A stretch of 64,000 bases of DNA. Source: Asterias amurensis (Eukaryota; Echinodermata; Asteroidea; Forcipulatida; Asteriidae). The stretch is from assembly GCF_032118995.1 (NCBI RefSeq), contig NC_092665.1, positions 12,752,512 through 12,816,511 of the forward strand, written 5' to 3'. The notes under the pieces were generated by a model, which ran no database searches, had not been told where the DNA came from, and was given only the letters and a program-made list of their open reading frames with translations. The translations under genes and the position numbers were made by a program. Below, piece after piece: positions 1 through 64,000 of the stretch (the first letter of the stretch is position 1; each line of letters opens with the position of its first letter).

Positions 1-96
1 GTCTTTAAGCCTCCTACACTGATGTGTAATAAGTGCTATGTGGTTGGTGTTTCAACTCTCCTCATCAAAACCCCAACCTGCTTATTAGATGCTCAC

Positions 97-3000
97 CTTG
101 TGGCCAACGATAGTCAGGTAGTCAATGCCCAGCTCCTCTACATTCACCTGAATCTTGCCGATAGTCTGAGCTGCGTCTGAGTGGAGAAGGATCCGTGGCA
201 TTTCTCGTCTCGAATCGCGTTTGATGGCTCGGATCTGGCGGCAAATTTCTGGTATAGGCTTCACGGAAAAACAATTCAGAAAATGCAAAACCTAGTAAGC
301 TACATTTAATTTTTTTCTCACTTCTGTTATTCTGGTTGCGAAGCCAAAGTATTCTGGTTGTGAAGCCAAGGACTCTCAGCAAAGCGAACTTTAACCCAAA
401 TGGAGAGACGACAAGAAAGGAAGAGTCAGTTTTAGATGTTGGAGGAAAACCCCAGAGAATTATTCCAGCATGTCCAAGGAAAACCTTTGCAGTCAGGTTT
501 GGACTGAAAACCCAATCCACGGCGTGGTTTGAACCGGGTGGAAGGAGAGGAAAGATACCACTACACCAACCTGCCCACATGATCACTGATGTTTGCACCT
601 GGGCCCAATTTCATAGAGCTGCTAAGCACAAAAATTTGCTAAGCATGAAATTTCTTCCATGGTAAAAACAGGATTACCAACCAAATTTCAATTTGTTGCA
701 TATTCCTTGTTACTGTATCCAGCTGTTGTTTGCTCATCCTGAAAATCACGTTGAAATTTGGTTGGTACTGTTTTTATCAAGGAAGAAATTGCATGCTGAG
801 CAAATTTTCATCCCTTAATAATTGTGCCATTTTTTCTGAAGCAAGTATTTAGCAAAAAGTGCAGAGGATTGTTTCAACCGTACCTGAATGATGCCTGTCT
901 CGTTGTTTGCATGCATGATGGTTACCAGACAGGTCGTAGGTCGTAGGGCAGCAATGATGTCACTGACCTCAACATGACCCGTGAGCTTTGAAGCTGGCAC
1001 AAAGGTCACCACTACGAAAAAAATAAGAATTGAGGGATGAGGAAGGGTCAATCAAAGAGAACTGTTGTTTCTATACCAATGTTAATCCACAATAGAAGAG
1101 TTTTTAATTGCAAGGGGATAAATAACTTCAACTAGACCAGTCTTGTGTCTTAACACTTTAATCATAGAGAAAGGACAAGTCTCTATGCTTTAATCAACTT
1201 AAACATTTGATACAAGACCAAACATATCTTTTTATTTTAATATACGTGTAGGCTGAACTGTTTAGGGTGATCTTTGGACTTGAAAAATGGAATCGCCATA
1301 AAGTTTTAAAAAGCATAAATTTACCAGACTTTTTGCAAAACACCAGACTGCAAGGTTGTAGGGTTACTCGCCCGTAGTTTACTCTCCTACTGTTGGTAAA
1401 GGTTTTCCAGCATGGTTTAGCCTAAGGGCTAAGGACACATCGTCATGCTTTCAAAATAACTTTGTGTATAATTACTTTTTAACCACACCAAAAAAGAAAT
1501 TGTTTTAAAAATAAAATGTAACTGTTTTATTTACCGACTTGTCGCTCATCAGCCAGTTGTTCAAGTACTAGTTTGATGGAGTCGTGCTCCAAGTTGGACG
1601 TGATCACATGGGGGAGGAATCTATGCTGATTGGTCGGTCTGACTCCGAGGCTCGGGTCACCGGGGTCGAGCTGAGGAAAAGTCTTCCAGAAATGTTGGAG
1701 CGCAGTGTGGATCACCATGTTGTTAGTCTTTAAGAATGATAAGTTGAAGAGATTATGATACAACAATCAATTTTTTTAAACATTTTTTATGATCAGCTTT
1801 CGTCATTCACCAGGGCCTAATCACATCACGATGCTTAGCACAGAAGTATCTTGCTAAGCAAGTATTCTAAACAAGAGAAAATAGAGTTAGCTGTTGCATA
1901 CTGCTTACCAACCAAAAGGATTTATGGTATAAATGCAAACAGTATGGCCTGACATTTCTGTCTCTAGAAAGACTCGGCTAGGGTCAAAACGTCAGTCCAT
2001 TTTAGTACTTTTTGTATTTTAAACAAGTACACAGTTCAACTGAAACTTTCACATGTGATTTCAATTGTATCTTTTTTGTAATTGGCTATAAATCAGCATT
2101 ATGTTGACAACAACCAATCTATGACCCTACTTTTAACAAGCTCTTGTGGCATTTTCTCTGGGATCTGATGAAAAAAGACGGATTTTGAAACTAAACTTAA
2201 CAGCCACCCTACAAACCTCTGTGCCGCCTGAAGTGAATACGATGTCATCTGATCGATGTGCTCCAATCATCTTGCAAATGTTGTCTCTTGCCTCAGTGAT
2301 GATCTGCTTTGCTCTCTGACCTGAACAGAAAATAAAAACAGAACAAAACTCCACCTGGGCTAGATTTCACAAAGAGTTAAGTTTGTCTTAACTGCCAGCA
2401 ATTAAAAAACACATCTAACAAAACTGAATGGATGAAATTTGAGCATTTTAAACAAGTAGGTTGCAAGTTTTTAGTAGCCCACAGGGCAAGTTGAGAGGTG
2501 GTGTTTACTAGTTTCGACAATAGACAATGTATGCCGGGCTTAAAGGGCAAGCCCTGACCATGTTTGTTATGTTTTATTACCCATGTTGGTCTTGCAATTC
2601 TGGATTATGCATTACAAAGATTACTGTTCCTAGAATGTTGAGTTGTAAATCTTGACATTTATGACAACAGCAAAGACAAACTGTGAGGTCGTTAACCAAT
2701 CTGTATCAGTGTTTACACAATGTTGTTTATGGCCCAACTGGAGTTGCCGTCCAGTTGGGACTGTCCAGCTTATAGTTTAATCAAATTGGGCCTGTCACTG
2801 ACAATACTGTTTACCGAAAGTGTCCAATGGCTTTAAGAAATAAATAAACAAACATATTACCTGCATGATATGGACTACTTGGATTCCCCCAAGCAGCACC
2901 CAACGCGTTGTGGATTGCATCAAGGACTTCTGGTTCCAGAGGAGTGGTAGCGTTGTAGTCCAAGTAAACACTGTAAACAAACAACAACAACAACATTACT

Positions 3001-3651
3001 TTTTTTGCTCCAGACGACGATCAGAGCATATCGGATCAAAACATTGAGTTGAAACCAACAGTTCTTTTCAGAACCACCCCAACTCATTTTGAGATAGTTA
3101 TTATCTTTCCAAATCTTTCCATTTATAACATTAGTTGTATCTCAAATTGTCAGTCTTTTCATTCATCCAATCCAGCCACCTTTAGTCAAGTTAGTGAGAA
3201 AACATCAAGTACACTGCATTTATGACGAACAAAAGCGCACCACAAAGTTTTGAATTCATCATTCAAGTTTTGAATTCAAGTTTTGAATTCAATTCATCCA
3301 AAGTTTGTTGACAATTTGTTTGTTATTTCTAATCAACTGGGCCACTTCAGAGTCAGAACCTTACTGGATGCTAGTACTACTACCACTGATACCATCTGTA
3401 TCACAAAGTACACCATAAAACTCCAATCTGTGACCTTTGTAATAATCAACATGTCATCAACAAATAAGTTAAATTTAAATTGTATTGTTTGTTGTTGTTT
3501 TTTCTTATCAAAAAATTATTGCAAATTGTTGTCTTAGTCAAAAACTTACAAATATACTTCCTTTCTTCTAGCTCCTGACATACCTATCTTCTGATGAATT
3601 ATTTTCATAGCTTGCACATGCAGACCTGCTGACTGGGGTGTTGTCTTCCAT
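97..3651 (-). CDS. SCLY: Selenocysteine lyase, N-terminal part (gene runs off the left edge)
   Basis: Six minus-strand coding exons join in phase: 3584-3651, 2861-2970, 2217-2320, 1535-1727, 884-1011 and 97-258 (765 nt, 255 residues of a family that is usually about 445). The enzyme is a PLP-dependent cytosolic homodimer of the NifS-like aminotransferase class V fold that converts L-selenocysteine to alanine and selenide, feeding selenium back to selenophosphate synthesis. Seen directly: [14 protein letters not shown] and [12 protein letters not shown] in exon 2, FTSGGTE ending exon 3, [11 protein letters not shown] in exon 4, NNETGII in exon 5, and in exon 6 HSDAAQ followed by LTIVGHK, whose lysine (residue 255) is the expected Schiff-base lysine. 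The catalytic cysteine loop and C-terminus lie beyond position 1. The start chosen is the only in-frame ATG of its exon; the first 22 residues are not conserved. Cysteine desulfurase NFS1 is excluded by overall similarity to SCLY. The family assignment is secure. Confidence 0.93.
601..812. mobile_element. MITE family E, copy 1 in a SCLY intron
   Basis: It starts GGGCCCAATTTCATAGAGCT. The two halves, centred near 705, pair imperfectly (GGATTACCAACCAAATTTCA against TGAAATTTGGTTGGTA). The right end is degenerate. Confidence 0.6.
2799..2835. mobile_element. MITE family C terminal fragment
   Basis: The run TTTACCGAAAGTGTCCAATG followed by GCTTTAA matches the family C terminus. Only the last 35 or so bases are present, just downstream (in SCLY sense) of exon 2. 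Confidence 0.45.
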
Positions 3652-3919
3652 TACAAAAGTCTCAGTCTGCTCACTCGAGCCTGTCTGACCTATAATAAAA
3701 AAAAAAAATTATAATCAGCTCTCTCAGACTCCAGGCAAAGAATTATTTACAGAATTTAGAAAGTATATGCAAACTATATCCCCCTTTCTAAATGATTGCT
3801 GTCCCGTGTCAGTATATACTGAAGTGCTTTTAATTGATTGATTTATCTATTATTATGAATATGGTGACACGATGTGGACAGACAGAAACTCTCAATTAAT
3901 TAAGAGGAAGGGACTTACC
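3584..3919 (-). other. SCLY: SCLY 5' region: start-codon exon plus upstream non-coding exon
   Basis: On the minus strand a pyrimidine-rich tract ending in AG at 3690 precedes the exon holding the ATG, so that exon probably spans 3584-3689 with 38 nt of 5' UTR. A consensus donor (GG then GTAAGT) reads leftward from 3918, so an upstream untranslated exon probably ends at 3919 and begins somewhere before about 4050. The splice sites are seen; their use is inferred. Confidence 0.45.
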
Positions 3920-4553
3920 CCGATGTCGTAGCCTTTTTTTTTTTTTACTAGACTCCACCGTCCGTCCGTCACATGTGGACACTGTGTGTGTTCACGAGCT
4001 CATCGTTGTACACTAAACAGGTTAGTTTCAATATCCTGATAATTTTTAAAAGATAGTTTTTATTTTAAGTTGTATTACAAGGAACACAAATTGGGGCTCG
4101 TCGGCACGTCTGACTTCATCGCAAGAAGGAGATCAACAACATTCACTGAGATTTTTTTTTTTATTAAAAGAGCTAGTCAATAGAGGTCGCCCTTCAATAT
4201 TTACTGTCATCATCTGCGCGCTCTGCTGCCATATCGCGTGTTGTGTGCATGGTTTAGCTTATCAAGGAATCAAACCGGAAGTGTGAGGGTCGTGTTGTCG
4301 TCGTGACTGGGCAAATATCTGGCTGATTTCTCCTGCTCGTTCGTTCCGCTTCGCTGACCTGGTGCATTTTCGGTCAGACTAGTCTGGAAATTGTACAGGT
4401 ACAAAAAGCCGGTTAGTCTACACCTAGCTAGCAGCACCTTTCACTTCAGTGAGTGAACCAACGTTACTTTACAGCACAGAGAAAAGTTGTGAACACCCAG
4501 CAATCGACCGCTACAACGTTGTCAAAACACTCACAGCTCATCAACACATCATC
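3920..4553. promoter_or_regulatory. Divergent SCLY/PGD promoter region
   Basis: Only about 630 bp separate the probable SCLY first exon from the PGD start codon, and the two genes diverge. The stretch 4200-4440 is richer in CpG than its surroundings and has no clear TATA box. At 4303-4313 the sequence GTGACTGGGCA fits the antioxidant/NRF2 element consensus RTGACNNNGCR. PGD is an NRF2 target in vertebrates; use of this site here is inference. No RNA start can be fixed from sequence alone. Confidence 0.5.
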
Positions 4554-7500
4554 ATGGCAGAGTAAGAGAAGTTTTATTTTTCCCTCCCTCCTTAAATTTT
4601 TAACTTGAGTTTTCGAATGCATGGTGCAGACTGGAACTGGGTGCAGACTGGAACTGGATGCAGCCCATCCCATTTACTAGCCTAGGCAGTGGTCCGGCCT
4701 TGTTGATTTTTGTCGTTTCCTTGTTTGCTGTCCGTACTCTTTCTCAAGGACGTTTCATTCATCGTGTTCCTTCGTGGAAACTAATTATTAAGGAAGGAGT
4801 TTTCATCTTGGCTTGGGAAAATTGTCGGATTTCGTCTCGGTCTTTTTTCTGTCATATTAAACAGCAATGATCCACAGTTTTAAACGTTGTTACTATTAGT
4901 AAAAAAAAAAATTAAGAGCTACTGACGTACTGTAAAAAAAAAAGACAATTTTGAAGTAATAAGTATTTTTGACCTGGCTTGACCATGGTATGGTTTGACC
5001 CCAAAAAAATGACCAAATTATTTCTGAACTGAGTTAATCCAGCCTTCCTTGTGTTTCGAAAGATTTAAAATGTGTAGTGTTGCTTTAAAATGAGTTATTA
5101 ACTTTTAACTAAATGAGTGTGACTTAAAAATTTTATCAATTTTTGAAAAACAGTTTATAAATGCTTTTTAAATGTGTGGCGTTGAAACTATCATTTTACT
5201 CAAATTACATTTAAACTTAAAAAGCATATTATACCACACCTGTGTGTTAGTCATTTATATCCTGGTTCAATCCACTTCCTTGTTCGTTCTAAGTACCACT
5301 CCACTACTCTGGGTAAATCTTATTAAATGTTTGTACACCTCAGTTTAAAAAAAAACCAATTAATTAATGAAATGTTGTTAGATGAGAAGAGCTTACTGTA
5401 AAATTTAACAAAAACTTTAAAATAAATAATGTTTAAAAATATACAAAAATATTTCTGATCTTAGGGTGGAATTCACAAAGATTTAAGACTAGTCTTATCT
5501 CGAGTTAGGACGATGTACGACTTTTTTTTTAGTCCTAACTCATTGTGAAGTCCACCCCTGGTTTGACCATGGTTTGACCAAAATTTCAGGTTTAAATTGT
5601 AAATTGTTGCTCTCTAAGCTGTATGACTTTCAAACTTTATAGTAGGCTAAAAGCTCCCGTTTTAAATGTTCCCTCAACAACATGAACTTCAAGAAAGATC
5701 CTATTTTACAAGACAAAATTGTATTCAATCTTGCAGTGCATGTTATGCAAATTACATTTACACATGTGTATCCGAATCCCTTGTCAATGGTCTGGCTGGC
5801 TGGCTAATTTCTACATTGCATTTTCATAGACCTTTTTTTTTTTTTAACCAGCACAAAATGTTCAAAACAAATTAAAAGTACCATACAAATAACAGGGTTG
5901 AAAGAAAATCTTAGTCAATGAAAAAGCTGGTGGACCAGCCATTTGAAAACTAACTGGTACTGGCTAGTCACTGAAAACAAAAGCTATTTTTAAAAGTAAT
6001 TCTTTTTCCAATGGTACAGGTTGAGATGATCATTTTACACAAATTGCAAGCATTTACCACACCTGTGTGTAAATTTATATCCTGGTTCAGTCCATTTCCT
6101 TGTTCGTTCTATAGTACCACTGCGAGGTCAAGCTTTTTTAATGTTAGTACACCTCAGTTTTAAAGGAAGGCCAAGCACTGTCTGGTTACTATTAAATGAA
6201 CTGTTGTTGACTTTAGGACTGTTGTTGACTTTGGGACACGTGGCGTGTTGAAGCGCTATACTTGGCACTTGGAGTGTTGTGGCTGAGCAAACTACAGCCT
6301 CAACACCCTGCATGTCCCAAAGTTAACACCAAGGTGCTTTAGACTCAAGTTCTGGTGGTCAATCAATCAATCAATAAAACATTTATTTCCACATTCACAT
6401 CACATGGAGGCATCATCCTAAAAGCCGAGGCTTGTGGCGGATGTGCCCGTTACAAGATTACAGAACAAAACAGGAATACAGCACTAAATAGACGAATAAA
6501 TAAATACATACCACTACGGTAGATAACTACACAAAAGTGCTGTTCACATGACATCAATTTAACTGGGGTCCCTTGCTTAATTTTAGCGTGGTTGTAAAAT
6601 GTAGTGTTTGACAAGCTAAATTGCAAAAGAACCTAGACGTAGCAGAAAATGATTTTGTCCTTTCACACAAGGTAAATTTTGTATAATTTTACAATACAAC
6701 CATGCTGTACCTTAGCAAGGGACCCGTGTAAAAATGCTTACGTGTGAAAGGGGCTCTAGTCTTTGAATCGGCATGTGGGTTCGAATCCTGCTCGTGACAC
6801 TTGTGTCCTTGACTAAAACACCTATAGCTTCACCCAGTGGTAAATGGGAGTGTGTTATGGCAGAGATGGTTCTTTCTTGTGAATGATTTGGCTTGGTGCG
6901 CCACATTTTTAGGCAGTACAGGCTGTGTGATGTAATAGTCGATGCTCTACATCCAAAGTAATTTCTTTTGCCAAAGCTGTGGTGCGGTGATGATTTTAAT
7001 TCAAATTGTGTTCAAAAGTTTTAGCTTGGAGAAAGGTCGTTTTTAGAAAGGAAAGTTATAGTTTTACTGAGTACATTTCTGTAACAGCATCAAATCAGAG
7101 GTCATAATTTGTACAGGAAATGATAGACTTTCTATTTTGGCTAAATTACCATGTAGGCCATGTGTGTAAGTTCCTCAGGTTAGTGCTGGTACCATCACAT
7201 GCTTTAAAGGAACACGTTGCCTTGGATCGGACGAGTTGGTCAAAACAAAAGCGTTTGTAACCGTTTTGTATATAATGGTTGGAAAGATGTTTTAAAAGTA
7301 GAATACAATGATCCACACAAGTTTGCATCGAAATTGCGTGGTTTTCCTTCTACTGTGCGAACTAACACGGTCGGCCATTTATGGGAGTCAACATTTTGAC
7401 CCCCATAAATGGCCGACTTGTTAGTCGACGAGGTAAAAGGAAAACCACGCAATTTTGAGGCATGTTTGTGTGGATCATTGTATTCTACTTTTACAACATC

Positions 7501-10500
7501 TTTCTACCCATATGCATTTTATAAAAAACGGTTACAAACGCTTTTCAAAGACCAACTCGACCGATCCAAGGCAACGTGTTCCTTTAAAGGCGGTTTTGTT
7601 GCTGACAAACTACTTTTAAAAGGATGAATGAACTGATGTTGGTATGCTTAAATTCCTAAGTCAAAATTCATGTGTTTTTTTTAGACGAACTCAAAAATAC
7701 AATGCCTACTTTTATATGTCGAGCTTTTCAAGTACCATGTAAAGGTCCAACATATTTTTTTTTAAATAAGAAATAACCCTCATGGGAATGCTCTGTACAC
7801 AGGTACAAATGTACTTAAGACTACATACAGTCTAGTGGAGATTTGTTCCGGAATTCTAGCACAGTTACAAACTATCTGAGCATTCCCTCTATTTTATTTG
7901 ATCTACGTTTATTACCCTCTTTTGTAATCCATCTTCACAAATGCGGTTGTCGTTCACCATGTTGTTGCTTAAAAATAAATAACTTGGCAAAGTGTTCTCC
8001 AACTTTGAATGTTAGTAAGCTTGGGCGATATCACGATATTATCGAATATCGCGATATTAATTTGGAAACGATTTCGATATCGGATGGATTTGGTTTTAAT
8101 CGAAATATCGATATATCGCAATAATCGCGATAATCGCGATATATCGCAATATCGATTAAATATCGCGATGTATTTGCTAGCTGAGACATCTTGCACCTCA
8201 TAGGTTTGGAGTAAAAGCAGAAGAATAGGTCATTAGAACACCTCTCTTAAGCTATGACTGTCTCTTCTACAACTTTCACTTGGAGTTTTAAGACTGATGA
8301 TGTCAAATTTCATTAATCGCGATTATATCGAATATCGCGATATATTGTCGGCGATATATCGTGAATAAAATAAATCGATATCGCCCAAGCTTAAATGTTA
8401 GGCCTAAAGGTCGGCGCTTTGGGGGATCAATGTGAGCCCATTCATGCTTCAGGTAGTTATTGTCGTGTTCAAAGACCAAACTGTTCAGACTTTAGACCTT
8501 TCATTGGCACTTTAGTTTCCATTGTTATAAAATAGTTTGGTTGGTCTTTCACTGAATGTTGTTTAAATGTCACAGGATGCAGTCCTGACTGTGTGATGGG
8601 AGTTTAGAGATGATGGGAGTGGCATACTAATTTGTGTTTAAGGGACCCATGTAAAACAGTGAAGCCAGAATATTGGCTTTCAGCTAGCCACTGTGTGAAG
8701 TCCATACATGTAGTAATAGGATAGTCTCTCGAAGGTAACAATTATAGCTATTTAGCTCTGAAATTTGTTTCCCTAGTGCAGCATTTTTGGTAATTTGCAT
8801 TCATTTGCTTCAAGCAGTGTTTGACATTTGGACAAATGTTGTGCTTTTGATAGGAGTGTATTGAGGGTAGAGCAGACTCTGCTGACTGAGTGGTAGGGAA
8901 TGGTTTCGTTTTTTCTTTCTTTGTTAACCCTCCTACTGTCTGACCAATTCCAATGGGGGGATGACTTCAAGTAATAGATCAAGTGAACTACGTTATGCCA
9001 GCCTGCATTTATGTGATGGAGGACTTGAAATTTACAATGGACCACCACTCGTAGTATTGAGCCACTACTTAGATTAAGTCTGGCAGTCTTGTGGGTTTTT
9101 TTAAATGTTTTTTTTTATAATTATCGCTGTACATATTACTATGTTAAAAAAAACCATAGACAACAGATGTTCAGATGTTAACTTTGACTCTGATAATTTA
9201 ATTAAGAATATACATTATTACTACATCTATTATTATCGTTGCGGTACCCGCTGCCACAACATAGGATTCGAACTGCCTCTAGCAATTGCACGGTTTTCCT
9301 TTTACATGTGTACCTCGAGGACTAACACAGTCGGCCATGTATTAGTTCCGACCGTGTTAGTTCGCAAAGTTATAGGAAAACCACACAAATTTGTGTGGAT
9401 CATTGTATTCTACTTTTAAAACATCTTTCCAATATATGCATTTTATGACAAACGGTTACAAACGCTTTTTTAAGACCAACTCGACCGATCCAAGGCAACG
9501 TGTTTCCTTTAACATAAGCCCAGAATTCGGCATTGGAAAGCAGAGCCAAGAAACTGGTCCCTGGTTTGAGCTTTCGAGCAGGAAGTGCCTGGTTTTAGCA
9601 TGGGTTTGTTGCTAATTGTGTTGTCAAGAGGTGTTCTTCATACTTTTCTTTTGTCATGTCCCACAGTGTACACAGTTATTTTTTGGCATAGTCATGGTGG
9701 TGAAAGCTCAATGGTTCTGTGTATAGTGATGCCAGCAGTAAACAATTTGTTGAACAGTCAACTTGCTTAGAAATGTTGCCATAGAGTGGGTCATACACAA
9801 TCTTAGTATTTTTAGCCTTCATTTTGGAGCTCTGTACTTTAATACCGTGTTATTTAGTTTTTCTGTTATTATTGTTGTTTTCAAGAAATTCATCAAGTGT
9901 TTTTTCCTTGTCCATTTGCTTTTACTGCAATTGCTAGTTTCTTGAACCTTAGTAAGTACTGAAAACTTCATCCGACCAGTGTATAAGACCCTCTCCTCCC
10001 CGTTTCACTTGACCCCCGCTCCAAAACTCATGGGTAAAGGGAATATGGGTGGTTGCCAAGGCAAAGAAAGCAATGTCCGGGTTGTTCCGGACCATGATAA
10101 ACCAATTAGTGAAAAATCAATGGATGTAAAGAAACAGGCGAAACAGTCCGTTGACGATGGTCTGAAACATCGAGGCAATGATGAGAGGTAAGAAGGTGGT
10201 TTTTTACAAAAACACCGGTGTGTCCCCTTTTTGGTGATGGAACAAATGTTATCTGCCCATATCTTTATTTTTTACTCATTCAGGATTTCAACAATAACAA
10301 TTTTGCATTAAAATATAATTTTCCATTAACCGTTGTGTATAAAGCAATTGTATGATGGATTGCACTCAGGCCTATATAGTGTAGTCGACCACCATATTTG
10401 ATGATTATAGTGGCGATGTGCACGCGATGCACACAACTCTTGGCCAATGATAGCCTTTCATGCGTGCACGTTTCATCAAAGATTGTGGTTAATGGCGGCA

Positions 10501-13500
10501 TGCGCAATCCATTTATTATACTCAGTACTTTCCTGAGTTCTGTGAAAAAAGTGCTTCAAAGTTGTTTGTTTTGGTCCCAATAATTAAGGCAGATGTTATA
10601 AACCAATTTACTTCCCAATGCAACAGGATCCCAACTTGTGAAAAATATGCTTCAAACTTGTTTGTTTTTGTCCCAATATATAAGGTAGATGTTATTAACC
10701 AATTCACTTCCCAATGCAACAGGATCCCAACTTGTGAAAAATATGCTTCAAACTTGTTTCTTTTTTTTTCCCCCAATAATTAAGGCAGATGTTATAAACC
10801 AATACACTTCCCAATGCAACAGGATCCCAACTTGGTGCATGTCAGACTTTTGCTTTCAACTGGGCAGTTTGATGCATTTCATGCCTAGATACTCTTTAGC
10901 TGTAGATTGATTCAAACTGATCTTTGAAACAGTTTCAACTAACATGCTCACAAGTTCTGTAAAAAAAAAAGTGCTTCAAACTTGTCTTTCTTTCAATACT
11001 GAAGGCAGCTGTTATAAACCAGTTCACTTCCCAGTGACACAAGATCCAAATTTGGGATCCCACTTTGCATTTGTTCATCAAGTAGTCAGAGTTTCATATC
11101 GAACTTGTCTTTCTTTCAATGCTGAAGGCAGGCATTATAAACCAGTTCAGTTCCCAGTGACACAATATCCAAATTTGGGATACCACCTTGCATTTGTTCA
11201 TCAAATAGTCCGAGTTTCAAACTTGTCTTTCTTTCAAAACTGAAGGCAGCTGTTATAAACCAGTTCAGTTCCCAGTGACACAAGATCCAAATTTGGGATC
11301 TCACTTTGCATTTTGTTCATCAAATAGTCAGAGTTTCAAACTTGTCTTTCTTTCAATACTGAAGGCAGCTGTTATAAACCAGTTCAGTTCCCAGTGACAC
11401 AAGATCCAAATTTGGGATCTCACTTTGCATTTTGTTCATCAAATAGTCAGAGTTTCAAACTTGTCTTTCTTTCAATACTGAAGGCAGGCGTTATAAACCA
11501 GTTCAGTTTCCAGTGACACAATATCCAAATTTGGGATACCACCTTGCATTTGTTCATCAAATCGTCCGAGTTTCAAACTTGTCTTTCTTTCAATACTGAA
11601 GGCAGGCGTTATAAACCAGTTCAGTTCCCGGTGACACAAGATCCAAATTTGGGATCCATCTTTGCATTTGTCATGTTTGTACATCAAACAGTCAGAGTTT
11701 TGCTTTTGAACCAACTGTGGTGCATTTTGATGCATATCATGCCTACATTCTTCAGGTGAAAATTCCTTGAAACTGATCTAATTTCAGACAGTTTTTTAAT
11801 AAATAAACATGCCTCGAAAGGTTTGACTGATGATGACGATGAGAACATGTTTTTTTTTCTTTGTTTTTTTCTTCTTCTGATTGTTTTTTTTTTCTCTCTC
11901 TTTTGTTTTCAGGGCAGACATTGCACTGATCGGCCTGGCCGTTATGGTAAGCAAAATATTTTCTTGTTGAAGTTGTTATTGACCAATTTCATATTTTTAT
12001 AAACAACCCAATCCCGCCAATGGCATGTAGCGCTAACATGACCAATCAAAAAAGTCACGAAGAAAACTACAGGCTAAAAAAATGCAGAGCAACATTTATG
12101 TAACTGGAATGTTGCAAGGGGCACCACGGCAATAATCATAATGGGCATAGAGGAAGTTGCTTCCATTGCCTCTGTGAAGTATCATGCCTGAAATTGGGAC
12201 ATTTTAAGGTGCACCGAGGCATTAACCAGAAAGGCCAGGCAGTGCTTCCATTTATGAAGTATCAAGCCTGATGAATCTGGTCAGAGCAGTTCAAGGGGCA
12301 CCAAGGCAATGACCAGGGGGCATGGAGGCAGCTTCATAAAATGTAGACCCCCATTGCCTCTGTGAAGTATCAGGCCTGAAACTAAAACATTTCAAGGGGC
12401 ACCAAGGCAATGACCAAAAAGGCCAGGCAGTGCCTCTATTTATGAAGTATCTGCCTGAATCTGGTTAGAACGTTTCAAGGGGCAGCAAGGCAATGACCAG
12501 AGGCATGGAGGCAGTTGCCTCCATTTTCTCTGTAGATTATCAGACTTTTGAAGTAACATTGTACCGCAGAAGACTCTGATAGCAATGCAGTAGTACAATT
12601 CATCAAATTTATATTTCTGATTGTAATATTTCTTATGTTTCTTTTAACAGGGACAGAACCTGATCCTGAACATGAATGACCATGGATTTGTGGTGAGTAT
12701 TTTATTTTTTGGGCAAAACCCTAACTGTCTGACCATTCTGACTATGCCAGCCGGCAATATCACACAGAACTCGGGGGAAAGAACTGAGTATACAGTGCTA
12801 ATAACACACATCAGTGTAGTGGTGTATGGATAAAAAACAACATTCTTTAACATTTTTAACCCTGGGGCAAATTTAACATCTCTTATACATACATGTAGCA
12901 CAGCCAGCCATCCTACTTCAGATTATTCAATATCAACCACTGTGATTGTGAGTGAGGAATAAATTTGCTAACCTGCAATTTGATGTGGTGAAAACAAACA
13001 TACAAAGAAGTGCGGAAGTCCCTGATCTGTAAGCAGAGCCATCAAATTGGACGCTGTTGGTATTCCCACTGTTTGGCCGTGTCAGAAACGTTGACTTCAG
13101 CTATTACAGCTACGGCTAGATCGCGCGTGTCTGCCTTTTCTTCAACACTGGTAGACGTGCTGATCTAGCCAAAGCTATAGCCGAAATTGCCAATTCGAAC
13201 AAGGCCTTAACGCCAAGTCACACTGCAGCGATAACGATAACGACGCAAAGAGAAGGCATTCTACTGGTTGAATTGCTCCACGCAGAATATACCCACGCTC
13301 ATTCAACCAATCGAGGGTGTGCATTTTTTCTCGCTTTCGTTCACGTTATCGTGGCCTGTGTGACCAGGCCTTTACTCTGAATTGGAGGACTAGAATTTGT
13401 CTTTACCCGGTTTCTATCGGTGACAGGTCTGCGCCTTCAACCGTACCGTCTCGAAAGTGGATGACTTCTTGGCCAACGAGGCTAAAGGTACTAAGATCAT

Positions 13501-16500
13501 CGGTGGCAAGTCCTTGGAGGATATGGTGTCCAAACTGAAGAAGCCTCGACGTGTTATGATGCTCGTCAAAGCCGGGTCTGCTGTGGATGCCTTCATTGAC
13601 AAACTGGTACGTCGTAAATGTAGGACATGTAAGATGGGAGGTTCTGCATGGTGGAGGTTGTTAATGAATTAAATTTCTTTTTTGGGGGGGTTGAACAAAG
13701 AATTGACTAGAGTGGGATTCGAACCAACAACCTCTGGATTAACATGCCGGCGCTCTACCAACTGAGCTATCTAGCCCTATATTGGCGGTGTCCCTATTTT
13801 GTCAATATCTTTGTTCGGGGGTGCCATTAAATTTTAATAGACACAAGTTGTGATATTTTTCAGAAATTCTTTTGACTCTCCCCAAATTTTTATTTCAAAT
13901 TTCATTTTTGTAAGGGGCCATTCAGAATAGTCACTTTTAAAAAGGTGTGAGATTTTTCCGAAATTCTTTTGACTCTTCCCAAATTTATTTTTAAAAGCTG
14001 GTCTAACTTTACGTATCTTATACACTGAAGAACAATCAAATGTCTGGTACCAAGCAGAAGATTAAGATCATATGCTGATTTCAAAACAGGGCTAGTGTAG
14101 CTAGCTACATGTACGCCCTAGGCTAGCCTATTTGGCTGAAAGTTCTCTTTTGAAATTGGTCCCATAGGTTTTCAAATTACTTGGGGAAAGTACCGAGTTA
14201 AGTGCATTTACACTATGTACTGTAGGGTAAAACACAGTACTGCAAGAGTGGCTCTAACTTACATGTAGCCTTGCTAAAGGCAGTCAAATTATTCACTCCG
14301 AAAAAAGACCGCAGCTGTATAAAAATCCACCCGTATTCACTGTGCGTAAAATGTGTGTAACCACATCGCACGACACGATGCCCCCGTACACTAACCGCAT
14401 GTGTCGGCCGTCAGCCTGACGGCCTCCGCATGCGGTTAGTGGTACGAGTGCTTGTGTGCACAGTAGTCGTACGATGTGACAGTGTGTATACGGGTGGGTC
14501 ATGCGGTGTGATTACACGCACCACGCACAGTGTATACGGGTGGGTTTACAGCGGCGTCTTTTCGGTGCCTTGAGCAAGGCTAGCTCTAACTAAGCCTTAT
14601 TTTGGGCAAAATAAAGTCACCGCTGGGGGCGCTTGATCCGGGATTGAATAGGTGAATAAATGAATATTATTAAGTCAACAAAGATGCATAAAAAATACGT
14701 TTTTTATAGGTTTTTCTGTCCGTCACACCTACATTATAATACAAAGATATTAGTAAAAGTTATAACAATGTGTACTGTTAATGCACTTTTTTCAAGCCAA
14801 AATTGCCCTTCAAAGTGCCTTGCATTATTATTTAACTATGATTGTCATCGAGCTCTAAGCCTTCCTCAAGCAATCTCAACCTCTTTGAGGAGTGTAGCAC
14901 CATCAGCCAGGAGGGCACAGGTTTCTAATCAATCACAACAATGATCTCTACCCTCGCAGGGTCGCAATCTCTACCCTCCCTGGAATGAGATTGCCAATTA
15001 TAATTAAGTGTTTTGCTCAAGGACACAACTGTCACGACTCAAGACCTGAATTCACACCACTTAGGCCATGCAGCTGCGGACACACATATTAATATTTTGC
15101 ATTATTATGTACATGTACATGTATGCTGCACATAAGTTATGTCAATCCGAATGTCTCAGGGTTTTTTCGAGGCCAATTATTTCTGTCTACTGGAATGCCA
15201 AATCAAATTTGGTTAATTTTATAAATTTATGAATCATAAAAAAAATTTTAAAATTAGAAAAAAAGTAAGGGCACCAGAGCAGCTCTAAATTATTGAGTTA
15301 AAATCGCGACTTTTATCTGAATTGTTATTGTGTCTTGTTTTCAGGTTCCTCTTTTGGAGAAAGGTGATATCATCATTGATGGTGGTAACTCTGAGTACTT
15401 GGACACGACAGTAAGTATAGCATTATGGTCATGTCACATCTCAAACAATTTACAGGCAACCAAGTTAAAGCAATTACTGTTTTTATTAATAGTATTGGTT
15501 TATTGAAATTAATTAGATGTACATTTTTCATCTTGTCTTGTCTTAAATTAAGGGTTCTTTGGCCAAAGTTCAAAAATTTAGGTCCAGAATGCCCCATAGT
15601 TGAGAGACCCCTGGTCAAAGATTGGTTAATACCCAACAAAATGTATTGACCAAAAAAAAACTTCTTTTGTAGGAAATGTTGGACATATTGGAAGAAAAGG
15701 ATTCCCATTCAAAAAAGGGATTCCCTTTTGAAAAAAGGATTCCCAATTGAACATTGAAAATATGGGTAGTGTTAATTGTGTCTTCCGCCATCTGATTAAT
15801 ATTGGTTTATAAATCGTGTTAACAGCGTCGCTGCAAAGCCCTCCAAGAGAAGGGGATTCTATTTGTTGGTAGCGGTGTGAGTGGAGGAGAGGATGGTGCT
15901 CGCTACGGTCCGTCCCTCATGCCCGGAGGAGCCAAGGAGGCCTGGTAAGATAGTGATGTTTAAGTTGAGAAATCATTTCATTCACCATGTTCACTTTGAA
16001 GTAATATGGCTACTTAAATAGATATATGTTTTTATGCCCCCAAATTTGAATCTGAGAAGCATTACTGCAGTAATGTTTCTCAGATTGTGTATTCCTACTA
16101 GGGATTACTCTTCGCTCCGGATTTGATATCTCCAAAAACGTGACCATCTTTTGAATTTAATTAGTCACCAATTTATTTTGTTGTATTGACCACTGGCACG
16201 CACGTCACACGCGGCGACTGTGTCACGCTCACCTTTTTGGTTGGCAAATAGGTTTACGTGTAAACGCAGCATCGCCTAAAAATACCTACTACACACTGAA
16301 TAACGCATAGTGACATTGACCACCAAGATGGCGCATCCAGGATTTTTTTATGATGACGTCGGGTGATTTGGGTCATTACACTACATTATACTGTCATAGG
16401 ATTAATACGATCAAACGGTTACAAAAACCAACTTTAAGGTATACTTTTCAGCTGCTGTTGCAGGGACCTAATGTTAAAGGCAGTGGACACTATTGGTAAT

Positions 16501-19500
16501 TGTCAAGGACTAGTCTTCACAGTTGGTGTACCTCAACATATGCATAAAATAACAAACCTGTGAAAATTTGAGCTCAATCGGTCATCTAACTTGCGAGATA
16601 ATAACGAAAGAAAAAACACCCTTGTCACACGAAGTTGTGTGCGTTTAGATGGTTGATTTCGAGACCTCAAGTTCTAAACCTGAGGTCTCAAAATCAAATT
16701 CGTGAAAAATTACTTCTTTCTCAAAAACTATGGCACTTCAGAGGGAGCCGTTTCTCACAATGTTTTATACCATCAACCTCTCCCCATTACTCGTTACCAA
16801 GTAAGGTTTCGTGCTAATAATTATTTTGAGTAATTACCAGTAGTGTCCACTGCCTTTAATAGACAAGTAGGACTTAGCTCTTTGCGATGGCTTTCTACAC
16901 AAAAAAACATTCTCCCTATTACTTTGGAATTGGCTCTGTTGATTGATAAGTATAAGAAAATAATTTTGAGAAATTTCCTCTTTGTTTCGTTGTGTTTCAG
17001 GCCACATGTCAAGGATATTTTCCAGGGCATTGCAGCTAAAGTTGGCGATGAGCCATGCTGTGATTGGGTGAGTGATTTATTCATGCGTTTATTTTTATAA
17101 TGGGTCACACTACATGAATGTTCCCTTCAGGGCTTAATGAAACTGATACATATTCAGTATCTTTGGTGTTTATGAATAATTCAGTTACCTCTGCGGCTCA
17201 GGAGATTTTTGTAATCACTCTTAAAGCCATTGGACCCTTTCGGTAAAACAGTATTGTCCAAGGCCCACACTTTGTGTATCGCAACTTCTATATCAAATAA
17301 CAAACCTGTGAAAATTTAGGCTCAATCGGTCATCGGAGTCGGGAGAAAATAACGGGGAAAACCCACCCTTGTATCTGCACGTTTCGCCGTGTCATGACAT
17401 GTGTTTAAAATAAATCCGTAATTCTCGATATATCGAGAATTGAATCGAGAATTGATATTGTTTTACTGTTTTCTCAACAACAAAAAAGTCTTTCACCATT
17501 ACCTTCTGTAAACCCTGTAAGTTATTTGTAAATCTGTGAACTTTTTTGTTTCGTTTCTGTACCGAAAGGGTCCAATAAGCCTTTTTGAGATATGGCGGAC
17601 ACATTGCTAAATGTACAACACTATCAGGTTTGGGTAAATTTGTGTGTGTACACCCAAACCAAACAGTCCACCCCTATCACGTTCGCCATACCTCAAAAAG
17701 GCTTATGGCTTTAAAATGAATGGCAATAATAACGTTTGGGTAGAAGCTTAAAGCAGCCTTCGATAGTACATGTATAAATCATTTTTAGAAACATTTCACA
17801 AAGTAATGTAGTTATGCCCCAAATTTGAGTCTGAGGAATGTCCTCAGATTGTGTATTCCTAATAGGGAGTATTCTTCTTGCGTGGACGTACATAATCACT
17901 CCCGATTTTCGGCGCTATCTCAAAAATATTACCACATGTTAGTTTTATTGTATTGACCCCTTGCACGCGCGTCACACGCGGCGACAGTACGCAATACACC
18001 AGATGGTGGACTGTACTTTCACGGAAGAAGAAGAAGAAGACTGATGCCATGCGCACCATGTTGGTGGGCAGTTAGGTTCACGTGTATTAACGCCACGTCG
18101 CCTAAAATGCACGCTTCACTGCATAATGCACAGCATAGAGTTATATATACAAACGCACAGTGAAATTGCCCACCAGTATGGCGCATTCAAGATTTTTCGG
18201 ATGATGACGTCAGGTGAAATGGGCCATTACACCTACATTTATATAAGATTGAAACAATCGAGCGGTTAAAAAAACCAAAGGTATATTTTGTCGCAAAAGA
18301 AGTTACCTTAACATGATTATCCGTATTGTTACTAGATATCATGAATATTTATTATGTTTGTAAACTATGAATAATTCATTCGTGTCATACAGGTCGGAGA
18401 TGAGGGAGCAGGTCACTATGTGAAGATGGTACACAACGGTATCGAATATGGAGACATGCAGCTGATCTGTGAGGCGTACCACTTGATGAAAGACCTCCTT
18501 GGAATGTCCTGTGATGAAATGGCAGAGGTAATTAAAGGAACACGTTGCCTTGGGTCGGTCGAGTTGGTCTTTGAAAAGCGTTTGTAAACAGTTTGTTATA
18601 AAATGCATATAGGATTAGAAAGATATTTTAAAAGTAGAATATAATGATCCACACAAGTAGACATCTGGGCCCAATTTCGTAGAGCTGCTGCGCAAAAAAA
18701 AATTGCTAAGCATGAAATTTTTGCCTTGATAAAAATAGGATGACCATACAAATTTCTTCGTGATTTTCAGGATAAGCGGAGAATAGCTGAATACCAGTAA
18801 CAAGCAATATGCAACACATGAAAACTTGGTTGGTAATCCTGTTTTTATCAAGGAAGAAATTTCATGCTTAGCAAATTTTTGTGCTTAGCAGCTCTATGAA
18901 GTTGGGCCCTGCTTTAGACATCTCATGTACAATGATGAATTTTGTTTGTGGACAACAGGTGATGGCTGAGTGGAACAAGACAGAACTGGACTCCTTCCTG
19001 ATTGAGATCTCAGCAGACATCCTCAAGTTTAAGGACACAGACGGTTCACCGCTGGTGGAGAAGATCCGTGATACGGCTGGACAGGTTGGTCTCTAAAGAT
19101 ATATCTTTGGTTAAACCAGACCGATCCATTAAGCCCAGCCCCATAACATATTGACCAATCACAACCCATTGTGCAACCAAAGGTCCGTCAAATTAAGGTC
19201 CGACATGCGTGCGCGTATGCTTGGCGCGCGCGGCAGAGTTGTGCAGAATGGCATGGGAGAGGCACACGTGTTTTTGCTCGCACGTGCGCCGTGGGCGAGC
19301 CTAATGGATCGGTGTATTATTTCTCCAATATGAGGTTCTTTCCTCTTCTCTCTTATAACAACTGCTCCACCACTGGTCTCAAATTCGGGTGACAAAACCT
19401 CAAGACTGTATGTACACCAGGGCTTGATGCTTGATGTTTGATGATTACCCCTATTAAAGCAGTAAGCTTGTCCAAGGTGTGGTACATGTATAGGGGTGGT

Positions 19501-22500
19501 CGTGTTGTGCGGTCAGGAAGGTGCAGTATTTTACAAGGTGCGAGTAAAAACATCCTTGTAGCTCGGCATTTTTACTGGACCATAACTCTTTTTACATAAC
19601 GAATCAAAATGCACCAGACTGCAGGGCTTGTAGCTCAGCATTGTTACTGGTTTTTGAGTATTGATCTTTGGTTTTGGTCATCTTCTTTCTCGAACAGAAA
19701 GGAACGGGAAAATGGACTGCCATCTCTGCCTTGGATGCTGGTATGCCAGTCACACTCATTGGTAAGAAGTGATTATGCGAAATATTTTTACTTGGTTATT
19801 AAATAGCACACATATCCCAGCAGCTATATATCAAGGGGCTTTACAACATTTTTATCTTAAAGCCATTGGACACTTTCAGAACAGAAAAAAACAAAGGTTC
19901 TCAGATTTACAAATAACCTACAGGGTTTACAGGAGGTAATGGTGAAGACTTCTCTTGAAGTATTGTTCCATGAAATGCTTTACTTTTTGAGAAAACATTA
20001 AAACAACTATCAACTTTCAATATCGAGAATTACGGATTTATTTTAAACACATGTCATATGACACGGCGAAACGTGCGGAAACAAGGGTGGGTGTTCCCGT
20101 TATTTTCTCCCGACTCCGACGACCGATTGAGCCTAAATTTTCACAGGTGTTATTTTATATATAAGGTGTGATACACAAAGTGTGGGCCTTTGGACAACAC
20201 TGTTTACCGAAAGTGTCCAATGGCTTTGATAATCGAAATGAAAAAAATCTGAAGGTTTTGGGGGGTTTTGTTTTTACCACGCCTCTGACCTATTCATGTT
20301 TTTTCTCCCCCACCAAATCGTTCCCTAACTCAGGAGAGGCAGTGTTTGCTCGTTGTCTGTCTTCCATTAAAGATCTACGCATTGAGGCTAGCAAGGTCCT
20401 TCCCGGCCCAGGCCCAGCAAAGTTTGAAGGAGATAAGAAAGAAATGGTTGAGCACATTCGCAAGGTTTGTAGTTCTTAAAGCCATTCAGTCTTGATGACA
20501 AATCACGACACTGATTAAAAGATTTTGGTACTTTTTCAAAATGTCCACAGATTTACATTAAACTTACTGGGTTTTTAAGATAATGACAGTGGAAAGCTTC
20601 CCTTCAAATATTACTTACTGAGGTGCTGTAGTTTTTGAGAAATAGGTAAAACAGTGTCATAAAAATATGTTTGTAAATGTTTAAAATAATTTTCATGACA
20701 TTGTTTTACTCATTTCCCAAAAACCACAGCACCTCAGCACATAATATTTTCAGGGAAGCTTTCTACTACCATTATCTTCAAACTGTGTAAGTTTAATGTA
20801 AATCTGTAGACATTGTGTTTTTTGTCCTACAAAAAGTACATACCGGTACACCCTTTAATCTTCGACCTCTGGATTAATGTATTGGAACTCTACCAACTGA
20901 GCTATCCACCCTAATGTTGGCGGTCTATCTATTCATGCTAATGGTCAATATCTTTGTTCAGGGTTGCCAGTCAGAAGCCATAAAATAATCGTTAGATGCA
21001 ACGTTTTTTGTAGTTACCATCAATTTTGAAGACTTTATTTCATCTGGTTTCAGGCTCTGTATGCTTCCAAGATTGTTTCCTACACCCAGGGTTTCATGCT
21101 TCTCCGTGAAGCAGCGAAACAATTCAACTGGACCCTGAACTACGGTGGTATTGCGTTGATGTGGCGCGGTGGCTGTATCATCCGCAGGTATGGAATAAAA
21201 AAACATGCAACCCAAACCTACATGTACCCCGATTAATTTAATTCGGGTTTCATCTTTGAGGTAGCAAGGCCATTTTCATTTTGCAGAGGGCACTTTTGGC
21301 GGACAATCTCAAAAGTTGTTTTAAAGGGAACACCTTGCCTTGGATCGGTCGAGTTGGTCTTTGAAAAGCGTTTGTAACCATTTGATATAAAATGCATATG
21401 ATTAGAAAGATGTTGTAAAAGTAGAATACAATGATCCACACAAACATGCCTTGAAATTGCACAGTTTTCCTTTTACCTAGTGGACTAACACGGTCGGCCA
21501 TTTATGGGAGACAAATCTTTGACTCCCATAAATGGCTGACCGTGTTAGTTTGCTAAGACATCTTTCTAACCATATGCATTTTATAATAAACGGTTAAAAA
21601 CGCTTTTTACAGACCAACTCGTCCGATCCAAAGCAACGTGTTCCTTTAAAGTTTTGAAGGGGCACCAGGGCAACAAAGACTGTTACCTTTGTGTGACCTT
21701 TGTCTAATACCAAGTACATTATTGCAGTTGAATTTTTCCCCTGTTTCGCCTATATTCATTGAAATCTGAATGATGGTATGTCTTCATTTTACAGCCGTTT
21801 CCTTGGTAACATCAAAGAAGCCTTCGACAAGAACAGTGAACTTTCCAACCTTCTTCTTGACGACTTCTTCAAGGGAGAAATCCTGAAGTGCCAGGTAACA
21901 TCATTTATATCCCCCTACCCTACCCCACCCAATACTCTAACCCATCCTTCCCAGCTGCTCTCTCCTCCATCCCATTTTGTAATAAAACCAGTTTGTTCTC
22001 GATCTCTCTTCAAGGACTATTGGCGCAAGGAGGTATCCCAAGCTTGACTGGTATAGCCGAGTGCTGCGCCCTGGCACCGCTAAACTCAATTATCAACAAG
22101 GCCTACCAGCCCCACCCCAACTCTTACAATCCCCTTTCTTATAATAAATCCACTTTTATTTTTTCTCAAGGACTCTTTGCGCAAGGTTGTTTCCCAAGCT
22201 GCCTTGACTGGTATAGCCGAGTGCTGTGCCCTGGCACCGCTAAACTCAATCATCAACAAAGCCTACCAATCCCACCCAACCCAACCCCAACTCTTACAAT
22301 CCCCTTTCTTATGATAAATCCACTTTGATGTTTCTTCAAGGACTCTTGGCGCAAGGTGGTGTCCCAAGCTGCCTTGAATGGTATAGCTGAGTGCTGCGCC
22401 CTGGCACCGCTAAACCCACTCATCAACAACACCCACTTTGGCACCTGTAATCCCGTCCATCAATAATGCCAACCCATCCCATCCCCAACAATCCCCTTCC

Positions 22501-24380
22501 TTATAATAAATACAGTTTGTGACTTATGCTCCCCTGACCAGCTGATTGCTGGGCCCTGGCATCCCTTAACAAAATCATCAACAATGCCTACCAACCCCAC
22601 CCCAACTCCATCAATCCCTTTTCTTATAATAATCCTGATTATTCTCGATCTCTCTTCAAGGACTCTTGGCGCAAGGTGGTGTCCCAAGCTGCCTTGATCG
22701 GCTGATTGATTGCTGGGCCCTGACACCCCTAAACCCACTCATCAACCATGTCCACCTTGGCATCCTTAAACCCACTAATCAACAACGCCTACCAACCCCA
22801 CCCCAACTCCATCAATCCCCTTTTTTATAATAATCCTGTTTATTCTCGATCTCTCTTCAAGGACTCTTGGCGTATAAGGTGGTGTCCCAAGCTGCCTTGA
22901 TCGGCTGATTGCTGGGCCCTGACACCCCTAAACTCACTCATCAACGACGCCTTCTAACCCCCACCCCAACTCCATCAATCCCCTTTCTTATGATAAATCC
23001 ACTTTGATTTTTCTTCAAGGACTCTTGGCGCAAGGTGGTGTCCCAAGCTGCCTTGAATGGTATAGCTGAGTGCTGCGCCCTGGCACCGCTAAACCCACTA
23101 ATCAACAACACCCACTTTGGCACCTGTAATCCCGTCCATCAATAATGCCAACCCATCCCATCCCCAACCAACAATCCCCTTCCTTATAATAAATACAGTT
23201 TGTGACTTATGCTGCCCTGACCAGCTGATTGCTGGGCCCTGACATCCCTTAACAAAATCATCAACAGTGCCTACCAATTCACCCCACCCCAACTCCATCA
23301 ATCCCTTTTCTTATAATAATCCTGATTATTCTCGATCTCTCTTCAAGGACTCTTGGCGCAAGGTGGTGTCCCAAGCTGCCCTGATCGGCTGATTGATTGC
23401 TGGGCCCTGACACCCCTAAACCCACTCATCAACCATGCCTACTAACCCCATCCCAACTCCATCAATCCCCTTTCTTATAATAATCCTGTTTATTCTCGGT
23501 CTCTCTTCAAGGACTCTTGGCGCAAGGTGGTGTCCCAAGCTGCCCTAACCGGTATTGCTACTCCAGCGTTCAGCTCTGCCCTGGCCTTCTTTGATGGTTT
23601 CCGCTCTGAACGCACTCCAGCCAATCTCATTCAGGTACTACTCTATACTTTTCTCAACCTAGAATTACTTTAAGAAGAATAATAATATAAATTACTTTTA
23701 TATACTGCTTAAAGTCACCTGGAAATAGAATTGTTTTTTCTTTCAAACATAAGAGTATATGCTTACGAACAATTCATCATATACATAATTATTATTTTGT
23801 TCCTCTGAGCACTTACAGACTTTCTTTTGGAGGTGTTTGGCTCTATAGAAATGCGATTGTAATTATTGTTATTATTAGTGTGGAGATTATTGCAGTTTTT
23901 GACAGATACCCAACTATGTATTATTATTATCGCCAAGTACGCACTAATCCTCCAATCAGATTTGCAGAATGGAGTGGTGATAAAAACCTATACTGCACGG
24001 CTAATATCACTACCATGCGTCTTGTGTGTTCTATGTCACGCGCCAAGTTTGCTTGAAGATAAATACGTTATCACACGCGCGCTCGTGAAAATACGGAAAT
24101 TAAAGCGCGTCTGCGACCCATATTCAACTCGGACTTCGGCCTCGTTGGATATTGGACGCAGAAGCGCTATATTTTTCTGTTTTATATATAACTTATATTA
24201 TCATCACTGCTCAAAATTGTCCTCACTGATGATTGTTTTCCTGATCTTCTCTCGTTACAGGCCCAGCGTGATTACTTTGGGGCCCACACCTACGAGCTCC
24301 TGGCTTCCCCAGGCAAGTTTGTCCACACCAACTGGACCGGTCACGGAGGGAATGTTTCTTCCAGTACATACAACGCTTAG
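4554..24380 (+). CDS. PGD: 6-phosphogluconate dehydrogenase, decarboxylating (complete, 15 exons)
   Basis: Exons: 4554-4561, 11913-11946, 12651-12692, 13427-13606, 15345-15410, 15826-15944, 17001-17067, 18393-18527, 18959-19084, 19698-19761, 20334-20464, 21054-21187, 21795-21894, 23512-23634, 24261-24380. They sum to 1449 nt (482 residues; human has 483) with unbroken phase. The cytosolic dimer oxidises and decarboxylates 6-phosphogluconate to ribulose 5-phosphate, making NADPH in the oxidative pentose phosphate pathway. Visible: dinucleotide fingerprint GLAVMG (10-15), NADP-selecting NRT (33-35), substrate loop [16 protein letters not shown], catalytic Lys183 and Glu190 in [14 protein letters not shown], the helical domain, and the tail TNWTGHGG ending SSSTYNA. 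The first exon codes only 8 nt (Met-Ala-Glu split). The exon 9 donor is GTTGGT; the other donors are closer to consensus. One residue is missing before EPCCDW relative to human. Introns are full of MITEs. Assignment is certain. Confidence 0.97.
5210..6165. repeat. Diverged direct repeat pair in PGD intron 1
   Basis: About 140 bp near 5210-5345 recurs at about 6025-6165. Both copies share ACCACACCTGTGTG, TATATCCTGGTTCA, CCTTGTTCGTTCT and a run reading GTACACCTCAGTTT. The rest of the interval is A+T-rich with no recognisable gene. Confidence 0.55.
5464..5557. mobile_element. Small foldback element
   Basis: The left end GGGTGGAATTCACAAAGATT is the imperfect reverse complement of the right end (AATGA/TTGTGAAGTCCACCC), and inner arms around AGTCCTAACT also pair. 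It is 94 bp and non-coding; a MITE remnant is the likely explanation. Confidence 0.5.
6370..6900 (+). mobile_element. SINE fragments in PGD intron 1
   Basis: At about 6745-6850 a tRNA B-box-like GGGTTCGAATCCTG is followed by GACACTTGTGTCCTTGACTAA, the signature of the tRNA-derived SINE also seen at 25330, 30360 and 61270. A separate A-rich repeat around 6360-6480 may be part of the same insertion or another element. Confidence 0.4.
7204..7587. mobile_element. MITE family A, full-length copy 1
   Basis: A 384-bp foldback element including the flanking TTAA duplications. It begins TTAAAGGAACACGTTGCC and ends with the reverse complement. The two halves pair over nearly their whole length around an inner hairpin (CGGCCATTTATGGGAGTC and complement). 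No transposase frame is present. TTAA target sites are typical of piggyBac-class elements, so a non-autonomous piggyBac-like origin is inferred. Confidence 0.8.
8008..8401. mobile_element. hAT-like MITE with intact target duplication
   Basis: The element 8016-8393 has perfect 17-bp terminal inverted repeats (TAAGCTTGGGCGATATC) and is bounded by the 8-bp direct repeat AATGTTAG at 8008-8015 and 8394-8401. An 8-bp duplication and a GGGCGATA terminus are characteristic of hAT elements. The interior is rich in CGATATCG-type palindromes and codes for nothing. Confidence 0.82.
9283..9512. mobile_element. MITE family A, 5'-truncated copy 2
   Basis: This is the inner hairpin and right half of family A, ending CAACGTGTTTCCTTTAA. 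The left half is missing. Confidence 0.7.
10030..10187 (+). CDS. Candidate alternative first exon of PGD (about 50-residue N-terminal extension)
   Basis: Inside PGD intron 1 an open frame starting at ATG 10030 (or ATG 10045; the open frame begins at 9979) runs to a consensus donor AG|GTAAGA at 10187/10188. It ends two bases into a codon, exactly as the normal 8-nt exon 1 does, so joining it to exon 2 (11913) gives ...[15 protein letters not shown] in frame. The peptide is hydrophilic and lysine-rich. Translation from the second ATG would begin MGGCQGKES, which fits an N-myristoylation site with a cysteine at position 4 open to palmitoylation; the first ATG (MGKGN) fits poorly. It could instead be the exon of an unrelated gene or a chance open frame. 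No transcript evidence is available here. Confidence 0.42.
10510..11760. repeat. Two adjoining minisatellites in PGD intron 1
   Basis: The first block (about 10530-10840) has units of roughly 105-110 bp with ACCAATTCACTTCCCAATGC. The second (about 10970-11720) has units of 118-123 bp. Copies of ACTTGTCTTTCTTTCA start near 10980, 11103, 11221, 11340, 11459 and 11578. The two units share the core TTATAAACCA followed by a CACTTCCCA-like run, so they probably derive from one ancestor. Open frames here are repeat artefacts. Confidence 0.85.
12110..12545. repeat. Tandem repeat in PGD intron 2
   Basis: About five imperfect units of roughly 85-105 bp are marked by AAGGGGCACCAAGGCAATGA-like runs near 12115, 12205, 12292, 12395 and 12477, alternating with CCTCTGTGAAGTATCA segments. 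Confidence 0.7.
12745..12900 (-). mobile_element. SINE-3 tail fragment
   Basis: The run GAGTATACAGTGCTAATAACA, followed by a GTGTATGGATAAAAAAC-like run and AAATTTAACATCTCTTATA, matches the tails of the tRNA-derived SINEs at 35300-35510 and 41240-41460. The tRNA head is absent. Confidence 0.45.
13075..13371. mobile_element. Two abutting foldback elements in PGD intron 3
   Basis: About 13075-13206 is an imperfect foldback with ACAGCTACGGCTAGATC and its complement; a relative lies at 60769-60890. It meets a second foldback, about 13202-13371, whose arms read GGCCTTAACGCCAAGTCACAC and the complement GTGTGACCAGGCC. A copy of the second is cut by the right edge of the window at 63923. Confidence 0.6.
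13692..13826 (-). mobile_element. tRNA-derived SINE-1, copy 1
   Basis: Read on the minus strand it contains AGCTCAGTTGGTAGAGC (A box) and GGTTCGAATCC (B box) in a tRNA-like layout. The anticodon stem is mispaired and the 5' flank is not tRNA, so this is a SINE head and not a working tRNA gene. Confidence 0.65.
14310..14550. repeat. Foldback block in PGD intron 4
   Basis: Around 14385-14445 ACTAACCGCATG pairs with CATGCGGTTAGT across a second palindrome (GGCCGTCAGCCTGACGGCC). A weaker outer pairing involves CACCCGTATTCACTGTGCG and its complement near 14535. It is non-coding and probably a decayed MITE. Confidence 0.5.
14870..15085 (-). mobile_element. SINE-2 fragment
   Basis: It shares CTCTACCCTCGCAG, TGCTCAAGGACACAACTGTC and neighbouring sequence with the full SINE-2 at 30080-30420, in the same orientation. 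The tRNA head is incomplete. Confidence 0.5.
16031..16450 (+). mobile_element. Dispersed repeat F, copy 1
   Basis: It begins near TTATGCCCCCAAATTTGAAT, contains CGTCACACGCGGCGAC and GATGGCGCATCCAGGATTTT, and is repeated in the same order at 17811-18285. No frame is open across it, so the class is unknown. Confidence 0.55.
16474..16859. mobile_element. MITE family B, copy 1
   Basis: A 386-bp element flanked by TTAA. It starts TTAAAGGCAGTGGACACTAT and ends with the complement (AGTGTCCACTGCCTTTAA). It contains a central inverted pair around GAGACCTCAAGTTCTAAACC. Non-coding. Confidence 0.78.
17221..17714. mobile_element. MITE family C, copy 1, interrupted by a nested foldback
   Basis: The outer element starts TTAAAGCCATTGGACCCTTT and ends GGCTTTAA at 17714. 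It is interrupted at 17577-17704 by a 128-bp element with inverted ends AAGCCTTTTTGAGATATGGC. Removing the insert with one AT copy restores the family C terminus CCAATGGCTTTAA. Confidence 0.75.
17577..17704. mobile_element. Nested 128-bp foldback element
   Basis: The 20-bp ends match with one mismatch (AAGCCTTTTTGAG[A/G]TATGGC). The dinucleotide AT flanks both sides. It lies inside MITE C copy 1 and is therefore younger than that insertion. Confidence 0.65.
17811..18285 (+). mobile_element. Dispersed repeat F, copy 2
   Basis: Same order of blocks as 16031-16450, with an added AAG microsatellite near 18025-18040. It ends shortly before PGD exon 8. Confidence 0.5.
18532..18660. mobile_element. 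MITE family A, half copy at the PGD exon 8 donor
   Basis: The element starts TTAAAGGAACACGTTGCC with its TTAA at 18532-18535, overlapping intron positions 5-8 of the exon 8 donor (GT at 18528). Only the left half remains; a family E element follows at 18667. Confidence 0.75.
18667..18909. mobile_element. MITE family E, copy 2
   Basis: A foldback of about 243 bp with ends GGGCCCAATTTC and GAAGTTGGGCCC. It contains AGCAGCTCTATGAA-type and TTGGTAATCCTG blocks shared with copies at 601, 34333, 41824 and 60142. TAGACATCT occurs on both sides, offset by five bases on the right, so the target duplication is uncertain. Confidence 0.6.
19857..20229. mobile_element. MITE family C, copy 2 (inverted core)
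   Basis: It begins TTAAAGCCATTGGACACTTT and ends GTGTCCAATGGCTTTGA. Its core is reversed relative to copies 1 and 3, with the complement of the CACAGGTTTGTTATTT-type block on the right. Confidence 0.72.
20476..20858. mobile_element. MITE family D in PGD intron 11
   Basis: It starts TTAAAGCCATTCAGTC and ends TACACCCTTTAA. A long inner foldback pairs TGAGGTGCTGTAGTTTTTGA with its complement near 20705-20735. It starts 12 bp after the exon 11 donor. Confidence 0.65.
20858..20970 (-). mobile_element. tRNA-derived SINE-1, copy 2
   Basis: Same blocks as 13692-13826: the complement of the A box (CTACCAACTGAGCTATC), then TTGGCGGTCTATCTATT and GTCAATATCTTTGTTC. The B-box end is truncated by the adjacent MITE. 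Confidence 0.6.
21321..21649. mobile_element. MITE family A, copy 4
   Basis: Flanked by TTAA, with ends TTAAAGGGAACACCTTGCC and CAACGTGTTCCTTTAA. It is 329 bp, shorter than copy 1 because part of the right arm is deleted. Confidence 0.75.
22015..23511 (+). pseudogene. Tandem array of decayed PGD exon 14 copies in intron 13
   Basis: The intron before functional exon 14 (23512) carries seven recognisable copies of the exon start (GACTCTTGGCGCAAG...), beginning at 22015, 22171, 22341, 22661, 22862, 23020 and 23348. Two further units lost this core (near 22535 and 23218). Spacing is 156-201 bp, or about twice 160 where a unit is degraded. Most copies keep the polypyrimidine tract and AG acceptor. 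Copies at 22171, 22341 and 23020 stay in frame for 40 or more codons but diverge after [10 protein letters not shown]; those at 22015, 22661 and 23348 meet early stops, and 22862 carries an insertion. None keeps the exon 14 donor. Confidence 0.85.
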
Positions 24381-26250
24381 ACTCCGTAAATAAACAAGGG
24401 GATGTATACTGTGTATCCATGGGAAGTGGATGGTTACATTTTGTTATTGTTGTTGTTGTTATTTTTGTTTTGTTTTTTCTTGTGTAGACCAAAAGTTGGA
24501 AAGTTTTCTCAGAAATAATTGCTTTTAGTTCTTAGGGAGATTCTCAAAAGTTAGGTATGTTTCCGATGGTATACGTCATTGTGCCAAAGTGCAGAAGCAA
24601 TCCGACAGCAGCAATATGTGTGTTAGTATTTTGAACGTTCCACTGGAGCGTTCTAGTGGGCTAACGAAACAGTCCATGAACACATGCTGGAATTCTGGAC
24701 CATTCTAAGTTCTAAAATGCACCCATTATTATATAACTTGGGATTGTCATGTTCCCTGCCTCAATGGCAGTCACTCAAATATCATTTCTGTAAAGGGACC
24801 ACGCTAATACGGACACTTAATCTCATGGGCCTAATTTCATAGAGCTGCTTTAAACAGCAAACAGGATACCAGTCACAGATGGTACTTGAGTAATGTTTTT
24901 TTGTGGGTAACCTTATATTCTGGTAAACATATGTTTCTTGTGCCAAGCTACCTTTTATGCTTATGTATCTCATTGAAATTGAGCCCTGTTTACCAATTGC
25001 TGTGTTACTTCAAAAGTCAACTATTTAAAACAAATTTTGTGAGTAAATTTTATTGTTATAGTACAGATTTGGTAACGGTGCTGAGTTTGGGTCATATCTA
25101 ATGCAGCTGGAGTGGTCTTAAACGCACATGTTGAATTGTTTTCATGTTGTAAACAAAATTATTTTGTCGACAAGAAATCCTTCCATTAAAATGCTCTTCC
25201 AAAATACAAAATTTCTTCTGTCTGCACTCTAATGAAACTAAACTTTGAGAAAAAGGACCTAGTTTACCACCATGTGAAAACCACCATAATTGAATGACTG
25301 ATTGACCAATCGCTCTGGACTAAAGTTCTGGTGTTTTGGATCAGCAGAGTGTGGGTTCGAGTCCCAGCAGTCTTGACACTTGTGTCCTATAAGCAACTCA
25401 CTGAACCATTATTGCTTCGTCTTTCTGATGGGGCGTAAAGGCGGGTCACGGTTAATGCACATAATATAACTCTGCTTCATTCATCACTTGTAAGGAAGAA
25501 GTAAACCCTTGAATGGTGCTACAGAAAAGAGAATCATAAACCAAAAACTTCTTAAATTTGTAAACGTATTTCAAGCGCTTTGAGTACCTTAAGTTCTTGG
25601 TAATGATACGTCCACTATAAGACTGCTGTGTTATTATGAACATGGATTAAGACTAAACTATTAACAGTGAGTAAGTTTTGAGAATTGAACAAAGACCCAG
25701 CAGCGCAGAAGTTTAAAGATGAATGTTTTTGCTTATCAGATTTTGTTTTTTTTTTGCTTAAACAGATTTATCATTCCTATTTTTGTTAGTCAAAGTACAT
25801 TTGAAAGCAACTATTTTTGTACATCATAGTTAGTAAGTTGGTTGATCGCCTTTAAAAGTACTTGTTGAACATTATTATTAATCAAATAAATAGTATATGT
25901 CAAGCTTTATATATGTACTGATAAAAAAAAGTTACTGATATAAAAGTTTTTCTCAGATTATGTGTTATAGATTCTTAAACTTTAAGTTTAAAATTGGCTT
26001 TTAAATAGTTTCAGGGCGCCCTTATTTTAAAAATACTAAAAAGTGTGTGGGGAAAAAATCTACGGGTGACATTCCTCAATTGCATAATGGAGGGCACCCT
26101 CTGTCTGTATGAAACTGATAGTTTTTATAATTTTGGGGGAACTATGGTAATGATATCTTTGGAAGTTGTTGACACTCAAAAAAAAAATATTAAAGCTTGC
26201 TCACAAACTCCTTGTTTCACACTGGACAAAAAAAAATGTGAAAAGCAATA

Positions 26251-26349
26251 AGCCACTTCGGAGTGGGTATTGTCAAAAGGTTACGAGAGATAGACAAAGT
26301 CTGTTGTCAGCAGTAACAGACATGCGCCACTGACATTCCGAAGTGGCTC
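26251..26349. repeat. Inverted repeat in the probable PGD 3' UTR
   Basis: AGCCACTTCGGA at 26251-26262 is the exact complement of TCCGAAGTGGCT at 26338-26349, about 75 bp apart and just upstream of the AATAAA at 26377. It could be a small MITE or an RNA stem. Confidence 0.5.
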
Positions 26350-26516
26350 ATTCACTTTATCAGATGATGCAATCGTAATAAAGTTATTTCAGTTTCAACA
26401 AAGTTGTATTTCGAGCAATATTATTGTACTTTTGGAATTGTCTTGATCGAGGTGGAATAAAGTTTATTAGCTTTTGTAATGCTTGATGTATATACTAAGT
26501 GTTTTAATTTATATTC

Positions 26517-26774
26517 CCAGGTCAAAATTCCAGTTGAACCTAGTTAACTGGGGTCAACTGGTTCAACTGGATAGTGATAAAACTCGTCCATTTTCCATAT
26601 TAACCAACTGGTTTGTACTAGGTTTAACTGTGTTCAACTAGGTTGAAATTATAAACCAATTGGTCCCTGTACATTTTTAATATTAAACCAACTGGTTTTA
26701 ACTGTGTTTAACTAGTTTATCAACTGGTCAGTTAAACCCAGTTTAACTAGGTTCAACTGGAATTTCGACCTGGG
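26517..26774. mobile_element. Foldback element with AACTGGTT-rich interior
   Basis: The 25-bp ends match with one mismatch (left starts CCCAGGTCAAAATTCCAGTT). The interior repeats AACTGGTT/AACCAGTT many times. It is non-coding and the target duplication is not clear. Confidence 0.65.
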
Positions 26775-27112
26775 TTTTGTGTATAAGATGATCTTCCCCA
26801 TCAAGGTAAAACTCGGCAAACTCCTACGCACAAGGGGAGTGAACACTTAGCTGGCAACAGGCAATCCTAGAAATATTTTATTTAATTACCAATATAGTGA
26901 AAAACTATAAATATTCATTGGATTAATAGTGGCTGTATTTCTTTGTAATCCAATCACATTTGCAGAATAACTAATATTGGCAGCTCTCCACAAAACTATG
27001 CAACTATGCTCCACACAGATGCTGTGTGCATATATCTTACAAACATTTATTCCCAAGCAAGCTTATTGAATCCTCACTGAAGGTTGAGGGACGAAGTCAC
27101 TTTAAGGTACTA

Positions 27113-28741
27113 CAGAGATGCCAAGTCCAGAGGCCAGGTATGCGTGAGATTTTTCAAAGCTCAACACCCCCATACACAACCATACACAAGTCAATGGGAA
27201 TTGACACAACCATATACACAAGTCAATGGGAAACTACACAACCATACACAAGTCAATGGGACACTTCACAACCATACACAAGTCAATGGGAATTGACACA
27301 ACCATACACAAGTCAATGGGAAACTATTTATACACACTCATGCACAAGTCAATGGGAAACTACACAACCATACACAAGTCAATGGGAAACTACACAACCA
27401 TACACAAGTCAATGGGAAACTACACAACCATACACAAGTCAATGGGAAACTACACAACCATACACAAGTCAATGGGAAACTACAAACAACCATACACAAG
27501 TCAATGGGACACTGCACAACCATACACAAGTCAACGGGAAACTACACAACCATACACAAGTCAATGGGACACTTAATGGGAAACTACACAACCATACGCA
27601 AGTCAATGAACACTTCACAACCATACACAAGTCAATGAACACTTCACAACCATACACATCAATGGGAAACTACACAACCATACACAAGTCAATGGGAAAC
27701 TACACAGCAACCATACACAAGTCAATGGGAAACTACACAACCATACACAAGTCAATGGGACACTTAATGGGAAACTACACAACCATACACAAGTCAATGG
27801 ACACTTCACAACCATACACAAGTCAATGGGAAACTATTTATACACACTCATGCACAAGTCAATGGGAAACTACACAACCATACACAAGTCAATGGGAAAC
27901 TACACAACCATAAACAAGTCAATGGGAAACTACACAACCATACACAAGTCAATGGACACTTCACAACCATACACAAGTCAATGGGAAACTACACAACCAT
28001 ACACAAGTCAATGGGAAACTACAGTACAACCATACACAAGTCAATGGGAAACTACACAACCATACACCAGTCAATGGGAAACTACACAACCATACACAAC
28101 ATCAATGGGAAACTAAACAACCATACACAAGTCAATGGGACACTGCACAACCATACACAAGTCAATGGGAAACTACACAACCATACACAAGTCAATGGGA
28201 CACTTAATGGGAAACTACACAACCATAAACAAGTCAATGGACACTTCACAACCATACACAAGTCAATGGGAATTGACACAACCATACACAACATCAATGG
28301 GAAACTACACAACCATACACAAGTCAATGGGAAACTACACAGCAACCATACACAAGTCAATGGGAAACTACACAACCATACACAAGTCAATGGGAAACTA
28401 CACAACCATACACAAGTCAATGGGAAACTACACAACCATACACAAGTCAATGGGACACTTCACAACCATACACAAGTCAATGGGAACTGACACAACCATA
28501 CACCAGTCAATGGGAATTGACACAACCATACACCAGTCAATGGGAAACTTTACAACCATACACAATTGGTCAATGGGAAACTACACAACCATACACCAGT
28601 CAATGGGAAACCAAACAAGTCAATGGGAAACTACACAACCATACACAAGTCAACAGGAATATACACAACCATACACAATTCCAGAGATGCCAAGTCCAGA
28701 GGCCAGCTATATGCGTGAGATTTTTCAAAGCTCAACGCCCC
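27113..28741. repeat. 30-bp minisatellite bracketed by a direct repeat
   Basis: Units of 30 bp (ACACAACCATACACAAGTCA then ATGGGAAACT) run from about 27172 to 28680, roughly 50 copies. Variants end in GACACTTC or GAATTG, and there are occasional compound units. The array is flanked by about 58 bp of nearly identical unique sequence at 27113-27171 and 28683-28741 (contains AGTCCAGAGGCCAG). Because 30 is a multiple of 3 and the unit lacks stops, several frames stay open; this reflects periodicity and not a gene. Confidence 0.9.
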
Positions 28742-29633
28742 CTCCCCCCCCCTCCCCCCGAAAAAAAATTACCAGTTTTAGAAGACCTTTCGAAATCGCC
28801 GCCCAACTTTTTTTTTTTATAAAAAAAAATCAGAAATTTAATTATGAACAAAAAAGTGTTCCAAAATGCATCAAAAACCTCTTCATAATAATTAAAACTA
28901 ACATGAGGTACACAGAATATGTTGATGGTTAATGTGGAGGTACGATTGTGTCAGATTATTTTCTTCCAAACTAAAAAAAAAATTGACTAAAAATGATGTC
29001 CAAAATCCTCCTCTCACACTTCCTCTGCCTGTTGTGTCTTCGCTAGTGGAGCGCATAACGAGTTTGCCAAGTGAATCGGCTGGGACGTAAAGGTTGGCAA
29101 TAGTTCACAAAAAGTAGCTACATATCCAACTTGGCAACAACCATTTCGTTATGAAGGCGATATGCTTAGAATATACCATGAAACATGCCATAATTTCTGT
29201 TGAATTGAATTAACCTTTTATTCAAACTAAATATATAGGAACAGAGTTCATCATAAAATAAATACAACAGGTGATCGATGTAGGCCCTATAATAAAGCTT
29301 AGAGCTTTTGGTTCAGGTCACTAAAGTTGAAACAAAAAATTATATTCAGTATAGACAACATTAAACACTTTGCATTTTGTAGAGAAGTTATTTTTTTGTC
29401 TTAAATCAGGTTTAAATTAAGCCACAATGCTGATGTTGTCAAAAAATCCCCCCTCCAGATATGCCTGTGTTCCCGCCCCCCAATAATTAATTCGAAAGGG
29501 CGCCCTCTCGCTTTGCGGAAGAAAATTGGCACAACAAATGGAAATGGACACATGTGAGTCGAACGTATAGACGAGAAAAACACATCAAAATATCTTCATA
29601 TTTTCGAGTATTTTTTCCCGTACAACAGCCACA
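28742..29633 (+). other. Intergenic region upstream of the TPR-MYND gene
   Basis: A+T-rich, with homopolymer runs at 28742-28840. The last 150 bp before ATG 29634 are less A+T-rich and presumably hold the promoter, but no TATA box or other firm element is visible. Confidence 0.3.
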
Positions 29634-32600
29634 ATGAGTATTCCTCCGAATCGCCATCCGTGTTGTTTGGGGCATATCAATTTTTACTGGAACAGAACAG
29701 GTGAAAAGAGGGGCCCCCGATGCCCAATGTGTCTTTCTCTGCCGTTGCGAGACGCCTGCATCGCGTCCGATCGACCCACCCAACTAGCGGGCTTCGTGAA
29801 GCTCTTGAGTAGCGTGACGCGGCGTCAGCCCGGTGAGAAACTGGACCCGGAGGCGATGGCTTTGGCCCTGGGTAGGGACAAGGACTGGAGGGTTAGACAA
29901 GTGGAAATCATGAGGGCGATACAGAGGGCACTGACGGTGGCGAAATTTGACCAGAAGGTAATCAAAACAAAAGGCCTAGCATAGGGACTTTAGACTTTTA
30001 GATTTTTAGAGTTAGATCCAGTAACTGGGGCGCTGTAGTGTACAATGTTTGTCAAAATTTCGAAAACAGGAGTATTATTATTATTATTTATTATTAACAA
30101 GTTCTTATATAGCGCATTTTCACAAACCGTATCAATGCGCTTTTTAGTCCCCTGGTCATAGGGCCAATAAACATCCCTTTAATCTTTCTCCAGCTCCCAT
30201 TAGGGAGACAGCCCCGAGCTGCCGTGGCGCTCCGAAAGCTTTTCATTCACAATATCAACCTCTACCCTCGCAGATTGATACCCCTGGGTGAAGAGAAGCA
30301 ATTATAGTAAAGTATCTTGCTCAAGGACACAAGTGTCACGACCGGGATTCGAACCCACACTCCGGTGAATTAGCACCAGAACTTGAATTTGATGCTCTTA
30401 ACCACTCGGCTGCGACACTCTACAGCGCCCCAGTTACTGGGTCTAGCCTACATTACACTGTACTTCAAACTTGATTTTTTTTTTAGTTTGCCATACTTTT
30501 TGATTTGATTTGATTTGATTTGTTTCTTACTATCAATTTATCACTCTGATTATATTCATATCATTGTTGTCTAAATTTCTGCATCGGGATTTGGGGATAT
30601 TTTTCCGCACCTCGCTACCAATTTTTCACTCATTTTTACAAAAAGGGATAGGCCTATCTCTATAATGAGGTAACTAATTAAATTGGATACTAAATTATTT
30701 CATATCAAACATGTCGAATGAACAAGTGGTGGCGTGATATGGAAACTTTTCCAAATCCCAATCCGGATAACTTTCCATATAGACGCCACCACTTCTTCAC
30801 AAATTTTTACTAAAAGGGATATCTCATTGAGGTAAATTAAAAACTATATTATTTCATATCAAATGAAAAATTGGTGGCCTCATACAGATACTTTTCCAAA
30901 TGAACCATGCGATTGTGAACCTCATCATCAGCAGACACACAAGGATAGGAAAGATAACATTACCACACTCCTACTCCTACTTAGGCCAAATAACAAAAAT
31001 TACCAGTTGATCGTCCGGATTTTTCAAAAAAGAGGAGGATGAGGGCCTTACTATTGACTATTTACTGTTTTTTTTCAAGATGGCCGCTAAGTATTTCAAA
31101 TCAAACAGGCCACCAATTCTTCAGTTTGAATCAACCGCAAACTTATTTATACCATATTGTAGTTGCATGAGGACCTGTATGAACACTAACACTAACAGGG
31201 TCGGATAACACTAAAAAGATTTGCCGGTAATAAGGCATTCACTAATATTGTTATTATTAAACAGACGATTACAAGTGTTCGAGAGCATCAAGTTAGATAC
31301 GGGAAAAGTTCCTAGGCCAGTCCTTGATGGATAACAAATTTCTTTTTAAAAGATCAACGATCAACTGGTATTTCTTTTTATTTTGGCCTAACATGTAGTC
31401 CTATCTAGTGAAGTAGAATTATCTTAACAATAGTTTGAGGAGTTGGCAACGCACCAAAGAGAGGAACATTGCAACATTCAAATATTTTCCTGTGGTCTGG
31501 TGGATGGTTTTTGAAGTATTTACTTTACACAAAGGTTTACGCCTACAAGGGTGCTGTGGCGTAATATATGCAGCCAATCATATCAACGCCCGTTTTACAA
31601 AGCAATAAAATTCATCGCAAGACAAGTTTTCAGTATCACCATAGTGATTTGTATCGTGACATCACACTTTGCAATTACGATCAATTTTAGATCTTTGTGA
31701 AATCAGCCCTAGCAACACTGGGGCAAACCCCTTTTTTTTCTCGACAAGTGCACGTTTTCTCCACCCATTACACAGCACAGGATCATCTGCAGACTTGTAG
31801 ACTAAAAAAAAAATTTGTGGGGAATTGTGCCTTTTCACTGAACCAGTCAATATAAAATGGAGTGTTAAAAAATGAACAAGATTGAAATTATTTATTATTA
31901 CTCTGTTTCAATTATTTTTCTTTGCAGATTACATTTTGTCAAATCATCGATACAAGGGGACCAATAAGTATCAACGTAAGTACTTGGATATTCATCAAAA
32001 TTTGAGAATTATTTATCAGCCCAAAAATCTGGAGTACATGTAAGCTTCATGATCATTATCATTTAGAGATAATGGCCCAATTTCATGGCTGATGGACTCT
32101 GTTGTATCTATACATATGCCTACAGAAGCTCTAGGCCCTTTTCGAATCATTGGGGCAATTCCAAGCAAACATGGACAGGACACCAAGAAAAATTCATCTT
32201 TCCACTTAGAAGTTATAGCTAACATATGAAACAAATTTATTTTTAGTTGTTGACAAGGAATGAAACAAATTTTTCAGAATAAGAACTCAGCTTGGGCTCC
32301 ATGTAGGTGTGGCTACATTGTCTAGGAAAACTGTAATGCGACTGACCGTAATGCGACTGACCATGGTTTTGCCATGTTTACCTAAAAGTTCAAGTTGCTG
32401 ACCATTCATAAGTATCCTGTTGGATACTCATGTATAAGAGTTGTGTGTTACATATAGTGACACTTTCGCAAGCTTTTTGATATAGGAAATTTTTGAATTG
32501 TGACAAGTGTGTTTTTTACCATGTCCTTTTTGTGTAATGGGACTGACCGCTTTTTACAGCGTTATAACATCCAGAGGTCAAAGCCGACAACATTTCTAAT

Positions 32601-35600
32601 ATCCTCGCTTCAAAGCCTTGGGTGTCAAGTTCAAATCAGTCTATAAACTTAGTGGAAAGAATATCTCACATAGAACTTCTAGCACCAAGATCGAGAAGTG
32701 ACACTGAAAAGTGTAATGCGACTGACCGTGGAATTGTCCGTTGGCTTCAGCTTTGGATTTGGCTTTACGCTCCGCTCTATCGACTGAAGCCCTGAGTATG
32801 TATGCAAAGCACGGCGGCGCCCAGCTACCCTGAGCCGAATCTGGAGTCGAAGCCACGGTTTCGAAAAGGCCCACAGTAAGAGTCTATGTTTCTTTGTGAC
32901 CGAGGTGTTTATTGTTGACTCTGACTCTGTTTTTATTTTCAGCATGACATGGAATGGCGACAGTTAGCCAACCTTCTTATGGATGCAGGAATCTTAGAGG
33001 TATCAACTCTACTCCTCAAGATCCGCATACCAAACCTAACTGATGAGGTAATGTTTTGTCAGAGTGATACACAACCTTGTTTCCCTGTTTCAGCTTCAGG
33101 AGTACATGTACATTGTAGGCGGCACGTGCCCTGGTGACAGTTGATTTGGGCAACACCACAAATCAGTTAAATCATGTAGGCCTAAGTGAAGCCCTTATTC
33201 TTGAAGTGATAAAACAAGAGAGAGGATTTTTTTGGGGGGAATCAGTGTGCTTTGGTTGAATAGTTTTATAACTGTATCAATGCATTGTCAGTTATTTATG
33301 TAGCCTTAAAGCTTTGTAAATGGCTTAGATTTTTGTGAGGCACTTTAATATGCCTGTATGTGTAGTATGACAAAGATTTACCAGCAAAAGGTCTTGAACT
33401 GTGCTCTTGAAGGGGCACAGGGGCGTTTCTACAAGGAAAATGTCAATTTGTAAATTAAAACTTTGCAAAGGGCACCACAGCAAAGCATCGCAAGTACTGT
33501 AGAAGCCTTGGGTTATTTTGAGGTCTACAGTAGGATTATTTTGTTTGCTTGTTTGCTTGGTTTTTTTTAGACTGATGTCTACGGCGACCCATGGGAGTCT
33601 ATCTATTTTTATACGCTTGAGACCATGTCTAACATCTTGTTGACCAGTCACTGGGAGAACCCCAGAGCCAGGGCGTTCACCATCAAGGCAATAGGAACTG
33701 ACTACATCCATGCTGTCATGGCCTTCGTCAAGGGTAAGAAATTTACACTCCACTCGTCTGATTTCCCCCCCCCCTTTTTTTTTATTGGTATAATACACAC
33801 AAAATGACCAGCAGCAAGTAGCGTGTTCTTTGCTCTCAATGAAATAAAAACAATAATAATTTTATGAGAATTTGGCTACTTGAACAAAAATCTCAGAAAA
33901 CCCCATAGCCAACATTGCACTCACCATCAAGGCAATAGGAACTGACTATATCCATGCTGTCATGGCCTTCGTCAAGGTAAGAACTTAACACTCCCCTCGT
34001 CTGATGCTCCTTTAGTTGCGTGTTCTTTGCTCTCAACGAGATGAAAACAATAAAAACTTGATGAAAATTTGGCTACTTAAACAAAAGTTTCCGAGAACCC
34101 AAGAGCCAACCTTGGTTTGTTATTTTATGTATGTTGGGATATACCTCATGTGAATACTAGTCTTTGACAATTACCGATTGTGTCCAGTGCCTTTAAATCT
34201 CCAAGGACCAAGCTCAGACATTTTTCCATTTTCTACGAGCTGCGCTATTAGAAACTAGTAAAACAGCAAGCTGAATGGTCCTTGCTGGAAAGTCAACTGA
34301 AAAAGTTATGTACAAAGTCTGTAGATCTCCATTCAGGGCTGATTTTCATTAATCCTGTAAGCACAACAAATTGCTAAGCACAGGAAAGTATTGCTTAACA
34401 GAAATAGGTTACCAGCCAAACATTAATGTTGTTGTGACTGGTAACCAATCAATTTTTACTTAGCAATGACATTTATCTAGCAGTATTTTCTGCTTAAAGG
34501 AACACGTTGCCTTGGATCGGACGAGTTGGTCAAAACAAAAGCGTTTGTAACCGTTTTTTATAAAATGCAGATGGTTGAAAAGATGTTTTAAAAGTAGAAT
34601 ACAATGATCCACACAAGTTTGCCTCGAAATTGCGTGATTTTCCTTCTACTGTGCGAACTAACATGGTCGGCCATTTATGGGAGTCAAAATTTTGACCCCC
34701 ATAAATGGCCGACGTGTTAGTCGACGAGGTAAAAGGAAAACCACGCAATTTCGAGACATGTTTGTGTGGATCATTGTATTCTACTTTTACAACATCTTTC
34801 TACCCATATGCATTTTATAAAAAAACGGTTACAAACGCTGTTCAAAGACTAACTCGACCGATCCAAGGCAACGTGTTCCTTTAACAGAGCTCATGAAATT
34901 TGGCCCTGATGACATTTTCTGTTTTTTTTTCCCTCTCTATTACCAGAGACCAAATACTTCATGGTGACAATCATGGCCATCTACAACTTCTGCCACATCT
35001 TCACGGACTTCCCCGCCGTTGGCGTCAAGCTGGACAGTTCAGGCATCATGACTAAACTCGGCTACTTCCTCCACAAGGACAACTCCGTCCGCATCATGAA
35101 CAAGTGGATGCAGCAGGGACTCTTTGCCTACGAGCTGGACCAGCTGATGGAGAACCCCGCCGGATTGCTCCCGCTGACCACGGTCGCCAACCCGGACGTC
35201 AAGAATCTACCTGACTGCAACGACCAGGAACTTCGAGAGATCGGGATCCAGTTTGCGAGCACCTTGCAACAGACGAGTCTGCAGTGTTTAGGGTTTGTAA
35301 GTAGCAATATTAATTTTGGTTTTACCCTTGGCTGTTGCAATTCTAGAGCAGTGGCATACCATTTAGACTACCTAGATTGCTCGATAGCTAGAGTTGGTAC
35401 CGGAAAGATTTAATAGATGGAAATTGCATCAGGGATTTGCATCTTTGGTTTTACCCATAGTACATGGTACAACGATGTGTATGAAGCACTGTATTCTCAG
35501 TACTTGTTAGTAGCAGTCATCAAATTTCAATCAATCAATCAATCAAAATGTGATGCGATCAATCAAATTTCAATCAATCAATCAGTCAATCTGATTCAAT

Positions 35601-38600
35601 CATTCATTGATGTGTGATAATCTATAAATGTGATGCGATCAATCAAATTTCAATCAATCAATCAATCAATCTGATTCAATCAATCATTGATGTGTGATAA
35701 TCTATAAATGTGATGCGATCAATCAAGTTTCAATCAATCAATCAGTCAATCTGATTCAATCAATCATTGATGTGTGATAATCTATAAATGTGATGCGATC
35801 AATCAAATTTCAATCAATCAATAAGTCAATCTGATTCAATCAATCATTGATGTGTGATAATCTATAAATATGATGCGATCAATCAAATTTCAACCAATCA
35901 ATCAGTCAATCTGATTCAATCAATCATTGATGTGTGATAATCTATAAATGTGATGCGATCAATCAAATTTCAATCAATCAATCAGTCAATGTGATTCAAT
36001 CAATCATTGATGTGTGATAATCTGTAAATGTGATGCGATTAATCAAATTAAGTCTGTTGTCAACACAGGTATTTCTTTCTTTTCTTTTTTACATTTATGC
36101 TTTAATGCTGTTAAAACCCCATGTTGAAACCAACTTTGGTGTAAAAGACAATTAAACTGTGAAAAAGGGGTTTGAAGTCAATTTGTTTTTTTGAAAAAAC
36201 ACTGGCACATTTTATTTCAATGCTTATTTTAACCCCTTTTTGATGTTATTCATAAGGATTCAGGAAGTTGCCAATATCAATTCAAACATTTTTTTTGCAT
36301 TTAAATTTACATTTAAAATGTTGCCCCTGTTTTGGCGTGTTTCTCCAAACTGATATTTCAGACAACTGACACAAACCTGTATTTACCTGGCAAGTAGATA
36401 CCCACATGATGTTTCTGCAAACCAAATATACATTGCTATCTCACCATGCATTGCCTCGAATCCTATTAATCGCATCACATTTATACTTAGTGCTTGTGCA
36501 CTCGGTATTTTAGATTGGTTTATGCCATTGTTTTCCAACATTTATTGTAGTATTTTTATCTTTGATGCAGTTGTCGAAAGATAAAGCTGTGCGATCGTAT
36601 GTTACAAAAGATCCACTTGCAGGAAGGGTGAGTTGTTAGGTAGCAAGGGAATACAAGAGCGGTGGCAAGGTTTTAACATCTGTTTAAAACCAGCAGGCTT
36701 GTGGTTGGACGCTAAAGGACTGAGTCGAAGGCGTGCTGTGCGCAATAAGTGACCACACGCGTGGTCATTTATTCATGTTATTGCGCGGCCATGACCCTGC
36801 AAAGTAAGAAGCGGATTTTGAAGACTTAGTCATCACTCTTTTATTCCCATTCATAAATACCTTTCTGTAAAAACATTAAAAAAGTTAAGTACGAAATCGG
36901 ACAGTTCAAGCTTCTCACTTGGTGTATTCCCGCATAAGCATAAAATAACTAACTTGTGAATTTGAACTCAATTGGTTGTGGAAAGTGAGAGAGAATAATG
37001 GAAGAAAAAACACCATTGTCGCACAAGTTGTGTGCTTTCAGATGTTTTAAAATTTGAGACCTCAGCTGGGTCTCGAATTCAATTCAAATATTTTAGTGAG
37101 AAATTACTTCCTTCTCAAAAACTACAATACTTCAGAGGGAGCCGTTTCTCACAACTTTTTAAAATATCAACAGCTCTCCATTGCTCATTACCAAGTAAGT
37201 TTTATGCTTACAACTATTTTGAGGTATTACCAATAGTGTCCAGTGTCTTGAAAATAAAAGTTATTGATGGTTTTTTGTGTCAGGCTGTCAGTCGATGGCT
37301 GCGCATGCCCATCCTGTCTACAGAAAATTGTTACATGCTACAAGCGTGTCTTAAAGTTTTATCGGAGATGGTCCACGTCAACGGCTTTGCCTGGAAGCTT
37401 CTCGATGACTATGGCTTTATGGGTCATCTGGAAAAAGGAGGTGAGTTGGTCAGGAGGGAATAGAGAAGAAAAAAACACCATCGATGCACAAGTTGTGTGC
37501 TTTCAGATGTCTTTTGTATTTTCTTTTCCTTTTTCAATAATTGTTTGTTTAAATATATTTTTTTGTTGTGTTCCCTTTATAAGCTTCAGTAATGCCCCCA
37601 TTTAGTATTTTTTCTTGTATCTATTGTTTAGTTTTTTTTAAGATGCTATGTCAGATTTTTGGCCGATTTGACTTAAAAAAGGCATTTTGATTGGGGTCGA
37701 GAAAGTTAAAAGCTTTCATTTGAGCCATTGCTCAAAAAAGTCCGCCAGTTATTAGTAGCACTAAAATAAAGTGCTCAAAATTAGTTTTTGTCGGGATCCC
37801 GACAGTATATCACGTGACCAATTCTTATGTGTTTTATTAGAAACGTTTTAAATTGTTTTTCCTGGTTCCTGTCCATTAAAAGTAAAAGTTTAACTTGTTT
37901 TCGTTAGAGCGGGTGATACTCTTTGAAATACCATACACTCAAAAAACTCTATTTTTTAATGTTTGGGGCCAAAAATCTGACATCTTTAAAGTGCTTTTAT
38001 CCCTGTGAAAATAAATGTTGATAAATTTTACTGAATTGAATTGAAGTTGAATGGTTTCAAATGGTTGGCCAACCGGCTGGAAAATGTCACCAAGTGTAGA
38101 AGGATGTTACAAGGAATGATTTTATTTTTTTGTTAACTGTTTTCTTTCTCGTCTCATTGTGATGCAGCTTTCTACCCCAGTAAAGACGTCATATGGCATT
38201 ACTTAGAGGTAGCTACGAGAATAGGAATGCACCGTGGTCTTTTGCTAAAGAGAATCGTAGAAAATCCTGTGAGTTTATTTGGCTTTCATTAATGAGAATC
38301 TTGAATGCAGTTTTTTTTGAGGAGAAAAAAAAAGAATATTTAATTGAGATAACAGACCTGGAATAACATGGAAGCCAAATTTGCCAATTGCTTCCCAGTC
38401 ACCTGGAAGTGGTATTTTGTCAAAATAAAGCTTTTTGATGAGTCGAATATGAATACACAGTCACCTAAGGTTCCAAAAAATTAGTTTCCATTTTATTTAC
38501 AAATTTAAAAATAGGCCTGACCCGAGAGGGGACTGATCGATATGATCATTATCACGTGGTAATTCTCAAATTATGTCCTTTTCTTGTATTCATTCGGACT

Positions 38601-41600
38601 TGTACATGTAAGCCTGCATCTATTCTTGGTTTGTCTGATAAAGTTAGTCATTAGTCAATAGTTATTTGTTGATAATCATTAGTCAATAGTCAATAATCAA
38701 TAATTCTATTTTCTTTAAAATGTCTCTTCATTTCCAGTTCGTCATGCGGTCAGCCGGGATCCACATGTACAGCCTTGAGCCCAATTGTCATGTCTATTCC
38801 ATAGCTCTACTAACACTGGCCGTTGATAACCCTGGGGTGGAATATGTTATCAAATACTTCGGCCCCAGACATTTCTACTACTACTCTGATTATTTTTTCA
38901 ACAAGGTGAGTCATCGGCCATTTTTAAGAGGAATATCAATTCCTTTCTTCAGCTCCACTGAAGCATGTCTATGTGTTCATCTCTGAGCTCTTTACCTAGA
39001 GTGGCTTTTTTAGCCTTGTGTTGGCTGAACTTGCATAAAAGCATAACAAAAAATTGTTTTTGATATATATTAACACAGTTTTCTGTGCTGGCCATTTCCT
39101 GTTTTTTTTGTGTGCAATAAACAAAGTTATGTGATCGCGTTCTGAAGTTTGAAGCTTAGGAACTTTTTTACTTGTTTTTTTGTACTTCTTCCTGCAGACA
39201 CCAATTATAGGAATCAAAGTGTCTGAACTACAAAATGGCTGCCGACGCTTAGGCAAGAAGTAAGTTATATTCAAAACTATGGAGATGGTTCTTGTAATTG
39301 ATTAAGCCTGGTGCACTACATGTACATACTTGGCAACACAGGTTGTATACTCCCCAGGGAGCTGAGATGGTTTAAGAATGAAGTTTATGGCCCAGTGAAC
39401 AGGGGTATTAATTTGTTGGTCATTCTTTGGAATTGGGCCATATAAGAGCTGATATATATATATTTTGTAATTATTTTTATTCCGATTCTAACACTATCAA
39501 TACTTTTCTGTTCTCTTCAGAATGTACGATAGAGCAGAAAAAGAATTCAGTAAAACCCGTCATCTGATTCTGGATGCCAGTAAAGCCAGCGAGCTCAAGG
39601 AGAAAGGAAATCAATGCTACAAGAGCGGAAAGTGTCAAGAAGCTATAGCGTTTTACACCCAGGCCCTCAGTGTCTGTCCACCTACAAAACCAGACAAGAA
39701 AGGTCAAAAGAGGGAACCGAGTAGTCCACCATTATGGTAAGCTTTAGACTCCCCCCTTGCAAAAAAAGTAGAAGGAAGTTCTCTTTCGTTCCAGTGGCAA
39801 CCAAACTTCTGAATGGTTGACGTTTTGCACTTGTTTTCAACTGTTTCCATGTGCAGGTTGCAACTGTTGGGAGGTCTGGTTTTGTCATTTTGTCAAATAA
39901 TCTTTCTATTTTTTAATTATTGTAGATTGTAGATTTCTCTAAATATTTTTAGATGGAGCTGATCTACTGTTGTAATTGTCTGTAAAGGATGATTACAGTT
40001 TTTTTAATTGAATTGAATTGAAATTTGTGGTTCTGCTGAAAAACTGACTACGCAGGTTTAATTCTGTGGGAATCTCTGGGGTTTTCCTCCATCTAAAACT
40101 GAAACTTCCTTCGTCTTATTCCAATCGGCTGCAGTTAAGATATGGTACAACTTATTATTTATTTCTAGTTTTTTCTACTCATTAATAGCTTTTGACGCAC
40201 TCAGAATTATTCAAACTAATTCCGATGGTTCCCGCTCTTTCTGATCTACTGCTGTTCAGTTATGAAATGAATTATTGATAATTATTACTTCCAGTTGTCT
40301 TCTACTCTTTAATAGCTTTTGACACCCTTAGTTTTTTAAGCTAGTTCCAATGTTCCCCTGTCTTTCTGATCTACTGCTGTTCAGTTATGATATAAATTAT
40401 TGATAACTATTATTTGTTGTTGTTTTCTACTCATAAATAGCTTTTGACACCCTCAGTTTTTCAAACTAGTTCCGATGTTTCCCCGTTTTTCTGATCTACT
40501 GCTGTTCAGTTATGATATAAATTATTGAAAACTATTATTTGTTGTTTTCTACTCATAAATAGCTTTTGACACCCTCAGTTTTTAAAACTATTTCAGATGT
40601 TTCCCGGTCTTTCTGATCTACTGCTGTTCAGTTATGATATAAATTATTGAAAACTATTATTTGTTGTTGTTTTCTACTCATAAATAGCTTTTGACACCCT
40701 CAGTTTTTAAAACTAGTTCCGATGTTTCCCGGTCTTTCTGATCTACTACTGTTCAGTTATGAAACAAATCACTGATTATAATATTACCTGCTTTTTTCTC
40801 CTCTCAAGGTCTCCCCTGCCAGCGACGTTGCTTAGTAACCGCGCACAATGTTATATCAATCTTGGCGATTACGAGAAAGCTGTTGAAGATTGCGATGAGG
40901 CGATTGCAAGATGCTTAGGAGGTAATTGAATTCCATCTTAAAGAAAGTTGCAATCTTGATTCCATGTCCAATTATCAGAGCTAAGATGCATCGTCAGGTT
41001 TGTTGGTCAATGAATTCATTTTTGGTGCGATTGAAAATATGATTCCTACTGCAACTTAATGGACCTAATGCAGTGACATAATGTGACTTAGCATATCAAC
41101 CAACTTTGGATCCCCCAAATTGGATCCCTAATTGGACCCCTAGGTCAAAGGTCAATGTCATTATGTTTAAAACAAAGTAATGTTGTCCAAGCATAAGCTC
41201 AAGAATTACTTGGCATATCTTGTTTATTAATTTTGTTTTTTACCCATACACCAATGTGTGTAAGCACTGTATACTCGGTGCTTTCCAGAGTCCTGTGAAA
41301 AAATATCACAGGCATGTTATTCGGTGTGATTCGAACCCAGGACCCTTGCAATTCTAAAGCAGTGTCTTACCAACTAGACTGCCGAGGTTGTTTGGTAGCT
41401 AGAGGCAGCTCGAAACCAAAATTACGGATCTTTATCCCCGATGCAAATTTAACATCTCTTATAAAATTTTGTTTGTTGGCTGGTCTTGGGATCCGCAAGA
41501 AGCTCGTTATTTTATGGGTCAAACATCTAGGTCGTTATGGCTAAAACAAAATAAATGTTGTCTACCAGTGATAACTCAATAGTTGGATTAATCTCAGCGG

Positions 41601-43697
41601 GGCATTTGTGTGTGTTTGTCAACACACCATTCTTGTTCTCTTTTACAGCCACAGACGAAGACGACCCAACCTATCCGGACACGGTGAGATACAAAGCCAT
41701 CTTCCGCCGCTCCAAAGGTCTGTTTGAGCTGGGGCAGTACTTCCGCTCCATGCAGGATATTGCAGAGTGTCAACTCAATCAGCCATCTGAGATGTTCAAG
41801 GCCCATCTGGATAAGGTGAGCAGGGCCCAATTTCATAGCGCTGCTTAGCGGCCGATTTTGTGCTTACTGTGCAAATTCAATTTACTGCGCTGCTAACCGT
41901 ATAGCGTATAGCACACGGAAAGGCGTGCTAACCTTATGGTGCTTACTGCATGAAAATAAACGACGTCACAATGCAAATCCATGTTGAAGGCTTATTATGG
42001 CATGGCTGCCTAATTTTTCTGCGACACTGTGAAATTCACTCGCACGTTACCAAAAAATACAGTGAGCATGAAAATTTGCGTACCGTTAAGCAGTGCCAAT
42101 TTCATGGCTCAGCTTACCACCAAGTTCTGCACTTACCATTGACATTGTCCGCTTACAGTGCAAGCGCCAAATTATAAAACCCAAACCATAACTTTGTACT
42201 ATTCCTGTCTGATGATGGAGTCGAACCAGGCTTTTTAAAGATAAAAGGCAGATACAGGAATCTCTGAGACAACCTTGGACTCATTTTCATAGAGGTGTTC
42301 AGGGAGAAAATATTGCTTCAACAATTGTCTGCGAAGCAGAAAAAGCGGAATACCAGTCATAAGTTGTACATGTAATATGGTAGTTTTGCAGGTAACCTTA
42401 TTATGGCATTGTTTGTGTACTTTTTTTGCTATTTTTTGTGCTTAAAGCCAGTGGACACTATTGGTAATTGTCAAAGACTAGTCTTCTCACTTGGTGTATC
42501 TCAACATATGCATAAAATAACAAACCTGTGGAAATTTGAGCGCGATCGGTCGTCAGAGTTGCGAGATAACTATGAAAGAAAAACACACCCTTGTCACAGG
42601 AAGTTGTGTGCTTTCAGATGCTTGATTTCGAGACCAAGTTCCGATTTCAATTTGTAAACTTGAGGTCTCGAAATCAAACCCGTGGAAAATTACTTCTTTC
42701 TCCAAAACTACGTCACTTCAGAGGGAGCCGTTTCTCACAGTGTTTTATACTATCAACCTCTCCCCATTACTCTTTACCAAGTAAGCTTTTATGCCAATAA
42801 TTATTTTGAGTAATTACCAATAGTGTCAACTGCCTTTAAAAGAACGTTAAAGAATTGGTAAGAAAAAAAAATCGCGAAGATCACAGATTTACATAAATAT
42901 TACACGGTCTAATCAGTATTCTCTCGTGACCAAGATGGCCGATCAATCTCAAACTTCTACAGGTTTGTCAGTTTATGCATATGGTGGATTACATAAAGTG
43001 CTTACACTGCCAGCAACTGTTTTGTTAGCAAAAACTAATTCTGTAATGTTCTTTTAAGCATGTGTATGAAATACCCCGCTAACTCCATTAACTTTTGTTT
43101 TGACAGGTGATGATCCGTTTCAGGGCTATGATGGGACCAGACCCGATGCCGCGATGCGACGAGTGCGTGCATTACAACGGAGCCAGGGTCAAACGCTGCG
43201 CTCACTGTATGGCCACGTACTGCTCAAAGAAATGCCAAGAAACCGCTTGGGTTAAACGCCACAAGGTGAGTGTGATAAGCGGGCTCATCAGGGTAGACTG
43301 GTTTTCAGCTGGAGGTCAAAGTTCACCATATTCTACAACGACAGATGTGTTCTGAAACGGTTTTTGGAGGAAAATGCCTGAAATTATATACATTTGGGAG
43401 ATCTTTTCACAAGGGGGATGCATTGCTTTTCAGTGGAAGGCCCAGGGGCCTTGTTTATTCTTTTTGGGGTACTACTTGTGTGTGGATTTTTTTAAGGAGG
43501 TGGGGGGGGGGGGTTACACCTCATATGCCCCTGATAGCTGTGGCTATGGATGTCGACTTGGCCACCAGAACTTGAGTTTTATGCACATTTTCTTGTTTTG
43601 TTTGTTTCTACTTTGCTAGATTAACTGCCAGGAGTATCAAGCTGAGATGGCGGCCAAGAAAGAAGGGACTAGACCCAAGCCTCAAGATCTAGACTAA
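29634..43697 (+). CDS. TPR-MYND protein, putative Hsp90/Hsp70 co-chaperone (complete, 15 exons)
   Basis: Exons: 29634-29957, 31928-31975, 32943-33047, 33571-33733, 34947-35296, 36571-36627, 37284-37440, 38168-38268, 38738-38905, 39198-39259, 39521-39736, 40809-40921, 41649-41815, 43107-43265, 43620-43697; 2268 nt, 755 residues, phase unbroken. Residues 10-42 hold C10, C11, H14, C30, C33 and C42, resembling the second half of a RING finger (GH...CPMC). Residues about 60-510 are mostly helical-looking with no family I can name. Residues 535-665 form three TPR units. By alignment to HOP TPR1 all five carboxylate-clamp residues are kept (K538, N542, N594, K637, R641), predicting binding of the EEVD tail of Hsp90/Hsp70. 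Residues 694-733 are a MYND zinc finger (C694, C697, C708, C711, C716, C720, H729, C733). There is no SET domain, so it is not a SMYD methyltransferase. The tail is basic. The gene model is firm; the function is inferred. Confidence 0.88.
30014..30446. mobile_element. Inverted-repeat-flanked insertion with a full-length SINE-2
   Basis: TCCAGTAACTGGGGCGCTGT at 30017-30036 is mirrored at about 30422-30441 (complement, one mismatch). Between them, on the minus strand, lies a complete tRNA-derived SINE: A box GCCGAGTGGTTAAGAGC, B box GGGTTCGAATCCC, GACACTTGTGTCCTTGAGC, and a tail ending AATGCGCTATATAAGAACTT and TTATTAT repeats (30080-30420). Confidence 0.65.
30625..30905. repeat. Imperfect tandem duplication in TPR-MYND intron 1
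   Basis: Two units of about 165-170 bp share TTATTTCATATCAAA, a GGTGGC(G/C)T run and ACTTTTCCAAAT. Confidence 0.5.
33893..33978 (+). pseudogene. Partial duplicate of TPR-MYND exon 4
   Basis: The last 80 or so bases of exon 4 and its donor recur about 240 bp downstream within a tandem duplication that includes intronic sequence (both carry GTGTTCTTTGCTCTCAA). The copy stays in frame (IKAIGTDYIHAVMAFVK) and ends AAG|GTAAGA. The original donor is AAGG|GTAAGA, so the copy is one base shorter and its phase differs. A third trace is seen near 34092. It has no strong acceptor of its own. Confidence 0.75.
34333..34907. mobile_element. MITE E copy split by a full-length MITE A
   Basis: A family E element (34333-34493, continuing at 34885 with CAGAGCTCATGAAATTTGGC) is interrupted by family A copy 5 at 34494-34884. 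TTAA is present on both sides, and removal of A plus one TTAA restores TGCTTAACAGAGCTC, the expected E sequence. Family A therefore moved after E, and TTAA is its target duplication. Confidence 0.78.
35300..35510 (-). mobile_element. SINE-3 copy after TPR-MYND exon 5
   Basis: It starts immediately after the exon 5 donor region and matches 41240-41460: TGCAATTCTAGAGCAGTGGC, AGACTACCTAGATTG, and a TAGCTAGAGTTGGTAC-like run. The strand is inferred from the tRNA-like head of the copy at 41240. Confidence 0.5.
35498..36050. repeat. 80-bp satellite block
   Basis: TCTATAAATGTGATGCGATC starts at 35621, 35701, 35781, 35861 (one change), 35941 and 36021 (one change): an exact 80-bp period with few substitutions. 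The unit is rich in AATC repeats. Confidence 0.92.
36895..37250. mobile_element. MITE family B, diverged copy
   Basis: Order of blocks matches family B (CACTTGGTGTAT, ATAACTAACTTGTGAA, AGAGGGAGCCGTTTCTCAC, ACCAATAGTGTCCAGTG), but the terminal TTAA sites are eroded. A separate fragment of the same family (CACAAGTTGTGTGCTTTCAG) lies at 37470-37506 in the intron after exon 7. Confidence 0.65.
40140..40770. repeat. Tandem repeat in TPR-MYND intron 11
   Basis: About five units of 122-126 bp. The run AGCTTTTGACACCCTCAG (or close) starts near 40189, 40315, 40440, 40562 and 40687, and each unit carries CTGATCTACTGCTGTTCAGT. Confidence 0.85.
41240..41460 (-). mobile_element. tRNA-derived SINE-3
   Basis: On the minus strand it reads GGCAGTCTAGTTGGTAAGAC (A box) and GGGTTCGAATCAC (B box), then a tail with AAGCACCGAGTATACAGTGC. 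The anticodon region does not fold as a tRNA. Confidence 0.6.
41824..42180. mobile_element. MITE family E-related element next to the exon 13 donor
   Basis: It starts GGGCCCAATTTCATAGCGCT, 8 bp after the exon 13 donor GT. It contains many GCTTAC/GTAAGC blocks and lacks a clean right terminus. Confidence 0.5.
42442..42839. mobile_element. MITE family B, copy 2
   Basis: Flanked by TTAA; ends TTAAAGCCAGTGGACACTAT and CAACTGCCTTTAA. About 398 bp, with the same internal blocks as 16474-16859. Confidence 0.75.
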
Positions 43698-44880
43698 GGA
43701 GCTCTACATGGTACCCTCACTCCTGGGTCTTCTAAGGACTTCTACATGGTACCCTCACTCCTGGGTCTTCTAAGGACTTCTTCATGGTACCCTCACTCTT
43801 GGGTCTTCTATGGACTTCTTCATGGTACCCTCACTCCTGGGTCTTCTATGGACTTCTACATGGTACCCTCATCCCTGGGTCTTCTAAGGACTTCTTCATG
43901 GTACCCTCATCCCTGGGTCTTCTAAGGACTTCTTCATGGTACCCTCACTCCTGGGTCTTCTATGGACTTCTACATGGTACCCTCATCCCTGGGTCTCCTA
44001 AGGACTTCTACATGGTACCCTCACTCCTGGGTCTTCTAAGGACTTCTTCATGGTACCCTCACTCCTTGGTCTTCTATGGACTTCTACATGGTACCCTCAT
44101 CCCTGGGTCTCCTAAGGACTTCTTCATGGTACCTTCACTCCTGGGTCTCCCAAGGACTTTCTTCTTCATGGTACCCTCATCCCTGGGTCTTCTAAGGACT
44201 TCTTCATGGTACCCTCACTCCTGGGTCTTCTATGGACTTCTACATGGTACCCTCATCCCTGGGTCTCCTAAGGACTTCTTCATGGTACCCTCACTTCTGG
44301 GTCTCCTTAGAACATCTTCATGTGACCCTCATCCCTGGGTTTCCTAAGGACTTCTTCATGGTACCCTCACTCCTGGGTCTCCTAAGGAATTCTTCATGGC
44401 ACCCTAACTCCTTGGTCTCCCTAAGGACATCTACATGGTACCCTCCCTCCTGGGTCTCCTAAGGACTTCTACGTGGTACCTTCAACCCTGGGTCTCCTAA
44501 TGAATTCTACATGGTACCCTCACTTCTGGGTCTCCTTAGAACATCTTCATGTGACCCTCATCCCTGGGTTTCCTAAGGACTTCTTCATGGTACCCTCACT
44601 CCTGGGTCTCCTTAGGACTTCTTCATGTCACCCTAGTTCCTTGGTCTCCTAAGGACATCTACATGGTACCCTCCCTCCTGGGTCTCCTAAGGACTTCTAC
44701 GTGGTACCTTCAACCCTGGGTCTCCTAATGAATTCTACATGGTACCCTCACTTCTGGGTCTCCTTAGAACATCTTCATGTGACCCTCATCCCTGGGTTTC
44801 CTAAGGACTTCTTCATGGTACCCTCACTCCTGGGTCTCCTAAGGAATTCTACATGGTACCCTCACTCCTGGGTCTCCTAA
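43694..44880 (+). repeat. 38-bp minisatellite beginning at the TPR-MYND stop codon
   Basis: About 31 units of 38 bp read CTTCATGGTACCCTCACTCC then TGGGTCTTCTAAGGACTT. The first unit overlaps the gene's TAA (ACTAAGGAGCTCTACATGG against the unit's CTAAGGACTTCTACATGG). Later units vary (CTCATCCC, TTAGAACATCTTCATGTGAC) and form a higher-order period of about 230 bp near 44290, 44520 and 44750. The open frames with MVPSLLGLL-like repeats are artefacts. Confidence 0.92.
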
Positions 44881-44882
44881 GC

Positions 44883-47800
44883 TTTGTACAGCAAAAATTG
44901 CTTAGTACACAAGGCTATATATAGCCATGTACATTTTCCAAGCAAAAATTGCTTAGTACACAAGGCCTTGTGAACCTTTTCAGCCAAAATTTGACAAGTT
45001 CACAAGGCTATAGCCTCGTACACTTTTTCAAGCAAAAATTGCTTAGTTCACCAGGCTATAGCCTTGTACACTTTTGCAAGCAAAAACTTGACCAGTTCAC
45101 AAGGCTATAGCCTTGTACCATTTTTCAAGCAAAAACTTGCTTAGTACACAAGGCTATAGCCTTGTACACTTTTGCAAGCAAAAATTTGACAAGTTCACAA
45201 GGCTATAGCCTTGTACACTTTTTCAAGCAAAAATTGCTTAGTACACAAGGCTATAGCCTTGTACACTTTTTCAAGCAAAAATTTGACAAGTTCACAAGGC
45301 TATAGCCTTGTACACTTTTTCAAGCAAAAAATTGCTTAGTACACAAGGCTATAGCCTTGTACACTTTTTCAAGCGAAAATTTGACAAGTTCACAAGGCTA
45401 TAGCCTTGTACACTTTTTCAAGCAAAAATTTTACAAGTTCACAAGGCCTTGTACACTTTTTCAAGCAAAAATTGCTTAGTACACAAGGCTATAGCCTTGT
45501 ACACTTTTGCAAGCAAAAACTTGACCAGTTCACAAGGCTATAGCCTTGTACACTTTTTCAAGCAAAAATTGCTTAGTACACAGGGCTATAGCCTTGTACA
45601 CTTTTTCAAGCAAAAAATTGACAAGTTCACAAGGCTATAGCCTTGTACACTTTTTCAAGCAAAAATTTGACAAGTTCACAAGGCTATAGCCTTGTACACT
45701 TTTTCAAGCAAAAATTTGACAAGTTCACCAGGCTATAGCCTTGTACACTTTTGCAAGCAAAAACTTGACCAGTTCACAAGGCTATAGCCTTGTACACTTT
45801 TTCAAGCAAAAATTGCTTAGTACACAAGGCTATAGCCTTGTAGACTTTTTCAAGCAAAAATTGCCTTGTACACCTTTTTAAGCAAAAATTTGACAAGTTC
45901 ACAAGGCTATAGCCTTGTACACTTTTTCAAGCAAAAATTTGACAAGTTCACAAGGCTGTAGCCTTGTACACCTTTTCAAGTTCACAAGGCTATAGCCTTG
46001 TACACTTTTTCAAGCAAAAATTTGACAAGTTCACAACCTTTTCAGCCAAAATTGTACAAGTTCACAAGGCTATAGCCTTGTACACTTTTGCAAGCAAAAA
46101 CTTGACCAGTTCACAAGGCTATAGCCTTGTACACTTTTTCAAGCAAAAGTTGCTTAGTTCACAAGGCTATAGCCTTGTACACTTTTTCAAGCAAAAATTG
46201 CTTAGTACGTAGCCTTGTACACTTTTGCAAGCAAAAACTTGACCAGTTCACAAGGCTATAGCCTTGTACACTTTTTCAAGCAAAAATTTGACAAGTTCAC
46301 AAGGCTATAGCCTTGTACACCTTTTCAAGCAAAAATTTGACAAGTTCACAAGGCTATAGCCTTGTACACTTTTTCAAGCAAAAATTTGACAAGTTCACAA
46401 GGCTATAGCCTTGTAGACTTTTTCAAGCAAAAATTGCTTAGTACACAACCTTTTCAGCCAAAATTTTACAAGTTCACAAGGCTATAGCCTTGTACACTTT
46501 TTCAAGCAAAAATTGCTTAGTACACAAGGCTATAGCCTTGTACACTTTTGCAAGCAAAAACTTGACCAGTTCACAAGGCTATAGCCTTGTACACTTTTTC
46601 AAGCAAAAATTTGACAAGTTCACAAGGCTGTAGCCTTGTACACCTTTTCAAGCAAAAATTTGACAAGTTCACAAGGCTATAGCCTTGTACACTTTTTCAA
46701 GCAAAAATTTGACAAGTTCACAAGGCTATAGCCTTGTAGACTTTTTCAAGCAAAAATTGCTTAGTACACAACCTTTTCAGCCAAAATTTTACAAGTTCAC
46801 AAGGCTATAGCCTTGTACACTTTTGCAAGCAAAAACTTGACCAGTTCACAAGGCTATAGCCTTGTACACTTTTTCAAGCAAAAATTGCTTAGTACACTTT
46901 TTCAAGCAAAAATTGCTTTGTACACTTTTTCAAGCAAAAATTTGACAAGTTCACAAGGCTATAGCCTTGTACCTTTTTTCAAGCAAAAATTTGACAAGTT
47001 CACAAGGCTATAGCCTTGTACACTTTTTCAAGCAAAAATTTGACAAGTTCACAAGGCTATAGCCTTGTACACTTTTTCACGCAAAAAATTGCCTTATACA
47101 CTTTTTCAAGCAAAAATTTGACAAGTTCACAAGGCTATAGCCTTGTACACTTTTTCAAGCAAAAATTTGACAAGTTCACAAGGCTATAGCCTTGTACACT
47201 TTTTCAAGCAAAAATTTGACAAGTTCACAAGGCTGTAGCCTTGTACACCTTTTCAAGTTCACAAGGCTATAGCCTTGTACACTTTTTCAAGCAAAAATTT
47301 GACAAGTTCACAACCTTTTCAGCCAAAATTGTACAAGTTCACAAGGCTATAGCCTTGTACACTTTTGCAAGCAAAAACTTGACCAGTTCACAAGGCTATA
47401 GCCTTGTACACTTTTTCAAGCAAAAGTTGCTTAGTTCACAAGGCTATAGCCTTGTACACTTTTTCAAGCAAAAATTGCTTAGTACGTAGCCTTGTACACT
47501 TTTGCAAGCAAAAACTTGACCAGTTCACAAGGCTATAGCCTTGTACACTTTTTCAAGCAAAAATTTGACAAGTTCACAAGGCTGTAGCCTTGTACACCTT
47601 TTCAAGCAAAAATTTGACAAGTTCACAAGGCTATAGCCTTGTACACTTTTTCAAGCAAAAATTTGACAAGTTCACAAGGCTATAGCCTTGTAGACTTTTT
47701 CAAGCAAAAATTGCTTAGTACACAACCTTTTCAGCCAAAATTTTACAAGTTCACAAGGCTATAGCCTTGTACACTTTTGCAAGCAAAAACTTGACCAGTT

Positions 47801-48815
47801 CACAAGGCTATAGCCTTGTACACTTTTTCAAGCAAAAATTGCTTAGTACACTTTTTCAAGCAAAAATTGCTTTGTACACTTTTTCAAGCAAAAATTTGAC
47901 AAGTTCACAAGGCTATAGCCTTGTACCTTTTTTCAAGCAAAAATTTGACAAGTTCACAAGGCTATAGCCTTGTACACTTTTTCAAGCAAAAATTTGACAA
48001 GTTCACAAGGCTATAGCCTTGTACACTTTTTCAAGCAAAAAATTGCCTTATACACTTTTTCAAGCAAAAATTTGACAAGTTCACAAGGCTATAGCCTTGT
48101 ACACTTTTTCAAGCAAAAATTTGACAAGTTCACAAGGCTATAGCCTTGTACACTTTTTCAAGCAAAAATTGCTTAGTACACAAGGCTATAGCCTTGTAGA
48201 CTTTTTCAAGCAAAAATTGCCTTGTACACCTTTTTAAGCAAAAATTTGACAAGTTCACAAGGCTATAGCCTTGTACACTTTTTCAAGCCAAAGTTGCTTA
48301 GTACACAAGGCTATAGCCTTGTAGACTTTTTCAAGCAAAAATTGCTTAGTACACAAGGCTATAGCCTTGTGAACCTTTTCAGACAAAATTTGACATGTTC
48401 ACAAGGCATATAGCCTTGTACACTTTTTCAAGCAAAAATTGCTTAGTACACAAGGCTTGTACACTTTTTCAACAAAAATTTGACAAGTTCACAAGGCAAT
48501 TACCCGGTAAGCCTTGTACACTTTTTCGAGCAAAAATTGCTTAGTACACGAGGCTATAATAGCCTTGTCGATTTTTCAAGCAAAAATTGCTCAGTACACA
48601 AGGCTATGACCTTGTGAACTTTTTCAGCCAAAATTGGACAAGTTCACAAGGCTATAGCCTTGTACACCTTTTCAAACAAAAATTGCTTAGTACGCCTTGT
48701 GAACTTGTACACTTGTTCAAGCAAAAATTGCTTAGTTCATAAGGCTATTATAGCCTTGTGAACTTGATTTTCAGGCAAAGTACACAAGGCTATTTACACT
48801 TTTCAGGCAAAAGTT
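44883..48815. repeat. 48-49-bp satellite with an 18-bp perfect palindrome
   Basis: About 80 units of two types alternate. Both contain ACAAGGCTATAGCCTTGT followed by ACACTTTTTCAAGCAAAAAT; then type I has TTGACAAGTTC and type II has TGCTTAGTAC. A block from about 45958 recurs at 47235 (offset 1277 bp, marked by the unique junction CTTAGTACGTAGCC at 46201 and 47478), and a nested duplication of about 323 bp lies at 46270-46830. Units decay toward the right end. Confidence 0.93.
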
Positions 48816-49240
48816 GATGTGCATTTAATGTAGTGGGACGAACAACGGTCCAATCTAATGACAAGGATTCATTTGGGCTTTTAAATTGTACTTTTGCTTG
48901 AAACTATTGTACTCTTGTTAGTAAAATTAAAATCAAGTAATAAAATTTACTTTATATTCTGTAGTTCTTTTCCTTGAATCTCAAATCAGGGAATCAAACA
49001 GTTTGTGTTAAACTTTAATGAACTGGTCTTTAACTATTGTACTATTGCAGGTAAGATTTAAATATTCTATCAAACTCAATAAATATTAAGTTCTGCCACT
49101 TGAACCTTAAATCATGGACATAAACAGGTTGCTTTAAAAAGCAGAAGAAATGCTCTAGAGACACTGGGTTTTTTTCAGGTATGAAAAAATATTAAATATT
49201 ATGTGTTTGTTTTACATGTAAGGTTAAAATAGGGTTTTTT

Positions 49241-49626
49241 TTAAAGACAGTGGACACTATTGATAATTGTCAAAGACTAGCCTTCACAATTGGTGTATCT
49301 CAACATATGCATAAAATAACAAACTTGTGTAAATTTGAGCTCAATCGGTCATCGAACTTGCGAGATAATAATGAAAGAAAAAACACCCTTGTCACACGAA
49401 GTTGTGTGCGTTTAGACGGTTGATTTCGAGACCTCGAGTTCTAAACCTGAGGTCTCGAAATCAAATTCGTGGAAAATTACTTCTTTCTCGAAAACTATGG
49501 CACTTCAGAGGGAACCGTTTCTCACAATGTTTTATACCATCAACCTCTCCTCATTACTCGTCACCAAGAAAGGTTTTATGCTAATAAATATTTTGAGTAA
49601 TTACCAATAGTGTCCACTGCCTTTAA
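49241..49626. mobile_element. MITE family B, copy 3
   Basis: TTAA on both sides; ends TTAAAGACAGTGGACACTAT and AGTGTCCACTGCCTTTAA. 386 bp, the same length as copy 1. Confidence 0.78.
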
Positions 49627-49960
49627 ATATATTTTTGTTTGTTTTACATACATGTTAACGGTTAAAATAGTTTTTTTTTTTTAGGAATATATATATTTGT
49701 TCATCATACAGGCCTGAATTATTTGAGGTTGATTCTTGCTGGGTGTTTCTTTTTTCCTGCTTCAAAATTTGTCGTTTCTAAACAAACTATTATGTATTTA
49801 TAACCTAAACTGGTTATGTTTAATTGTGCTTGTAAATATAGCTCAATAAAATTCGCAGTGAAAAAAAAAAAGCTGGATTGTTGTTTCGTTTAACATCCCG
49901 TGTAATTTTTGCAGGATTTTCTCAGAAACTCCTTTGAGCACGGCATTGTTTTGAAAGAAG

Positions 49961-50202
49961 TTAAAGGAACACGTTGCTTTGGATTTGGATCAGACGAGTT
50001 GGTCTATAAAAAGCGTTTGTAACCATTTGTTATGAAATGCATATGATTAGAAAGATGTTTTAAAAGTAGAATATAACTATCCACACAAGTATCACTCAAA
50101 ATTGCACGGTTTTCCTTTTTACGTCGCCAACTAACACGGTCTGCCATTTATACTGTGTTAGTTGACGATGTAAAAGGAAAACGGTGCAATTTTGAGGCAT
50201 TC
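49961..50202. mobile_element. MITE family A, 3'-truncated copy 6
   Basis: It starts TTAAAGGAACACGTTGC and contains the central foldback (AACTAACACGGTC and complement). The right arm is missing. Confidence 0.68.
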
Positions 50203-50316
50203 AGAGAAACATTGCTATGGTCATACAAAGAATATGAAGGAGGGGTGCACTTACACTGGTGATATCCGGCTCAAACCGGTTTGAACCAGCTGTGCACAAT
50301 TCAAGCTCACCATTGA

Positions 50317-53300
50317 CTACGTTGTACTTGCTGGAATGTCTGTATCTGTTTTAGACTGCCTGGCACTAGTGTCATCCATACTGCGCACGCTCACCTCTTT
50401 ATCTAGTTCTGACTGACTGGAACTGGTTGCTGCTGCTACTGGTGTGGACTGGTTTGAACCAGCTACATCTGGTTTGGACAGCTTGTCAGTTTTCTTAAGG
50501 TAGCAGGCGGTCTTGTAGGGTGGATCTATCGGTGATTGCGTCGGAGGATGATAGGAGTAACCTGCACCCGGTTCAAGCTAAGCAAGGAAAGAAGAAAAAA
50601 CAAATTACTGTTAAAGATACTGGACACTATTGGTAACTGTCAAAGACCAGTCTTCACAGTTGGTGTATCTCAACAAATGCACAAAATAACAAACCTGTGA
50701 AAATGTGAGCTCAATTGGTCGTTGAAGTTGTGAGACAATAATGAAAGAAAAAACACCCTTGTCACACGATCCTTGTTTAGATGGTTCATTTAGAGACCTC
50801 AAATTCTAAATCTGAGGTCTCAAAATCAAATTCGTGGAAAATTACTTCTTTCTCGAAAACTACGTCATTTCAGAGGGAGTCGTTTCTCACAATGTTTTAT
50901 ACCATCATCCTCTCCCCATTACTCGTCACCAAGTAAGGTTTTGTGCTAATAATTATTTTGAGTAATTACCAATAGTGTCCACTGCCTTTCATCAAATCAA
51001 CATGATCAAACACTGTCTTCAAACAAGGGTTGGGCTTGCAGTATCTTTAAAGTTCAGTTTTAAAACAATAGTCGGGTTCTTGTATTTGTCAAAATACTAT
51101 GCAAGTCTTTCGCATATTTGAACAGTGGGACCTGGGCTCAATTTTATAATGCTTGTCAGCAGGTGTTTTCTGCTCATTGAGTGGCCATTAGTACAATTAA
51201 TATTTCATAAACGCTGCTTACATTAAGCAAAGCACAAGTAGCCGCTTGCTGGGCGTTCTTGTAAGTAATGAGTGATGAAACAATCCAAAGCCATTGTGAA
51301 TGCGAACACCTGCTAACAAATCATATCGAGCATTGAGGCAACATAACACAGGGCCCAATTTTAAAAACTTGCTTACCGATAAACGCCTTAAATGTAAGGT
51401 TTTTCTTCTATAGTAAGAACAAAAACTTGCTTACCGGTAAAAACCTTTATGAAATTGGGCACTGTGTTATATACGACATTCCTCTTACCTCTAGTGGATA
51501 GGTTTTGTCCGAGTCGTAGGCACTGAGGTCACCACATGCTAAGAACGGAACAATTACTCTGTTTGGTCCCTCTAGGCTGTTGAAATCTACATCTGGGGAA
51601 GGAAACAAAATCAAATTATCAATAATTTCAAATGACCATTTCCAAAGGTAGTAGGGACTGTTGAAAGAATTATTGTATATAACCGTGCAAGTCTCGGCTG
51701 TATCAAAAATAAGAAAAAACTTGAGCAGAGAGTTTATTTTTCAATTAAATCAAACCTTTTTAAGTTCTATAGACCCCTTGCATTTGACGACACCACAAGC
51801 CAATACAGCGCCCTCGGTTGAGGTCAATGAAGATCTTTCATTGGCTGAGAGTTGTGCACTGCGCGTAGAACTTACATGTAACACGATTCCATTGTTTGAG
51901 CAATGATAGTGGCCTATCTAGGGAGCTTTTTCTCTGTTAACTATTTGTGGCCTAGAAAGATGAAGAAACAGAAAATGTTTGCAGAGTTGCAGTTAAATTG
52001 TTGGACTTACTATAACGTTGATCAAGTAGTGGGTTAGACATGTTGGGTTTGTAGGCAGCCGGCGGAGCATAGCCCTGGCAAACAATAAACGCTTCTGCAA
52101 AGAAGAAGAAAACAACTGAATTAAATAAACAGTTAAAAGTGAACAATTTTACACAAAGCTTTATTTTCCCATTTATAAAATCTGGTTGTGAAACCAAGGA
52201 CTCTCAGAAAAGATGAACTAATTCACGATAGCCAAGTATCCCAAAGGACATAAGCCAAGGAAGGAAACTTCAGTTTTATGGGGGAAGGAAAACCCCAGCG
52301 AATTAATCCTGGTCAGGTAGCAATCAGGTAGGGACTCAATCCATACAGGGCACCAGGCAGGATTCGAACCGGGGTTCCCCAGAGGTGGAAGGCAAGAGAG
52401 AAAAAACAACAACACAAGGCCAACCCGACCGCCTGACAGTAAAGACCAATCCTTCAGTTTTCAAGAAACTTCGAACTGACGTTTAAAATGATCAACTCAA
52501 AAACCAAGCAGGCAGGAAGAACCACAGAGTTATTCCAGGGAAAACCCATGCAATCAGGGACTGAAAAACCCAATTAACACTGTGCCGCCAGCGAGATTTG
52601 AACTTGGGGCACAGAGGTGGAAGGCGAGGAAAAGACACCACAACCTCTCAGTTTCACAGAGGGAGACAATATTTCTCACCTATACTTGAGTTTCTGCTGC
52701 TTCTCGGCTTGGCGACTGTTACATTCGGGAAGAAGATCTTGAGTTGTGAGTAGAGGAGAGTGACGTCTTTGCCACGAAATATCTAAGATGTAGAAAACAG
52801 ATCATGCCATCAATTAGGGTGCAGTGGTGTAGCTAGTAGCCTTGATCAAGGCGCTACAGCCAGCCGCGATCTGCAAAATCCCAGTCCCCATCACTGAATT
52901 CCGCCAGCGCACCCCCATACATAACACAGTGCATATAATACGTATACAGCGTATGTACACACATACGTACTGTACATGTACATGTACCATCTGTATACGG
53001 TACACTTACGGTACATGGGTACTTCCTAAGTAGCGCCTTGATGGTTTTGTATCTGCCAAAATTTAGGGCGGAGCTCATTATGCTAATGTTTACTAACAAC
53101 CCGTTCTCATTGGTTGTTGGTTGACCTATAAACTCTCGCTGCGATGTCAATCACAACGTTCTGCAAGCACTCGCACACACGTGCTCGTCGACGTAATTGT
53201 AAACAAACCGTGGTTGTAGTTGCAATGGCGGCGAGCGAGGGAGAAATCGCTACTAGTAAAACAAAACAGTAAGTCGCTGGAAATCAGTGGTGTATAATTT

Positions 53301-56300
53301 GCAACACAACTACAGAAACTTTCAACAAAATATAACAACCGCGTTTAATGCATCAATCATGGGTTTAGAAATAGAAGGAAGAAAATTAGAACATGTGAAA
53401 TGTGTTTGAGAAAGGTTAAAAAAGTATCCAGGTGTCATAGGTTTCCGGCAAGATGGCTACTTGGTAAGAATTCTTAGGTGTTGGGCATATGACAGTACAA
53501 CACACCCCATCCCCTTGAAGCACAAACACAGACCAGATGAGATAAGAAACCCAGCTGTTTATTTTGTCTTAATGTAGACATATATTATTTATTACGTTTC
53601 TCGCGGTAAATCAAAGTTGGGGATCGAAAATATGTGTTGTCGAAAACATACCAGACGGTAGAAGATGGCGTGTGGCTGAACATGTGGCTGAACAACAACT
53701 ACAAGTAAAGTTCAATTTCATAAACTAACTCTTGCCATACTACTAGTACTACACTACAACGTCACACTTATAGTACAGCAGCTTTCAATTCAGGGACAAA
53801 TCTACCAGCTACGTTGTAATTATGATGCTAGTCCTCGTGTTATAATGAAACACAAGACAACGGAAGCTGTTCGAGGTTGTTCAACACCATTACCGACCGG
53901 GCGAGTCTTGTCCGGCTCACCCGTCCGGCAGCGCATTCAGACCCCTTACAATCATAGCTAATATACACACCACGCTCCCGACACTGCTATAAAAAGCACG
54001 TATTACAGTACATCGTCCATACAGCTAGCGTACAGCGTACACACACACACACACACGCATGCATGCATGGACGTGGCATGATTGCTTGCAGTAATACGTC
54101 ATTCTCAATCGCGCCTGTGATTGGCCAATGTTTAGAATGACACGCCCACATCATGAATACCCTTTTATCGGAATTCCGATAAAGCTTTACAAACCCATCA
54201 AGGCTGTTGTTTGAGCCACGTGTGCGAGGTTGAAAGTAGAAAGACACGACCGTACTCACGACTACGCTATACTGTTCTCGCTGTACAATGTATGGTAATG
54301 TACATTTGTGTATGCACTGCATGCGTGTGCAGCGAACCGGGCCGGGGAACAGTACGTCAACAGCCTTGATCAAGGCTATGTAGCTAGGGGCACTCCCTTT
54401 GTTAGGGGTGTTAAGATTTGAAAATAACTCATTTTGGTTGAACAAAACTCATAATAGGTTGGATTTGAAACACTGCATGGTGTTGCTGCAATGGGTAACA
54501 CCATGTAAATGAGTAGGATTTTAAAAAAAGAAAAAATTCAAAATGTACCTTTGCAACAAAAGTTCCTCCAGTCTTCAGGACATGAGTGGTGATATTAAGC
54601 GCCTGTTAAAAGCAAAAAGAAATCAAAGACCAACTTAATTTTCTACGAGTGAAGTTATTTCCAACTGAAGTCCTATACAGCTCCTTGGGAAACAAGTCAA
54701 AGCCTTCTGCGATTCCAGCATACCATGGTCAGTGGCTACTCAATTTTACCACTCGCCAACATCAAGTCAAGAAACTAATTACAAGAACCTTCATTGTCTT
54801 ATCTTTGTCAAGTCAGAGTTGTTTTGTGGCAATGATGATATCAAAAGAAAAAGATTACTCAAGAAGCTCAACAAAGTTCGTACAAAAATTATACCATGGG
54901 TGGGCACAGACAACTTTTGAAAAAGCCAAGATGTAGTGCTTTGAAAGGTGTAAACAATTTAAAAAGTCACAGGAAAAAAAAACTTACAGCAAGAAGGAGC
55001 TGTGCTTGTATATATTCATCGATGTCATGAAGTCCTGTTACGTCTGGTGCCCCGTCACACACTACTAAGTCAGCCTGCTCTCCTTCAAACTGACTAATGA
55101 TCTCATTAGCTGTTGACTCCTGGTGATGAAACAACAACAAATAATATTGTTTACCGAATGTTTCGTCAAAAATCTAAACTGGTTTAAGAAAAAAACAGCT
55201 TTGGTTCTTTTGTCTTGTAACCCTTCAGGCCATGTCAGATAGGGAAATCTTTACAGGCAACTTGGGGTCAACCAACTGCGCTGCATGCAAAAAAAGAACA
55301 CTTTGGTTGTACCACAGACATTATTCTAACACTACCCAACAGTCCCAAGAAAATTGTGATGAAGTTAACATGTGAATGTTTCTTTTTCTTGGAGAATCAT
55401 GGAGCTCTGAAATTTGTCCGCCCCAGAAACGGACCCTCATATCTAGCACTCTGTATCTGTGTACAGCACAGAGGAAGAGTCATATAGGACTGGGATAGTC
55501 AGGTCGGCGTAGTGGTATCTTTCCTAACCTTCCACCTCTTGGATGGACCCTGGGTTTGAATCATGCTGGGGGCACTATGTGGATTGGGTTTACAGTCCCT
55601 AACTGACTGCACGGGTTTTGCACGTGGAATGGTTCTCTGTGGATTTCCTCCCACATCTAAACACTGAAACTTCCTTCCTTGTCTTCTCTCCATTGGGTTC
55701 TTGGTCAATTCAGTGATTAAGATTGTTTTGGCGAGAGTCATTGGCTTCACAATCAGAGTAAAAGAAATTAAATGAAATAGGGTCCACAGAGGTGAAAGGA
55801 AGGGACAGAAGCCACCTAGCAAACCATAATACCATATCACTTAAAGCCATTGGACCCTTTCGGTAAACAGTGTTGTCCAAGGACCACACTTTGTGTACCA
55901 CAACTTCTTTATCAAATAACAAACCTGTGAAAATTTAGGCTCAATCGGTCATCGGAGTCGGGAGAAAACAACGGAAAAACCCACCCTTGTTTCCGCGCGT
56001 TTCGCCCACCGTGTCATGACATGTGTTTGAAATAAATCCATAATCCTCAATAACGAGAATTTGTATTGTTTTGCTGTTTTCTCAAAAAGTAAAGCATTTC
56101 ATGGAATAATATTTCAAGAGAAGTCGTTCATCATTGCCTTCTGTAAACCCTGTAAGTTATTTGTAAATCTGTGAACTTTTATTTTTTTTCTGAACCGAAA
56201 GGGTCCAATGGCTTAAAGCATGAAGTATGAACTGAGCTTAAAGGCCTATCCCTACCGTTTGAGTCTGTAAAGTCACAGATAGAAGGAAAGCCTTTTCCTG

Positions 56301-57800
56301 ATTCTCACTTTTGTTATATCCCCCTGCAGCTGAATGACCCCTGGTAGAGGAGCCATGGCCTGAAGGTCAACTGCTACAATCTTGACCTTTGCCTTGTCCG
56401 CATCGCTCTGTCTAAAAAAGTGAAAAATAGAGTGTCTCTATTTACAAAAAAGGTTTAAAAAAAATACACTAGTCAGTTAAGACTCCTCCACGAGCCCACC
56501 TTCTCTGGGCAGTTGGTGAAAGACAACAAACAGAGAAAGAAACACCAAACACAGAAAAAACAAGACGCAACTTACCTGAGTTTTCTACTCAGGACTTGAC
56601 TCCAACTACCAGGAGCTGCGCACAGATCCACTGCTTTGCTAACACCTGTATAATGAAGAATAAATCATAAGCCATCCTGAAGTTGACCAAAGCACGCTCA
56701 TAATAATAGTGGATATTTAAGGGCAAGTACCTGCCAATTTTGACATGCATGGATTGTGACAACTATAGTTAATGTTCATTGGGCCATATACTTCATTCCC
56801 TAACCATCCCAGCTTCCTAGTATGTAGCACATCAAGCTAAATCAAACACAAGAACCACCTCTGCCCTACAGGTACACATCTACACCTGGGTGGATAGGAT
56901 AGTCAAAATGTCATTACTGGGATTTAAACCCACACTTTGACGACTAAGCCACCAGAACTTTAGTCCAGTGCACTTGTTTTTTTCTGATATGACACTCAGT
57001 TATAACATTGAGAACAAACCCAGTGGCTCTTTATTGAGCACCTTTTTTTCTCTGTTAAATTTTTCAACCAGTTTACTTTGGAGGACTGGGCATACATGTA
57101 CATGTAGGTCTATGATTAGCCTGAACATCTGACGTCACACTTAGAGGCTTGTGAATATTAACGCCAGAGACCGGCATCACAACCGTTGTGTGGTTTGACC
57201 TTTGACCCCCATACATTTCACATGAGATACACAGTCAAATTATATGGCGGATGTGATAGGAGTATACTGCTTGGGCTCATGTCACTGTGCATGTTTAGCC
57301 AATATCATTGTATCCAATGGAATCACTGGATCTGGGAAGCTGGGACCTGTCTTTACAGGGGCCCAGTATAGTCTATGTTCAGCTGTTACATTTAACAACT
57401 TTCCAACGGTGTGATTGAACTTGACTTGAGAAACACGACTATTAAAATCTGTAACGTCTATGTGAAAGGCTCTTCATTATGGGTTTCCAAATTGACTTTC
57501 ACTGACGAGACAAACTATTAACATCTTGAAAGTACAAAGTTATTTTTCAGCCAAAAGTTAGCCTGCACGGTGGGGTAAATTTAATCCCAGAGTCTACAAC
57601 TTTTTTAAAGAAAAGTGTCTCATGTATGTAGTGGTGCTTAGATTTTATTTGTAAAGTTTTTCAACTGATAAGGCCCTACCTTTAAAAATGTTGAATTCCT
57701 CGTTGATCTGAAGCAGTTTGAAAGCGCTACGAGCTCGCCAGCCTTCTTCCTTGGCCAATCGATAATAGATATCTCTCTTGTCTTTTGAAGAGCGGCCCAT
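50317..57800 (-). CDS. FTSJ1: tRNA (cytidine/guanosine 2'-O)-methyltransferase FTSJ1/TRM7 (complete, 9 exons)
   Basis: Minus-strand coding exons: 57680-57800, 56576-56645, 56309-56411, 54988-55119, 54549-54602, 52680-52782, 52011-52094, 51489-51592, 50317-50577; 1032 nt, 343 residues (human 329), phase unbroken. The cytoplasmic enzyme uses SAM to methylate the 2'-OH of anticodon-loop positions 32 and 34 of some tRNAs, with THADA- and WDR6-type partners in other animals. Visible: start [23 protein letters not shown] motif [14 protein letters not shown] (from residue 47); [25 protein letters not shown]; and a K-D-K-E tetrad at K28, D120, K160 and E195, as in the RrmJ family. The C-terminal 86 residues are Ser/Thr-rich and little conserved, which fits the family. 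Mitochondrial MRM2 and nucleolar FTSJ3 are excluded by the N-terminus and length. Secure. Confidence 0.96.
50611..50989. mobile_element. MITE family B, copy 4 in FTSJ1 intron 8
   Basis: Left end TTAAAGATACTGGACACTAT. The right end is CACTGCCTTTC, so the right TTAA has been lost. It lies 34 bp beyond the start of the last FTSJ1 exon, on its acceptor side. Confidence 0.72.
51125..51475. mobile_element. MITE family E-like foldback
   Basis: It contains GGGCTCAATTTTATAATGCT, then GGGCCCAATTTTAAAAACTT and a matching right end AAACCTTTATGAAATTGGGC. At least one complete small foldback lies at 51354-51465, inside or next to a degenerate one. Confidence 0.45.
52848..54372. promoter_or_regulatory. Promoter-like island between two foldbacks in FTSJ1 intron 5
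   Basis: Two foldbacks, about 52848-53045 (arms ATCAAGGCGCTAC) and 54188-54372 (arms ATCAAGGCTGTTG), bracket sequence with raised CpG content. Inside are YY1-like AAGATGGC runs near 53451 and 53657, GCAATGGCGGCGAGC at 53222, and a TATAAAA run near 53990. This could be a plus-strand promoter antisense to FTSJ1. It could also be unrelated low-copy sequence. Confidence 0.3.
53225..53268 (+). CDS. Possible short first coding exon, plus strand
   Basis: ATG in a GCA-ATG-GCG context opens [14 protein letters not shown] and reaches a consensus donor CA|GTAAGT at 53268/53269. I found no downstream exon to join it to. It is worth a transcript check only. Confidence 0.2.
55841..56216. mobile_element. 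MITE family C, copy 3
   Basis: TTAA on both sides; ends TTAAAGCCATTGGACCCTTT and AAGGGTCCAATGGCTTAA. About 376 bp, in the FTSJ1 intron between exons 3 and 4. Confidence 0.78.
56870..56995 (-). mobile_element. SINE-2 head fragment
   Basis: ACTGGGATTTAAACCCACAC followed by GACTAAGCCACCAGAACTTT resembles the B box and head of SINE-2 in minus orientation. Confidence 0.4.
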
Positions 57801-58760
57801 GATGATCTCATCAACTCACATCGACGAAAGTTAAATCTGATTATAAAAATTGATAATTGAAATAAGATGACCAACCCTATAAAAAACCCAGTTCTTTCTT
57901 GAAATGATTCTTAACACACAGGGATGTAATCAGTTTTATTTGACGCAACTGGGGGAGTGGGGTGCTACTCCTCAAACTATTGTCTCCACTATTTATATTA
58001 GCGGAACAAACCTCATTGTCCAAAATCTGAGGCCTTCTCTAGGGTACAGGCCGTGAGGGACAGCAGAGCCCCGTCCCCCACGAGCTTGCAACTGAAAACA
58101 CGGTCTGCTCCATCTGAGGGGGTGTGTGGGGCCCTTGGCACACCAAAGAATGTGTATATGTGATGGAGGGGACTGAAAAAACATGGGTGGGATCCCTCAT
58201 AAAATCTCCTACTTGAGTACTACCAATCTGGTCAGTTGAATGGAATTCACCCGATTGAAAATTTTCATTTATGAAAAAGGCTTACTATTCCTTTTGTAAA
58301 ATGGTAGTTCAACCTGTCGACATGTCCCCCCCCCCCCTTGCCGGTCCGTCCAGAGCTGAGAGGAGGGTTACCAATTCATCCACACCAACTCCCCAGGTCT
58401 CACCATATGAGCAAGGGTCAAACTCACTCACAGCTGCTGTGATGTGTAGTGTTGTCGTTGTCCTAGCCCACACAACAAATACTATTTATTATAATATAGT
58501 GAGTTTTGAACTACACATTTTGTGGTCATTGAACATCGTCTGATCGTGTACGTGTGCTTATAATATACTAAAATAAGCTCTGATCCAATGCTCACATCTC
58601 CATACTTTTGATTATTAAAGTCGTTATTTGACTGAGTAAATTGTGAAAAATAAACAATCTTACCTCTATCTTTCCATCACCACACAACGGGTCTGTTTAT
58701 CTTTTTAGTAGTGTGTATCTCATTTTGGAATAGCGCCACCAACAGTTCTCGTCAGGTAAG
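57680..58760 (-). promoter_or_regulatory. FTSJ1: FTSJ1 5' UTR and promoter region
   Basis: A minus-strand acceptor (TAATCAG) at 57837 leaves 36 nt of 5' UTR before the ATG. A consensus donor GAG|GTAAGAT ends a likely untranslated exon at 58664. The stretch 58700-58820, with scattered CpG (AAGCGCGCCCACTACGCC), is the likely promoter. Splice sites are seen; use is inferred. Confidence 0.4.
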
Positions 58761-60141
58761 GTTTTGCCATCACTAAAGCGCGCCCACTACGCCATCCCCA
58801 TTATTTTGATCCTCGCATTGCCTTTCCTACTTCGAGCTTTGTTTTTGGCTGTATTCATTTGATACTAAGCATTGATTAACAAGGTCCTCCCAGTTTGTTT
58901 GCAATTAGAGTTTTAATTTAAACATAAACTTAAAGGCGAGGCTTAATCTAGCCCCACCCCTTTAACAAGGTTGTGGACGAAAGTTTTAAAGTTCCACCCG
59001 TAAATGTTCCAAAATAAGAAGCAATTTCAGCGACAACTTTTTATAAAAACTTTTCTGAGTACCAAACTACTTTGTCAAAGGTTTTTTATAACTATATGTG
59101 CACCTTGAGTATTTTGAGAAGTTTATGGGAGTGGTGACAATACAGTAAGCCTATAATCATTTATACGAAGCTCTGAATTTATTTTATTGTAAGAAAATAA
59201 AAAGGATCCACAAAGAATAATGCAAGGCAAGTAACTAACTATAAACATAACTTAAATAAACTGAGGACAACACGAATAAGAGACTTTTGAAACAATTATT
59301 TTTTCTTTTAAAACGAACATTGTATGTTTTATTTACACCAAGAAATTAAACCAACAAAAATTATAATGAAACTCTTTTATATAGACCCTTACAATAATAA
59401 GTTCACAAAGTTGACAAAAAGACAACTAAAAAACTGTAGTAGCTCTATTACTATTGGTCTTTTGGCAAAATTGTTGCAAAATGGTTGATATTATTATAAA
59501 CAATTTTTGTAGTTTTAGAGAAAGGAGGTAATTTTTCTTTGCATTTTCATTGATTTCATCAATTATCATTGAATTTCAGTAATCAAATAGTGAACATTGT
59601 TATTCTATTATAATGACTATTATTAGTACTGTTGTTTAAACTAAAGAAGTTAATTTGGAGAGACAAATAATAGATGTTTGGGTGCAAACTAGTAATGTTT
59701 GTGATTGTGTTCACTAATACTGATTTTATTTTACTGATAACTGGCTGAATAATAAAGAAACTGTGCCAGTTGGGAAAGTCTCTCTACTCTAAGTGCTATT
59801 GGTTTTGATTGTAGAGAGCTGTGACAAAAACAGGTTCCAAAGTTGCAAGTTGACTCAAGCTTGTTTTGAGAGCTGGTATTATTTTGTTTAAAAATTTAAT
59901 CTTTTTGTTAAAGACTCATCATCAATCCATGACTCATGACTACAATTTGAAAATTCATTTAAGTGCAAAAGTAGCTAAAGAATTTTGGATTTTTCTTCAA
60001 GGATGATTATTGTCTCAACTCTCTGATTCATTTTTGTAAAGGCATATCTCTAAGAACCCTTCATGCATCTTACAAGAATGAACCCCCAAAATAATCTAAC
60101 ATGGGCATATATTTTAAAAAACAAATTAAATTTTTAGAAAC

Positions 60142-60387
60142 GGGGCTCATTTTCATAGAGCTGCTAAGCACAAAAATTTGCTTAGCATGAAATTTCTTCC
60201 TTGATAAAAAACAGGATTACCAACAACATTTCCATTTGTTGCATATTGCTTGTTACTGGTACTCAGCTGATGTTTGCTCATCCTGAAAATCATGTGGAAA
60301 TTTTGGTTGGTAATCCTGTTTTTTATCGAGGCAGAAGTTTCATGCTAAGCAAATTGTTGTGCTCAGCAGCTCTTTGAAATTGGGCCC
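60142..60387. mobile_element. MITE family E, copy 3
   Basis: A 246-bp foldback from GGGGCTCATTTTCATAGAGC to AAATTGGGCCC, with paired CAGGATTACCAAC and GTTGGTAATCCTG blocks. Confidence 0.65.
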
Positions 60388-60768
60388 TGGTCTTATAACA
60401 TACATACTTTTATCATGGTTTGACCATCTAGGTCCCTGTATACACAATAATCTAAGCTCTATATTCTCATTGCATATGGAGGGCCAGACTATTTTTATCC
60501 CAGCCTTGGTTTAGCTAATTATATGAATTTATCAGGGGAGGAAAAAATTGATGCAACTTAATAAAAGTATATAGATCTTTACCATGGTGCGGCCATCTTA
60601 GTTTTCTGCTGTTGATCACTAAATCAATGCCACCAAACTGAGGGTGAAATGAGAAATAGTCTGGTTCCTTTTTGTACACTGAATAGTAGCATCTGTAACT
60701 GTTACTGGATACAGGGAATATTGACCAAGATGGTGGCAGCATGACAAAGGTCTATAGGTCATCTACAA

Positions 60769-60890
60769 GGCTGTGTCCGAATTAATGGCTACAGCTATGG
60801 CTACGGCTAGTTTTGACATCATCATGCAATGAAGTATAAGAATACTTCACTGTCATAGCCGTAACTGTAGCCACCAATTCAGATACAGCC
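60769..60890. mobile_element. Foldback element related to 13075-13206
   Basis: Left arm GGCTGTGTCCGAATTAATGG pairs with the right arm (CCACCAATTCAGATACAGCC), and inner GGCTACAGCTATGGCTACGG pairs with its complement. Confidence 0.65.
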
Positions 60891-61027
60891 CAAGGCTCTA
60901 GTTGTCACTTCAGGAGAGTGCGCCCTCGTGATCCGGATGATGTTGATCTTCATCTTGATTAGACTTGCTCCAGTCAGTCTTCAGCTCTTCTTGTCCAGCC
61001 CGGAGTTCCATCCCTGTATCTCTGATG

Positions 61028-63600
61028 TCATCTTAGGTTGATGTCCATTGTCAAATTGAGTCTCTCCCAATCTGTAGATTGAAAAAAAATCGAACCATTA
61101 AATTATTGTAAGATCACTCTCACCGACTGTTTTCAAAGTGGTTGGCTAACAAGAATCTAAAATGTACCTCCTTCATCCCAACCCCAATTTTCATTTTCTG
61201 GTGTCTCTCGTCTTAAAGTGGTCTATATCACCGGACCCAAGCCCTGGCGCTGTCAGCAGAAGAGTGTGGGGGTTGATTCTCGGTCACAACACTTGTGCCC
61301 TCTGAGCAAGGGTTTTTACTATAACTTCTTTGTAAACAGTTTGGGAGGTATAATGTGAAGGGGTTACTGCTTCAGCCCCAGGAGTAGGTTGCAACATGCC
61401 CCTGGTGAATGTTAAGTGTAGCCCTCACCTTGAAGTGGCCCTCAAGGTGGCCTTGTGATGTTAGGTGATCTCTCGTAACACCTTTTTTTTTTTTACAAAT
61501 CAAAAATGGGTATGTCTAATTGTTCAACTTTTCAGTCCTATGCATTTGTGATTAATTGTGGACTACATCTCCAACTGTTGGTATCAATTTGTATCCAAAC
61601 AACCGAGGTGAGAGTGAAGTGTCAAGTAAGTGTCAGCCTGAAACTTACTTGAAAGAAAGCATTCTAGAACTTTGAAAACTCAATTCAATTTTGTCTAAGC
61701 AAAAACATCATTGAGAAGTGAGAATTTAAAAAGTTATTATAAGTTATTCCTCTGAAAACTTCAAGTCCCATGAGTAGGAGATTTAGTTTGTGGATATAAT
61801 GTATGCTTCACGCAGCTTGGGGTGAGGTCTCTCTTTTGGTAATTCTTTCAAAATTTTACATTGTAGTAATTTAAACTGGAAATAGAACTGGCTAGCCTGT
61901 TGCAAACAGGACCACGGTATAAATGCACAAAAAAAGTTAATGGCCTGATGTTTCGACACTAGCAGAGTCTTGATTGAAGGCTACCATAAAAGACTCTACT
62001 AGGTTTGAAACTTTAGGTCATTAACTATTATTTGCATTAATAAAAAGAAAATGCTTTACCGATTTCCCTGCTGAAGTTCAAACTGCTAGACTGCATCAAT
62101 GAAGTAGCATCACCTTCGGTATCTGTGCTAATGAAGATGTTCTGAAGACAAACAAGGAAAAGCTGATAGTTATAAAAATTAAACTATATATTTATCAACT
62201 TAAACTTTTTCCAGTTGCTCAAGAATTTCGGTCCAATGCCTGTGAATTTATCTGTGGACTTTCTAATGTTTAGCAATAATATATCCAAACAACTTGAGAT
62301 GAAAGGTATAGTTTTTTAAATAGATTTTAGCAAAACATTTCATCAAATTATTTCTATTATAAACAACATCAACTTTAGGGTTGCTCCTTTGAAGATTTAA
62401 AGTCCAATGAGTGAGAGCATAATTTTTGTTATGATTGCCTCCAAATTTGTGTACCAATGTAGCTTAGGCGAGAGATATTTTGGAGAAAAAAAAACTCTTT
62501 TGATAATTTACACCTGTGAAATAGTCTGTAGATTTTTTTGGGGGAAAGGAGAACTTTAGAACTCATTAAATTCGATCCAAGCTTTTCACAGCTTTGTTAT
62601 TTTGTGCTTATGTTAAGATACACCAACTGTGAAGGCTAGTCTTTGACAATTACCAATAGTGTCTGTTGCCTTTAATAATTCTTTTCCAGTCAAACCTTGT
62701 CATACTTATAATGATACATTACCAAATTCCTTGCCAGGCCCACAGTTGAAACTGGCAGACTACGTCAATGAAGAGCAGTCCTTGAGAAGTCCATCAGCTC
62801 AGATATTCTATCTGCCAATGAAGAAGGTCTGAAGAAGTTTTTGAAAAAAGGGTACATTTATAAACCATCTAGACCAATCGTGATGAACGTAAATTAGTTG
62901 CTTCTGGAAAGATTTTCTCAGTCCAATGCCAAAGGACTTATTGTGGAGTATTGCTTCCAAGTGCATCAGATAAATCTTAACAACTTGAGATGAGAGATAG
63001 TTTGTAGAATCATTTTCAGTTAAAAGAAAGTATTTTAGAACTTACAATTGTACCATCATAATTTAATAAAAGCAGCTTAGGGCCAGAGAAGGTTCCTAAA
63101 AGCTCCTTTGTGGTCAATCACCAACATTTTATAATAACCTTGTAACTTAAACTGATACAATACCCAACTTCCTGCCACGCTTGAAGTGAAAACTGCCAGG
63201 CTGCATCAACGAAGAGTATCTGAAAAAAAAAAAGTTCAGAAGAATTATAAACCATGTCAAGTTGAACTTCACTGTAACTTACCCAAACTTATACGTTACC
63301 CAAATTCCTGCCACCTTGAAGTGAAAACTGCCAGACTGCATCAACGAAGAGTATCTGAAAAAAAACCAAAGTTCAGAAGATATTATAAACCATGTCTAGT
63401 TGAACTTCCCTGTAACTTACCCAAACTTACAAACTTAGCTGCAGGCAGTGAATGAGATAACTGTAATTATGTGGTAGGAGTAAGGTTTAAGGGTTGGCTA
63501 AACCATACTATTACCTCATGCCTTACTAGTCATCTCTACCTGTCCTACAACCTACAAGGTTGAAGTTCCATCTGCTGAATGGAATCAAGTTGCAATCTGT
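61028..63600 (-). CDS. Tandem exon-like units, probable 3' end of an unrecognised gene or lncRNA
   Basis: On the minus strand, units with an AG acceptor and a shared core (TTGATGCAGTCTGGCAGTTT or close) occur near 63545-63600, 63310-63358, 63180-63225, 62732-62838 and 62060-62141. Flanking intronic blocks are duplicated too (for example TCCAAACAAC, TTTGAAGATTTAAAGTCC-type runs), so whole exon-intron units were copied. The 62060-62141 exon is open throughout (NIFISTDTEGDATSLMQ...) and joins in phase to 61028-61071, giving SREIDWERLNLTMDINLR and a stop. The 62732 unit has stops in the matching frame. The product is not recognised. Coding status is uncertain, and exact 5' exons may lie beyond the window. 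Confidence 0.33.
61215..61345 (+). mobile_element. SINE-2 fragment
   Basis: GAGTGTGGGGGTTGATTCTC followed by ACACTTGTGCCCTCTGAGCA resembles the B box and following segment of SINE-2, diverged. Confidence 0.4.
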
Positions 63601-63922
63601 AAAAAAAAAAAAACAATTATTAGTTGTGAAAATGGAAAGTGATTTCTTGAAATGAAAGGGGAAGAAACGGGGGTTACTGCTGCGAAAAGAAAGGTGGTTA
63701 TTGCTGTGAAAAGAACGGTTGTTATTATAGGAACGTCTATACCCTGACCCTACTCCTAGAACTATTTCGGTTTTGTCCGCTATCGTCTCCCATAAGACGA
63801 TTTAAAGACAAAACTGAAATAGTTCTAGGACCTGACCTTACCTATGATCAGGTGATACTTAACCTGTTTGGCAATCAATGTGGACTTCCGGTTGTTCAAA
63901 ACATCTCTATCTGGTACATCAT

Positions 63923-64000
63923 TAAGGCCCGGTCAAACAGGCCCCGATAATGAGAACGATAAAAATGCACGCCCTCGATTGGTTGAAATGCTCCACGCAG
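63923..64000. mobile_element. Foldback element cut by the right edge
   Basis: TAAGGCCCGGTCAAACAGGC, then GCACGCCCTCGATTGGTTGA and CTCCACGCAG, matches the complement of 13202-13371. The right half lies outside the window. Confidence 0.6.

Follow-up and report, generated by a model that had tools for sequence, protein, structure and literature searches.

Does the PGD gene of the starfish Asterias amurensis possess a second first coding exon within its intron 1, and what would such an exon add to an enzyme that is usually regarded as a cytosolic housekeeping protein? The question is raised by a first-pass annotation of a 64,000-nucleotide stretch of DNA (hereafter, the window), in which an open frame at 10030–10187 was proposed to join PGD exon 2 (11913) in phase and to supply a possibly lipidated N-terminus. 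In this study, we examined the gene structure, splice signals, coding statistics and possible relatives of this candidate in the window, which is located on genome contig C18 and provides the coordinates given below unless another contig is named, and in the genome as a whole (491.5 Mb, 23 contigs). Judged from its sequence, the candidate is probably (with a probability of about 0.6) a genuine alternative first coding exon that would give PGD a hydrophilic N-terminus of 48 or 53 residues.

The PGD gene and its surroundings

The forward strand of the window carries an intact PGD gene, which in our gene model comprises 15 exons and codes for 482 residues with no internal stop (Table 1). Two stop-free models with GT/AG introns were obtained, and the first of them was chosen because its exon 10 reads as PGD. 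The canonical start at 4554–4561 was the sole match in 1–11912 to the start-plus-donor pattern searched, and it completes the 482-residue model. Over its whole length, this model matches PGD chains in the PDB, such as the human chains 5uq9 and 2jkv. A profile search of the genome with PF00393 gave six matches, all of which fell within this gene, and thus no second copy of PGD was seen. With regard to this family, exons 2–15 represent the full canonical enzyme, matching the PDB chains from end to end, whereas the candidate exon would exchange the initial MAE for 48–53 residues that have no convincing PDB counterpart.

Some additional features were observed in the introns of this gene. A tRNA match (Rfam RF00005, 53.3 bits) is present on the minus strand at 13704–13776; it was the only one obtained in an Rfam search of 1–26000, which gave none at the candidate exon. 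The intron before exon 14 (21895–23511) contains six extra copies of the acceptor end and first codons of this exon (at 22015, 22171, 22341, 22661, 23020 and 23348), four of which are identical to the exon over 27 bases. These partial copies continue into other sequence or stops, and form a row of decoy acceptors through which PGD could be mis-spliced. Intron 1 holds two tandem arrays shortly downstream of the candidate exon, 10541–10834 (period 96, 3 copies) and 10975–11671 (period 119, 5.8 copies), both about 60–65% alike.

Elsewhere in the genome, two nuclear copies of mitochondrial COX1 were noted on the minus strand (L010 and L011, at C5:658874–660214 and C5:675294–676634). Both cover all 436 profile positions and have 12 TGA, compared with 11 in the mitochondrial copy. 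They lie 16,420 bases apart, a spacing close to the 16,427 bases of the mitochondrial contig C23, which carries COX1, and this similarity perhaps points to an insertion in tandem in the nuclear genome, or else to faulty assembly. Of the two genetic codes compared for this mitochondrial contig, tables 9 and 5, table 9 (echinoderm and flatworm, AAA = Asn) places Asn at conserved sites.

Table 1. Features of the PGD gene and of the candidate first exon (positions in the window)
Feature	Position	Strand	Description
PGD exon 1, canonical coding part	4554–4561	+	ATGGCAGA, ATG GCA GA, phase 2, donor GTAAGA
PGD intron 1	4562–11912 (7,351 bases)	+	Donor GTAAGA at 4562, acceptor TTTTCAG ending 11912
ATG-free stretch, candidate leader and promoter region	9776–10029 (254 bases)	+	Preceding ATG at 9773
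TATAAG, possible weak TATA box	9982–9987	+	48 bases upstream of the 10030 ATG
Candidate alternative first coding exon, coding part	10030–10187	+	52 codons plus two bases, ending GNDE(R)
Second in-frame ATG	10045–10047	+	A at −3, G at +4; begins MGGCQGKES
Candidate donor GTAAGA	10188–10193	+	GAG/GTAAGA, 10.2 bits
PGD exon 2	11913–11946	+	Accepts phase 2
PGD exons 3–8	12651–12692, 13427–13606, 15345–15410, 15826–15944, 17001–17067, 18393–18527	+	
PGD exons 9–15	18959–19084, 19698–19761, 20334–20464, 21054–21187, 21795–21894, 23512–23634, 24261–24380	+	

An open frame ending at a strong donor

The candidate frame starts with the ATG at 10030, runs through 52 full codons to 10185 and ends with AG at 10186–10187, which is followed by GTAAGA. 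The coordinates and phase assigned by the first-pass annotation were therefore accurate: an open ATG frame reaches exon 2 in phase 2 at a good donor. Counted from the upstream TGA at 9943 to the TAA at 10189, which lies within the donor, the open frame spans 80 codons. The 53-residue peptide contains 11 Lys or Arg and nine Asp or Glu residues.

Splice-site strengths were calculated with approximate donor and acceptor matrices. By this measure, the candidate donor was the only one in intron 1 to reach at least 10.2 bits, and it was stronger than all 14 donors of PGD itself (4.3–9.1 bits). We also simulated introns of equal length and counted those with an open frame of this length that ended in phase 2 at a donor of equal or greater strength. 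Such a combination was found in 0.67% of introns simulated at first order (1,500 runs, 53 codons) and in 0.87% and 1.0% of those simulated at second and third order, respectively (1,500 runs each, 52 codons); with the donor threshold set at 8 bits, the fraction was 4.3%. When the coding score was added, no match could be observed in 3,000 simulated introns, 1,500 for each of the two Markov orders used. It should be noted that the chance checks used here and below (donor, open frame, coding score, periodicity and their combination) share data and are thus not to be multiplied.

Coding statistics of the candidate

The coding score was trained on 7,660 codons from this genome, which were derived from 25 of 30 kinase loci, 25 of 30 carrier loci (these being themselves 30 of 136 and 30 of 102 matches listed) and five of the six PF00393 stretches of PGD. 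Loci with stops, near-duplicates and loci of the same gene were excluded, and L041 was omitted by choice. The candidate scored 0.158 bits per codon. Of 212 coding windows, 70% scored this high, compared with 1.3% of 3,370 windows from introns and 0.3% of 1,606 windows that were free of stops; these windows overlap and are not independent, and the intronic scores should be raised by the presence in the background of a tRNA, PGD exon 13 (21795–21894) and the greater part of the exon-14 decoy array. The highest-scoring forward-strand window of 156 bases in intron 1 begins exactly at 10030 and the next separate one scores −0.039, so that no further partner this large is apparent in intron 1; shorter exons would escape this test. 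Dinucleotide shuffles of the candidate frame reached its score in 4.8% of 30,000 cases, and in 3.2% of those that were stop-free.

The three-base periodicity of the candidate was 0.098 bits. With the same intronic background, a periodicity that high was found in 23% of coding windows, one of 909 intronic windows and none of 850 stop-free ones; it was also found in 0.24% of 20,000 base shuffles, and in 0.67% of the 449 stop-free sequences among them. On the minus strand, the best window of intron 1 (9952–10107, score 0.064) overlaps the candidate exon and its leader in antisense, and is probably a shadow of this exon.

Synonymous codon use, on the other hand, speaks against a second first exon. 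The synonymous score of the candidate (−0.094) is intron-like: 94% of the 212 coding windows scored higher, 35% of stop-free intronic windows reached it, and every one of the 17 PGD windows exceeded it (lowest, 0.030). The total score of 0.158 was also below all 17 PGD windows (lowest, 0.188), a comparison in which five PGD pieces belonged to the training set. Besides, GC3 was low (0.38 vs 0.57), and the +1 frame of the candidate scored 0.102, close beneath the frame itself. Given the intronic synonymous choice and the low GC3, the coding signal resides at the first and second bases of the codons. This would suit an exon that is young, weakly expressed or of unusual composition, and also a stretch of intron rich in purines.

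Similar frames in the window and in other loci

The same kinds of signal were searched for in real DNA. A filter applied to both strands of the window (donor of at least 8 bits, 52 open codons with ATG optional, score of at least 0.05) gave 11 places, including the candidate. Four of the 10 others exceeded the Pfam curated cut-off (6PGD, MYND and two class-V aminotransferase matches), one had a TPR match below the cut-off and five had no Pfam match at all. The places at 33733, 37440, 38905 and 41815 precede or sit among the TPR/MYND places and are perhaps parts of the same gene; the place at 29832 is dubious.

With a donor of at least 10.2 bits and a 52-codon ATG frame in any phase, five matches including the candidate were found on the forward strand of the window and none on the minus strand. 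One of the five, at 37440 (phase 0, score 0.024), reuses a donor counted before, in a second frame. In flanking DNA from 60 other loci (360,000 strand-bases with 33 such donors), some of which are overlapping or near-duplicate and which contain unlisted exons, three matches were obtained. By its sequence, one of these is a carrier exon; another lies in a 303-codon open frame, and the third, in the flank of L060, has a non-coding score (−0.128).

Upstream region and start codons

The stretch that precedes the candidate lacks ATG over 254 bases. Among 151 ATG-to-ATG distances in intron 1, only one other is at least 230 bases; it is longer and lies within a tandem repeat. The best acceptor in 9850–10187 had 4.4 bits (exon start 9886), compared with 12.6 and 9.8 bits for exons 2 and 3, the sole two used for comparison. 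Weak acceptors together with the ATG-free stretch favor a first exon whose leader lies in 9776–10029. No clear promoter was found for it. TATAAG or TATAWA occurs 17 times in intron 1, so that the TATAAG at 9982 is unremarkable alone. Support for the earlier proposal that PGD has another coding first exon comes from the rank of the donor, the coding-score peak at the ATG, the periodicity, the ATG-free stretch and the lack of an upstream acceptor near the strength of those of exons 2 and 3.

Start-codon context is linked to leaky scanning of ribosomes. The first ATG has C at −3 and G at +4; since the second has A at −3, leaky scanning to 10045 is plausible. The internal start MGGCQGKES reported by the first-pass annotation is indeed present in frame, and the tail that begins there has 48 residues, not 53.

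Searches for relatives

At E values up to 10, no Pfam family was found for the candidate peptide. Its DNA and its peptide each matched the genome once, at the candidate itself, and no relatives elsewhere in the genome were detected by the DNA search or by the protein search to E 10. Among viral contigs, 11 pattern matches were obtained, none of which was confirmed. We also searched the PDB at E up to 10 with the candidate peptide joined to the residues of exons 2–3. This search gave 19 sequences, of which 16 were PGD chains that matched almost wholly in the exon 2–3 part. The other three were weak matches over the new segment (E 0.13, 0.96 and 7.4; a designed helical repeat protein, N37 and a binder) and were taken as chance. 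No description of a PGD isoform of this kind was found in titles and abstract openings of a literature collection with few subscription papers.

Alternative explanations

The competing account that deserves most attention is that the open frame arose by chance in a purine-rich patch of the intron and ends at a strong cryptic donor, which is either unused or a source of splicing noise alone. In its favor, the candidate looks intronic in its third positions and its synonymous choice, and the peptide has neither a Pfam relative nor one within the genome. A frame plus donor alone is expected in about 1% of introns, with many introns available to pick among, and the match in the L060 flank provides a similar case with a non-coding score. 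We consider this explanation possible, with odds well below even. Against it, no simulated intron of 3,000 was retained once the coding score was added, the score peak starts exactly at the ATG and the donor stands above all 14 PGD donors.

The segment might instead be a later exon, lying behind an upstream untranslated exon (for example, with its start at 9886, in which case 10030 would still be the start codon) or serving as a cassette after canonical exon 1. The moderate acceptor of 4.4 bits and the absence of ATG between 9886 and 10030 would suit the untranslated exon, but this acceptor is weaker than those of exons 2 and 3, the sole two compared. As for the cassette, joining canonical exon 1 to the 9886 start would lead to an early stop, and the sole open cassette among acceptors above −6 bits starts at 9957 with an acceptor of −2.9 bits. 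Both forms of a later exon appear quite improbable. The slimmest chance is given to a separate gene nested within intron 1, of which the segment would be the first exon. Such a gene would agree with a peptide that is unlike PGD and with the finding that the joined query matched PGD almost entirely through its exon 2–3 part; however, the phase suits PGD exon 2, the forward strand of intron 1 offers no further coding-like window of 156 bases, and the downstream regions 10541–10834 and 10975–11671 are tandem repeats.

A possible alternative N-terminus of PGD

If 10030–10187 is an alternative first coding exon, a second transcription start would lie in intron 1 slightly upstream of 10030, and the strong donor at 10187/10188 would be spliced to exon 2 at 11913. 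Met-Ala-Glu would then be replaced by a 53-residue tail when the first ATG is used, or by a 48-residue tail through leaky scanning past its weaker start context. The remainder of the enzyme would be unchanged and the tail, placed outside the catalytic fold, may act as a localization or interaction segment. PGD chains in the PDB have extra residues ahead of the enzyme start (in 2jkv, the match begins at residue 23), which shows that an extension is tolerated by the fold.

Could such a tail carry a lipid, as the first-pass annotation suggested? The PS00008 pattern for myristoylation is M-G-{EDRKHPFYW}-x-x-[STAGCN]-{P} at the true N-terminus. Two starts are available to it in the candidate frame: the second (MGGCQGK) fits, whereas the first (MGKGNM) is outside the pattern. 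At position 6, the second start has Gly, which is allowed; the residue favored there for myristoylation is Ser. By composition, the pattern is expected by chance at about 1.4% per Met. The fit to the myristoylation rule holds for the internal start and fails for the first one, and the proposed membrane attachment is compatible with the sequence and no more. Myristoylation of the shorter, 48-residue form is possible, a hint that the alternative-first-exon reading does not need.

A comparable arrangement is found in NADH-cytochrome b5 reductase, whose membrane and soluble forms arise from alternative first exons. This redox enzyme works alike in that an N-terminal segment decides between membrane and soluble form: its first seven residues are described as a myristoylation signal by which it is targeted to the outer membrane of mitochondria, and its lipidation was tested by mutagenesis (PMC8745658). 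It is, however, unrelated to PGD, for which the candidate lipidation is a sequence pattern. More generally, alternative first exons that alter protein N-termini are a known class (PMC2174465). The candidate would resemble this class as a putative additional first exon that encodes an N-terminus of its own.

Taken to its full extent, the idea is that an echinoderm PGD isoform from an intronic promoter, started by leaky scanning at MGGCQGKES and myristoylated, would place the NADPH production of the oxidative pentose phosphate pathway at membranes, with the nearby Cys perhaps also palmitoylated. We regard this whole chain as rather unlikely. One example of a site is the egg surface, where such an isoform may lie beside NADPH-consuming oxidases. 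In sea urchin eggs, G6PD is reported to be rapidly activated at fertilization (PMC12533372), and we infer from this that echinoderm eggs are a natural place to look for the isoform. If the alternative first exon is real, selected by its own promoter and carries a targeting segment, the choice between two first exons could position within the cell the second step of the pentose phosphate pathway that yields NADPH.
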